Part shown: positions 1-64,000 of the stretch, piece by piece
How the letters are laid out: each line of letters starts with the position of its first letter
How positions within the stretch are numbered: the first letter of the stretch is position 1
Assembly (NCBI GenBank): GCA_021018995.1
Contig: CM037591.1
Coordinates: 68,847,901-68,911,900 of the forward strand
Source of the DNA: Chloranthus sessilifolius
Lineage: Eukaryota > Streptophyta > Magnoliopsida > Chloranthales > Chloranthaceae
Length of the DNA: 64,000 nt
Direction: 5' to 3'
Notes under the pieces: generated by a model
Told to the model about the DNA's origin: nothing
What the model saw: the letters and a program-made list of their open reading frames with translations, nothing else
Database searches by the model: none
Program-made: the position numbers and the translations under genes

Positions 1-826
1 GTGTGATTCTCTCAAACTTGAAGAGTGATTCTTCGTTTCGTGTGCGGTTTGGTGTGTGGCTAACTTTTCTTTCTTTGAGTAATTCCTTGAATCTTCTTTT
101 ACCCCTATTTTCCTTTTTATTTTTGTTTTAATTGACGAGCGAGAACCCTAATCCCTATCTTGCGAAATTTACGCTATTTTAGGATTAGCTTGCAATTTTT
201 CTGAATCACTTGGTCACCGACACACATTATATATATTGTGTCCTACATGGACGTTAATATGGATGTAAGTCTCTATGATCTTAATGTCTACGCATCTCAA
301 GATTCATGTGTATGGTGTGCACAGATGACCAGGTCGATCATCAAAGACTAGCTCTTCAATAAAGATCAAAATTATAACGAGTGGTATTAAGTGACCAACT
401 CAATCAACAACTGTGGTGATCAGGTCATCAATTTGTACACATGGCACCATTTTGGCACCACTTGCTATAATGTGCACGGGCTGTGTGAGCCCTAAGAATA
501 CATTGGAAAATCATCTTTATTATGTGGTTAATAGCCTACAAGCACAAAAACATAAATAGCTAAAACAGGTTTCGACAATCACATAGTAGCCATTCCATTT
601 GCTAAATTTTCTCTCAATATATTATCTCTTCATTTTGATCATTATAAAATCTTGTAACTCTAAATCCTTTCTCCTTAGTTTCAACTTATTATTTACTTAT
701 TTTCTTTTCCTACCAATTATTACTATATCTTCAGTAAACCACATACACCATAAAACTCTGAAATCCCATTTTCCTTTTTCTTTTTTAATTCATAATTAAG
801 AGCTAGAGCTAACAAATATTGTGTAG
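1..826. other. Upstream intron or flank, no gene seen
   Basis: No homologous coding segment was found on either strand. Bases 1-220 have the GC and pyrimidine mix of a retroelement leader or LTR end (a segment with CGAGAACCCTAATCCCTATC), but no border can be proved. Bases 225-560 and 560-820 are AT-rich and featureless. The transporter exons that should precede 827 (roughly 140 residues) are not here, so they must lie left of the window and this stretch is most simply an intron. Confidence 0.5.
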
Positions 827-1013
827 TTCATATATGTGTTATCAGAGCCAAATGGAAGGATGAAGCTGTATGAATTTGTAGCAATCTTCGGAGTGTTGAT
901 GTTGGTATTGGCTCAAGTCCCATCGTTTCACTCCCTTAGGCACATCAACCTTGTTTCCTTGTTTCTCTGTCTTGCCTACAGTGCTTGTGCCACTGCTGGA
1001 GCCATTAAAGCAG
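827..1013 (+). CDS. GAT1: Transporter exon a
   Basis: Encodes two hydrophobic segments around [10 protein letters not shown] and the loop [10 protein letters not shown]. The 3' border is CAG/GTAAAA, leaving the first base of a Gly codon (phase 1). The 5' border is less sure: an AG at 825-826 gives an open frame that fits the family; an AG at 845-846 is possible but would cost conserved residues. There is no start codon here because it is an internal exon. Confidence 0.88.
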
Positions 1014-4000
1014 GTAAAAACAATTGAAACATAATTATAAACTTTGTCTTCTCCTTTCTATGTTTCAATTTATTTAAAGATGAGTTAAAAGAATCAAATG
1101 TAATTTAGGTAGCACTTTGGTGCGCGTCGTAGACAATAATGGAGTGTTTGATTCCTTTTCCATTTAAACAATAGACTAAATGTTGCTTTTTCTTATTTAT
1201 TTATTTTCTTATTTAAATAACCAGACTAATGCTTCTCAATCACAAATTTTTTACTTCAAAAATTAAGTGGTTAAGTTAATAATTACCCACATTTTGAGAA
1301 AGTCCTTTTTTTAAGGAATCATTTGTGAAGTTGGCATGCAACTGTTGGTTGGTTTAGTCTACTACTTCTTATCATAAAGATGATAAAGATAAAATAAAGG
1401 AAGTAAAATAAAACAAAACAAAATGGGGGGTGAATACAACACATAAACAAATAATAGACCTGCAAGATACAGAGCTATTGTAGCAAGTTTTGATAAGTAA
1501 GAGTTTGTCCCACAGAGAAATTGATCTAGAACTCAAAATTGGCTATAATAGTAGGCCTCCAGATCTGGCTACAGATCTGGCAATCCTAAAGAAAGGGAGT
1601 TGGGTGTCACAACTACACTAAAGTACCTACTAAAAGAAAAGAAATAAAGTGCAGTCCTATTCTGAAGAAAGGGTTATTAAGAAGGTGGTGATGATGTGTT
1701 AAAATAAAGATAAAATGGTACGAAGTAAACTATTAGGTCAAGTTCATATCAGTTTTGTAACTCAGATCTAGATCTGCTTCTCTAGGAATCCTTGCTAAAA
1801 TGCTATAAAAAACTTCAACAAGGAAGAAGAATCCAACTCACTCTTATGATTCAACCTGGTCCCTTAAGGCTATAACCTGTCCACTTTAATGGTCACAGAC
1901 TATCAAATAGGGAGGATTAAAGCACAAGAAGAAAATCAGAAAAGCAATCTGATCAAATGGAGTAGATTGATCTTAAGGCTATAACCTGCCCACTCAAATG
2001 GTCACAGATTATCCAATAGATGTCCTCCATCCCACTAATCAAATCAGAACATTATAACTATTGCAGACACTGTGTTTGCCAGGCTACAAGCTCCCCAGAT
2101 TGGCTACAGATCTGGCAGGCAATTATAGGAATTCCAACCCATAAGGGACTTTAAATGCAGCTGATCATTGCTACTAAGGCCTGCAATGATTCAGCCCTCA
2201 AGTCTGTAATCATTACAGAAAAAGTCAGATCTAACATCTGATATTGGTCAAGTAACACAGAGGGAAGCTAGTTCCTGCCGCAACCTCTCACCAGGCTACA
2301 AGCTCAAGTGCTGAGGAGAAGAATCTTTCTCATATCTGGACATGGAATCACCCTAGGGTTATAGTATGTCCACTTAAATGGTCACAGGCTATCCACAGAG
2401 GTTATTCTTACCACAGAGGTGTGAGAAGGAACATATAAACTGCTGCTGCCACCATGGTCCCAGGGCTACAAGCACAAGCTTCCATAGGCCTTTCAATCAG
2501 TCCAAATCCTAAATACATGCTATATCCTGAATAGAACTATGGGCAAATAGGAAAATAACGGATTAAATGAATATCTAAAGTGCAAATTCCATTGATTGAC
2601 ATCACATATAATGTAATTTCTCAAGGCAGTTGCCTTGTGCACAACTGCTCAACCAAAGATCCCAAAGATTACATGTCCCATTACAAAACTAAGTAAAACT
2701 ACACCTAACTGCTTACAAAAGATTTAGCTAACAAGTGTTGGGCTAAGAGAGAAGAAAAATGGGAAAAAGAAGTGATCAAACGCTAACCTTAGTCTACTTG
2801 AACTCACGGCTTACAAAGGTTGAAGGAGAGATCCCTATTCTAAGTTACAAACACAACTTATATACTCAGTCCTAATGCCTTGATTCAGAGAAGAGTAAAC
2901 CTTAATTTTTCTAGCAGATGTTGTACTGTTACAACCCTTGGATGTTTTAGAATGTGTGCCTCAAGATCAGTGCCTTGTGATGTGTGCCCTAGACCTGGGG
3001 AAATCCTCAAAAGGGATGTAACAGAGTACTCGTGAGGTAGAATTTGGCTTTAAATGCCGCTTTCTCGCGCAGAAGGATTTACGCTTGTCGCGCAGTTGCT
3101 TTTTGCTTCTTTAGTTCCTTCGCGCAACTTACAGATTCCTTGCAAGATAAGAATTATCTTGAAAGGTTTGCTCACTCGCACAAATGGACTTCACATTATC
3201 GCGCAGCTGCTCTTACTTTGAATGCACTCACGCAAAAGAGTTTGCAGTGCTTGGTTTGCTCACGCAGTAGGGCTTCAGAATCTCCTGTTGCGAGATACTC
3301 GCGCAAATGCCTTTACATCTCGCTCGGTTCCATGTCAAGTGGGTAGCACATCTAGCTTGGTAAAGGGTTAAGCTTCTAGGCGTGCGAGAGGTGCGCGAGA
3401 GAGCTTCTGGAGCTCTCTCTCCTTCATAGCCACACGAGAACCTCGCAAGTTAGATGTTGTTCTTTGTGAAGATTGGCCTCGTGAGATAGTATGTGCGGTT
3501 GATATAAGCCTTGATCCTCGTGAGAACTTCGTGAGCTAGATTTCTGGAGGCTTAGTGTGTGAGAGCTCTACTAGTTCTTTAAGTGTTGATTGCAGCTGAA
3601 GTGCGCGACTGCTGCGCGAGAGGCTGCTCTATGCTAATCCCTTCATTGAGCTATGTGACTTCTTCGCGAGCTCTATTGTGCTGCATGTAACATCTGCGTG
3701 AGGGAGCTTTGCTGCAACTTTTTTCATGCGAGAACCTCACGAGTTAGCTGTTTTGCTCTTTTGCTGCTATGTAGCCACTGCTGTATCAGCGCTCTCTCCA
3801 CTCACATCTATACTTGGTTCATCTGCTGGACTTTTTTGGTCCATTATAACATGCAAAATAGTCATTATGGTGTGTACCACCATGGTGTTCCATCAATCTC
3901 TGGCTCAGCTGTCATTCTTGGCTTGAATTCTCTCTCTTCTTGGTACTAAAAGTATAGATTTTGCATTAAGCTGTATAATTTATTACTAGCTACAAAACAC

Positions 4001-7000
4001 ACTTAAACAAAAGTTATTAGTCATCTTCAAGGTCTAGCAAAGGCTAGGTAAAGAAGTGAAAAGTGATACTTTTCAGTGAATAACACACCCCCAAACTTAA
4101 TCTTTGCTAGTCCTTGAGCAAAGCAAAATCTAAATAGCTACTCTAAGAATGTAAATGCCACTTTCGTAGGGAGCACGGATGTATTTAGCTTATGCATCAA
4201 GCCTTATAAACACCTAGGTGATCCCTAGTGGAGGAGTAAAGTCTCTTGAGGGTTTTCAGTGAAGGTACCCACAAACTTCTCAATGAAATAGTTAATAAAA
4301 GTGTAACATTATCAAGTTAGTTGTCAATACACAGAGCATCAGTTCACCTTTGATTCATTATGTGAGGAATTTAAATACATGATATGCACAAACATTTAAT
4401 CATTAAAACTTTTACATGCATACACATAATTTCCCATTAGCTTACAACAAGAGAAACAACACATGTATGTCAATACTGAACTCACCATCAATTTAAAAAT
4501 TAGGCTTAGGCAATGCCCAATACATTCAATAACAGACCCAATGCTTACCAGGGCATTCTCTCATAAAGAATTTTGAGGGTTTTCGTTTTCTCACAAGCTC
4601 AAGAGCAGTTATAGCCCCCAAATGGGTCTACAAGCATGAGCATAGGCAAAGCTCTTAAATTCTGACATCACTAGCTATTCCTCACCATAGATTGGACAAC
4701 TCTTCATCCCACATAACAACTTATTCAACTTAGGATCATAAGGTCTTATGACTGGGTTGTAATGTGGCTTATGGGTGTGGGTTATAAAGAATGAAAGGGT
4801 GAAAGGGATGCAAAATTGAGAAATCAGCAGGTGAAGGAGGTGATTCATGACTTCACCTTCTTTAGTTCAGCATATTTCATCTTCTTTAATATTTTTCAGA
4901 CCTGAAGTGGCCAACTTCTTCTCTTATTTTTACTTTTTTTTCAATGGAATTTCCTCTTAATTTCTCTCTCTCCCTTTTCATTTTCCTTTGTATATTTTTC
5001 TTTTGGATAAATTTTTCTTTTCTTTTCATTTTTATTTTTTTGAAATGCCACCCTCTTTCTTGCTGCTACACAGCTATCCTCCATTTGTGTTTCTTCACCA
5101 TTCACCCAATGTTAACCTTAACTTATCCCTCTTCAACTCCTTCTCCTTTACCTTTTGAATTCTCAGAGTGGGGGTAGGTTTGAATCAGGTCCACAGGTTT
5201 AGGTACAAATTCTCAGGTGTATTTTCAAGAAAAATTAGAAATTAAGGCTCAAAAGGTGTATGCACAAGGGCAATTTACTAGGTTTGGTATTTTTAAGGCT
5301 CAAATTGTCCAAGAGATGGCCTTGATCCATTCCTAAATATCATAGATACTGTCAGCTGTCTTGACTTGGAAATGCCTAACTTCTAGTGAGGACATTAACT
5401 CGGCCAGTGCTTAGAGTTGATAGAGTTTCCTAAGACACTCCTCAAAGAAAAAAAATTTGTAGGCCTAAATCTCACTAGGTATGGTCTTCCATTGAACTCT
5501 TAGGCATGTCCTTACCCTTTTTCTCTCTTTAATGGTTCACTAAGTATTGACACAAGTGAGTTTTCTTGGTGTTCACCTCATGGAAATGTTAAAACTTAAA
5601 AGTTTTTAACGCCTAAAGGTCTGCAAAATTGTTTACATTTCCACATTTTCAGTGTTTCTTGTGTGATCGCAGCTCTATATCTATCTTACTCACTTGAGTC
5701 TGTTGCACTTAGGTTAACTACATCATTGAAAATTCTTGCCACACCCCCAAACCTATGAGGAGCAGTGTCCTCACTGGTTCAAAGATGAAAGGGCATATGT
5801 AGCAAGGATCATACACAAAATCAGACACCAAAGAAAGTAAGGAAAGTCATGAAATAAAGCACACACAAACATCTAAAAGAAACTAAGCAGATATGAAGCA
5901 GAAAGTAAATCAAGCAAAACATAACAAAAAGAAACTTCATTTATAGACAAAAATTTATACACTGTAAGGGAAAAGAACTACACAAAAAGAATGCAAAGAC
6001 TTCCTAACTAACTATAGGTGCATATCTAAACATCCAAAGTATCTACTAGCTCAGTCTTGACTTGGGATCCTTTTCCCCTTTCTTTCTCTTGAGTAGCAGC
6101 AAGAGAACTAGCAGGAGCGGCAGGCTCAGTTTCTTGTGGAGGAGTTGTGCCAGTTAGTTCAGCAAGTCTCCTTTCAAGTATTTTTGCTTTCTTTTCAGCA
6201 AGCAGAGTTCTCATTTTATAGAGCTCCCTGGTGGCCTTTGCGACATCTTTGGAGTCAGCTAATCTTTTTTCTAGGCCATCTGCTCTCATCTTTTCCATTG
6301 CTGCCTTATGCTTTTCAGCTTCATACTGGGTCAAAATTCTATCCCATCCCTTTGATATACCCAACAATTGCACTCGGTGATCTAACTCCATTCGGCTGAT
6401 CTTCTCTTCATAGGGCTGCCTGATGGAGGTTCTAATGATAGCCATGCCTTTAATAACATCCTTTTTCAGGTATGGGTTCTGTTGCATGGCATGGTGGAGA
6501 GTGGAGTATGGAGGTGTGGAAAAGGAGGAGGCAGGTAGGATTGGCTGCTCATCACATGAAGAAGGGCCAGCCAGCAAGGGGGAGGGGATGGATGATGGCA
6601 TGGATGGGGGGGGAGGTAGAAGGAATGGGCTGGGGAACTTTAGATTCAGGCTCAGGTTGGGGATCTATTTGGGTTGGTGTTGAGGAGGTGGGTATTAAGT
6701 CCTCCACATTTGTTGCAGCATCAGAGGTAACTACAGCAGGTGGGATATCAGGTAGGGGAATAATGGGCAACTAGAGAGGGATAGGTTCAAGTTCAGGTTC
6801 AAGTTCAAGGTCAGTTTGTGTGGAGGCATTGGTAAATATAGGTGGAGGGAAAATGGGAACAGGTGCAATGGGTGTAGGTGTGATTTCAGCTAGGGTTGAG
6901 GATTGGGATAAAAGGGACAATGGGGATTGGATGGCTTGTAGGCTAGTGTGGATTGAGGTATGGTTTTAGAGGTTAGAGGTCAGGGCATGAAGGTTGGCCG

Positions 7001-10000
7001 CAATGGATGATTGGGTTTGAGAGTTGGCCAACACTTGGGCTTGCAGGGGGAGTAATAGGTTAAAGATTTGGGGGAGGAAATCAGGGGTGGGGGGTGGAAT
7101 TGGTTGAAATGGGGAAGTGGATGCATGAGTGAAGGTGGAGGGTTGTGGAGATGGAGGTTTATGGGCAAATAGATGGGGCTGTGGTGAATCTGGAGGAGGA
7201 GTGAAATGTGGAGGGTGAGGGGAGTCTGGGAGAGGGATAAAGTCATAGTTGACGTCTCTTATGATATAGGACATCATGGCTGAGTATCCCTCTTCTGAAA
7301 AGGAGATTTGGTCATGGGTAGGTGGAAATGGGATGGATTGGTCTAAAGGCTCACAGGTAATAGCTTCAAAAGGTGTGGAGGGGCTGAGAGGGGGTAGCTT
7401 AAGAGCTGTGACAGATTTCAAGTGTGTGAGGCTCAAGGTCATAGGCTTGGGCTGGTGAGGGTGGTGGTAGGTCAATGGTTGGATCAGGGTCAGAGGCTTT
7501 AAAGTAGGATCCAAATATCTAAGGCGAATCTTAGACTTAGGACGTTGATATAGCACAACTGCGTTGTCGATAAAATATTAACATTTTACCACATCGAAAA
7601 AATAGCATGTGCGTAGCAGTGCATCCAATCATATGAGGCATAAACCACCTCATTTAACTGGTCGCGAGTGTCCCTGCTTGAAGCAGGGTCTGAGGTCCTT
7701 GGGGTGAACCCATTGATCTTGATGTTTATTGAGCCCAAATACTCGAGTGGAGCCAATAGATGTCGCAACACTTTTTGGGAGTACGTGCTGTCTTTTTCAA
7801 AACCTATGTTTTTGTTATTTTATGTGAGAAAATTTTGACCTTTTTTGTGTTTACCATTTTATGTGATTTTAAGTTAATATTTCATGTGATTTTATCACTT
7901 TATTACTTCTATTATTTTACGCGAATTATTTTTGGGATTTTTTTAATCTTTTTTTTTGTAGATTTTTAGATTTTTAAGATATCATTTGATGTTATTTTTT
8001 TTTGGATTTTTAAGAATTATCATTTTATGGTATTTTTCGATTTTTGTAAATTATTCTATCATTTTATGTGAATTATTTTTGGCTTTTTATGTGAGATTTT
8101 TTATCATTTTTTTTAGACTTTTTCATATTTTTCTGTGCACGATCGGGATGCCTATCGATCTCGATCCATTTTATTCTAGTACGGCTTTCCGGGTAAGTTG
8201 AATGAGGATTGTAATGCCATTTGAGAACACGTGTATTGGCCGGGAGTAACAAAACGAAGAGAGGGAGGGACCGGGCTATGCAGGTGACTCGTACCAGGCC
8301 CAAAGTCTTACTCGGAAGTGTCTGGTGCAACTATTAGTTGTGCCAAGCCAAAAGGAGGCTCAAAATAGCCTGACGCAACTAATAGTTGCGCCAAGCCTGG
8401 CTGGTTTTCGAATTTAAGCTGCCTCGTGTGTTTTCAAAATTGCTCTCTTTCCCCCCTCTAAACCGAAAAATAGAGCCTTCCTAGGGGGCCTTTACATTGC
8501 CTCTACGCGTGCCTCATTGCCGGCATTCGCTCGCACAGATTGATTGTCCGCATCGCATTAGATCTAAGACCCTATTTCCTTCAAAAGGTAACCATTTAAA
8601 ACCCATTTTCCTTGATTTTTCTTACTTTTTTCTTACAAATATGATCATGATCTTGAATTTTTTGATGAATAATGGTTTATTTTTATTGCACACATGTTTA
8701 TTGATGATGTGTTGATGATTTTTCATGAATGATGCCCTATTTTTGTTATTTTATGGATTTTATTGGTACCTAATATATATATATATATTTGTTGTTTTTA
8801 TTTGTGCATAGAGAAGGGATTTTTTTTTTGTTTTCATTTTGAATATAAAGCAAGGGTTTTTTGAACATTAATTAGGGAAAAGGGATTTTTGGTTTCTATT
8901 TTTTAAAAATTAATTAAGGAAAATGATTTTTTGTTTTTGAAAATTAACTAAGGAAAAAGGGGTTCATTTTTTGTTTTTGTTGTTTTTGTTCTTTTCTAAG
9001 GAATCAATTTATCATTTTTATTTTTATTGGTTTTTTTTTTTTTATTTTATGGGCCTAAGATAAAGGGGTTCTTTTTTATTTTTAGCTTTTCTAAACATAA
9101 AAGGACTTCTTTTTTTGCATTTTTTATTTTAGGAGCATAATAAAAAGATTTTTTATTTTTTTGGTTTTTGATTTTAGGAGCATCCGAAAAAATACTTTTT
9201 TTTTTTAGTTTTTTTAGTTTTTCTAAACATAAAAGAAGGACTTCTATTTTTGGGTTTTGGATTTGAGGAGCATAATGAAAAAGACTATTTTTTGTTGTTG
9301 TATTTTTTTTATTTTCAAAGATAGAGAGGGGGGGATTTGTTTTATTTTTATTATTTTTGAGGACAAAAAGGAAGGGATTTTTTTATATTTTCGTTCTATT
9401 AGAAAGGGATTTTTTGTTTATGTGTATGTGTATCTTTGCTTATGTGTTGGCCACTTATCTTGTGTTCAAAAAGGCGTTTAAAATCACACAATTAAAGGAT
9501 CTATTGGTTGCACACACCAAGGCAAGCAGACATATAGACCTGCAAGTATTCAGGGCCTGTTGTAGCAAGTTTTAAAGAAGGGTAAGTAAGGGTATGTCCA
9601 CAGGGAAATGTGACTGAAAATTAGGCAAATCTCCAGATCTAAAACAAATCTGGCACCCTTCCTAATACTAAAACAGCAAAAGAAAGAGGAGAGGTCTAAG
9701 GGTTTGTCACTTTTAAACTAAACTACAAAAACCAATTAAAATTGCAGAAATGGATCCAAAGTACAACTCTTGCAGTGAAGGGAAATTTAAAATAGAAAAT
9801 GGGAAGAAGCAGCTTGGAGTTTGGTCTTACTGCAATTGGGTTGAGCTGCCAGGGTTACAGAGAGTTTAGAGTGCATTAATCCTTCATCTGCCCATAGGCA
9901 CAACTGCAGGGTAGAAGCATCTGATCTAGGCTAGAGATTTGGCTTGATCTTAAGGTTATAATCTGTCCACTTCAATGGTCACAGATCATCCAATAGATTC

Positions 10001-13000
10001 ACTCCATTCTCATGCTTCTATCAGAATATTATAACCACTAAAAATACTACAATTGCCAGGCCACAGACACAGGCAATTACAAGAATATCAAATCTAGGGA
10101 GATCAAATGGCATCCAAGAGGTCTACCAGTTAAGTGGGTGAGCTATTTCCATCTACACAAAGTCGATCGAGCACCAAATGAAATCAGAGGAACTATAGAT
10201 CTAATTACAATAGTTAAACCAACATTACATTGAATTAAACTAACCATACAATGAAATGCCCTTAAATTTGCAGTCTATGCAACATTCAACCCTCAATAAC
10301 ACTCTCAGCTTTCCCCAATTACAGATCAAACCTCCCTCTTTGCTGCTCCAAAGAAATTAGCCAACCATGGTTGGGCTAAAAGGAAGAATAGAGAATTTTG
10401 ATGCAAGCTCTAATCTCCAGAATTGATCCCCTTTTTCTAGCGGCTTCCCTTCCTTTTATAGCTTTCCTCCTCTACCTCAGATCCATTTTTCCCGCCAATT
10501 AAAGTTTCCAGAATAATCCTGTTATTCTCTCTTTTATTCCCCTTCTAGAAGGCTCTTTCAGTTAGTTAGAGTTGGGGGGAGAGCACGCGGGTCGGTTAGG
10601 GTTTCCTAGGGCACTTCTAGAGACTTCATGCCGGTCACCAGAGTGCTTCGAATTGCGTGTAGTAGGTCACCAACTTGCAGTGTGTGCACAACAGCTTTTC
10701 TGAAAAGTCCTTCAGTCGATTTCGATAGGTTCTTGAGGCTTTCGACAGGTTCCAAATAGGCCCTCTGTTCCTTTCGCTAGGATTCAGGATCCTTTCGATA
10801 GGTTCCGATAGGTCGGGCTGAGAATAAAGCTCTAGCATCCGCAGCCTTTATCTGGTGTGCTCGACAGGTTGGGGGCTCCTTTCGACAGGTTTGGCTTGTG
10901 CTCACTTCATTTTGACAGGTTGATCTATGCGCAATGAGTTTCGATAGGTTTGCTTCTAGTTCCTGTCGACAGGTTCCATCAGCTTTCGATAGGTTCACCA
11001 ACTGAGGTGCAACAACCATTCGATAAGTGGCATTTGTGCGATGGGTTCCAGGATCCTTTCGATAGGATCTCTTTAAGCTCCAGGGGACCTTTCAATAGGA
11101 TGCTTCCTGCTTGCTTTCAACTGCCCGATAGGTTTTAGATCCTATCGAATACTCTGATCTCCACGACTTCTTCCTTTTCAGCCTTCAGATCCTATCGATA
11201 GGTTGCAATAACCTATCGACAGGTTGTTTTCAGCCAGTTTTTCCTTTTTCAGCGCTGCTTTGCTGTTACTGCATGTCCCAAGTGGACATTGGTGTGGAGC
11301 CCTTTTGTGTGTCATAGTTGGGTCAGAGCTGTAGTGAGAGATGGACCTTCTTGTGGGGTACTTTTGGATGGATTTCTGCACTATGACTGCTTTTCATTGC
11401 TATCTACAAAACATGCTCAACATGCACTTATTAGTCTATTCACAGGTCTATCAAAGGTCAGATTAAAGGGTAAAAAATGACATTTTTCAGTGATTAACAT
11501 TATGAAAATAATAGAAAATGGATGAGCATACTTACTTTCCCTTGACCTATAGCAAAAAATGGTTCTTTATCACTGACCTGCTTCGATGTGATTGCCTATT
11601 TTTGCCCCAGAATGTTTGGCGACGACGAGTACGTGCCTGAGGAGGGCCATGAGGAGGGGCCCGATATAGTCTATGGTCCCCGTGGGGAGTAATTTTTTAT
11701 GATAGAGCGCAAGGCAGGTCCCTGGCTCGAGATGCAGAATGAGGCCGCCCGAGTTGGCATTCTTCATCAATAATACATCCATATCTCTAATTTCGACATA
11801 GCGGGTAAGGTAAAAGATAGGTTCAGTTCTTCCTTTTGTGCAGCTTTGCTTTATTTTCATGATCTGACGTATTTCTCTCTCTTGACACAGGCCTTGCCCT
11901 CTATTGCGTTCCACGGGGGATGGCTTGACTTTCACGATTTCTACTGCTACATTCCCCCTATAGTGAAGTATTTACTTGAGAAGGCGAGTTTTAGGGAGTT
12001 CTTATCCTGCCCCCCCCCCCCCCCCATGAGGGCCGACGCTACGTACCTGAGGGCCCTGATCGAGAGGTTTTGCCCAGAGACCATGTCCTTCCACATGGCC
12101 TATGCTGAGATTACACTGATGCCCGTTGATTGGGCAATGGTTACCAGCATTAGGGTAAAAGGTGTACCGATAGCCAGCCTTGCGGTGCAGAACATGGATG
12201 ACATTGTTAGGTTGATAGGGGATTATCCCTCTCGTGAGCAGATGCATGGCACCGAGGTCAAGATGACTTGGCTATCTGGGCTCTATGGGGCTAGTGAGTT
12301 GGTCGATCTGGGCCAGCTAGATTTGGAGCTTTATATTGAGCCCACGTGGGCGATCGTTCTGGCCCGTATCACGCTTCTGTTCTTGCTGAGTAAGACCTCT
12401 TTACGAACACGAGCGGTGGATGAGTCAGCTTGGCACTGCTGAGCATTATGGATAACTGGCTTGACATCCATAGGTATGATTGGGGTGGGGCCGGATATGC
12501 GTGACTGATGTACAATGTAGCCCGAGTATCTTCCGGGGAGGCCAAGTTTGTTGTCGATTTTTGGTTGGCTCTTGCTTTCGTCAATTTTATTTGGATGGTC
12601 TTTGTGTGCTACCGACTTATTTTTTGCACTGCTCTCAGGCATGGGGGTACCTCCACTTTCATCCTAGATGCTCGCTTCTCCACTCAGAGCTATACACCTA
12701 CCCTCTTCTCAGTAATCGGAACCAATCCCGGCGCCGCGATGTGGGCATGAAGCATTTAGAGATGGGCTTGAGGTCCCAGTATGATCTGATGGTCCCCGAG
12801 CAGGTAAGGGATTTTCAACCATATTTATTCTAGTTCGGAAAATTCTCTTTTGCCAATATACTGCATGTTTTGACTGATTGACCTCCTCTTGACTTGGATA
12901 GATCCTTTATGACCCGTACCTCAAGTCCATGTTCTGGGACTCGACTGCCATAGGTCCATCGTGCCTATTCAACAATCGCCGTGTTGTCTTCTTTTATGGG

Positions 13001-16000
13001 GCGTGGGCCAGGGCTTATTATCTGGGGGAGCGGGTAGTTTGCCAGTATTAGGGCTATCCCACCATACCTATGGATCCTCTTACAGATGTTTTAGATCCTG
13101 TGGGTAGCATTGAGGAGCTCACAGCAGCCCTCCTTCATAATGGGATCCCCATTAACTCCCTTCTCGTGCCCGGGGACTATCAGCTATGGCACGAGTCACT
13201 GCTATACTGGTTCCTTTTGTCACGTTTTGTCCCTAGCGTCAACTTCCTTGCTTTCGACGACCCGCACTCTCAGGTAATTCTCCCTTCTCTTTCAGATTAG
13301 TCCCCTTTTTGTTTCAATTCAGCCTTAGTTCCTAGTGAGCGAATCTCTTTTATTGTTCACAGTTTATGCAGGGAGACAACTTAGATGATGAAGGCGGGGC
13401 GGCGGCGGGTACTGTTGATGCTTCAGGGGCGGGTCCCTTAGGTGTTGGTCCTTCCGGTGCGGGTCCCTCAGGTGAGGGTTCTTCAGGTGCTGGCCCATCG
13501 GATACTTCTCATGTGGGTGCCCCACCCGTGGTCTGTGGGACCTTCAGACGCCTCGACGATAGCTTTCTCTTAGGTCTATGCGTCGACGTGGATAAGCAGC
13601 CACGCATCTCAACTGAAGCAGCCCAAGTCCCTCCTCCTGAGGTGGTTCCGGGGGTAAGCCTTCTCATATCATTCCTCCTTTGTCTTGGCTCCTTTGATAA
13701 ATGCATGTGTTTGTCACCAGTCCCTGCAACTGACATCCTTTCCTTTTAAATGTAGAACTTTGACTCGGTCATGAAATATGCTGCGTATTATCGCAACCTT
13801 GCTGAGCTCCGCGATGTGGAGGGGCTGAGTATTCTGCTGCTCAGTCTTTCTCACTCTTTCTCATGTGAGTGAAGATTTTTGATAGAATTTGATTCCAAAG
13901 ATAGTTACCATCATCCATAAAGGAGTTCATAATCAATGATAGGATGTAGTTGATATTCATGCTTAGTCCAATTGCACACTTTACCAAAATTGAGTTTTAA
14001 AACTATAAATTGCTTTGTATCACATAATTTAGATATTAGTTTTAGAAAGCATAAACTAGTGAGCTTTTGAGCTTTATCATTCCATTGAGAGAGTGAATAC
14101 AAATACTTCTAATTTTTTCTTTAAACATCTGGCTTACACTTAAATCTCATATCTTGATATTTTGAATCCATGACTGCCATTGTGTTATCTGTTGTTCTAG
14201 AACTGTTTATCATGACTATTGACACAATATGACAATAGTACTAGTGAAACCTGGAAATAAGAAGAGGCCACCTTTGGATAAGTCTGAGACATAAAAGTCA
14301 AAATCCCTTATATTTTACCTCTTGAACCCCTATTTGAAGCCTGCAACAAAAAGTTCTTTGTACCCATATTATCCATAACCGAATTCACATCCTAAAATTC
14401 TTGGTCTTTTACCCTTGTACTTTTGAGAATTTAAAACAAAGGAAAAATAAGATATTTGAAGGGTGTGAAAAGCTAAAAGAGGGGAATATTCTAAAACTGG
14501 GGTACCTCTGAAAAAGGAAAAAATATCTTAATGTGAAAAGTATGTGAAAATAAAAGAAAAAGATAAGCAAAAAGGCTTCCAATTTAAAAGAAATAAATCA
14601 AGAGAGTAAATAAGAAGGAAGAAAAGTGATATACATGATAAATTGGGAAGAAGTGCTCCAACTTTTTGGATCCTTACTGGAGAAAAAGAAAAAGATGAAG
14701 AAGAAAAGGTTAGAGTTGAACTGAATTCTTAGAAACTTTGAATCCTCTTACTCTTTCTTTGGACCCTTTAACCTAAGCCCCATTACAAGCCACTGAAAGA
14801 CCTCTTTGATCCAAGAATCACCAAAGTAAGAGCCTAATAGATATGCTTCTGATAAGTACTATTGGAATTCTGACAACACAAAAGTGGAATAAATGGATTA
14901 TCTTTCTATGAGATTTACATTTTTTAGTATTCTTGAATTATTCATCATATATATCATTTTGAAGGAACCCAACATCATCAACATCTTTTGAGAATGTATG
15001 CCATAGTGAGAATTGCATGAAAATGTCTTTTAAATCTGCAGTTTAGAAAAAATATAATGAATAGAATTTTATCATTGGACGCACACACTACACACTTTGC
15101 ATGAGTTGAGATTGTTGAGAATCTGAGAAAGGATAATAGATAGGATAGGAAGTAACATATGGATGGAATCATATTTTTGAAAAAGATTTGCAACCATGTA
15201 GTAATTGACTAGTGTATTATAGTGTTTTAAGAATAAAAAGTTTTGAAAAATCTAAAAAGATTCGAAGTTTGTAGGTATCTTCATTGGAAACCTTCAAGAG
15301 ACACAACTCCTCCACTAGGGTTCACCTAGGGGGCTTGTTACGTATGCTAGATGAAATCGTGCTCCTTACGAAAGTGACATTTATTTATTTAGTAGAATTC
15401 CATATGTTTCCATTGTTTATGAGGGACTAGCAAAACTCAAGTTGGGGGGTGTGATCAGTCACATATTTTATCACATTTGTACCCTCATTTGAGTGTTGAT
15501 CGTCCATAGTTGGATACTAACAACTTCTTGATCGTGGATAATTAGATCAACAGACAAAAGAGGAAGAAAAGATATAACTGTTTCAAAGAGGACTTTGAAA
15601 GCACAAGGATCAAAATCGTAGCTGAAACCTCAGTCCTACGAGCAAACGAAGATGAATCATAATCCTCACGATCTCCTCAAGCTACAGTCAAATTACAAAA
15701 AGAGACAATTGAAAGCTCAAGCCAAAGAGTGATGTGTGTGGTTACCAAAACTATATACTATCCATCTTTAAATACTTCTAAACCACAAAACCATCGGAAA
15801 TTTCGTCTCGACTCAAACCTCACCTTAGGTATACACTCTCCAAAACAAACACTCATGTGAAATGATTAATTTTTTGCACATATATGAGAGATCAATTCAA
15901 AGAGAAGTGATCTCACATAATAAAAGAAAAATAGAATTCAATGAATATAAATCTCATAGAAAGATACCGATCTATACCAAGCTTGCTACATCAATTACCA

Positions 16001-19000
16001 TAGATATTATAAATTTACTTCTACAAGGCAATTATCAATTGAATTTGAATCATGGAGTCATTTTAAGCTTATAATGGGGCTTAGGTTAAGGGTCTAAAAA
16101 GAAGGAAATTATGATGCAAAATGTTTCGGAGAAATCGGAAGGGAATCTAATAATAAACTTTTTTTTTTCAACACAATCTCTTCCTTCTTAACTTCTCATT
16201 ATTATTCAAAATTTTCTTCTTTTCTCCTTTTTTTATGCAACTTTCTTTTCTTTATTTTTTACACACCCTTTTCTTTTCAATATTTCAATCCCCAAATATC
16301 TCTACTACCCTTATTGAATACTTCCCACTTCACCTTATTCGCTTTCTTTCTACCAATACCTCCCTCAATCTCTTTTCATTCATCTTATCTCTCGTTCCTA
16401 ATTTATTAGAAATAAGAAGGTTAAGGCTAAATTTTGGAAATGGTGTAGGGTATATAGGTGAATATGGCTTGCCAAAGAAATAGAAAAATATTAAAAAGAC
16501 TCAAAAGGATACTAGAAAGGTAAAATCAATTTAGGTAGGTCATTTTAGCTCAAACGATCCAAAACTGACCTTCAATTATATCCTCAATCAATGGCAGTAT
16601 TAACTATTTGCTTTAAGTAAATCTATAACATGTTCTAGCAAAGTAGTACAATTTTGATTTCATACTTGGTCATAGGTCAAACACAAATACGTGAGATTAT
16701 CAACAACGAAATAGAAAGAATTATTATGTATCAAAGAAGCTCTGAGTTCATCTAATACTCTCTCAACAATGCAAAAAGGATCTAAAGCTCACCGGGATAA
16801 AGTCTCCACTAAAATTCTAAGGTTCACAATTCAAAAGCATCTATTAACTTCAAAATATCTAGCTTGGTAATATGCAAAATGTGTTATAAGCATGAATTTC
16901 ACAAAAAAATTATAGCATAAAAATAAATTTCCAAGTAAAATTTTTAGCACTCCTTAACTATTCTTAGTATCCAACTCTCTTGTTTCAATCACCAAAGTTT
17001 GAAAATCCTTTGAAAACATGCCGTTAAAAATTTATAAACAAGGTTTTAAGGGTCTCTAAACCTGAATTGAGCATTGTCCTCAATGTTAGAGACGTATATA
17101 ATTCAAAGCACACGAATAGAAATTATCTTGCAGTCCATTTCCACATGCAGCATTTTCCGACTTTTAGCATAATTTTAACCCCGAAAATGTTGGATTCCTG
17201 AATTTTCTATTTCACACAAAGTTATAGAAATTTCCGTCTTCTTTCTAATGCCGCAAAAATCACATCAATCAAATATCGGAGTAAAATGTTATGACAAAAA
17301 ATTGAGGCAGTGTCAATAAGACAGTCAAACTCGACCAGTCGAGAGTGCACAAATTTTATTTATTTATTTATTTTTTTTCTTAAGGAAAATTTAATAACAA
17401 CAAATCTAAAAAAATACAAAAAATAAATAAATTATCAAAGCTATAACAAAATAAAAAAAATTCTAACACTAAACCAAAACTATGACCTACTCCTACTACT
17501 CCTAGCCTACCTAGCCTAACTAAATCCATGTATATCTATCATGGGTTGCCTCCCAAGAAGCGCTAAGATTTCGGTCTAGGTCAGGTTACTCAACAAACTC
17601 ACGGGTAAACAATCTTGATCATCAAATTTTTCTTTACCCTTCTTTCGAATCATCGGGTTTAAAAGAGTTCAGTCGAGGAGCCATCTATTGGTAGTAGGCA
17701 AAATTTTCGTACTCCCCAACGCTTCTCCTTGTGTATTCCTCAACTCATGCGAGTGTCCTTTCATAACAACATTATCAACACTATTAATCATAGCACAATC
17801 CTCCTCATCGCTTGGGAACTTGGACGCATCAAACACATTTAATTTCATGTTCATATTTCTGAAAGGTACATCCATTACTTCAGTTCGACAGTTAATACAT
17901 GCATTGGCCATAGCCAAGAATGGACGGCCCAAAATAATTGTAATATGCCAACTTTCATTTGACATTGGTTCCATATCTAAGACCAAAAAATCTCCCGAGA
18001 AATAAAATTTAGCGACTGTGACTAAAACATCTTTAACAACCCCTCTAGGTTGTCTTTCCGACTGGTCTGCTAATTGCAAAGTCACCGATGTTGGTTTCAA
18101 ATCCCCTAAGCCTATACACGGAATAGGGGAGCAAGTTGACAATAGCTCGAAGGTCGAAGAGTGCCTTCTTAATGGTGTGCTCACCAATGACACAAGGAAC
18201 GGTGGGCATTCCCTGATCTTTTCACTTTTGTGGTGTATTATTATTCAAAACTGAGCTCACCCACTCGGTTAGAAAAACCTTTTTAAAAACATGAGGCGTA
18301 GACCTCCTTTTAATAGTGCAAAGGTCTTTGCATAGGCGGACATTTGTTTTATTGCATCAAGAAGCGATGAATTTATCATCAGTAGCTCGAATATTTCCAT
18401 TATTTCATCCATTCGTCTCTTGCTCTTATTAAACGGGAAAGATGTGTTCAATGCTTTTGGAAATGGAACCTTGGGCACAAAGTCTCATATGTAGCATCGG
18501 GCGCATCTTTTCGTAAAGTCCTCTTTCAAAGGCCCTTTCCTAGGCTCAATCCTTTCCTTGTTCTTATCTACTAATTCCTCATCCTCTTTGTTTTCATTTA
18601 ATGTCCGTTCCGACAAATCCGGCATAACCACCTTATTATCAACTTGCTTCCCAGTCTGAAGGGTAGTTATAGCATGGATTTTCTTAGGGTTGGAAGTTTT
18701 CCCCATCAAAACTTTAGTCCTCGAATTGTTCATCGGTTAACTAGGCAATAGACCCTTCTCTCTTCTATGAATTGCATTGCCTAGTTGCTCAATTTGGGTT
18801 ACTAGCTTAGCAATCGATTGTGTATTGGGATTGAAGGCTTTGGAGAGCCATCAATACTGTCTACTCAAAGTTTTGGCTCCTAGGAGGTCTAGTGAACTGT
18901 TTGCTGCTCGAAGGGCGGTAACGAAGCTTGTTGAAAACATGGCGGTTGTCGGTAAGTCGGCCCATATGGCTGATTTGTTGCCACCCCTTGGTTACGATTT

Positions 19001-22000
19001 CAAGACACATTGGGATGGTTCCTCCACACAGGATTATAAGTATTTGAAAATGTATTATCAGCCCGTTGGAAGGAATTCACAACATTAACGTGCTCTTGCA
19101 TAAAGTCGGGATATAAAGGTGCAGCTGGGCACTCAGGAACCGTATGAGTTATGCTTTGGCAAAGTGCGCAAGCCTCAATTGCATAAGAATTTTTCCATGG
19201 GGCAGCAGACATGAATTGATCCAACCTCCTAGTGAAGGCATCAACCTTGTTAGAGATATCTAGAGAAGCTTCCAATTCATACATACCTCCTCTAGAAGAG
19301 GTGATATTATGTGGAGGGATGTTTGGATCAAATCTTTTCAATGCATCATGTTGCATTGAATTCCCACTTAAGTCCTCAAGCAATTTTCCAGTATTCGTTT
19401 CGACATTGGTAAAAAAGTACCCCCACAAGAAGCACCGACGATATGCCGATTATGCTCACTCAACCCTTCATAGAAACTTTCCACAATTTGCCACTTGGGC
19501 AGATTATGATGTGGGCAATTGTGTAAGAGTTCGTTGAGTCATTCTCAGCTCTCATGAAATTGCTCGGTATTGATTTGGGCAAAGGTCATAATGCCCTTAC
19601 AAATCCCGTTTGTCTTACCAATAGGAAAGTATTTTTTTAAAAATTCTTGTTGCATACCGTCACAACTAGTAATGGAACCCGCTAGCAATGAATTAAGCCA
19701 CTATTTTGCCCTATCCTTAAGGGAGAACGGAAACAATATCAACTTTATGCTATCATCCGTAAGTGTCGTGAGTTTGAATGTAATCCAAACTTCCACGAAA
19801 TGAGCCAAGTATTTATAAGGATCGTCAGTATGAAGCCCATGAAATTGTGAAAGCATCTGGTTGATTTTGGGCTTAATCTCGATTTGTTGATTGCCATCTC
19901 CCGTGAAAGCCGACAATCATATACAAGAGGGTGAAGTATATGCCGTAGGAGTGTAATACTCCTGAAGGGTATTGATCTCTTGCTCAGCCATATTTACAGT
20001 TTCTTCGAAAAGAGGAGAAAGTTTTGGTCGATTCAAACACATAATAACATGATTGCACCTAAGGGAATTTCAAGGTCAAGATACGCTATATTAGGGAATA
20101 ATGATATCCGACTATGCATAAATCACAAACAAAATTTCAAGACAACTACAAATCCAAATCTAAGAGTTGAGCACGTACTTGAAAGTCTTGAAAAGAATCC
20201 CGTGAAGCCGATCGGTGCGTGAAGCCATTCTCCTCAAATCTGATAAAAAAATAAAAATAAAACTCACATTAAAAACATAAATAAAACTAAACTAAACTAC
20301 ACTAAAAGACAAATAAATCAAACAGTCTTTAACCGTAATCTCCGACAGTGGCGCAAAAAACTTGATCCTTAAAATATTAAAACCTTGCAAGCGCACAAGT
20401 GTTGTAATAGTGGTGAGCTATTAAGGGTTGTCAAACCCAAGGGATTACTTGCAAAAACTATCTAACCTATTTATCTTAGATGAAAAGTTTAGTTTTTAAA
20501 ATTAAAAAGGAAACTATGAAGTTGCAATAGAAATAGATTTTCAAAGCAAAAGAGAAAACAATTTAGGGCCTGTCTTCATCTCAGATTCATATTAATTCGC
20601 AATCCTATTTCCATTCTAATTTGAATTTTGAGTAATGACCTTCTCTCCGCTACAAGCTAAAGTAAGGTAAAAGATTAAAACACACTAGCCACTTCCTCAA
20701 TCTATATTAATGATTGTGGTACTAATTGCATCGTTATGACCCTTCATTGGGTCGGGTCACAACACGCGAGCAGTATCTGCAGATAAAATAATGAATAGTA
20801 AAATACAACATCGCACAACATTAAGTGATTCATCACCGTTGGACAGAAGTAATCTCTTAAATTGTGATGTCAATGTTAACTACACATGTTCATTGAATTT
20901 GTAACTCCATCTTGGACAAAAATAAACCTCACTATGAAAACCATGGCTGTTACAGCTTGGATTTCCTAACCGCGAAACCCGAATCGTCGGATCGACGCTA
21001 AGATCGATGCCCGAACGGAACACTTGGAACATCCACATGCAAAGCGGAAATAAAGCGAAAACCATAGCTAAACAGATATAGTCATCATAGACAAAAAATA
21101 AATCTCCAATTCTATAATCTCAAAAGCTCAAAATAACAGTACTAGTCCTATGTAAAAACTCATGGGAAGAAGAACCGAGAAGAACCACCGGTGATGGCCG
21201 ACCATCACTGAAACATGGTTCGCAAAAGAATAGTACACCCACCCAATGTATATCCATAATCCTTACATCGCCAAAAATATATCCAAAACTCATACTTTAA
21301 TCATCCAACAAAGCCAGACCTACCCGCGTTTTGCATAAAGAAAACAATCCTCAGGATGAGGCTCGGAGTCCTCATCTAGAGGCACTGTGACAGCCCAGAT
21401 TTCAGCACCTCGAAACCCGCATCGTCAATGAGCTGGCGCTAAGGCCGAGCCCAACGCATTGCACAGCCTCACATGGCACATCGGAAAAAAAGTAGAACCA
21501 TGCTACCTAACCATCATAGCAAACTAAAGAACTAGAACTATCATTCAAAAGCTCAAAATGACGATTCTAATTTCATACGAATATCTATGGAAAGAGAACA
21601 GACAAAAATCACCGGTAACGACCATTCCTTACTGAAACATGGTTCACCAAAAAAAATTAAATTATAATTATCGTCCAAAATCAGTATTCTTCACATCATC
21701 TCAAAATACTACTCTCTCAACCTAAGGCCAACTATGTTTGGCATCGTACAAAGAAAACATTACTCAGGGGAAAGTTCTTCTAGATCCTCACCAGGTGACA
21801 ACTCATGATCCTCCCTCTCCAAGATCTTTGTTCCAATGCCTTCACCTGAACCTGTGACATTTAGTCGAGGAATGAGCTTCATCCAAGCTTAGTAGGGAAA
21901 AACTCATAGCATTCTTATCTAACATCAACGTATATCTTATGGCATAATGAAACAAAATTTTTCAGAACATATGCACAGTGTGATAATCATGATATGAAAG

Positions 22001-25000
22001 GCACATACAACACTTGTTTGAAATTCATAACACATGCTCCCATTTTATTCTAACATATGAAGAGAAAACTTAAAGTGCTTTACTTAAAGTATTAGAGTGA
22101 GAAACTATAGCTTGAAGCCCCTGATAGAATACCTACCATCGTCGCTCATATGAATCCCTTTTCATATATATCCAAGGTCCCAAAAAAGTGGACACTTGGC
22201 CGAACATAATTATTGTTATACGGTAGGACTCACAAAATATAGCACAAAGGTGTACGGATTGGTCGTCGTACCGGTCGGGTATTCACATAGAACCTTAAAT
22301 CGAGGTGCATGCATGTAGCTTATCGCCGTGTAAAGTGATAATTATAGCTTATATCAAAGGTCGGAACGAAATGTGAAGATCACACATACATACAGAAATC
22401 GGAATGAATCTCGAAAGATTCCATAATACGTGCACAATTCAGAAATATAATGATACACATGCCTTTTCAAATTGAAGTTATAAACGAAATTCACAAGATT
22501 GAATCTAAATTTGCATCATAACATAACACATATGCTAATATAGTAAATGCACACGATATCAAGTGTTCCCTACCTCAAAATCTTAACCCACACGCGGTCA
22601 ATCTGTCGTTTGGGCTTGTCCTTCGTCACACAACGCCAGGTCACCTAAACATATAAAATCCATGGTTCACACATTAGAACTATGTTAAACACACTCTGAC
22701 AACTTCCCTCAAAATCTCACAGTCAAAACTTAATAAAATTCTGAATCTGACAATTTCGATCGATCGAATCCCTATTTTGATCGATCGAAACCCATTTTCG
22801 ATCAATCCAATCTCATTTCTATCGGTCGAACTCTTTAAAGCATATTTCCCTCTTAGTTCGATCGAACGATTCTGCCTTTTCGATCGAACGAACACAAATT
22901 CGATCAATCGAAAATAATTTCGATCGGTCGAATCCTCACAGAGCCAAATGACTACAACATAGTTCGATCGAACGAATCCTAATTTGATTGATTGAATGCA
23001 CGCAATTCGATCAATCAACAATGTTTCGATCAGTTGAATCCCTTAGAAACTAAATAACAATCTGCACAGTTTGATCGAACGAATTTTAATTCGATTGATC
23101 GAAAATAATTTCGATTGGTGAATCCCCACAACAGACTTTTCCAAATCTCTGTTCTATACGTTTCGATCGATCAAGTATAGAATTCGATTGATCGAAACAC
23201 ATTTCTTCCATCTCCAGTCCATTTCGATCGATCAAACTAAATTTCGATCGGTGGAAATGAATAGATTTCATCCGTTCTTAGGTTTTCACATTCGTTCTCT
23301 TCCCTTTCTTATATCAACCCATTTTCTTATGATTTTGTGATTCAAAATTAAATAAAAACCACAAATAACGCAGATTCCAAAGTCTATCCCTAATTTCATG
23401 CCTTGATTTCCTCTAAATCCTCAGTCCTTGCTTCTAGATCGGACAAGGGTTCAGCGAGTGAACAACGACTTGATCGTCGCTCCAAACCCTTACCAGCAAG
23501 CCTCGAGAACAAATTGATCATGTGGTCAATTCACATTCAATGCTCATTTCACCCTCTCTCCTCTTAACTCCAAATCATAAGCAGTAAAAGGGTATTGAAT
23601 GCAAACCATTTAATGGTATTTATTTCCCCTTTAACTAAGCCCTAGGCTTAGGTGTAAGACAGCTACACCAAGGTTGGTGTACTATGTTCACTAACTCATA
23701 ATCTAACCTACCTATACGAAATCCGATCTGTTGGATTTGATCTATAGACATTACATAGACCATCGGCACGATCCTCGATGTACGGATCGTCAGGCATGCA
23801 TACCGAGGCGTACAGTTCCTAGATCAAAACTCAGAGACATTACATTCTCCCCACGTTAGGAATTTTCATCCTCGAAAATTGTTCAAACATGCGATTAGGC
23901 ACCATACATGGCTAAAGAAGAAGGATGGCCTCGTAAGGCACCACACATGGCTAAACAAACCTTTTCGTTACAAAATCTCATCACCCACACGCAATCCACA
24001 CACAATAAATTCTAGTTAATGCCAATCAAACATATGCTTAAACATCAAAGATTAGCATATCAAAATTTAGATCGTTGTGGAAACCATGCCACCATAGTTA
24101 TAACAAAAAGTAAACGTGGCAACCATGCCACCGTAGTTAAAATTTTATACATACCCACCAAAGATTAAATATTAAAATAAAATCTCTTAAGCTAAGAAAA
24201 GTCTTTGTTTGAAACTCGTCACTCGTCCGCCCCTCCCGTCGCTCCAGCAAGATCCGCCGCTCCAGTAGGATCTGCCACATCCTCAGTCTCCTCCTCGGCG
24301 TGATCCCCACCGACCGTCTCGTCAGGCCATAGGTCCTCTGTAGCAGTGCCGGACATAGAAGCACCGAATACCCGTGCACGCATGGCCGCCATCCTCTGAG
24401 CGTAGTTGGTAGGGTACAAGGCATGCAAAACATCCTCCACGAGCTGCTCGTAGTAATTGAGGCGTTGTTTGAGCTGCCGATTACTCTCCTGGATGAGAGC
24501 AGCCAACGCCTCATTGGTGATCGGAGCTGCTTGATGGTCGGGTGATATCGGTATGTCAGCAAACTGATGTACTAGAGGGATGACCTCGGGTTGCTCTTAT
24601 AGAAGCATATTGGGTGTAGGTTGATATGGTTGTGGCGCACCTTGTGCAGGCTCTTCCTGAGGTTGAGGAGGAATAGGTGGTACTTGAAGAGCTGGCTGAA
24701 GGTGTGGTTTCAGCCGATTGAAGGTTTTCCTCAAATGCTTGAAGGTATAGGAGATCTCGATATCGGAGGCTTTAGGCTCCCTCGAAGAAACCTTAGGCAT
24801 CGAAGTTGCGGAAAACTCATCAAACATCGTGGAGATAAAGCTTGTGTAAGAAATATAATCCTCGGGCTTCTCTACCCCTGCCAACAATTTCTTCCTCCCA
24901 TGTTTGATTCCCTCAAAAACTACGGCAGCCGCATCAAACCATTTGCCCTCAAAAGCGGCAAATAACGCCTCCATCAACACCCCTAATCTCTCGGTTTTAT

Positions 25001-28000
25001 GGTGGATCGGGTACAGGTTGCACTTGAAGATCGTATTGAGCATCCACATATAGCTCAATAGATCCGCTTGTTTGATCGCTCTACCAGGTGCAACTCGCCC
25101 TCGAGTCATTCTCTCCGCTACGTAGAGATGGGTCAAATTTGGAGGATTTGGGTGCAACAAATTAATTCCCAGACCGTAGGCTTCAAAACATTCCAAGGCC
25201 TTACAGGCCATCGCATGGGTAAAAACATATGTCTTCCCATCGATCTTTATGCAGATGGTGGTTGTAGGATTAGGACCATCAAACATGTTTTGATAAAATA
25301 AGCGCATGAGGCACGGATAATAGTATGGATGAATGGGTTTAAAAATATTATCCAAACCGACTTTATCCAAATAGTCAAGTGCCCAAGCATCAATGTCGGG
25401 CACATTGGGCGTCTCGAAAAGCGCTGGATCAATGGTGTACTCATAAGCAAAGCCTTTCTCGGCCCACCATTCATTTGGTCGGTCTGGTTGGGGCGCTTGA
25501 GAAGGAGCTGGTTACTCGACAGTGGTTTGCGGTGGTTCGGTGGTGGTTGTGAAGAACCCATGGCGGGTTTGGGTTGCGAAGAACCTGCTACCGTCGTAGG
25601 CTTCTTTGACGTAGGGGTTTTAGAAGCTAATCTAGTTTTTGGAGGCATGGTCAAATCTTAAAATAGGGTTTCTACTTAAATCCCAAAAATCATAGCTCAA
25701 AATAAGAAATTAAGAACTCAAATTTAGGGATTTACCAGTTGGATAAGATTTAGACTTGATCCTTTGGAGAATCCACGCATAATCAATCGGTCGTTTGATC
25801 CCCCAAGACGAAAACCCTCGAAAGCCCTAACGTAACCCCTAATCCTTTCAAAAATTTTGAACTTAAAAATGCAGTTTATATATATACGTGAAATTCGATC
25901 GATCGAATTGATTTCGATCGATCGAAATCCACTTTATAAAGAATACTCCACGATTTCTATTGATCAAAAAAAATTTCGATCGGTTGAAATTGGCTTTGTA
26001 TACAATTGGACCCCACATTTCAATCGGACGAATTTGAATTCGATCGATCGAGATTCAAAATTTGATCGATCGAAATTTTTTTGATTGGTCGAACTTCTCA
26101 GGCTCCCCAGATTTTTTGATCGAACGAAATAAATTTTGTTCGGTCAAAAGCAAAATTCGATTGATCGAAAATGAATTCAATCGAACGAATTTAACAGGTC
26201 TTCACTTAGAAACTGTCCATTTTCTACCAGGACATTTCGATCAGTCGAAATCATATTCGATCGATCGAAATTATTAGAAAACACTTCATTGTTATATTTT
26301 TGAGTTTTCTTTCAAAAATTTGAGCTTTAAACATTAAATTCACCCATCTCATTCATCATTCAAATTATTTACATATACTTGGGTCACAATGGACCATTAC
26401 AAAATTCTTTCCCCTTCTAGGTCACAAAAATAAGGAAGGATATTGGGTGTGAATCTCGGCTTTGCGTTCCCATGTCGCCTCCTCTCTAGAGTGATTCTTC
26501 CATTGAACCAACACCAAGGGAATCCGTTTTGTGCATAGCACTTGTTGGGTTTGGTCTAAAATTTGCATGGGTTCTTCAATGACCGTCAGAACCCTATAGA
26601 CTTCAACTGGTGGCATATTGAGGATATGAGTTGGGTCTCGCACGTACTTTCGTAACATAGAAATGTAAAATACGTTGTGCAGTCGATCCAGCTGTGGGGG
26701 TAATGCAACCCTATATGCAACTTCACCCACTCTCCCTAATACCTCGAACGGTCCAATATAGCGAGGACATCACACCCTTCATTGGAGATATCTTCATGAA
26801 CACGTGATCCCCCACTTGAAAATCCCTGGTCGATCGTTTAATATCTGCATAGCTCTTTTTCCGACTTTGTGCCATCTTGATTCTTTCTTGTATAAGACGA
26901 ACGGTCTCAGCATTTTTCTTATGACTTTTAGTCCTAACACAAATTTGTCGCCTGTTTCCTCCCAGTTGATCGGAGACCTACACCTCCGTCCATACAGTGC
27001 TTCGTACGAAGCCATCCCAATGCTCTGCTGGAAGCTATTGTTATACACAAATTCTATCAATGGAAGATGTTGATCCCACGATCCTTGAAAATTATTCATG
27101 CACGCTCAAAGCATATTTTCAATAATCTGATTGACTCTCTCTGTCTGATCATCAGTCTGAGGATGGAATGCGGAATTGAAGTCCAATCTCGTGCCCATAC
27201 CTTATTGAAATCTTTGTCAGAATATTGATGTGTACAATGGGTCACGATCGGACACAATGCTTGCAGGAATACCGTGCAGTCGGACAATTTCTTTCATATA
27301 CAAATCCGCCAACTTGCTTGCAGTGTATGTTGTGTTATAGGGAAAAAAGTGTGCTGACTTCGTCAGTCGATCCACTATGACTCATATGGCATTGTGGCGT
27401 CTCAACGTTCTCGATAATCCCACAATGAAGTCCATAGAGATAGACTCCCATTTCTATTTTGGTATTGGTAGAGGTTGCAATAGGCCGGCTGTGTTTCTGT
27501 GATCCACCTTTACTTGTTGACACACCAAGCATTTAGAGACATACTCAACAATGTCTTTCTTCAAATCTCTCCACCAATAAGTCTTTCACAAATCCTAATA
27601 CATCTTAGTACCACTAGGATGAATGGCGTACTTAAACTTGTGGGCTTCGTCCAATATGGTCTGCCTCAGCTCAGCATCAACAGGTATGCATAACCTTCCA
27701 CGGAATAGCAATGATCCATCCTCTTTGATGCAAAAAATTTACACTGTCACCGGCAGTCACCATTTGCCTAATCTTTAGGAGCTCTGCGTCTTTCATCTAT
27801 AGTTCATAAATGCGATAAAAAATAGTTGGTCTAATCGTGAGATTTTCTAATAGTACCCCAGTATCCTTGACCTCTATATTCTTATCATATAAAGAGAGGT
27901 CTTTCAGTAGTTTCCATCATCGAAGTCCCGTAATGAGACTAGCCAACTGGGCGGCATTCTTCCTACTCAACGTGTTAGCCACGACATTTGCTTTACCTGG

Positions 28001-31000
28001 GTGATAAGGTATAGTACAGTCGTAATCTTTGAGAAATTCAATCCATCTCCGTTGCCTCATTGTCAATTCTTTCTACGTAAATAAGTACTTAAGACTTTTG
28101 TGATCCGTGAAAATCTCAAAGGTTTCACCATACAGGTAATCTCTCCAAATCTTAAGCACGATAATTACCGCGACTAACTCTAGATCGTGTGTTGGGTAGT
28201 TCTTCTCGTGCTCTTTCAACTGTCTTGACCTATAGGTTATGACTTTGGCATTCTGATTCAAAACACAGCCCAAACCACCATACGATGCATCACTATAAAC
28301 AGCGAAACCCCCACTATCTGATGGAATAACCAACATTGGAGAAGAGGTAAGCCATTTCTTCAGTTTTTAGAAGCTCTCTTCACATTCTCTGGTCCACTCA
28401 AATTTAACGTTCTTCCTTGAAAGTCGGGTGAGCGGTCCTGAAATCTTTGAGAATCCTTCCACAAATTATCGATAATATCCAGCTAGACCGAGGAAACTGT
28501 AAATCTCTGCCAGTCTTGGGTTGTTCCCAATCTAACACTGCCTCAATCTTCGTCTAATCTATAGTCATGTCTGCTTCTAATACTACGTGACCGAGAAAGA
28601 TCACTTGTTCTAACCAAAACTCACACTTGCGGAGTTTGGCATACAACTGATGCTCACGTAGAGTCTGCAAGGCGATGTGCAAATGATGTTCGTGTTCTTC
28701 TCTGGTCTTTGAATAAATAAGAATGTCATTTACGAACACCACTACGCACGTGTCAAGGTGCTGTTTGAAGACCCTATTCATGAGTTCCATAAATGAAGTT
28801 GGTGCATTCGTCAAGCCGAAAGGCATCACTAAGAACTCGTAATGCCCGTATCTAGTTTTGAACATTGTCTTCTTCACATCTTTGGCCTTCACCTTTAATT
28901 GATGGTACTCGAATCTCAAATCGATCTTCGTAAAGAACTTTGCACCTTGCAATTGGTCAAACAGGTCGTCGATCCTTGATAAAGGATATTTGTTCTTGAT
29001 CGTAAGCTTGTTTAACTGATGGTAGTCGATGCAAAGTCTCATCGACCCATCCTTCTTCTTAACAAATAAGACCGGTGCTCCCCTAGGGGATACACTTGGT
29101 CTTATGAAGCCCTTCTCTAAAATTCTTGTAATTGCTCCTTTAATTCTTTCAGTTCGGTTGGAGCCATGAGATAGGGAGCTTTGGAGACTGGTTCCATGCC
29201 TGGAGCTAAGTCTATTGCAAATTCAATCTCCCGGTCAGGTGGCAATCCGGGTAGCTCGTTGAGAAATACGTCCTTGAACTCACTGGCAATCGGAATATCA
29301 GTGATAACATTCCTTGTTTCCTTTTGCTCTTGAAGGAATGCTAAATACCCTTCGCACCGATTCTTCATTCACTCCGCTCGTATCGTGGAGATGATCAGCA
29401 CTACCTTTCCTTTCTCACCAATAAACCGAAAGGACTTTTGTTTTGACAGACGAAAAGTAACTACTTTTCGTAGGCAGTCAACGCTTGCGCGATGAGCGGA
29501 TAGCCAATTCATGCCAAGGAGTACATCAAGTCCTTACATGTTCAACAAAATGAGGTCCACTATAGTCTCTTGATCCTCCGCTTGAACAACGATTGATCGG
29601 CAACAGGTATCTGCGGTTACTGCACTCTCCTTAGGAATGGACACGTTCAAAATAAAATCTAACTTCTCGAGTACTATTTTCAATTTCCCCGCAAATTCTA
29701 GAGTTATTTACAAGTGGGTAGACCCTGGGTCTATCAAAAATCGTGCGACACAATGATCGTCGTTGTTTTCTCAATAGAGTTATAGTGTACTTATATGATT
29801 TAATACATACACTAACGTTCAGACATGCATGTCATTTCTACACAATTATCCAGATGTACCTAAATCTTTTCCTATCAATGCACTTTCTTTATCTCGAAAA
29901 TAAGTAATTATATTTAAGCATAAAAACTAAATTATACCTTGAATTACGTCATTACTTGCACGAGCGTCTTCAGCTGTTACTATAAAAGCGCGGCCTTGGA
30001 CGATAGGTTTTGCAGGTTGTGTAGGCCTCTACGCCGTAGTAGTAGAAACAATACCCTCCTTTCTCATCTTGGGACAGTCTCGTAGCCTGTGGCCTAATTT
30101 CTCACATTTAAAACATCCTCCCGTGTCCCGTCTATAGTCCGATGTTTTATGCGGTTTGCTACAGTGGGCACATTTCACTTGCAGATTTGAAGATGCCGCT
30201 CTTGAAGATCCCTGGGTGACTAATGCCCTAGAGGAGTCTGAGCAGGGCCTTCTCTGCGGAACGGTCTCATTGGAGTAAATGTATTAGACCTCTGATAACT
30301 TGTATAGGCTGGTCTTGAAATTGGAGTAGGTGCTGACAACCTCGGCTTTTTGTTCCCCGAGTCGTAGTACCTCACTCCCCCTGGATTTACCTTGTTCTTC
30401 CAATCTCGCCTCTTACTTATATCCCTCTTTGCCACAATGGCCTTCCCCATCATGTCAGCATACGTTTCAAGATCAAATATTGACACCCTTTCGTGAATAT
30501 TCGGTCTAAGTTCCTCTTCAAATCTACTGGCCTTCATTTCTTCTGTGGCTACTAATTCTGGAGCAAACTTTGATAATCGCACAAACTCATTACCGTACTC
30601 CCTTGTACAAGATTGGTAAAATCCTTTTTCAACTAATTTCTAACTTGTTTAGGAAAATACTCCCTGATAAATGCCCTTACAAACTCCGCCCATGTCCATT
30701 GGTCCTGTTGACCTTCCACTTCTCTCTTTCTTAACATTGACTTCCACTAAGCATCGACGTCGCCTTCAAGTTGGAAGGAGGCCCAACCAATTTTCTCATT
30801 TTCAGGGCTCTGGAGTCTCTCTAATAACTTTTCCATTTGTTTCAACTATTTCTCCACTTCAAGTGGATCAGTCTGTCCCATAAATACTGGAGGTCTCAAT
30901 CTCCTGAAATTCACAAAGGATGATGGCAACAATGCAAGAGGTAGTGGTGGTGGTGGCTGCTGTTGATGACTGACATTATTGGCGGCAAACAACGCCGTCT

Positions 31001-34000
31001 GCTCAGCCAAAAGAGCAGTCTGCTGGGTCTGCTGAGTCATAGCAGCGGCTATGGCCTCCATAGCCCTAGCCATCCTATCAGTCGACTCATCACGATGACC
31101 CCTCTCCGACTCAGGAGGTGGTCTCTGCTCTCCTCAAGAACTTGAAGGAATGTCATCAATGCTCCTCACACTCCTCTGACGACCTACTCTAGGCCAACCT
31201 CTTCCACGCTGATCCACCAGAATCTGTTATAATAAAACAAAAGTCTCATTAATAGACGGTCCCTAGTATCCAACAAAATCTCAAATCTCTAAACGGTCTA
31301 AGACTTGTCAGACGTCTCTAAAGCCGTTACTCTGATACCAACTGTGACAGCCCGGATTTCGACACCCCCCCACCGCGCCGTCAGTGGGCTGGCGCTAAGG
31401 CCGAACCCAACGCATTGCACAGCCTCACATAGCATAGCGAAAATAAAGTAGAACCACGCTAACTAACCATCATATCAAACTAAAGAACTAATACTATCCT
31501 TCAAAAGCTCAAAATGACGGTTCTAATTTCATGTGAATATCTATGGAAAGAGAACCGACAAGAACCACCGGTAAGGACCGTTCCTTACCGAAACATGGTT
31601 CACCAAAAAGAGTTAAATTACAATTATCGTCCAAAATCAATATTCTTCACATCATCTCAAAATACTACTCTCTCAACCTAAGGCCAGCTACTTTTACATC
31701 GCACAAAGTAAACAACACTCAAGGAGAAGTTCTTCTAGATCCTCACCAGGTGACAACTCATGATCCTCCCTCTCCAAGATCTCTGTTCCAATGCCTTCAC
31801 CTGAACCTATGACATTTAGTCTAGGAATGACCTTCATCCAAGCTCAGTAGGAAAAAACTCATAGCTTGCTTATTTAACATCAACATATATCTTATGGCAT
31901 AATGAAACAAAATTTGTCAGAACATATGCACAGTGTGATTATCATGACATGAAAGGCAGATACAACACTTGTTTGAAATTCATAACACATGCTCCCATTT
32001 TATTCCAACATATGAAGAGAAAACTTAAAGTGCTTTACTTAAAGTATTAAAATGAGGAATTATAGCCTCAAGCCCCCGATGGAATACCCACCATCGTCGC
32101 TAATATGAACCCTTTTTCACATATATCCAAGGTCCCCAAAAGGTGGACACTTGGCCGAACATAATTACCGTTATACGGTAGGAGTCACAAACACAATACA
32201 AAGGTGTACGGATTGGCCGTCGTACCAGTCGGGTATTCACATAGAACCTTAAATCGAGGTGCATACATATAGCTTATCGCCGTGTAAAGTGATAATTATA
32301 GCTTATGTCAAAGGTCGGAACAAAATGTGAAGATCACACATACATACATAAATCGGAATGAATCTCGAAACATTCCATAATACATGCACAATTTAGAAAC
32401 ATATTGATACACATGCCTTTTCAAATTGAAGTTATAAACGAAATTTCCAAGAATGAATCCAAATTTACATCATAACATAACACACATGCTAATGTAGTAA
32501 ATGCCCATGATATCAAGTGTTTCCTACCTCAAAATCTTAACCCACACGCGCTCAATCCGCCGTTTGGGCTTGTCCTTCGTCACACAACGTCAGGTCACCT
32601 AAACATATAAAATCCATGGTTCACACATTAGAACTATGCTAAACACACTTTGACAACTTCCCTCAAAATCTCACAGTCAAAACTTAACAAAATTTTAAAT
32701 CTAGCAATTTCGATCGATCAAATCCCTATTTCGATCGATTGAAACCCGTTTTCGATCGGTCGAACTCCTTAAAGCATATTTCCCTCTCAGTTCGTCGAAC
32801 GATTCTGCCTTTTCGATCGAACGAACACAAATTCGATCGATCGAAAATAATTTCAATCGGTCGAATCCTCACAGAGCTAAATGACTACAACACAGTTCGA
32901 TCGAATGAATCTTAATTCGATCGATCGAAAGCACACAATTCGATCGATCGAAAATATTTTGATCGGTCGAATCCCTCAGAAACTAAATCACAATTTGCAC
33001 AGTTCGATCGAATGAATTTTAATTTGATCGATCAAATTTCAGACTCTACCGATCAAAATTAAATTCAATCGATCGAAAATAATTTCGATTGGTCGAATCC
33101 CCACAACAGACTTTTCCAAAATCTCTGTTCTATACGTTTCGATTGATCAAGTGTGGAATTCGATTGATCGAAACACATTTCGTTCGATTGAAATTTATTT
33201 CGATCTAACGATTCCCTCAAACATCAAATTCTTCCTTCTCCAGTCCATTTCAATCGATCGAACTAAATTTCAATTGGTCGAAATGAACTGATTTCATCTG
33301 TTCTTAGGTTTTCACATTTGTTCTCTTCCCATTCTTACATCAACCCATTTTCTTATGATTCTTTGATTCAAAATTAAATAAAAACCATAACTAACGCAAA
33401 TTCCAAAATCTATCCCTAATTTCATACCTTGATTTTCTCTAAATCCTCAGTCCTTGCTTCTAGATCGGACAAGGGTTCACCGAGTGAACAACGGCTTGAT
33501 CGTCGCTCCAAACCCTTAGCAGCATGCCTCGAGAATGGATCGATCACGTGGTCAATTCACATTCAATGCTCGTTTCACCCTCTCTCCTCTTAACTCCAAA
33601 TCATAAGCAGTAAAAGGGTATTGAATGCAAACCATTTAATGGTATTTATTTTCCCTTTAACTATGCCTTAGGCTTAGGTGTAACACAACTACACCAAGGT
33701 TGGTGTACGTGTGTTCACTAACTCATAATCTAACCTACCTATACGAAATCTGATCCGTCGAATTTGATCTATAGACATTACATAGACCATCGGCACGGTC
33801 TTTGACGTACAGATCGTCAGGCACACATACTGAGGTGTACAGTTCCTAGATCAAAACTCAGGGACGTTACAGGCACGTACTCGGAGTCCTCCCTATCTTG
33901 GTCCTCAATACCTGTATCTTCACCTGTACGTGTGATGTATAGTCGAGGAATGAGCTACTGTTGGAGAATTTTCAGGTGCTGATTTATTGTAAAGGAAAAT

Positions 34001-37000
34001 AAAATCAAAGTAAAAAGAGGATGGGATCAACACACTAAAATTATCCTAGACATACAAGATACAGGGTCCATTTGTAGCAAGTTTTAATAAGAGTTTATCT
34101 CATTGGGAGCAGTGATCTAAGCCTAGAGGGTGTATAGTAGACCTCCAGATCCAGCTACAGATCTGACAATTCTAACCTAAATCTAAGAAAGAAAGAAAGT
34201 TTTTTGGGTGTCACTCGATCTAATCTACAAAATAGAAATATAAAATTAAATCTAAAGGGTGGAGGAAGATGGATGGTGAAATAAAATAGAAAATAATAGG
34301 AAATAGACAGCTAGGGCTTGGTTTCTACTGAAGATCAATTGATCCAAAGGCAAAGTATAGAACTGATTTGCTACAATCCCTCATTTGGCTACAAGCTCAT
34401 ATGTAAGGTATAAAAATCTAAACTCAACCAGAGAATTGAAGCAATCCTAAGGCTATGATCTGTCCACTCGAATGGCCACAGATCATCCCAAAGATTTTCC
34501 CAATTCAATGGTCTTGATTGGAACAGGAAAGCTATTGCAGATGTTGTGGGTGCCAGAAAAACTTGTTGTGGATATTTTAGGTGTCGATTTATTGTGTATG
34601 GAAACAACATAAAATCAAAGGAAAATAAAGGATGGATTCAACAACTAAACTTATCCTAAGACTTGCAAGATACAAGGTCTTTTTATAGCAAATTTTAATA
34701 AGTAAGAGTTTGTCCCACAGGGAGTAGTGATCTAAAACCTAAGAGGTGTATAGTGGACCTCTAGATCTGCTACTGGTCTGGCAATTCTAGCCTAAATCTA
34801 AGAAGAAAGAGAGTTCTTCGGGTATCACTAGATCTAATTTATAAAACTAAAATATAAGATTGAAGGAGATGGATGGTAAAATGAAAGATAAAATGGTGAG
34901 AAATAGGCAGCTAGGGCCTGATTTTCTTTTGCAAAACAGATCAAGGTATGTGAATTTTCAGCTTTCCTTCACTTGGCTACAAGCTCAAGTGCAAGGTAGA
35001 AGAATTCAAATTAAACCAAAGGCTTGAACTGATCTTAAGGGTATGGGTTGTCCACTTAAATGGTCACAGATCATCCTATAGACTTTATCCAATCCCAAGG
35101 TTCAGATTGAAATATTAAAACCATTGCGGCTACTATGCTTGTAAGGCTACAAGCACTTACAACCATAGGATCAAATAATCTATATAGATTTGGTGAGAAC
35201 CACTAGAAATCACAAATTATTTGGGGATCTAAACTCCGCTGGGCATTGCTTCAAATAGCTGCAATGCCCTAGCTCTCAAGGTTGCAATCTCTGCATAATT
35301 CCAGATCTCTTCATTGAAAATAGATCTGGAAATAAGAAAAAGAGTCGAATCTGCTACAATCTTTCACTTGGCTACAAGCACAAGTGCAAAGAAGAAGGAT
35401 CCAAGTTCATCTGTACTTCTGGATTGGTCCTAAGGGTATGATTTGTCCACTTGAATGGTCACAAATCATCCTAGAGATTTATTCCAGCAGTGAGGATGAA
35501 GATTAGAACATGAAAATTACTACAAGCACTATGGTTACAAGGCTACAAGTTCAGGCAACCATAGGTGCATCAGATCTGGAAAAATCTAAAGCAATTGAAT
35601 AAAAAAATTACAGATCTAATGGGATTTTAAAAATAGCATTTCATTGACCAAATAATACTTACAATGATCTGCCTCAAGCCTACAGTTTGTGCATGATCCG
35701 GAGCTCTTCACAATGAATTTACAGACTTATTTACAATTAGAAATCAGATCTAGACTGCTATCCAGATCTAATCCAATAGGTTGGATTAGGGAGAGAAGGG
35801 GGAAGAGAAAAAGGAAAAATAAAACCTAAAACTAAATTAAAATGAGCTAAGGAGAACCAAAACTATTCTATGGATTCCTTGCTGAGAAATTACAGCAGCA
35901 AGGAGTTCTATTTATACAAATGCAGTGATCCAAGTTCTTTGGATTGCAGCCAATCAGAGGAGAGATTTCCAATTCACGTTAAGCTTAGTCCCAGTTTTAG
36001 AATTTCAACCAATTAGAGAGAAGAAAGGGATCCAATTCTGTTGTGCTCAGCTGAAACTTCCCGCCAAATATTTGGAAATCAGTTATTGCCCATGTGCAGC
36101 CATCTCTTATGCCTTGGACTTCCCAAAAATGCTCTTGCCAAAAAAAAATAATTTCAGCTGCACACCTCAAATAATTATGCCCAAACTGCTGAGAATGTCC
36201 CACATAAAACTTACACATCCTCTTGGCTGCCCAAAATGCCCCTGCTGCCGTTATTTCGAAACAGCCTAATGTAACTTCTGTTGTTTATTACCAAAGCAGC
36301 CCCACATGGAACCCGCTTTGCTAAACTGCTGAGGTTTTAAAGATGTTTCATCACATGGCTGCAGCTCAATGTAGATTGGGCCTGGGCTGGATTAATTGCA
36401 GAAATATAGGCCAACTGCAACTTCAGTAGTTAGGTAGGGAAGATGAAGTTCGATAGGTTTGAAGGTTGTGTTAGGTAGCAACTTCGAGAGGATGGCTGCA
36501 TGTGTGATTGCTATTCGAGAAGACGGAAGGGAATAGCAGCTGCTGTCTTCAAGTGGTATTGATGGTGAGCTTGGTGGTGTCGACAGGTTTGGAAGCTTGC
36601 TGGTCGACAGGTTGGAGGGTAAGGTTGCTCCTCACAAGTCGACAGGTTTGAGGGGAGGTAGTTTAAGGACTCGACAGGATCACAGGTTGGGAGCTAACAA
36701 GTTGCTGGTCGAGAGGATTGAGGGGAGTTGCTAAAGCTAACCGTCGACAAGTTCAATGCTGAAACCACGTGCATTTCGACAGGATTGGCTTTGGAGCTCG
36801 AGAGGTTGGACTCTGCTGGTCGACATGTTTAAATGTTAAATGGTCGACAGGTGTTGGGGTGCATTAAGTCGAGAGGATGCATGGCTGGAAAGGTGTCGAC
36901 AGGTTTGATGAAGATGGCTTTAAAGCTTTGAATGTCGACATGTTGCTGGGGGTTTTGCAGTGAAGCTATAGAGAGGTTTGGTGAGGCTTTAAAACAGATG

Positions 37001-40000
37001 GTCGACAGGTTGGACGGGAGGATGGAGTAGCTTGAAGGAAATTGGAGTGCTCGACAGGTATGTGTGTGCTCTTCATCTGGTCGATAGGTAGGCTGTATGG
37101 GAGGTTGCTGCAATTACCCATCGACAGGTTGGAGATTTGGAAGTCTAAGTTGTTGGTCGAGAGGATTTGAGGAAGATGGGGTTGTTGTTCATGCATTTCG
37201 AGAGGATATGGAATGGATATACAAGTTGTTGCATGGAATGCTGTGCTCGATAGGATCAAGTTGTAGCTCCTCCACTCGACATGTTCACGCATCCATTGGC
37301 TTCAAATGGTCGACAAGTTTAAGGTAGCTTCAGTTGAATTTCGAGAGGGTAGCAGAGAGTTGTTGAAGGGGGCTGCAAATGCTTGATAGGTGTTGCTGCT
37401 CTAGGTGTTTGCTGCACCTTCATCAACGTGATAGGATAGTTTCTGCTGTCCGAATGACTGCTTGAGTGAGCATTCAATGCTCAGATGCCTTCATCGCAGC
37501 AGCTGCCAATTGATCCTCTACTTGAGCATATATCCTCAGATCTGATACACATATATGTATATATGTTTGGCTTTTATAATTCTGCAGATCGAGTGTCCCA
37601 AGGCTGGCTTCAACTCTTCAACTTCTCCCGTATTGCAGCTGATTCTCCACTGTGGCAATTTGAATGGTTGGTATGCCTTGAAACTGTTGCTGTTGTTGGG
37701 CTAAACTTGTATGCTGAAGTGCTGCACTTAGAGTGTACAATGTTGAATCCCAAAGGCTGAAGATATAATGCTGCTCAAGAGTGCGCAGCTCATGTGCATG
37801 CACATGCTGAAATGTGCAACTTGTTTCACATGCATTGCTTGATTCAACTTGGGCTGCTCAAGACAGTGCTGCTGTAGTTCATGAGGTCCACGAATCTGCT
37901 GTTGCACTTCTTCTTCATGTGTGAAAGCACCTCTCTCTCTCTCTCTACTCTTAAATGATTCCAAATTCCTCCTTAATGGTACTTTTTACTGAAAAATTGC
38001 ACTAAGGCTACACTTTCTTCCTAAATTGTAAAACAAGCTAAAAACAATTATAAACAGCTCAAGGTCTTAACAAAAGCCAGGTTTTAATGGATAAAAAATG
38101 ATAAAAATCAGTGACTAACAGCTACATCTAAGATCAGTAAGGAAAAACCAATAGCATGAATATCTCAACAAAAGCACATATCTCATGACATGACGAAAGC
38201 ACAATTTTCTCTTAAGGATGCACAATTTCAAATGTAACTACATGTACAAAAACACTTTTTTGTATTAATTTGGAAAGATTGTCACATGTTGTTCTACTGA
38301 TTCACATAAGACAAAAGGAAAACTTAAGGTGCTTCACTTAAATAGTCCCTTGAGCGTATATAGCATCGAGCCCCCGAAGGAATACCCACCATTGTCGTTC
38401 ACATGAACCATTTGCATATGGTGTGCAAGGTTTCAAAAATAATGGACGCTTGTGCCGAACATAAATTACTGTTGGCCGATAGGATTCACACATTCACAAG
38501 GGTTGCACGGATATCCTGTCGTACCGGTTGCGGATATCTCGCCGCGTCGGTCATGGATATACCGCCGTGTCAGCCAGGAATTCACATATGAACCTCAAAT
38601 CATCATGCATAACATACGGTTTATCACCGTGTGATGTGATAATTATAACTATTTAAATCACATGAACTCACACACTTGTTTCACATTCTGAATGAATCTT
38701 GAAAGATTCCACATGCTTATCACATTAACAAAATGAATCTTGAAAGACTCTCACATAGATGACACATTTTACTTATCATGATTTTCGAAATACACACACA
38801 TGCTTACACATTCATAAATCCATCGCATTCAAAATAAACATCTCATATCATAAAGCACATGCTATACATATCAAATGCACATGGTATAGAGTGTTCCCTA
38901 CCTCAAACACGAAGTCACAAGTGAAGTCCCTCAAAACAGAGCTAGCCTCTCCCTCACGCACGCATAAGCTCAACCTAAGCACATCAATTCACAATTCATA
39001 CGTCAGAAATGACGTGAATCGGAAAGATGTAAGATCTCTCCAATAAAAATTCCTGAATCTGATAATTTCGATCGATCGAATCCCTCAGAAGTCAACTTCT
39101 TGCACCACAACTTCAATCGATCGATTTCTAATTCGATCGATCAGATTCCAAATTCGATCGATCGAATTTGGAATCTTTAAACATTCCCTATTGTATACCT
39201 TTTGATTGAACGAGTGTCCAGCTCGTTTGATCGAAATACAATTTGTTCGGTCGAATTTCATCTTGATCGATCGAATTTTCCCAGAAATCGTATTTCACCT
39301 TCTCAAGTGAAAATCGATCGATCGAATCCAATTTTGATCGATCAAATTTGACAGATTTCTTCAATTCCTCAATTTTTATCATTCCAAATCAAAATTTCTC
39401 TCAAATCTTTATCTTACTTTCTAAACTCAACCATAATCCTACAAAACTAACACAATCATTCACATCTTATCTTATCATGATCGATTCTCAACGTTTGAGG
39501 TAATTTGTTGAAGAGGGTTTCAACGCCTATCCTTCGACAACCAAGATGAAACTGACTCATAGCCTTCGATCACTCTCCGTTCTTATGTACACAACTTCCT
39601 CTATATTAACTGAAAAGGTTATAACCGAATTTACCTCTCCTTTTCTCTCTCTATAACTCCAAGGGCATAAATGCTAGAGTAAATGTACAAGGAGTTAATA
39701 CGTGGGTTTTAAACCCTTCCTAAGGTTACTCCTTGCTAACCACACACATTCAACACAAGTGTTAGCTAACTTGGGTTGGCTCACTTACAACTCACACACG
39801 CCTAAATTGGGTGTTTGTCTAAACACTCTTAACACTCAACAGAACTAGTATAGTACCAAAATTTTTAAATGGTTGTCGGTTTTCATGTCGGGCACACCTA
39901 CTGAAATTGGTCTCTTTTGAGTTCAAATTTTTGGGATATTACAACGACATTAGGAAAGATCATCACCGTTGGGCAGAAGAATCCTTCCAAGCCATATTTT

Positions 40001-43000
40001 CTATTTGAGTTTGATGATATTTTAGATGGTCACAAATGTGGTTAAATAATAAAATAAAATAAAATAAATAAGCCCCGTAAGAGATGCAAGTAGCCAAATC
40101 TAACTCGTATCGTGGGTAAGTGCCAAAAATTAATAATAATTATGGGTAACATTATGTAAGTATCAACCTTGGTGCTAGAGCACAATCTCTAATATTCAAC
40201 CCTAATTAAAGGCACTCAAATATACAACAATTATCCGATTAAAAATTGTTAAAAGGACATCAGGTCACAAAAATGTCACAACAAATAGCTCTTATTAAAA
40301 ATTATACCTCAGAAACAAATCCGGAATGCCCGAGAAAGTCAAAATTCATATATAATGTCCGAAAATCGGACATATAGATAGCTTAGAAATGGCCCGAAAA
40401 GAATAAAGATTAATATGGGTCAAAATTGGGCCTTAAGGGCAAACAAATCGTTTCTAACGGGCCGAATTGGGTCATGAATCATGGGCCGGGTTGAGTGATT
40501 GACCGGGCCATGGGCTGGATCGGGTCATGACCCGGGTCCAGTTATCGATCGAGCCAAGTTGAGCAAGTGGACTATATGACGGGTCGGGTCATGGGGCCCA
40601 TTAGACCCATCGTGCAAGAAAAGGTGACGGAGTTGTCATGCATTGAAAGGAGACACAACTGTTGTGTATCTCTAGTGTCTTCTTATTTTATGAGCACATT
40701 TAAAGGTGTAATATGATTGGGAATTAATGAGCAAACAGGCTCTTATTTATTTTTGTAAGTGCAAAGCCATAATTTCAATTAATTAAAATAAACTTATAAG
40801 TTACAACAAATCAAAGGTGGCCCATCGAGGTGCTTTGATGAACAAGAAAAACGATCCTTCTGTCGAGATGACGCCCGGAAAATGTTGTACTTATCAAGCA
40901 CCACCAGATCAACACAATTATCGAATATATTGTGCGACTCATATGTATCAAAATTCTTATCAAATCTGATCCATGCCCCCATTGTAGGGATGCAAGCTTT
41001 GACTCGAATTTGTATCCCTACCCCATTGACATAAGATATTTACTATTAAATTTTATGTCAAAGTTCCCAATAAACAATTTAGACCGGCGACACCCAATTA
41101 ATATGATCCTTGAAACCTTACACCTGCAAATAGAAAATCCGGCAATTATTTCGACCAAGCACGTAAGAAGAACAAATTAGAGTGTTTTAATCAATCATAG
41201 TCCGTTAGGAATAATTATACGTTCAGAACCTAGCGTATAATCAATTATATGCAGGAACTCTAGTATATAATTGGGGAACAAGCCGGGACTAGGTCGGGTC
41301 CAATTATACGCTAGGTCTGCAGCTCATAATCAATTATACGTTGGATGCTCAACGTATAATCAATTATACACTGGGTATGAGATTTTGGGATTTTTGAAAA
41401 AGGTTGGCTCTTCCAGAAATCGAGGAAAAGTGAAGTAGTTGTCCGAACACTTTTGATGCTCCGAGAGGTCGGGAATGGGGTGTCTACAATCTCGACAGGT
41501 CGAGATTGACTTTTTCTGCAATTTGCTCTTTACTTCTTTTTCTCATAACTTTTTATGTTCAACTCCGATTTGAGCATTTGTTTGTTCGTTGGAAAGCTTG
41601 AATTCTCTACTTTTCATTGGTATAAAGCCCAATTCTTGCAAACCTTCATTTAAACCTATAAAATACAAATACACAAGAAGCACAAAATTAGATTTACCAA
41701 AGGCATAACAAAGTATAGTTTTTGGGATTACTTATGTATAATTCCGAGGTCTTCCATTTCTTTTGTTATGAAGAAATTAATCTCTTTTCAAGAGTAGGTC
41801 TTATTGGTGAAGTTTAGGCTATGGACTCAATTACTAAACACGGTAGGGAACCTGCTGGGGCAATTGGTTTCTTGCAAAACATCGTAAAGGACATGTAACT
41901 AACTTTGATGCCATGCAAGGTCCTCTACAGTATCCCCTACAGCCTCTAAAGCAACCTCTATTTCCTTCTAAAATCACTCAGGTTTAAAAGGCAAAAGGAA
42001 AACTCCCTATTCAATTCAGCTAATTTTCAAAATAATGCCCCAAGCACGTCAGAACCACTTCTTATTTGATCTTCACCTTCTACGCCCAAATATTCAAATT
42101 TCAGCCTCTAATTCATCCTCCGTTGCTCTCAACCCCGGTGGTCCTGCTCCTGGCAGCTACTCTGATCAAGATGTCATTTCTCTTGCCCCTGTGAATGTCC
42201 CAGATTCATATCCACCCATGAATCCTTGTTCTCAAATCTCACATGTCCCAAACTTTCAGAATTCCTCAACCCTCCACAAACGCTCATCCTGATTCTAAGA
42301 AGAAAATCGTCCTAATCCTATTAATTTGGAAAGTTGGGATAACTCTTACGGGTCAAACCTTGAACATGATGGGTGCCACGTGTTTTCATGTCAAATTTTT
42401 GGGATGTGTGCCAAGTGGAATAAAAAACTATGTGATGGTACCCATGGTCTCAAGATCCACAGTGTGGAAGATTGGGTCGAAAAAAATCTCCATCATCTGA
42501 TTCAAAGCAATCGATGGTTTTCAGCGTGGGTGCAGTAATTCAGTAGGTGCAAATAAAGCTATCCAAAGGAAAATAGAATGAAAATGAAAAACAAAATTTC
42601 ATTCCCTCCAAAATTCCAGCATAACCACCATTGAGATAAAAAGATGATAACATTAATCAAGCTAGAGCTGACATCAAACAACTGAGAAAAGCAACTGCAA
42701 ATTTCTCTTGAAACCCATCATTTTAAGAAAAACGGGCAAGGGTTTTTATTTCAGCCAATGGGACACACTCACGCTTCATAATATTGCGATCGACAGGCAG
42801 TCGATGCATTATGCAATATATTCCACCCCAAAGTGTTTTATTTTTGTTTCCAGCTCGAGTCCTCATTTAGCACTAACAGACTGTCTCAACCTCATACTCT
42901 CTCAAGCTGATCACGTTGAAAAGGCACGTGTGAGCTAGATGTCTTCCAAACGACTTATCAAATCAGAATTTCATTTTTTACTCGCTTATGAATGTGTTCG

Positions 43001-46000
43001 ATTTCATAGACTTCTTATCACTCTGTACCATAGGGAAGCTGTTCTGAATTTCATTTACAACCACCTGCCTAAGAAGGTCTCTGATATCATCAAATTTCCA
43101 ATTTCTGTCTGCCATTACTTCCGAGAAAAGCGTATCTTGTTTTCAAAAGATGAGGATCAATCAAGGGATAATATTGTAAAGAGATAATTAGAAAAACATG
43201 CTCCATTCCCAATCGTTTCTGCTTATTATACCCAAATGAAACCTTTTAGATAAAAGGGTTTTCAGAGGTGGTTCCCAAATGAAACGTTTGGGAATGGGGC
43301 ATGTTTTTCTAAAGTCCCCTATTGTAATTCCGAGGTGGTTGCTAAATCCAATTTGAAGGACTACCACATCACTTCAAAAAAATAAAGATGGGAGTACCAT
43401 GTCTCCACTCTAATATACAAAGCTTTTCTTCAAAATATGTTGGTCAAACTAATAATATTTTCGTAAATTGTATATTTAAAACTCTTGTAAACTATTATGT
43501 CCATAGTCTTTAAATCTCTCATAGTAAGATATCACCCATCCATTAATGTCGTAAAAATTTGTATTCAAAATGTTTTTACGTCAATCCTCCTTGAGCAGAG
43601 AGGATTGATGTTCTCACAATTAGTAAAATAAACTCCCAATTAGTAAAATAATAATAAAAACAAAATCATCTTACCCCAAAATGGTTCCTCGCCTTCAAAC
43701 AAAGAACAAACAATCAATGGCATTTCAGTTAGGGTAAAATGTTTTTATTTTCTATTGATCTTTATGTGATATATAAATAACATTATGAAAAACAGAAAGA
43801 CTTATGTTAGGAAAATAAAAAACGGTCACCCACCAATGGGCATCTGTTATGAAGACTATCCGGCAAAATGAACTTGGGATTGATGTTTATTTTGATATGA
43901 TTACGTACACCGGCATTGAAATATCATAATAGGATTAAAAGGAAACTTATCCTAAATATAATATGGGTGTTTCTTTATATATTGTTGAATAAACCTTTTT
44001 TGGTGTGGCAGGAAATTCTGCGAAGGCCCCACCGAAGGATTATTCACTAAATGGCAGTGGATTGGATCGCATGTTTGGAATTTTCAATGCCATTTCCATC
44101 ATTGCCACTACCTATGGGAATGGGATCATTCCAGAGATACAGGTTCGAGTTCCTAATTAAGGAAGCAACTGCTTTGAGCAAATAAAGAATCTATCGAATC
44201 TAATTGTGCATGCCTCAATTGGTTCCGTGACCTGCATCATAAATTGGGATTCCAGGTGACTGACTAATCAGTCCACAATTCATGCATGTTCAAAGGGTTC
44301 AAACCATCTGATAAAAGCACGTTTTGTTCCTCTATGTTGGCCTATGTTGTTTAGCTGTCTATTTGAAGGCTCTTGTAAGCATTTGACCAGACAGCAGTAA
44401 TCATTTAATAGCACAATCTTTTTGCTGAATCTAATCTAAACTATGACCACGAAACTAATAATCAGTAGCCAAACAAAATACCTTTCCTCCTTGCATATTT
44501 TCTAAAGAATTTTGAATTCGTGATGAGCTTCTATAGCAGCTAATTTCTTTTCTTGTGAAAAATTAACCCCACATATCATCTCATACTTTTGGGATGGTTT
44601 TAAGATTAAATCCTTGCAGTGGTAATTGGCAAAACAGGAGAACAATTCTGTTTTAATTCATCTATAGTGGGTGTAATAAGTTCATTTTGATTCAAGGGAC
44701 AGAAGTGTCTGCCTGGCCACCAAAACACAAACCCGCATCCATTCATGATCTGGACCTATTTACCAATTTTCGACTGAGTTGATCATAACTAAAACCTGTT
44801 TTCATCTCATTTGAATCAGTTTTCAATGCATGAGATGAGGCCCAATAAGGGAAGAACCAAACACAACCTAAAGGAGAAGAAATGTCTATGATTGACTATA
44901 TTTGACTGATGCTATTATTCTCAACTTCTGAATTTACATCCAATTTTCTGATATTTAGACTCACGGTGCCATAACAAAACATGGGTAGGCCTCAGGTGCA
45001 TCGCCTGAGCTTGGGCCTATATAAAATTCGAATCGGGCCATGGGATTGAACCTGCATGTTCGCACAGCTACTCACCACTGTTCAATTCTGAATAGAATAA
45101 TTATAGATTCTCATGGCACCAACGCTCTCGTCCTCAAGTACACTAAATTGTAGTAATTAAACCTCAAAAAGGGTTTGGCGAGCTGGCTAGGTACCCGGCT
45201 CAGGAAGCGGGAGACCTGAGTGTGAATCCCCCCTTGAGGCCACCCTAAGGATTTTTACTCCATGCTGACCCAGCATGTGCTAACTTGGGGTACGCACATG
45301 CCCCTGGTAATAGTCGGGTGTTCTAAGAGGCCTGTACACCCAGGTTATCAAAAACAAAAAAAATAAAATATTACAGTAATTAGTTGAGTAAATTGTACAA
45401 GCATGGGAACCATTTTATTGTACTGATGCAGGCTACTATAGCACCTCCAGTGAAGGGGAAGATGTTCAAGGGACTATGCCTATGTTATGCTACAGTGATT
45501 GTTACTTTCTTTAGTGTTGCCATTTCTGGATATTGGGCGTTCGGGAATCGGGCAGCGGGCACTATTCTTGGTAACTTTGTCATCGATGGGAACCCTATCA
45601 TACCCAAGTGGTTCATTCTGATGACCAATGTCTTCACTCTTTTGCAAGTCTCGGCTGTGGGAGTGGTAAGCATAGCATTACTAGTCTTACTAATAATAAT
45701 ATTCATAAATAATAATAATAATAATAATAATAATATTCAAGTATGTAATATTTGAAATTTTATACTATTATGTACACATTTGTGTATACTTTTGAGCAAC
45801 AATACTTTATATATGTTTTAAGTGAAGTTTGATGTATGGTTTCTATAAAGCAAGGGTTAAGTCATTATTTTTGATCAATACGTAGAGTCACCGATGTGGC
45901 TCCTCCAATTTCATTAAAATTAAAAGGGAAAAAAAATGCGGGATGCAAATACTCCCCAAAAAAAGAGCAGATTAGAAACCAAAAGTTAAGGCCCTGTTCG

Positions 46001-47107
46001 GCAACCCTTTTCCAAAATGCACTTTTCAGGTGCTGTAAAGAGCTATATCACTTGCTGCTTCTCAAATGATGCTTCTCGAAAAGGTCTATCATATGCTTGG
46101 TGTTTTAAAAGAAGCAACATGTGGCAGCTTCTCAACAAAACACCATTTTCAGCTAGAGGTTGTCAAGTGCTCGGGTGAAATGTGCTTTTCACCCAACATT
46201 TTTCCCTTTGAAAAGTGCTTTTTGGATCAGGGCTGCCAAACAGGGCCTAAGAAGTTTATGCCTCACTTCTCAGACATAGCATGATTCTCCGAAGTGTTAA
46301 TGCCCCTTAAAGAGTGGTCATGAAATCTATGTGTGACATTGTACACAAAATTAATGAAAATATAAACTTATTCAAATTTGAAGGGAATGAAAAATCCAAA
46401 AGTGTTCTTGAATCTTTTTCAGAGAAACTTTTTATTTCCACATTGAAACAGATAAAACCTTCTAGAAGACATAGTTTGTATGCCATATGGATTTCATATA
46501 ATACTTATCTTTACAATGATAACGGAGAAGGCTGTTTACCTGCTAAGTCTGAATTTTATCCATTTGTGGCACACTTACTTAATTTCTTCAGTTAAATTAA
46601 AAAACTTCGCATACTAATATAAAGATAAGTTGTTACTATTGTAAACCCGGTATCACAAACAAAGGTGTTTAAGATGTCACAAGGTCACAGTATTCTTAGA
46701 TCTAACTACACTATCGAATGTTGCAGGTCTATTTGCAACCAACAAACGAGGTGCTTGAACGGAAGTTTGCGGACCCCAAGAGTGATCAGTTCTCTGCCCG
46801 TAACGTTGTGCCAAGGGTGCTTTCTCGTTCACTCTCTGTCATCACAGCCACGACCATTGCTGCCATGCTTCCCTTCTTCGGAGACATCAATGCCGTGATT
46901 GGCTCTTTCGGGTTCTTGCCTTTAGATTTTGTTTTACCAGCAGTCCTCTACAACTTGACATTTAAGCCCTCAAAAACGAGTTCACTGTTTTGGGGTAATG
47001 TCGCTATCGTCGTTGTCTTTTCAGCATTTGGTGTGATAGGTTCAGTTGCGGCAGTTCGACAAATAATCATCGATGCAAAAAATTATCGCCTATTTGCTAA
47101 TGTGTGA
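827..47107 (+). CDS. GAT1: GABA transporter 1-like (AAAP family), 3' four exons
   Basis: Membrane permease of the amino acid/auxin permease family; GAT1 of Arabidopsis is a plasma-membrane, proton-coupled importer of gamma-aminobutyrate, and the product here should do the same. The visible part encodes about 310 residues in exons 827-1013, 44012-44142, 45432-45665 and 46727-47107, ending in TGA. Family landmarks seen: [10 protein letters not shown] and [10 protein letters not shown] in the first exon, [15 protein letters not shown] in the second, [13 protein letters not shown] and [10 protein letters not shown] in the third, and [21 protein letters not shown] and the C-terminal RQIIIDAK...LFANV in the last. 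Several long hydrophobic stretches are membrane helices. Full family members are near 450 residues, so about 140 N-terminal residues are missing to the left. No stop or frameshift occurs across any junction: intron phases 1, 0 and 0 all agree. The gene therefore looks alive despite a 43-kb first visible intron and TE insertions in the next two. A GAT2-like paralogue is less likely from the sequence details. Confidence 0.93.
1343..4085 (-). mobile_element. LTR A, 3' LTR of a minus-strand retrotransposon
   Basis: Right end TAACA sits against a polypurine tract which on the minus strand reads AAGTTTGGGGGTG, so the LTR runs leftwards from 4085. The left end is placed at TGTTGG (1343) by alignment with LTRs B and C; the five bases before it are GCAAC. 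U3 holds a GCGCGAG/CTCGCGCAG motif array (about 3040-3750), followed by a TATA box on the minus strand (TATATAAG, 2857-2864). The R/U5 half has three copies (1876, 1985, 2367) of a conserved segment near GTCCACTTAAATGGTCACAG alternating with GGCTACAAGC. No matching 5' LTR was found, so the element is truncated or rearranged on its right. Confidence 0.78.
3040..3750 (-). repeat. GCGCGAG-type motif array in U3 of LTR A
   Basis: About twenty degenerate copies of a short CpG motif: CTCGCGCAG-like in 3050-3330 and GCGCGAGAG-like in 3380-3750, separated by unrelated AT-rich filler. Spacing is irregular (15-60 bases), so this is not a tandem satellite. LTR D carries the same motif at 62940-63420. 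Confidence 0.8.
4086..6025 (-). other. 3' internal noncoding part of the LTR A element
   Basis: Begins with the polypurine tract next to the LTR (CACCCCCAAACTT on the + strand) followed by the conserved block with TTTGCTAGTCC and CTAGGTGATCCCTAGTGGAG. The same block recurs at 63621-64000 and, inverted, at about 15240-15450. A pyrimidine-rich stretch (4910-5160) gives a spurious hydrophobic open frame. No convincing coding sequence; the role inferred is the untranslated 3' region of an Athila/Tat-like element. Confidence 0.65.
6026..7771 (-). pseudogene. Broken proline-rich and coiled-coil ORF of the LTR A element
   Basis: Three open segments read leftwards as one gene: 7771-7586; then 7556-6966, a proline/serine-rich domain beginning with [19 protein letters not shown]; then 6770-6026, which begins proline-rich and changes frame near the eight-G run at 6605-6613. 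The C-terminal part (from about 6510 to 6026) is a charged, heptad-like coiled coil with [15 protein letters not shown] near its end. Stops occur near 6963 and 6772. I do not recognise the family; position (between the 3' noncoding region and the interior) suits an accessory ORF of an Athila/Tat-like element. Its P-rich linker plus coiled coil would suit a multimerising nucleic-acid-associated protein, but that is only inference. Confidence 0.55.
7772..8120 (+). repeat. Low-complexity T-rich stretch
   Basis: Degenerate repeats of TTTTATGTGATTTT-like units dominate. No coding potential; the short open frames here are composition artefacts. The junction between the minus-strand LTR A element and the + strand PMD unit must lie near here, but I see no target duplication. 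Confidence 0.5.
8121..8588 (+). promoter_or_regulatory. Probable promoter and 5' leader of the PMD unit
   Basis: GC content rises abruptly from the T-rich stretch before it. Two palindromic units (GCAACTATTAGTTG near 8326 and GCAACTAATAGTTGCGCC near 8374) are followed by a leader-like stretch ending at a splice donor, CAAAAG/GTAACC near 8588. The next acceptor in the right orientation is CCCCAG at 11610, two bases before an ATG. The leader assignment is inference from splice signals and composition; no clear TATA box was found. Confidence 0.4.
8589..9444 (+). other. T-rich leader intron with degenerate repeats
   Basis: Extremely T-rich. Contains a (TA) run near 8777-8790 and a roughly 120-base degenerate repeat (CTAAACATAAAAGGACTTC ... 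GGAGCATAAT, seen at about 9092-9140 and 9218-9275). Inferred to be the first part of the PMD leader intron, which continues at 11505-11610 after the solo LTR insertion. Bases 9440-9444 (TTATG) are the left target duplication of that insertion. Confidence 0.45.
9445..11499 (-). mobile_element. Solo LTR B with TTATG target duplication
   Basis: 2055-base LTR starting TGTTGG and ending TTAACA on the + strand, flanked on both sides by TTATG (9440-9444 and 11500-11504), which fixes both borders. Homologous over its ends to LTRs A, C and D, but with a TCGACAGG motif array (about 10690-11230) in place of the GCGCGAG array. A strong minus-strand TATA box (TATAAAAGG, 10452-10460) follows the array. One copy of the GTCCACTT..ATGGTCACAG segment (9963). 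No internal sequence, so it arose by LTR-LTR recombination. It sits in the leader intron of the PMD unit. Confidence 0.88.
10690..11230 (-). repeat. TCGACAGG-type motif array in U3 of LTR B
   Basis: Roughly twenty units of TTTCGACAGGTT / TTTCGATAGGTT with variable filler of 10-40 bases. The end units near 11190-11220 form an inverted pair (ATCCTATCGATAGGTT), so the core is self-complementary. Confidence 0.82.
11612..13872 (+). pseudogene. Plant mobile domain (PMD) gene, six exons, broken
   Basis: PMD proteins (the MAIN/MAIL family and the long-form PP7 homologues) are nuclear proteins linked to transposon silencing; many copies ride in transposons. Exons read: 11612-11804, 11891-12579, 12639-12803, 12902-13273, 13363-13653 and 13756-13872, nearly all with canonical sites (GCGG/GTAAGG, CAG/GTAAGG, CAG/GTAATT). 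Family landmarks: [53 protein letters not shown] and RYW-region equivalents. A glycine/serine/proline-rich tail (SGAGPSG repeats) follows in exon five. The copy is dead: in-frame stops near 11690 and 11790, a frameshift near 12390, TGA stops near 12413 and 12497, and a TAG near 13049. A 16-C run (12010-12025) encodes a proline stretch and may be slippage-prone. The start is ATG 11612, just after an acceptor; the leader would lie at about 8.1-8.6 kb. Confidence 0.75.
13873..15449 (+). other. 3' noncoding part of a + strand Athila/Tat-like element
   Basis: Follows the PMD stop directly and ends at a polypurine tract (AAGTTGGGGGG). The last 200 bases are the inverted counterpart of 4086-4290: they carry CTCCACTAGGGTTCACCTAG and CTTACGAAAGTGACATT. 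No coding sequence is supported. The junction suggests that the PMD gene occupied the env-like position of this element, although no gag or pol lies upstream. Confidence 0.55.
15450..16080 (+). mobile_element. LTR start on + strand, right border unknown
   Basis: TGTGATCAGTCACATATTT immediately after the polypurine tract is a typical Ty3/gypsy LTR beginning. I cannot find the right end, because the sequence merges into the AT-rich 3' flank of the following minus-strand element with no visible CA border or target duplication. No partner LTR is seen in the window. Confidence 0.5.
16081..17668 (-). other. 3' noncoding part of the Athila-like minus-strand element
   Basis: AT-rich, with pyrimidine-rich tracts (16165-16400) resembling 4900-5160 of the LTR A element. 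Carries the plant gypsy signature GGGTTGCCTCCCAAGAAGCG at about 17540-17560, usually found downstream of gag-protease in Athila/Tat elements. No reverse transcriptase, RNase H or integrase remnant is visible, so pol is deleted. Confidence 0.55.
17669..18735 (-). pseudogene. Athila-like retropepsin (protease) region, broken
   Basis: Retroviral-type aspartic protease that would cleave the Gag-Pol polyprotein. Read leftwards: a lysine/glutamate-rich linker (18733-18485), the block [20 protein letters not shown] (from about 18474), the active-site equivalent [15 protein letters not shown] near 18150 (the family has DLGAS-like, so the Gly after Asp-Leu is Arg here), then [16 protein letters not shown] and the flap-side [15 protein letters not shown]. 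It breaks into at least three frames with several stops. Family usage places this in the Athila lineage of Ty3/gypsy. No pol follows. Confidence 0.75.
18740..19991 (-). pseudogene. Athila-like gag, broken
   Basis: Nucleocapsid/capsid precursor. ATG at 19991 opens [18 protein letters not shown]; a TGA-type stop follows after about 24 residues, then the capsid core [20 protein letters not shown] and [13 protein letters not shown], then [19 protein letters not shown], and the C-terminal [15 protein letters not shown] with [14 protein letters not shown]. The layout matches Athila-type Gag in order and size. Several TAG/TGA stops lie at positions where the family has Gln or Trp, which fits decay by cytosine deamination. 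Its 5' end faces the primer site at about 20343-20358. Confidence 0.8.
20341..20362 (-). other. Degenerate primer binding site of the Athila-like element
   Basis: On the minus strand the sequence next to the LTR reads TTGCGCCACTGTCGGAG, a decayed match to the TGGCGCC-type site used by Athila and Tat elements (tRNA-Asp class). It separates LTR F from gag. Confidence 0.55.
20363..20947 (-). mobile_element. LTR F, left part (5' LTR of the Athila-like element)
   Basis: Begins at TGATCC next to the primer site and carries the usual gypsy block CTTGCAAGCGCACAAGTG ... CAAGGGATTACTTGC. It is cut at 20947 by LTR E and resumes at 39944. The motif GGGTCGGGTCA at 20749 recurs many times in the right part. 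Confidence 0.6.
20948..21385 (-). mobile_element. LTR E, first segment (interrupted chromovirus-type LTR)
   Basis: Starts TGTTACAGCTTGGATTTCC, homologous to the ends of LTRs 1 and 2 of the chromoviruses, with the shared block AGAACCACCGGTGATGG. Cut at 21385 by the complete chromovirus; resumes at 33877 and again at 38126. Bases 21381-21385 (GGCAC) are the target duplication of that insertion. Flanks of the whole LTR are ATGGC (left) and ACGAC (right): they differ by two transitions, so a decayed target duplication is possible. Confidence 0.7.
21386..23844 (-). mobile_element. 3' LTR of the complete chromovirus
   Basis: 2459 bases. U3 array of TCGATCGA motifs at about 22750-23270. A TATA-like TTTATATG lies on the minus strand near 22655-22662, about 90 bases past the array. 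R/U5 side holds the AGAACC-ACCGGT block shared with LTRs E and 2. Confidence 0.92.
22750..23270 (-). repeat. TCGATCGA motif array in U3 of the 3' LTR
   Basis: About nineteen units in 520 bases. Each is a variant of TTCGATCGATCGAA; the middle dinucleotide class alternates (GATCGATCGAA, GATCGAACGAA, GATCGGTCGAA). Filler is unrelated AT-rich sequence. The full core is a perfect palindrome. Confidence 0.92.
23845..24218 (-). other. Polypurine tract and 3' noncoding region of the chromovirus
   Basis: The polypurine tract (minus strand CGTGGGGAGAA) abuts the 3' LTR at 23845-23856. The remainder has two short direct repeats: AGGCACCA..ACATGGCTAA near 23898 and 23936, and CAACCATGCCACC-like near 24080 and 24120. 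No ORF. Confidence 0.75.
24219..25648 (-). pseudogene. Extra ORF after the chromodomain (transposon-protein-like)
   Basis: About 470 residues in the env position. ATG at 25648 ([16 protein letters not shown], basic Ser/Pro-rich), a frameshift near 25520-25560, then a globular domain to about 24720 with [33 protein letters not shown] and [20 protein letters not shown], a Pro/Gln-rich linker, one TAA (24598), and a C-terminal helical segment ending acidic at 24219. The + strand chromovirus has a homologous ORF at 59442-60698, so the gene is a conserved part of this element type. The core resembles the family called 'putative plant transposon protein'; that match is from memory and moderate. Upstream are a TATA box (25875-25884) and a TCGATCGA array, so it may have its own transcript. 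Function unknown. Confidence 0.72.
25875..25884 (-). promoter_or_regulatory. TATA box upstream of the extra ORF
   Basis: TATATATAAA on the minus strand, 226 bases before the ATG at 25648 and directly downstream of the TCGATCGA array. The leader between them also has a possible small intron (CTG/GTAAAT near 25738). Promoter function is inferred from position. Confidence 0.55.
25893..26280 (-). repeat. Internal TCGATCGA array before the extra ORF
   Basis: About thirteen units of the same TTCGATCGATCGAA-type motif as in the two LTRs of this element, including the GATCGAACGAA and GATCGGTCGAA variants. It lies between the chromodomain stop (26422) and the TATA box of the extra ORF. Confidence 0.9.
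26422..27800 (-). pseudogene. Integrase and chromodomain of the complete chromovirus, broken
   Basis: Inserts the cDNA copy into the genome; the chromodomain directs it to marked chromatin. Reading leftwards: zinc-finger remnant with [12 protein letters not shown] near 27530, core Asp in [19 protein letters not shown] near 27250, [19 protein letters not shown] near 27130 (second Asp region and Glu present), [17 protein letters not shown] near 27000, then the GPY-type linker and the chromodomain [19 protein letters not shown] (about 26500-26450). Several stops and a frameshift near 26790 break it. Confidence 0.85.
27950..29116 (-). pseudogene. Reverse transcriptase-RNase H of the complete chromovirus
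   Basis: Copies the RNA genome to DNA. Motifs in order: [57 protein letters not shown], and the catalytic box [10 protein letters not shown], where the family has two aspartates and the first is Asn here. RNase H follows: [36 protein letters not shown] and [11 protein letters not shown], with the usual acidic residues present. Stops and frameshifts occur near 28553 and 28340-28440. The lost aspartate alone would make the enzyme inactive. Confidence 0.88.
29117..29769 (-). pseudogene. Protease region of the complete chromovirus
   Basis: Retropepsin with active site FLIDPGSTH near 29735-29710 (Asp kept) and the later [17 protein letters not shown] near 29510. Continues into the linker [20 protein letters not shown] leading to reverse transcriptase. 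In-frame stops near 29709, 29535 and 29370. The 5' border is the acceptor of the putative intron; reading across that splice keeps the frame. Confidence 0.8.
29770..29937 (-). other. Putative 168-base intron between gag and protease
   Basis: Donor CAAG/GTATAATTTAG at 29937 and acceptor CTATTGAG at 29770 on the minus strand. The insert has stops in the gag frame, but removing it joins the two flanking frames (phase 1). The + strand chromovirus has an insert at the homologous point with the same donor GTATAATTTA (52425). Confidence 0.55.
29938..31213 (-). pseudogene. Gag of the complete chromovirus, broken
   Basis: Capsid/nucleocapsid precursor. Starts near 31213, the position matching the ATG of the + strand copy; the Met is lost here. 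Landmarks: a glutamine-rich [22 protein letters not shown] region (31040-31000), [20 protein letters not shown] near 30895-30850, the capsid C-terminal half [20 protein letters not shown] from about 30579, and an intact zinc knuckle [14 protein letters not shown] near 30110-30070. A linker ending RASNDVIQ precedes the splice donor. Stops cluster in 30600-30850. Confidence 0.83.
31330..31342 (-). other. Primer binding site of the complete chromovirus
   Basis: TTGGTATCAGAGT on the minus strand, directly after the 5' LTR end. It matches the initiator tRNA-Met site of plant retrotransposons with one change. Confidence 0.85.
31343..33871 (-). mobile_element. 5' LTR of the complete chromovirus
   Basis: 2529 bases, homologous throughout to 21386-23844. 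Array of TCGATCGA motifs at about 32700-33300, with a few more units than in the 3' LTR (extra block near 33030-33080 and 33180-33210), showing that unit number changes. Confidence 0.92.
32700..33300 (-). repeat. TCGATCGA motif array in U3 of the 5' LTR
   Basis: About twenty units, same motif classes and nearly the same order as the 3' LTR array. Many units differ from the palindrome by C-to-T or G-to-A changes (GATTGATCG, GATCAATCG), as expected for methylated CpG decay. Confidence 0.92.
33877..33958 (-). mobile_element. LTR E, middle segment
   Basis: Continuation of 20948-21385 after removal of the chromovirus: the text CTCGGAGTCCTC occurs on both sides. Cut again at 33958 by LTR C; bases 33954-33958 (GCTAC) are that insertion's target duplication. 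Confidence 0.75.
33959..38120 (-). mobile_element. Solo LTR C with internal duplication, TSD GCTAC
   Basis: Starts TGTTGG, ends CTAACA, flanked by GCTAC at 33954-33958 and 38121-38125. The U5-side 600 bases are present twice: 33959-34563 and 34564 onwards both begin TGTTG and share GATTTATTGT, the ACAAGATACA(A/G)GG block and the GTCCACTT..ATGG segment (34460, 35048; third copy 35443). U3 has the TCGACAGG array (36440-37400), with a minus-strand TATA box TATAAATAG at 35908-35916. Homologous to LTR B in array type. The duplication may come from recombination between two diverged LTRs. Confidence 0.85.
36440..37400 (-). repeat. TCGACAGG-type motif array in U3 of LTR C
   Basis: About thirty units of GGTCGACAGGTT, TCGAGAGGAT and TCGATAGG type in 960 bases, with non-repeating filler of 15-40 bases. 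The short open frames over it are by-products. Confidence 0.88.
38126..39943 (-). mobile_element. LTR E, last segment
   Basis: Aligns with 21880 onwards of LTR 1 (for example GGAAAAACCAATAGCATGAA and CAAGGTTTCAAAAATAATGG regions). It ends GGATATTACA at 39943, matching the TGTAATATCC start of LTR 2 on the opposite strand. U3 holds a TCGATCGA array at 39067-39350. Confidence 0.75.
39067..39350 (-). repeat. TCGATCGA motif array in LTR E
   Basis: About ten units, same motif as the complete chromovirus, which is therefore the closer relative of LTR E. Confidence 0.88.
39944..41488 (-). mobile_element. LTR F, right part
   Basis: Continuation of 20363-20947. Both sides contain CATCACCGTTGG(A/G)CAGAAG, and the right end GGGGTGTCTACA gives the minus-strand LTR start TGTAGACACCCC. 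Two further motif clusters: GGGTC/GGGCC palindromes such as GGGTCATGACCCGGGTCC (40440-40600) and AATTATACG/CGTATAAT pairs (41205-41375). Confidence 0.6.
41489..43187 (+). other. Right intron part, nothing recognised
   Basis: Ordinary base composition with scattered short open frames (42035-42292, 42326-42538) that match no family I know. It could be an old LINE or gene fragment. No target duplication or terminal repeat seen. Confidence 0.4.
43188..43312. mobile_element. Hairpin MITE-like element
   Basis: 125 bases with about 31-base terminal inverted repeats: TTAGAAAAACATGCTCCATT on the left and its near-complement GGGGCATGTTTTTCTAA on the right, three mismatches by eye. The loop is about 60 bases. 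TTA/TAA at the tips would fit a Tourist-type (PIF/Harbinger) target duplication. The hairpin could also be processed into small RNAs if transcribed with the intron. Confidence 0.65.
43313..44011 (+). other. GAT1: Intron sequence before exon b
   Basis: AT-rich, no feature beyond a short direct repeat (AATTAGTAAAATAA, about 43618 and 43637). Ends with the acceptor of exon b. Confidence 0.6.
44012..44142 (+). CDS. GAT1: Transporter exon b
   Basis: Completes the Gly codon split by the 43-kb intron and encodes [20 protein letters not shown] and the conserved [15 protein letters not shown], ending CAG/GTTCGA in phase 0. Confidence 0.93.
44143..45159 (+). other. GAT1: Intron between exons b and c, left part
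   Basis: No gene or repeat recognised, apart from a small imperfect palindrome GCCTCAGGTGCATCGCCTGAG near 44992. Bases 45152-45159 (AGTAATTA) are the left target duplication of the SINE. Confidence 0.6.
45160..45374 (+). mobile_element. tRNA-derived SINE
   Basis: Pol III-type retroposon: box A-like GGCGAGCTGGCTAGG near 45177 and box B-like GAGTGTGAATCCC near 45218, a body of about 200 bases, and an A-rich tail (AAAAACAAAAAAAATAAAAT). Flanked by AGTAATTA at 45152-45159 and 45375-45382. Resembles the Au-type SINE class of flowering plants. Confidence 0.75.
45432..45665 (+). CDS. GAT1: Transporter exon c
   Basis: 78 codons, phase 0 at both ends (GCAG/GCT acceptor, GTG/GTAAGC donor). Encodes [23 protein letters not shown] and the helix around [18 protein letters not shown]. 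Confidence 0.94.
45705..45735. repeat. (AAT)n microsatellite
   Basis: About nine AAT units just after the exon c donor; likely length-variable. Confidence 0.85.
45989..46248. mobile_element. Non-autonomous hAT-type MITE
   Basis: 260 bases with ends AGGCCCTGTTCGGCAAC and the complement of GCTGCCAAACAGGGCCT. The (A)GGCCCTGTT(T/C)GGCA terminus is typical of plant hAT MITEs. Flanks AAAAGTTA and AAGAAGTT may be a decayed 8-base duplication. No transposase inside. Confidence 0.72.
46249..46726 (+). other. GAT1: Intron between exons c and d, right part
   Basis: AT-rich intron; an open frame at 46314-46595 has no family resemblance. Ends with TTGCAG acceptor at 46726. Confidence 0.6.
46727..47107 (+). 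CDS. GAT1: Transporter last exon
   Basis: 126 codons plus TGA. Opens [11 protein letters not shown], holds [37 protein letters not shown], and a final helix before the conserved C-terminus ending LFANV. Stop at 47105-47107, matching the end of the family. Confidence 0.95.
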   Translation, partial: VYLQPTNEVLERKFADPKSDQFSARNVVPRVLSRSLSVITATTIAAMLPFFGDINAVIGSFGFLPLDFVLPAVLYNLTFKPSKTSSLFWGNVAIVVVFSAFGVIGSVAAVRQIIIDAKNYRLFANV

Positions 47108-47204
47108 AGGGAGCAATGGAATTAACACAACAATACCAAATTGTTCACTTATTTAACTAAATTTTTCATTATACGCAACAAGTAGTGAAAGAGCCATGTA
47201 GTGC

Positions 47205-47255
<51 letters not shown>

Positions 47256-47319
47256 GTGTGTGTGTATTGAAATGATACATAGTTTCTCTAAACAAATACA
47301 TCAATGCAATGTGGTTTCA
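47108..47319 (+). other. GAT1: 3' UTR region with (TA)n
   Basis: Probable 3' UTR. A (TA) run at 47211-47253 followed by (TG) could be variable. Bases 47303-47319 are the left target duplication of the LINE fragment. Confidence 0.6.
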
Positions 47320-47679
47320 TAAGGGTGGAATGAAACAATAACTGCGTACACTCTTTTGTAGACAATTTGGCTGGAAGGTATCAATAGAATCTTCAAAAAA
47401 TTGGGAAGACCTTTTAAATTTATGGCGAAATCTGCGCAGGATTTTGTTGTTTGCTGGGCCAGACTAGTTCATAAGGGTGATGATGGTAGGGATCTTGAAA
47501 TCGTAGAAGAATGGGATAGCTTGCTTTTCATAAGGGTTTCCAACTCGTTGTTTGGGCCGTATTTTGGGTTGGGTTTGAGTAGGTGTGGTGGTTCTTTTTT
47601 CGGGTTAGCCTCTTGCTACCCTTTCGGTTTGTACATTCTTTTAATGAATTTCTTTCTTACCAATCGGAGAAAAAATAAA
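47320..47679 (+). mobile_element. 5'-truncated LINE 3' end
   Basis: Flanked by an exact 17-base direct repeat, AATGCAATGTGGTTTCA, at 47303-47319 and 47680-47696. The insert ends TTAATGAATTTCTTTCTTACC..AAAAAATAAA, the usual 3' end of plant L1-type LINEs. Only the last 360 bases integrated. The open frame across it is not a protein gene of its own. Confidence 0.75.
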
Positions 47680-47760
47680 AATGCAATGTGGTTTCAGATA
47701 TAAAAGCTAGCTAAAGTTATAACTATTAAACATAATCAAGCAACACATCATCTTGATTAT

Positions 47761-48017
47761 TGTTAAAGAGTTGTTATTCCAACTGGAGTTTGTTATTCCA
47801 ACTATCTCTGCTGAGCTATTGCCAGCTGTTCTAGTTAGATTAGTTAAGTTGTTTGTTTGGTTGTTAAGCTTTTCGTTATCTTGTTAAGGCTGTTGTTTAA
47901 GCCAACTATAAATAGAACCCAATTCTTTATAATCTGTATAAAAAACTAATCAATGAAAATTTCAATTATTCTTCATGATCTTAGAGCTCCACAAGCTCCA
48001 ACGAGCAAGCTCTAACA
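47761..48017 (+). mobile_element. Copia-type 5' LTR
   Basis: 257 bases beginning TGTTAAAGAG and ending CTCTAACA, with a TATA box CTATAAATAG at about 47905-47914 and a leader after it. Followed at once by a Copia gag. It lies about 650 bases past the transporter stop. Confidence 0.68.
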
Positions 48018-48731
48018 AGTTCCAGAGACATAAAAGATTTTCTACTTCAATTGTAGAGACCTAGCTCTTTTTTTTTTTCAGAGATCCTGTCAATTTCTCC
48101 TTCTCCTTCAAGTGCTGATCTACCTCCTGGTTTGATGTTCTTCATTTCAAATATCCACTCGTTGGTTACCATAGAATTGGATTCAGAAAACTATGAATTG
48201 TGGAAGTTGCAAATGCGGAATGCACTCTGAGCAAATTAATTGCTCCAATTTGTTGATGGTTCAACATAAAAACCAGTGTCTGAGATCATTGAACCTTCCG
48301 GGAACGAAATCACAAATCCAATTCATCAAGAGTGGATGATCATAGATAATCATATCTTCAGCGACATCACTGCAACTCTTTCACATTCAATCCTTCCATA
48401 TATCATGAATCTCAATCATACATATGAAATTTGGATGGTTCTAGTTGACCGATTCAATTCTCTCGGCAGATCACATGTACATGAGCTCAAAACAAATCTC
48501 TATGCTTTAAAGAAAGGAGATCTTCCCATGAGGAAATACACTGATGTACTGCAAAAAATTGCAACCAAATTAGCTACTGCTAGGTGCCCAATTACTAAAG
48601 AAGATCTCATCTTTCATACACTTCACGGTTTACCACTTGAATACTCATTTAAAATCTCTATCAGAACTCAATCCTCACCAATATCCCTTCACGAGCTCCA
48701 TTTTTTATTTGGATCTGAAAAAATCAACATC
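48018..48731 (+). pseudogene. Copia gag, interrupted
   Basis: Gag of a Ty1/copia element. From about 48160 it reads LDSENYELWKLQMRNAL (the family's NYxxWK entry), two stops (48228, 48268), then NPIHQEWMIIDNHIFSDITA, LKTNLYALKKGDLPMRKYTD and PITKEDLIFHTLHGLPLEYS. The frame ends abruptly at 48731, where the + strand chromovirus LTR begins. The rest of the element should lie beyond that insertion, outside the window. Confidence 0.82.
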
Positions 48732-51170
48732 TGTAATATCCCCAATTTTTGTGAACCGTGTAAGTCGAATAGGTATAAGTATCAGTACGACACATGGTAC
48801 TGTTTCAGATTTCAAACAAATCAATTGGATTCACTTTATGCTCATTTGAACTTGTTGGATAAAATGCTAACACCTAACGTAGGTGTATAGGGTTCGCAAG
48901 TGAACCAAACCATTTGTTGAAACACCCATGTGTGTGTGTGTGCTTCACATTGAAGCAAACCAAGGGTATAAGAGAAGTTGCAAGTCATTTCTCCTTGCCT
49001 TTGTTTGAAAATAGAGAGAGGAAGAAGTGAGAGAGAGTTCTTCTCACGTGAGACCTTGGCATCTTGAAATCGAAATCGTCGGCGTTTTTTGTGCAAATTG
49101 TTCCATCACGTTAATTCCCAAGGCAAGTGGTACTAATTGATCGTGTGAGTTTGATTTGTTAAGAGCGTGAGAGCCGTTATATGAGACCCTCTTGATTTTA
49201 AACCCTTTCATAGAGAGTCTCGTCGTCGTCGTACGTGAAATTAGCTTTGGATGTGTGCACTAGAAGGGAATTAAACTTCGCGTACGTCACAAGGCAATCG
49301 CAAGAGGTTGGGTTTCAAACCTATTAATTGAGGGTGGCGAGAGTACCGGTAGTTCCGAAATTTTGTTTGTTGAACGCACAAATTCCATGAGTTAATAAGG
49401 TGAGATCTCGTGGTTTACTTATATTATAGATCGAGCATTTATTGCTCCAAAAGTTAAGCATTTAATATGGATTTAAAAATAGGAAAAAGGGAAAGAGAAA
49501 TAAATTCAAAATTCCAGAAGAATTGTTGAAATCCCGAAAGTCGCTCGCGCGACTTTGGACCTCGCGCAAGATTTGCTTCAGAATAGGCGTGAATTAAAAT
49601 AAGAACAGTGCTCATGCGACTTGGAACTCACGTGTGCGACTGTCTCAGACTGTTTTGATAAGGAGTAAGTGAGAACAGTCGCCCACACGAGGCCGTGCGA
49701 CTGGGGTGAGCCATGGGAAGTTGCTCGTGCGACTTTGGGGCTTGCATGCTTGACTGAGCCAGTTTGGGCTATTTTGGCTATTTTTGGGAAAATTCTCTGA
49801 AACTTCGATGAGTATGTTTCTCCAAGCATTAATTCATGCCCTTTGGATACATTAGAATGTAGGTTATAAGTCGGATGTGTGCGTGAGGATCTTTACCTCG
49901 TTTGAGTGATTAGCATGGTTTCGTGAGCCGTGAGGTTGGAGAAATTCAATAACATCATATTGATGCGATTTGTATAGATAGTGTGATATGATAAGACAAT
50001 TGTGATAAGTTCGATATGCATTTAAATCTTTGACTTATAAATCTTTCAAAATAAGCTTTGTACATGAATTTTAAAATACGTAATTTGAAATGTGAACGTG
50101 AATTGCATATGTGTATGTGATTGTGAATATAAACTTCATGTTTGAGCCTTGAATTCTAAGTTCTGAAACTAGCTATGAAATAAGCACACTACACGGTGAT
50201 AAATTATATGTTAGAATTTGCACAATGATTTAAGAATCATGTGGCACGAATCCTCATCGTGTACCGGTACAGCGGAATATCCGTACATTTACACCGGCCA
50301 ACGGTAAACTTTAGCCTCATGAGTGCCCTCATAGTGTAGGGGCTTGCGCACTCCGAAAATGGTTCATTGAATGACGATAGTTTGAGAATTTTCATTGGTA
50401 TATGTGTGGCTCTGAATGCTATATTTTTCTTGAGAGATTATTTAAGTTATGTTTTAAGTCATGATAAGATATAAAAAAACATGTAAAATCTAAAAACGAT
50501 CAAGAGAATAGAAACAAAGAAACAAATTCTGAACGTGTGATTAAATTCTATTTTATTTGATTCAAGCATCTTGAAAATTCAGTTTTATGTGAAATTTATT
50601 CCGAAATTAGCCATGAAATCTATGCTTTGAAATATGATATGAATGTTGTTGATATTCTCCTGTTGAGCTTAGACTGTTAGCTCACCTCTCGACAATACAT
50701 CACAGGCACAAGTGTAGATACGACAATTGAGGATTCCGGGTGTGAGGAAGACCCTGATTACATCCCTAAAGAAGATTTAGATCTTTCACCAGACGAGTAC
50801 TTCCCTTAGGGGACTTCTGATTATTTTGAAATCTTGTGACTAGGGCTTGGTACGTTCAACCATTATTTTATCATAGAACTTTGGATTTGAATTCATGTAG
50901 TATTTAGATGTTTTGTGAACTACTATTTAGGTGATGGTCGGCCATCACCAGTGGTTCATTTTGGTTTTGTCATACTTATGAGCTGTATAAGGATAGAACC
51001 ATTATTTTATCTCTATTCATGTGTATATAGAAGTGGAGGTTTCTTTTGCTATCTATATATGTCTGCTTTGAATTCTGCTATGTGTGTGGATGTGCCAAGT
51101 ATTCCGTTTCAGGGATTGTTATTATCATGATCCGATGTGAATTCGTGGTTAGGAAATCCTCCGGTTATGT
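48732..51170 (+). mobile_element. 5' LTR of the + strand chromovirus (LTR 2)
   Basis: Starts TGTAATATCCCC inside the Copia gag; five bases before are ACATC. About 2.44 kb, like the LTRs of the complete copy, and shares GGTGATGGTCGGCCATCACC (50933) and the GTACGG/CGTACCGG block (50262). The end is placed near 51170 by alignment; terminal CA and primer site have decayed. U3 array uses the motif GTCGCTCGTGCGACTT (49535-49760), not TCGATCGA. Confidence 0.78.
49535..49760 (+). repeat. GCTCGTGCGAC motif array in U3 of LTR 2
   Basis: About eight units: GTCGCTCGCGCGACTT, GCTCATGCGACTT, CTCACGTGTGCGACTG, CAGTCGCCCACACGAGG, GTTGCTCGTGCGACTT and weaker ones. The core AGTCGC..GCGACT is self-complementary. 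Confidence 0.85.
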
Positions 51171-51293
51171 AAGGAAAAGCAATGGCTTTAGAAAATTTTG
51201 ACAAGACCTAGACTTAAACTAGGAGTTTAATATTTTATCAGAATATAGGGACCGTCTGTTAATGAAACTTTTATTTCATGATAACAGATCAAT

Positions 51294-52424
51294 ATGTCCG
51301 CTGGAATTAGACCGAGAGGTGGTCGTACCCGAAATATAAGGAGTGGGGAAGGAATCACCACTAGTCCAAATAAGATTCAAATTGGTGAGAGAGATCCTCC
51401 AGAAGAAGAAAATCAAGGAAGAGATGAAAGGGAAAGAATGGCACAAGCCATGGAGACTGTGGCCAACACGATGGCACAACAGACAGAGTTAATGGTTGCA
51501 AACAATGCGAATAGTCATCAGCCTTAGCCTTCGACATTCATAGAGTTGAGGAGGATGCATCCTCCAAGTTTCTTAGGACCGACTGATCCACTTGAGGCAG
51601 AAAAGTGGCTAAGTGAGATGGAGAAAATCTTCAGTGTGCTTCCTTGCACTGAGGATGAGAAGGTTAGGTGGGCAGCTTTCAAATTTGACAGGGAGGCTGA
51701 CCCATGGTGGAAATCAGTATTGAGGACTAGAGAACAAGAGAATCCTAATATGTTATGGACTTGGAAAGAATTCATGGAGGAGTTCAATGATGAATATTTC
51801 CCTGTTGTGGTAAGGAATCAGATGGAAGTTAAGTTTATTAACTTGGAATAAGGTAGGATGTCCATACGAGAATACATAATAGAATTTACAAGACTTTCAA
51901 GATTTGCACCGAAACATATGGCCTCGGATATAATGAAGGCCAAGAAGTTCCAACGCGGCTTAAGGTCAAATATTCACAATAAGGTCTCGATGTTTTCGTT
52001 AGAGACATATGCGGGAGTGATGAGCAAGGCTCTTGTCGCTGAAGAAGATATTGAAGAAATATATAAGAGAAGGGACCAATAAAGTCGAGGCAAAGCAAGT
52101 CAAGTGCGGTTAAATAATTATGAATCAGTAAACAAGAAGCCGAGGCTCGCAATACCGGCACCAAGGCAACCTAGCCAGATGGCTTATCCAAGGCCATATG
52201 TGCCTACGCTCACTAGATTTTCTTTCCCACCAGGTCCTACTATGACAACTGGGGTTTCAGTTGCCCAGGGTCATTCTCGAGCAGCATCATCTACTCCGAT
52301 AGAAATATGTGCTCATTGCAAAAAATCACACAAGACGGTGGATTGTTGATGGAACTTCGGGGCATGCTTTAAGTGCGATAAGATGGGGCACATGATAAGA
52401 GATTATCCAACGACGTCATCCAAG
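51294..52424 (+). pseudogene. Gag of the + strand chromovirus
   Basis: ATG 51294 (MSAGIRPRGGRTRNIRSGEG), glutamine/Met-rich helix MAQAMETVANTMAQQTELMV, then RRMHPPSFLGPTDPLEAEKW, WTWKEFMEEFNDEYFPVVVR, REYIIEFTRLSRFAPKHMAS and the zinc knuckle CFKCDKMGHMIRDYP at about 52359-52403, whose last Cys is Tyr. Stops TAG 51524, TAA 51849, TAA 52080 and TGA 52347. Compared with the complete copy, the linker after the knuckle is deleted down to the splice donor. Confidence 0.86.
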
Positions 52425-52565
52425 GTATAATTTAAATTGGATTATAAATTTTTGCTTTAGTTCCATTAGCAAATGCCATTATAGTAATTATAAGCAAATT
52501 ACAAGTCATGAGTGCCATCATACATTTTTTCAATGAACTGAATTACATGCATGACACGTAGGTAC
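52425..52565 (+). other. Putative intron between gag and protease
   Basis: Starts CAAG/GTATAATTTAAA, the same donor as the complete chromovirus at the same place, and is full of stops. The acceptor is uncertain (ACGTAG at about 52561, or GTCAG at about 52595). AT content is much higher than in the flanking coding sequence. Confidence 0.5.
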
Positions 52566-53190
52566 CCTACAAATATATCAACGTAGCGACATATGTCAGC
52601 ACGAAGCACTAGTATTGATAGAGCCATGTTCTACACACTCTTTCGTGACTTCACAGTTCGTGACTAAATTGAGTGTCATCCAGGAACCCTCAGATTTAAT
52701 TCTAGCCGTGTCAGTTCCTACGGGAAGTTCGGTGAGCACCGATATATTTTACCGATCGATTGTTATTTCAGTTGAAGATCATGAGACGACGATAAATCTC
52801 ATCTTATTAAACATGCAAGGATTTAATGTGATCCTTGGCATGGACTGGCTATCCGCTTGCCATGCAAGCATTGATTGCCTATGGACAATAGTTACTTTCC
52901 GCCCTCCGAAAGGAAAGTCGTTTTGATTTCGTGGTGTCAAGGTTAGCGTATCACCGTTTATCTCCGCAATTCGATTCGAACGTCTGATGAGGAACGTATG
53001 TAGTGGATACTTCACATTTTTGTAGGAGCAACGAGAAGAGAAGAACAACATAGAAATATTCCAGTTGCATGCAAGTTTCCGGATGTGTTTCCTGAAAAGC
53101 TACCAGGATTGTCACCAGATAGCGAGGTTGAGTTCGTAGTTGACTTAGCTCTAAGCATGAAGCCAGTATCTAAGGTACCTTATTAGATGG
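52566..53190 (+). pseudogene. Protease region of the + strand chromovirus
   Basis: LVLIEPCSTHSFVTSQF at about 52610: the catalytic Asp position is Glu and the following Gly is Cys, so it is dead. VILGMDWLSACHASIDC follows at 52830. TGA at 52924 ends the main frame; remnants of the linker continue to 53190 with many stops. Confidence 0.8.
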
Positions 53191-54398
53191 CTCCAATTGA
53201 GTTAAAGGAGTTAAAGGAGTTAACAGAGAAATTATCAGATGGCTCCAAGTGTTTCTCCTTTGGGAGCACCGATCTTATTTGTCAAGAAGAAGGACGGGTC
53301 AATGAGATTGTGCATCGACTATCGTCAGTTGAACAAGTTGACAGTCAAGAACCAATATCCTCTTCCAAGGATCGATGATCTTTTTTATCAATTGCAGGGA
53401 GCAAGGTTCTTTTCCAAGATCAATTTGAGATCCGGCTATCACCAGTTGAGAGTTAAAGCCAAGGATATTCAGAAGATGATGTTTCGAACTAGATATGGGC
53501 ATTACGAGTTCTTAGTGATGCCTTTTGGCTTGGCTAATGCACCAGCTTCATTCATGGATCTCATGAATAGGGTGTTCAAACTATATCTCGATAAATATGT
53601 AGTCGTATTCGTAGATGTTATCCTCATCTACTCGAAGTTAAAAGAGGAGCACGAGCAACATCTACAGATCGCTCTACAGATTTTATGTGAACACCAACTT
53701 TATGCGAAGCTCAATAAGTGAGTTTTGGTTAGAACAAGTGAGCTTCTTGGGACATGTTGTCCTAGAAATGGGTATCACGGTCGATCCAACAAAGATTGAG
53801 GCCGTGGTACAATAGAAACAATCAAGAAGAGTGACAGAGGTAAAAAGTTTTCTAGGTTTGGCTGGCTACTACAGAAGATTTGTAGAAGGCTTTTCGAAGA
53901 TATCAAGACCGCTCACACAACTTATGAGGAAAAATTTAAAGTTCGAATGGACCGAATCGTGTGAGAAAAGCTTCCAGGAACTTAAGAGAAGGCTTACCTC
54001 TGCACCAGTGCTTGCTATTCCATCAGGTAGTGGAGGTTTCGTCGTTTTTAGCTATGCGTGACATAGTGGGTTTGGGTTGTGTTCTCAACCAGAATGAGGG
54101 AGTTATTGCCTATGGTTCAAAACAGCTCAATGATCATGAAAATAATTACCCAACATATGATCTTAAACTAGTAGCAGTAATTTTTGCCTTGAAAATATGG
54201 AGGCATTACCTGTATGGAAAGACTTTTGAGATATTTACGAACCACAAGATCGTCAAGTACCTGTTTACTGAAAAAGATCTAAATATGAGGCAGAGAAGAT
54301 GGATTGAGTTTCTCAAGGATTATGATTATTTCATTCAGTATCAACCAGGTAAGGCTAATCTAGTAGCAGATGCTTTGAGTCAGAAGACATCGGCTTAG
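53191..54398 (+). pseudogene. Reverse transcriptase-RNase H of the + strand chromovirus
   Basis: [57 protein letters not shown] and the catalytic box [13 protein letters not shown], where the second Asp of the pair is Val. A frameshift near 53720 and TAG near 53812 follow, then [20 protein letters not shown], RNase H with FSYA in place of the usual Asp-containing turn, [20 protein letters not shown] and YQPGKANLVADALSQ. The two chromoviruses lost different catalytic aspartates, so they decayed independently. Confidence 0.88.
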
Positions 54399-55145
54399 TT
54401 ATCGAGCCTCATCATGGGGATCTTTAGATGAAAATTATTAGAGGACATATCATTGTATGACACAAAGATCGAGGTGAAAGATTCAAGAGTCTTAGTGGCA
54501 AACATTACGATCAGACTGACGATCTTTGATGACATCTATGAGCTATAGATGAAAGATGCCAAACTTACCGAGATTAGAAGAGGTGTGACCGATGGTACTA
54601 GACCAGATTTCTCCATCAAAGGGGATGGATGTCTACTGTTTAGAGGGCGTCTTTGTATATTGATTGATGTCGATCTCTAACATAATATCCTAGAAGAGGC
54701 CCATAAGTCAAAATATGCTATTCATCTGGGTGGTACCAAGATACACCAAGACCTAAAGAAAAAATTTTGGTGGAGAGGTTTGAAGAAAGATGTCGTCGAT
54801 TACGTCTCAAAGTGCTTGGTGTGTCAGTAAGTGAAAGTGGATCATCGATATCCATTAGGTTTATTATAACCTCTACCAATACTAAAATGAAAGTGAGAAT
54901 CCATTTCCATGGACTTTATTTTGGGATTACCGAGGACGATGAGAGGGCACAATGCCATATGGGTAATCATCGATAGGCTAACCAAATCAGCCCATTTCTT
55001 GCCTTAAAACACCAAGTTTATAGCGAGTAGGCATGCAAAGATGTACCTAAAAGAGATTGTCAGATTGTATGGTATCCTTGTGAGCATTGTCTCAAATCGC
55101 CGTTGTATACATCACAGTTTTGGGAAAAATTCTAAGAGGGAATGG
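54399..55145 (+). pseudogene. Integrase, N-terminal part (interrupted)
   Basis: Zinc-finger part GGTKIHQDLKKKFWWRGLKK with YVSKCLVCQ (54725-54828), then the core with [11 protein letters not shown] Asp near 54900 and RLTKSAHF near 54980. The second core Asp motif near 55095 reads SNRR rather than SDRD. Broken by stops and then by the solo LTR; bases 55141-55145 (AATGG) are its target duplication. Confidence 0.8.
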
Positions 55146-55489
55146 TGTTGGTGCACACTTTTCTTGGGTTCCTCTCAGTCCCCGTTGAATTAGTGGCTCC
55201 AATTCTGTCTAAGTGGACTCTAGCGATGCGGCGTTTAAAATGTTAGGAATAAAGGGTTTTCTAGGAAGGTTCCTAGTTTATTGCGATCGCCAGCTGTAGA
55301 TATTTAACGATGCTGCAACACATTAATGATCACGCTTGAGAGCGGGTGTGGGTTACTTCTTTATTGAATCGTCCGCCTGCGAACGTTAGCAGCTATATCT
55401 TTTCTTATAATTTAGATAGTTTAATTTTTCTTTTATTTCCTGTTATTGTTATAGTTCTGATCAATTTAGGCTTCCCAATTCTGTTGTGA

Positions 55490-56210
55490 GTTTAGTCATG
55501 TGGAAGTTTATTTTAGTTTATTTAATTTAGTATTCTAATTCTATTAGAAGTCTAATTAATTTTAGTTTCCTAGCACTACTAGAATTCTAATTAATATAGT
55601 GTCCTGATACTACTAAAAGTCCAATTAACATCGGTCTCCTAATTATACTAGGAATGCAGGTGTATTAATCTTAATGAAACTTTAATTAAACCAAGCATGC
55701 TAGTTATACTAAAATTCTAAGGAAAGCAAGTATGCTAGTTCTACCAGAATTCTAATTGGAATGAAAGACTGATTATACTAAAACTCTAATTAAAGCAAAT
55801 ATACTAATTTCATTAAAATTCTAATAAAAGCAAATAAACTAATTTTGCTAAAATTCTGATTAAAGCAATGAATTAATTATACTTGCAATCTAATTAAAGC
55901 AATGAATTAATCATACTAGATTCTAATTAAAATAAAGGACTGATTTGATTAGAATTATGATCAAAGTAATGAATTAATTATACTAAGATTCTAATGAAAA
56001 TAAAAGGACTGATTAATGATACTGAGGTCTAATAAAGCGAGGAATAAATATGCTAGAGTCATCTAATTAAAATAAAGGAATTAATTTTATTGGAACTCTA
56101 ATCGAAGCAATTATTCTAAGGATTTAATTAAAAATAAAGCATGTAAATTAACTATACTAAAATTCTAAGAAATTATAGAACTGATATTATAACCCTAATT
56201 AAAGTAACTA
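55490..56210. repeat. Degenerate ~40-base AT-rich repeats in LTR G
   Basis: Around fifteen diverged units built on TACTAAAATTCTAATTAAAG with spacing of about 35-50 bases. Purely noncoding. Confidence 0.65.
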
Positions 56211-56994
56211 AATAATTCTTAAAACAAAGGGTTTTGGGCCTGCTATGCTTAGGAGGATTGGCCTCGTTCCCGAGTACCCTCCGTGAGCTCCCTTGGGCAA
56301 ATCGGATGGCTGAGATTAAAGATAAATTGGATTCAGGATTATAAAATAGTATTTTTAGATTTTTTAGAGTTGATTTCGGAGTACCAATTATGAATAAAAT
56401 TGAGAAACTAGAATTATAGAAACTAAAATTAATATTTAGGATTTTTTAGAAATATTAAACTAAGAAATTAAAATTAAAATTAAAATTTCTAGGACTGAAT
56501 ACGAGTCCGAAATTAGAAAATCAGACCGTATGATTAAAGACTGGTTCTAGAATCTAAGGACTAGAATAAAAAATTAATGATAGGACTGGAAATTGAGATT
56601 TTAGAACGGAATTAAAGCCCAGGGTCGGTAAATTAGACCGTCAGATTAAAGACTGGTTCTAAATTCGGAGAACTAGAGCCAGATATAAAAAATTTGCGGT
56701 CTAAAAAAGGGTGCTACGATCTTAGACTGAAAATTAAAATCTATAATTAAAACTAAAAGAAAGATCCTAAGTCTAAAACTAAAATTTTTACCTAGGACCG
56801 GGGCTGTGGAGAGAAACCTCGAAGATTCTACCCTTGAATTTCGAAATCATGGTTATGATTCTCTATGTGTTCGTTCTCGGAGTTCTCTGGTTTCGGAATC
56901 CCAAAAAAAGTCTGTTCTTTCTCGAAAATTGTCAGCCTCTCGGGCGAATTAAGAAAAAAATCTTTTAAAGGTTTTTTTCTAATTAAACACCCTG

Positions 56995-57410
56995 TTTCAG
57001 GCGTTTAATAAAATTGCGGGCCAGTCTCCTGGTGCTTAATCGATTTTAGTCGGTCAACGACTTAGTGAGTGGCCGGCTGACTTGCTCAGCGAGTTTCCTA
57101 ATCCTAATAGCGTTAGAACTAATTGCGCACCCATTTTGGGGTGCGTAATCCAATTAAGCTCCACTCTCAAAGTGCTTAATCGAGGAAACTTAGGGGTCAA
57201 GGACGGTAAGACTTGGTTGGGCATAGGCCAATTGCGCGCCGGTGATGGGGCGCTCAATCCAATCAAGCGTTTCATATGAAGCGCGTGATCGAGTCTCGAG
57301 TGGGTTTGGGAAAGGGAGTCTCGTATGAGAAGGGACTGATTGCGCGCTTATGATTTGGCGTGCAATCGAATTGATCGCTTGGTTTTAGGCGCTTAATTCG
57401 GGGTTGTTCG
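56995..57410 (-). repeat. GCGCTTAATCG motif array in U3 of LTR G
   Basis: Units such as GGCGTTTAATAA, GGTGCTTAATCGA, ATTGCGCACCCATTTTGGGG, GGGGTGCGTAATCCAATTAA, GGGGCGCTCAATCCAATCAA and AGGCGCTTAATTCGG, spaced 20-40 bases. Core is partly self-complementary (GATTGCGCGC against GGCGCGCAATC). Confidence 0.75.
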
Positions 57411-57429
57411 GGTTAGGCTTGAAATGCTA

Positions 57430-57930
57430 GGCTATTGTTTCAGCCTGCATTTTGACTATATACTATTATTTCAGTATATAGTCTCCCTACGTTGGGATCT
57501 GAGCCACAGAGATATTGTTTCAGCCTGTGTTCAGCCATGCACTATTACTTCAGTGTATAGTTCCCACGTCGGGGGTATGGGGCCTGAGCCACAGAACTAT
57601 TATTTCTGCCTGTGTCCAGCCATATACTATTATTTCAGCATATGGTCCCATATTAGGGCAACGGGGTTTGAAATACAAGACTATTATTTCAGTCTGCACT
57701 CCGACTATATATTATTATTTCAGTACATAGTCCCCCTACGTTGGGATCTGAGCCACAAAGCTATTGTTTCAGCCTGTGTTCAGCCATGTACTATTGTTTC
57801 AGTGCATGGTTCCCATGTCGGGGGTATGAGGCCTGAGCCACAAAACTATTATTTCAGCCTGTGTCCAGCCATATACTATTGTTTTAACATATGGTCCCAT
57901 ATTAAGGTTATGAGGTTAAAGGTTGACCAA
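57430..57930. repeat. 249-base higher-order tandem repeat in LTR G
   Basis: Two copies of a three-monomer unit. Monomers of 80, 85 and 84 bases start near 57441, 57521 and 57606 (CAGCCTG); the second round starts at 57690 and 57770, exactly 249 bases later. Each monomer has TATTATTTCAG and ATATACTATTATTTCAG-like elements. Because 249 is a multiple of three, a repeat-derived open frame of 177 codons exists; I do not consider it a gene. Confidence 0.88.
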
Positions 57931-57973
57931 ACAAGTTTGTATATTCTGAGAGGGTAAAATGGGGGTGTCTACA

Positions 57974-58350
57974 AATGGGTTCAAGGTTAGACTTCAGCTT
58001 TGCATTTCACCCACAAACAGATGGACATACCGAAAGGGTGAACCAAACTATAGAGGATATGCTCCGAGCTTGTATGCTTGATTTTCAAGGATCGCGGGAT
58101 CAACATTTACCATTGATCGAGCTCGCATACAATAATAGTTATCAGACAAGCATCGGTATGGCTCCCTACGAAGCTCTATATGGACGAAGATGTAAATCTC
58201 CGATTAACTGGGAAGAAATCGGAGAGAAATTTGTTTTAGGTCTGAAAATTGTTGAGACTACCACCGAAGCAGTATGCTTAATCTGTGAGAGATTAAAAGT
58301 GGCACAGAGCTAGCAGAAAAGCTACACTAATCTGAAAAGAATGAGTGTTG
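57974..58350 (+). pseudogene. Integrase, C-terminal part
   Basis: Continues the integrase after the solo LTR: FHPQTDGHTERVNQTIEDML, HLPLIELAYNNSYQTSIGM and [19 protein letters not shown], ending at TAG near 58313. Remnants of the GPY linker follow. Confidence 0.85.
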
Positions 58351-58762
58351 AGTTTCAAAATGGGGATTAAGTATTCATAAAGATTTCACCCACGAAGGGT
58401 GTAATGCAATTTGCATAATGTGAGAAGTTGAGTCCATGTTATGTGGGACCATTTGAGGTTTTTGGATGAGATGGAGAAGTTGCATATCGGGTTGCTCTAC
58501 CGCTGCAACTATCAAGCATGCATAACGTATTTCACGTGGTGATGCTAAGGAAATACGTGAAGGATCCAACTCATGTCCTAGACTATCAACCGATTGAAAT
58601 TCAAGAAGACTTGACCATTAGAGAAGAACCGGTGCAGATTGTAGATCGAAAGGACCAAGTGTTGCATACCAAATGTATTCCGTTGGTACTTGTATGGTGG
58701 CAAAACCATTCGCCGAAAGAAGCTACTTTGGAATGCGAGTAGGACATAAGCGACGCATATCC
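58351..58762 (+). pseudogene. Chromodomain end of the + strand chromovirus
   Basis: HNVFHVVMLRKYVKDPTHVL from about 58518, then EEPVQIVDRKDQVLHTKCIP and LVLVWWQNHSPKEATLECE, ending TAG at 58740. Same Tekay/Del-type tail as the complete copy. Confidence 0.85.
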
Positions 58763-59441
58763 GTAACTCTTCGAATGGCTAGTAGATCATTTTTATGTAC
58801 ACTTTATTTGTCAAATGTGATTGCTATCAAATGGTTAGCATTGTGCTAAGGGTCCCAAGCGCTAGTCACGAATCATCAAGTATTGCCGGAAGTTGACTTA
58901 AGGAAATCCACATTTTAGTTTAATGTAATGGGTATGCGTGTATAGACCGTGTACTCAAAATTTCAATGTAAATGGAAGAAAAAAATAATTTAATGTGATA
59001 AAAGGAACCCAAACAGAAAACAACAAAAATCATAAAAATATACTGAACTCACGCACGCAAATTTAAAGTTGCTCGTGCGACCTCTTCAGATGGCAATGCG
59101 AGAAAAAAGGGGTAACACAGTCACTCGTGCGACTGTTCGGGCGCTAGTTTTGAAATGAAAGTCACTCGTGTGACTTTTGAAGTCGCTCGTGCGACTATTG
59201 GGGTATATGAGGCATGCGGATCAGTTTCTTCATAATTTTTTACGTGAAATTTTTTTGAAACCCAAGGGACTCTCCCCATTACGTGCAACCTACCCTTTTT
59301 ACTTCATATTCGCTATGGATTAGCCTGGGATTCGCTGGCACCTTGATCGAAAGGGATATTCTCTGGAATTTCTTTGCACAAAAAGGGTAAGAATTGCCGT
59401 TTCAAATTCAAATCTCTTTGTTTTCTTTTCAAATAGTTAAA
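58763..59441 (+). promoter_or_regulatory. Spacer with GCTCGTGCGAC array before the extra ORF
   Basis: No gene to about 59040. From 59045 to 59215 about six units (AGTTGCTCGTGCGACCT, AGTCACTCGTGCGACTG, AGTCACTCGTGTGACTT, AGTCGCTCGTGCGACTA), the same motif as in U3 of this element. A weak TATA-like GGTATATGAG follows at 59203, then a leader with a possible small intron (AAAGG/GTAAGAATT near 59386; acceptor CAAATAG near 59436) directly before ATG 59442. Confidence 0.65.
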
Positions 59442-60698
59442 ATGGGACAACAAAAAATGTTCGCATCCAAATCTTCATTGTCCAAACGCCCGAACAACCC
59501 CCAGAGTGCTGGGATTCAAAGAAATTTGAAGTAGAATGGTCAATTGACCAAAGTTTGTTTGAGGGCCAAGAGCCACCCAATGGACTCTTGTGTATTTGAC
59601 CACCGCTGACATGAATTCTCTCCTCGAGCCATTTCATAGTCAATATTACCCTCGGTTGGTGCGCCTCTTTTGTTAGAAATTGAAATTGAGTAGGATGAAA
59701 CCAAATTTGTGACTGAAATCGATGGTCATAAATTCGAATTCGACCTAAATGACATTTCTATCACGATGGTATGCCCATTAAGGTGTGCTGATGAAGGGGC
59801 GTTGCAACCCCCAAACCCAAAAAAAGTACCATTTCAAGATATAATCGTCGAGATGATGAAAGGGCAAACCGGATCGGGATTGTCGGTTAGAAGGGCCCAA
59901 TTGCCCAATTACATGTGGCCACTTGACATCATTTTCTGGAAGAATCTGTTTCACATGGGACACAAGTGGGAGAGGAGAGACACATTTCTCGAGAGCTTAT
60001 TTGCTGCCTATCAGGGGAAGTGGTTCTCCACCCCGACTATGGTGAGTGAGGAAATGGTATATGCCCGCAACAATGCAAGGCAGAGTGCTCACAAGGTGAC
60101 GCTTAAGAGATTACTAAATGATCGGTAGATCACTAGGATGATCAAGCAATATGTGGAAGATGAACCAGAGGGGGGATACCAAATTTTGCAGGATGAGCCT
60201 CGATTCACTGGCAACACCCAACGGTATAAATTTGAGGATTTAAAAATCAGTTTGGACAGTTTAAATGCGAGGGTGAAGCACCGCCGAGCTGAAGAAATTG
60301 CGCATCAAGCGCAATAGCAACAACAGCAGCAGCAACCCCAATAACAACCACACCATGAGCCTAATTAAGCAGCTCAACATCGGATATCACCACAATCCCA
60401 GGTTCCAGTCCAGCCACCGATTTCCCCATATGGTGGACTAGACTTCGTGACAAAACTTTTTAGAAGAATGGACTTGCAAGACCTGATGCTTAGGAGGATT
60501 AAGCAACACAACGAGCAGACCAAGCACCAGCTTTACTACCACGAGGCCCTGCTAAGTGACATGATACGATACATGTGCCCATCCGATTACTTGGAGCGCA
60601 TGGTAGCGGCACGGGCATGCATGCCAGAAACTTCTAGTTCTGGAGCAGGTGGAGCCGGTGATGATGAGGCTGAGCAGCAAGGTGGTGAGGAGGACTAG
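59442..60698 (+). pseudogene. Extra ORF of the + strand chromovirus, broken
   Basis: Homologue of 24219-25648 of the complete copy. Start ATG 59442 after a possible leader intron; the first 25 codons are in one frame, then the equivalent of the WSIDQSLFEGQEPPN block in another, EPFHSQYYPRLVRLFC near 59621, TEIDGHKFEFDLNDISITMV (59710), YMWPLDIIFWKNLFHMGHKW and LFAAYQGKWFSTPTMV near 59990-60040. After TAG 60126 the frame runs through a Gln-rich stretch with stops at Gln-like positions to DLQDLMLRRIKQHNEQTKHQ and an acidic Gly/Ser tail, ending TAG 60696. Family as in the other copy; function unknown. Confidence 0.72.
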
Positions 60699-61229
60699 TC
60701 GAGGACTTGGGTTAAAGGATTTTATTGTTTTGGTTCAATTGTTATGTTATTGGACATTTAATTAAATTTTATTAATTTTGTGAGGAAGTTGGTTTTAACA
60801 CAATGGTTGGAAAGTTTTGGGAAAAAAAATTGTAATTAATTGATGCAAGGATGTTTAGGTCTTATGTAAATGGTAGCATGAGCGCCATGCTAGTAGGGTT
60901 GTAAACTTTTGGATGGTTTCATAGAATGGTTTAATTATGAGATGCTTTCGTTCTATAATATCACGTCCGAAATGATTGTGTGTGAATGGTTCTATTAGCT
61001 AGATTAGTTATACATCGTGGATGAATGGACAAGAATGTTCATTGCAGGTGCTATCCATAAGGCGTGGATAAAATAATTGTGAAATGTGGTGAATGGATTT
61101 GATTGTCATTAAGCAGTGCTTAATGCTAGCTGCTAAATGCTTTTGGAATGTGTGAATGAATAATTGAGAAAATAGTGTTTTGTTTTACAGGGTAAATTGG
61201 ATAGCGATTGCTAGGCTACTTTTAAGTGC
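60699..61229 (+). other. 3' noncoding region of the + strand chromovirus
   Basis: AT-rich, with a weak match (TAGCATGAGCGCCATGCTAG, 60876) to the CATGCCACC repeats at 24080-24130 of the complete copy. No polypurine tract or 3' LTR is found before the next insertion, so the element's end is truncated or lies to the right of the window. Confidence 0.5.
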
Positions 61230-63620
61230 TTGCTACTGACTTTATTGATGACAGTGATAAGAATGGGGTGAATGAAAATGAATGAAAGGTGGATCAAAAA
61301 TGATAGAGCAGCAAGACTAAAAAATGCACAATCCTGCAAGATAAAGAGCCTGTTGTAGCAAGTTTTGATAAGTAAGAGTTTGTCCCATAGGGAAATTGAT
61401 CTTAAGCTCCAAGGGAGCCATCTTTAGTAGGCCCTCCAAATCTGGCAATCCTAAATGGAAGGGGATTTAGGGTCACTAAAATCTAAATTCTAAGGTATCC
61501 TAATGTCTAAACTATAGAAAGGGTTAAGAAAGAAGATGGAGTGAGAAAATAAATATAAAAGGATGAGAAGCATGCTATTAGGTTCAGATCTTATGGGTTT
61601 CATGATTCAAATTCAGATCTGCTGCTATAGAAGTCCTGTCCAATGGCTACATTATCACCACTGAGGAGAAAGAATCAAACTCATCTTTGTGCCATGATCC
61701 AATCCCTTTATGGCTATAACCTGTCCACTTAAATGGTCACAGACTATCTAATTGGGGAACCACAGTCTAGAGATGGGTCAGAACAAGTTTATCATTGTAG
61801 GCACTACTTCATCCAGGCTACAAGCACAAGAATCCATAGGGAACCTCAACCTCTAAAGTGCTATGTGTGGGGCTAGGCCTGTATGGGAGCATGTTAGCCC
61901 AGACACATAGAACCAGCAAGAGTTTGAGTGCAGCTTTAGATCCAACTGTCCACTGCTTTAGAGAGACTGCAGTGATCCAGTCACAAGCCTACAATCTCTA
62001 TAACCAAACAAGATCTGCCATCTGATGGCGGGTCTATACACATACAGGGGAGTTTGTCTCAGCACAATCTCTCAGTGGCTACAAGCACAAGTGCAGAGAT
62101 GAATAATCCGTCTTGAGTCTGTGGGTTGGCTTCACCCTAAGGCTATAACCTGTCCACTTAAAAGGTCACAGACTATCCCAGAGGCTATCCTCCTCACAAA
62201 GCTCAAGATAGAACAAGAAACATTACTGCCACCACCATGTTCAGAAGGCTACAAAAGCTTATTACTCCCATGGGGGCTTCAGATCTAGTGGGTCCTGTGG
62301 TGGGCTAGGACTATGTGGGAGCATGTTAGCCCAGACACACAGGTTACTTGGATCTGAATAAACCATAAAATCAGTCCTCCATTGCTTGTAATACGTCCTT
62401 GCAATGGAGGATCTCGAGGTAGCGGCCTTTTACAGAACAACTCACAAACAGAAATCCCATAAATGTAAAACACCCTATCATAAAACTCCATTAATCTATT
62501 CCAAATAGTAATACAAAGGCATAGCCAGCAAATGCTGGACTATGGAGAGAAGAAAAAGTAAAAAGAAAACTACCTAAACCTTACTAGAGATCTGTAGCTA
62601 CTGCAAGAAGATAGACTAAATTCTATTCTAAGCAGAGAGTCCCCTAAACCTAAACCAGGCTTAGGTTTATATAGCAGTTAGTTTGGTGGCGCATTAGAGT
62701 TAGGAAACCTAATTTTAACGATGCCACATGGCCTAATACTGTCACTTGGATGCCTCGGGGCACGTGTACAGAACTTGGAGCATTGGAATGCGTGCCCTAA
62801 TTGCTAGAAGTTCTCAGAATGTCCTCTACAGAGGTGAGGGAGAGTTAGAGTTTAGAGCCTTGCCGAGTACTGGTTTCCAAAGGCATCGGCGTGGTATACG
62901 GTCTTGAAGATTGGATTAGCTTGAAATTCTAACCGTCGGCTTTGTCTTAATTCTTTGAAGCGATCGTAGCGATAGAGCATTGAATCCTCGCTGGATTGCT
63001 CTGGTCTTCGCGGGATTGCACTTTCCTTCTGAATGGCGTGGGAATCACGCGAGCAATTTGTTTCTCAATGGATCTTCGCGAGGACGTGATGTGCATTGGT
63101 CTCTGAACTGTGCGAGAGGTTTTTCTGAAGTTTTTCATCCCGCGGCCACTGCACGACAGCTGCGCACCGAAATACCTGGAGCTCTCTCTCCTCAGTTGAT
63201 CTGAGTGAACTGCGCGAGGTTTGAGAGCTGCTTTCTTGAGCTGCACGAGCATTTATATTTGAGCTTCGCGAGAGCTGTGCGAAGTATGATTCTGAAGCCC
63301 CTCTGTGACTCAACTGCGCCAGAACAGTGCGTGCAATTGGAAATGATGTTTTGGGAAACTCGCGAGGACTGTGCGAGGCTTAATTTCTGAATCTTTTAAA
63401 GCTTGTGAAAGCTGCACAAGGTTTAATTCTTGTCTGGGTTCAGCTTTCATCCTTCTGAGGGACTTCTGGGGTAAAAGTGGGCTCCTTAACAGGGTTCAGG
63501 CCTTATTGCAGCTGCTGTTTATTATCTACAGAAATGACTTAACACACATTTATTAGATATCTAAGGGTCTAACAGAGGCTAAGTTAAGGGGCGAAAAGTG
63601 ATACTTTTCATGTCTTAACA
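61230..63620 (-). mobile_element. LTR D, 3' LTR of a minus-strand element
   Basis: Right end TCTTAACA at 63620 followed by CACCCCCAAACC, the polypurine tract on the minus strand. Left end uncertain (about 61230). Same family as LTR A: CCTGCAAGATA block at 61332, GTCCACTTAAATGGTCACAG at 61721 and a variant at 62149, minus-strand TATA box TATATAAAC at 62665-62673, and a GCGCGAG array at 62940-63420. Confidence 0.75.
62940..63420 (-). repeat. GCGCGAG-type motif array in U3 of LTR D
   Basis: About eighteen units such as CTTCGCGGGATTG, ATCACGCGAGCAA, CTGTGCGAGAGG, ACTGCGCGAGGTTTG and ACTCGCGAGGACTG with irregular filler. Same motif as LTR A, in the same position relative to the TATA box. Confidence 0.82.
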
Positions 63621-64000
63621 CACCCCCAAACCTAATCTTTGCTAGTCCCTTAGCAAAGCTACACTAAAAACTACAGAAATTAACTGCCACTTTCGTAGGG
63701 AGTACGGATATATTTAGCATATGTACAAAGCCTTTTAAACCCCTAGGTGATCCCTAGTGGAGGAGTGAAGTCTCCTGAGGGTTTTCAGTGAAGATACCCA
63801 CAAACTTCTCAATAAAATAGTTAGCAGAAGTGCAAGATTCAAGTCAGCTGTCAAGAAAACGAGCATCAGTTCACCCCTGAATCAGTAAAAATATAAGAAA
63901 TTTAAATGCATTGTCTGCACAGATGTTTAAGCATAAAAAACTTCCCATGATAGCACAACATTTCCAATCAGTTCACAACAGGGAAACTACACATGTGTGT
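63621..64000 (-). other. Internal 3' region of the LTR D element
   Basis: Starts with the polypurine tract and the conserved blocks TTTGCTAGTCCCTTAGCAAA and CTAGGTGATCCCTAGTGGAG, closely matching 4086-4460. The element continues beyond the window. Confidence 0.75.

What the first reader, a model, noticed from the sequence alone, without database searches (positions are those of the whole stretch)
21386..33871. Retrotransposon whose U3 motif array is repeated upstream of its own accessory ORF
In the complete chromovirus the TCGATCGA-type palindromic array occurs in both LTR U3 regions (22750-23270, 32700-33300) and a third time internally (25893-26280), between the chromodomain stop and an extra ORF. 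A TATA box (25875-25884) and an ATG (25648) follow the internal array. This looks like a second transcription unit marked with the same cis signal as the LTR promoter. Known parallel: VANC proteins of Arabidopsis VANDAL transposons bind short motif arrays of their own element and remove silencing. Inference: the accessory ORF may encode a factor recognising the array in the LTR and in its own promoter. I know of no Ty3 chromovirus described this way.
Basis: partly seen in the sequence, partly recalled or inferred. Interest (0 to 1): 0.88.

Follow-up and report, generated by a model that had tools for sequence, protein, structure and literature searches.

The report
Retrotransposon tags two promoters alike
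A plant jumping gene carries the same short DNA tag, many times over, in its two ends and beside the start of an extra gene, and a related element in the same window does this with a different tag, so the extra gene may make a protein that finds and controls its own element.

Summary
The minus-strand Ty3 element (21386-33871) carries TTCGATCGATCGAA arrays in both LTRs and, independently, between its integrase/chromodomain stop and an extra ORF, followed 7 bp on by a TATA box and then an ATG. In the window's own 2.17-Gb plant genome, 44 of 52 distinct copies read (the window's included) keep both arrays. Motif columns are better conserved than spacers between subfamilies, the reverse of post-insertion decay. 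Open ORF copies show dN/dS 0.06-0.19 (12 of 18 pairs measurable).

A second such element in this window has a homologous ORF (31-42% identity in pieces) and a different motif, AGTCGC-TCGY-GCGACT, again before the ORF and upstream of gag; 8 genome relatives broadly agree, with almost no cross-hits. Copia-type loci with a PF20167 ORF use CACGGACGTCCGTG in both places; an Athila-like locus has GTCGATTAATCGAC before its ORF (LTR not reached).

The layout is not wholly new: Bousios et al. 2010 reported palindromic repeats in Sirevirus LTRs and upstream of their ENV gene, calling them Sirevirus-specific. New here: Ty3 occurrence, motif-ORF covariation, a testable role. Best reading: the ORF encodes a sequence-specific regulator of its own element, functionally like foamy-virus Tas or VANC. 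Binding and anti-silencing are untested.

The parts
31343..33871 (-). 5' LTR of element A (sense = minus strand)
   Evidence: self-alignment; ends TG..CA read; target-site duplication GGCAC at 21381-21385 / 33872-33876
21386..23844 (-). 3' LTR of element A
32709..33282 (-). motif A array in 5' LTR (21 sites within 3 mismatches)
22755..23256 (-). motif A array in 3' LTR (20 sites)
25894..26269 (-). internal motif A array (13 sites) between integrase/chromodomain stop and extra ORF
25875..25886 (-). TATA box of the proposed internal promoter, 7 bp after the last motif
   Evidence: a TATA-like string follows a motif in 47 of 48 copies with the array
25646..25648 (-). ATG of the extra ORF
   Evidence: an ATG at this place was found in 20 of 20 loci by the pattern, and in 19 of 30 by the stricter pattern
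24219..25648 (-). extra ORF (3' aORF), broken here: N-terminal piece in another frame, main frame 25511-24597 (304 aa), stop, tail 24596-24219; weak PF20167 (Transposase_32) match
26422..26769 (-). integrase C-terminus with a chromodomain-like end
   Evidence: Pfam SH3_Tf2-1 7.8e-18 (over cut-off), Chromo 2e-4 (21.7 bits, cut-off 25.1)
28073..29222 (-). RNase H and reverse transcriptase frames
   Evidence: Pfam RVT_1 3.5e-31, RT_RNaseH 2.5e-25
30220..31133 (-). gag-region frames
   Evidence: position; similar frames in element B; weak Ty3_capsid (E 0.072, below cut-off)
31324..31340 (-). primer-binding site TGGTATCAGAG... (initiator-Met type; assignment recalled)
23845..23854 (-). polypurine tract GTGGGGAGAA
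39067..39346 (-). motif A array (9 sites) in an older, related LTR into which element A seems nested
   Evidence: nesting read by eye
49539..49734 (+). element B: 3 motif B sites upstream of gag, in the presumed 5' LTR (borders not mapped)
58434..58772 (+). element B: integrase/chromodomain region (61% identical to element A's)
59067..59196 (+). element B: internal motif B array, 4 sites
59204..59209 (+). element B: TATATG, 7 bp after the last motif
59489..60698 (+). element B: degraded homologous aORF; pieces in three frames at 59489-60095, 31-42% identical to element A's, and a further open frame to 60698

Best explanation
A self-recognition module. SHOWN by sequence: families of Ty3 elements carry a 3' extra ORF under protein-level selection, with its own promoter-like region (array, about 7 bp, TATA, leader, ATG), and the same family-specific motif array is kept in the LTR; motif and ORF family change together. 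INFERRED: the ORF is transcribed separately. Its product, with a basic N-terminus and probably a dimer because the sites are palindromes mostly on a ~20-bp pitch, binds the array in its own promoter (positive feedback) and in the LTRs. Binding turns on, or keeps free of CG methylation, the gag-pol transcription unit. It would work like foamy-virus Tas with its internal promoter, with VANC-style motif-protein co-evolution. Transactivation and anti-silencing are not separated by the data.
For: 44 of 52 distinct family A copies keep both arrays. A TATA-like string lies 4-11 bp after a motif in 47 of 48 copies with the internal array, at 7 bp in 34. Internal (687 sites) and LTR (643 sites) motifs share minor variants at positions 5 and 6 (the consensus itself is partly set by how sites were picked). 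Motif more conserved than spacer in 11 of 11 far internal arrays (86.9 vs 74.7%), 26 of 32 closer ones and 9 of 9 far LTRs tested, while the window element's own two LTRs show the reverse after insertion (89.0 vs 94.5%). With motifs masked, the window's internal and LTR arrays show no homology beyond 100 shuffles. Covariation: family A 1352 motif A and 2 motif B sites in 212 kb; family B 0 motif A and 51 motif B sites in 30.7 kb. Copia-type loci with a PF20167 ORF: 34 motif D sites against 0.1 expected, in both places in 2 of 4 (L070, L074), directly before the LTR TATA in L074. aORF dN/dS 0.06-0.19 in 12 of 18 pairs of copies picked for open frames; synonymous sites saturated in the other 6.
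Against: No binding, expression or methylation data. The aORF fold is unresolved (two-row model, pLDDT 47), and no solved-structure or protein-database relative was found. In family A the LTR array is not directly followed by a conserved TATA. Four ENV-less Sireviruses keep motifs in the LTR, and unrelated Sireviruses share near-identical motifs (PMC2829016 section 9), which also fits host factors. Aligners can favour repeated motifs over spacers. 8 of 52 family A copies lack one array by my thresholds; 2 of 8 family B copies lack one, L064 has a single LTR site and L068 a single internal one. L073 has no LTR site within 3 mismatches and L069 only one. The LTR leg of the Athila-like case was not reached. 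Copies were chosen, not sampled at random.
Confidence: 0.6

Rival explanations
1. The arrays are binding sites for host (for example stress-related) transcription factors that drive both promoters; the extra ORF is an env-like or other accessory protein that does not touch the motif.
For: This was the suggestion for Sireviruses (PMC2829016 sections 9 and 19): motif look-ups in PLACE mainly recovered stress-factor sites. Motifs in LTRs of ENV-less elements. Near-identical motifs in unrelated Sireviruses.
Against: Homologous ORFs in two Ty3 families of one genome go with two different motifs and almost no cross-hits. Hydropathy gives no clear transmembrane helix in 6 of 7 predicted proteins (maximum 0.83-1.53 over 19 residues; L073 reaches 2.38 in a C-terminal stretch that differs from its sister copy), which argues against an envelope.
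Confidence: 0.25
2. The aORF protein acts on RNA, particles or integration (for example as a silencing suppressor), and the shared arrays are there only to express it together with the LTR.
For: Maize and sorghum Tekay 5'aORF proteins were likened to a dsRNA-binding-motif protein (PMC11728184 section 9). Nothing here shows DNA binding.
Against: It does not explain why motif identity tracks aORF family; those 5'aORFs lie in another position and are not reported as PF20167 kin in the parts I read.
Confidence: 0.08
3. The arrays are passive tandem repeats (slippage, gene conversion or spread from LTR to interior), a CpG-rich target for silencing rather than a signal.
For: Tandem arrays between pol and 3' LTR are common in Retand elements and of unknown function (PMC11963269). 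One Athila-like locus has a 92-bp array-bearing duplication at 95.7%.
Against: No spacer homology between internal and LTR arrays of the window copy; near-fixed array-TATA spacing; motif better conserved than spacer although motif columns decay faster after insertion.
Confidence: 0.07

Closest known systems
[quoted passage not shown] 2010, PMC2829016)
   Same: Palindromes, mostly CpG-bearing and differing between elements, in the LTR and upstream of a gene between pol and 3' LTR; linker copies in the 9 elements with ENV and none in the 4 without. My copia-type family D (CACGGACGTCCGTG) resembles their Usier motif GTCGGACGTCCGAC and is probably of this kind.
   Different: They call the RM Sirevirus-specific and point to host factors. 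Here it occurs in Ty3 elements with a homologous aORF, and motif-aORF covariation within one genome is shown.
Foamy virus Tas with LTR and internal promoter (PMC4929722, abstract; PMC8670036, search listing)
   Same: A viral gene whose product binds and activates both an internal promoter and the LTR.
   Different: A retrovirus; no homology tested; no large shared palindrome arrays known to me (recalled).
VANC anti-silencing proteins of VANDAL elements (PMC5735166, PMC10398659, passages)
   Same: Element-encoded protein, short motifs in tandem arrays in the element's non-coding parts, related families with different motifs.
   Different: DNA transposons; motif YAGTATTAY for VANC21; binding and demethylation proven there, not here; homology not tested.
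Retand elements with TRP28 antisense aORFs and tandem arrays; maize Grande gene23 (PMC11963269, PMC7264820)
   Same: aORF between pol and 3' LTR, often with tandem arrays (Retand); gene23 has its own promoter; a regulatory role is suggested.
   Different: Antisense ORF; Retand's carries another domain (PF04195) and Retand is not a chromovirus; sharing of the array with the LTR is not reported in the parts I read.
Transposase_32 (PF20167) aORFs, e.g. sunflower Athila 14 ORF(+) (PMC11728184)
   Same: Sense 3' aORF with PF20167 similarity and a nuclear localisation signal.
   Different: Families A and B match PF20167 only below the curated cut-off.

Membership tests
Ty3 chromovirus | Ty3-type RT/RNase H and integrase C-terminus | tested here: met
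   RVT_1 3.5e-31, RT_RNaseH 2.5e-25, SH3_Tf2-1 7.8e-18, all over cut-off
Ty3 chromovirus | chromodomain at the integrase C-terminus | tested here: inconclusive
   Pfam Chromo at the right place but below the 25.1-bit cut-off in the window copy (21.7) and in L050 (22.3)
Ty3 chromovirus | two LTRs, target-site duplication, PBS, PPT | tested here: met
Transposase_32 (PF20167) | score over the curated cut-off of 45 bits | tested here: not met
   families A/B: window 21.9 bits; 13 of 14 members match at E<=0.1, best 8.4e-5 = 23 bits; the window B piece gave no match. Distant kin at most. L071 passes (53.3 bits)
Sirevirus-type RM system | palindromic motif in LTR and upstream of a 3' ORF | tested here: met
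Sirevirus-type RM system | Ty1/copia Sirevirus backbone | tested here: not met
   families A and B are Ty3; for group D, L069 has a copia-type RT (RVT_2 4.4e-61) but Sirevirus membership was not tested
VANC-like anti-silencing system | related families carry different motifs in their own non-coding arrays | tested here: met
VANC-like anti-silencing system | encoded protein binds the motif and removes methylation | not testable with these tools
   needs DAP-seq or EMSA and bisulfite data
VANC-like anti-silencing system | homology to VANC | not tested
   no VANC sequence was compared
Foamy-virus-like internal promoter and transactivator | accessory gene after pol with its own promoter-like region | tested here: met
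   array-TATA-ATG layout, (sequence only)
Foamy-virus-like internal promoter and transactivator | product activates internal promoter and LTR | not testable with these tools
   reporter assays needed
env-like gene | transmembrane helix | tested here: not met
   family A/B proteins: maximum 19-residue hydropathy 0.83-1.24 in 4 of 4 (usual threshold 1.6 recalled). Outside them: C 1.53, D 1.24 and 2.38. Hydropathy only

The most novel reading that the evidence does not exclude
The sense '3' aORFs' or 'env-like' genes of plant LTR retrotransposons related to PF20167, in Ty3 chromoviruses, Athila-like and copia-type elements alike, are not envelopes. They are a portable family of sequence-specific DNA-binding self-regulators, each co-evolving with its own CpG-palindrome array in the LTR and in its own promoter: a retroelement counterpart of VANC and Tas.
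Probability: 0.5. Interest if true: 0.92.

Novelty: new variant of a known kind. Interest (0 to 1): 0.8.

Why it matters
The role of extra genes in plant LTR retrotransposons is open ('env-like', 'aORF', function unknown: PMC7264820, passages), and a 2026 paper (PMC12844716, passages) raises the question whether such proteins modulate the element's epigenetic state. Motif-ORF covariation in homologous families turns this into a simple binding test with built-in specificity controls (A protein on A and B motifs, and the reverse). If right, it would explain family-specific palindrome arrays between pol and 3' LTR and add a sequence-specific self-activation or anti-silencing system to highly repeated plant DNA.

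Tried and rejected
Protein database searches with the window frame and with the 14-member profile A2 gave nothing at E<=0.01; the solved-structure search gave nothing at E<=1. A two-sequence fold model had pLDDT 47 and pTM 0.36, so no fold search was run on it. Literature search for TCGATCGATCGA: 0 occurrences in the ten papers listed. Duplicate rows: 8 of 60 family A loci were the same places as others and were dropped before the count of 52, which includes the window's own copy. The first DNA alignment mixed strands and was not used. Copy choice: family A = the 20 best of 43 DNA matches, the 30 best of 130 protein matches, and 10 lower-identity places that I chose; family B = 8 places that I chose (151 matches counted); PF20167 group = 5 places (L069, L070, L071, L073, L074) that I chose from 150, L072 being the continuation of L071. 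In one search copies with fewer than 5 internal motifs were left out, L046-L048 fell in neither the closer nor the far group, and the LTR comparison used 9 of the 10 lower-identity loci (L053, without an LTR array, left out). The dN/dS pairs are of copies picked for open frames. The motif-blind 10-mer ranking was run on stretches that I chose around the arrays and skipped 10-mers with fewer than 3 G/C. A simple copying of the LTR array into the interior was considered and rejected. Other off-diagonal counts: 62 motif C sites in family A (motifs A and C are alike at 3 mismatches), 6 motif D sites in family A (3.2 expected), 5 motif A sites in group D, which all lie in L069 4729-5101, outside the copia element.
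Full report
WHAT IS THERE. The element runs on the minus strand from 33871 to 21386. Its LTRs align at 90.0 and 91.6% identity in two blocks; GGCAC flanks it on both sides, the primer-binding site is TGGTATCAGAG, and a purine tract precedes the 3' LTR. The coding remains are gag-region frames, RT, RNase H, and an integrase C-terminus (SH3_Tf2-1) with a chromodomain-like end that scores just below Pfam's cut-off, here and in copy L050; I keep the word chromovirus with that reserve. It is an old, decayed copy. After the integrase stop comes an array of TTCGATCGATCGAA-like sites (25894-26269), then TATATATATAAA, then an ATG and an ORF that is broken in this copy. The same motif fills part of the first half of both LTRs. 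The window holds 65 sites within 3 mismatches against about 2 expected. A fourth array (39067-39346) lies in an older related LTR; the text on both sides suggests, by eye, that the element is nested in it.

THE FAMILY. The window's genome is held (2.17 Gb, 32 contigs). The extra ORF is highly repeated: 43 DNA matches and 130 protein matches were listed, with 42031 first-look candidates for the latter. I read 60 loci, 52 of them distinct, the window's own included. Of the 52, 48 have 5 or more internal motifs, 48 have 4 or more in the LTR part held, and 44 have both; the 8 exceptions are listed, and many loci end inside the LTR. Of 48 copies with the internal array, 47 have a TATA-like string 4-11 bp after a motif, 34 of them at exactly 7 bp. 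Of 638 internal spacings between sites, 61% are 19-23 bp. Some copies have open frames of about 490-510 aa. In 12 of 18 pairs of open copies dN/dS could be measured and is 0.06-0.19 (three of these with dS of about 2 or more); in 6, synonymous sites were saturated. So the protein was under selection in the active lineages.

IS THE ARRAY A SIGNAL? Three results say so. (1) Position weights of 687 internal and 643 LTR sites agree, including the same minor variants at positions 5 and 6; sites were picked by likeness to the motif, so the agreement of the variants counts more than that of the consensus. (2) Compared with the window's internal array, 11 of 11 far copies have higher identity in motif than in spacer columns (86.9 vs 74.7%), 26 of 32 closer copies do (88.0 vs 81.6%), and so do 9 of 9 far LTRs tested; the two LTRs of the window element, identical when it inserted, show the opposite (motif 89.0, spacer 94.5%), as expected for decaying CpGs. 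An aligner can favour repeats, so this is supportive, not proof. (3) With motifs masked, the window's internal and LTR arrays are no more alike than 100 shuffles (24 against mean 19.8, maximum 30), so one is not a recent copy of the other.

COVARIATION. A second such element lies in the window on the plus strand (gag region from 51387, RT from 53245, integrase/chromodomain region 58434-58772) with a degraded homologous ORF from 59489, 31-42% identical in pieces; the family B copies are 28-33% identical to family A copy L049. Upstream of that ORF are four AGTCGCTCGTGCGACT-like sites (59067-59196), then TATATG 7 bp on; three sites lie at 49539-49734, upstream of its gag. The pattern AGTCGCNCGNGYGACT has 19 matches on both strands of the window, 1.78 expected, none of 100 shuffles as many. 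Eight relatives that I chose hold motif B in the internal place in 7 of 8 (L064 has other sequence there; L068 has one site) and in the LTR part in 7 of 8 (L061 has none, L064 one); none holds motif A. Of 8 rows shown, 6 have a TATA-like string about 7 bp after the last motif, and in 2 (L066, L068) that string is diverged. Totals: family A 1352 A and 2 B sites in 212 kb (18 and 4 expected); family B 0 A and 51 B sites in 30.7 kb (1.4 and 0.2 expected). A motif-blind ranking of 10-mers shared by the two places, in stretches that I chose, put a piece of the family motif first in 11 of 11 loci tried. Both motifs place three CpGs 4 bp apart (TT-CG-AT-CG-AT-CG-AA; AGT-CG-CT-CG-YG-CG-ACT), as if one recognition mode had diverged; this is my reading.

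OTHER LINEAGES. A PF20167 search of the genome scored 150 places, all over the cut-off. Of five that I read, L069 has a copia-type RT (RVT_2 4.4e-61) upstream; L070 and L073 show copia RNase H ends by recalled motifs (Pfam gave no match for the L070 piece); L074 is grouped with them by its ORF and LTR. Their motif is CACGGACGTCCGTG: before the ORF and in the LTR in L070 (9 and 4 sites) and L074 (8 and 4); 8 before the ORF and none within 3 mismatches in the LTR in L073, where broken copies can be seen by eye; L069 has lost the upstream part and has one LTR site. In L074 the last internal motif is followed by TTTTTATAAACC and the last LTR motif by CATATAAATT. L071 has an Athila-like integrase by a recalled motif (Pfam gave no match for that frame), 11 GTCGATTAATCGAC sites before its PF20167 ORF (53.3 bits), 4 before a second ORF and 4 further on; its LTR was not reached, because another element seems to be inserted. 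Families A and B match PF20167 below the cut-off (13 of 14 members at E<=0.1; the window B piece not at all), so common descent of all four ORF groups is likely but not proven.

MECHANISM. I infer a separately transcribed regulator that recognises the array in its own promoter and in the LTR. The 6 A, B and D proteins looked at begin with a net positive stretch (e.g. MAPKRK...SKRPK), the one C protein does not; the sites are palindromes mostly on a ~20-bp pitch; 6 of 7 proteins lack a convincing transmembrane helix by hydropathy. Whether the regulator activates or protects from methylation is open. The main rival is host factors, as proposed for Sireviruses.

WHAT IS KNOWN. Bousios et al. 2010 (PMC2829016; passages and sections 9, 19, 20 read) found palindromic repeated motifs in the LTRs of 13 Sireviruses and, in the 9 with an ENV gene, also in the linker, 77 of 79 upstream of ENV. 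They called the motif Sirevirus-specific, suggested stress-related factors, and saw support for an internal promoter without identifying one. VANC (PMC5735166 and PMC10398659, passages) gives the co-evolution precedent, bovine foamy virus Tas (PMC4929722, abstract and outline) the two-promoter precedent, maize Grande gene23 (PMC7264820, passages) the own-promoter precedent, and Retand (PMC11963269, abstract, section 11 part 1 and section 12) arrays plus aORFs of unknown function. PMC11728184 (passages and section 9) links PF20167 to a sunflower Athila aORF. Of PMC3485330 I saw the abstract and outline, of PMC12859917 and PMC12844716 passages. Searches showed no chromovirus with this layout and no proposal, in the listings and passages seen, that the 3' aORF product reads the LTR motif; most subscription papers are not covered.

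VERDICT. Observation confirmed; inference partly supported and now sharper. Novelty lies in the Ty3 occurrence, the motif-ORF covariation, and the reading that joins these cases.

Noticed in passing
L071:4343-5201 and L072:1-1600: A chromovirus-like LTR (TGTAACAACCC..., judged by eye) inserted in the Athila-like element carries TTTGATCGATCAAA sites (18 in L072, 4 in L071), a likely further motif family; a similar array of 18 sites is in L070 (sense 4672-5170). Its aORF was not fetched.
   Followed up: partly
L069 sense 4020-5130: A chromodomain end (44% identical, E 2e-7) is followed several hundred bp later by AATCGATCRATCGATT-like sites, perhaps yet another internal array.
   Followed up: no
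L071:3122-3205, 4176-4254: In the Athila-like element the motif also precedes a second ORF (3264-3812, no Pfam match), and a 92-bp array piece is duplicated at 95.7% identity.
   Followed up: partly
window 33959-38125: Insertion (by eye) splitting the older LTR, with a ~550-bp piece repeated at 75% identity (33959-34504 / 34564-35093) and many CGACAGGTT-like repeats at 36600-37300.
   Followed up: no
window 61290-64000: Other repeat sequence seems, by eye, to interrupt element B near its 3' LTR, so its 3' LTR array cannot be seen here; 63519-64000 is 79% identical to 3983-4470.
   Followed up: no
window 57419-57904: Two 249-bp tandem copies, 89% matching, between the RNase H and integrase parts of element B.
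   Followed up: no
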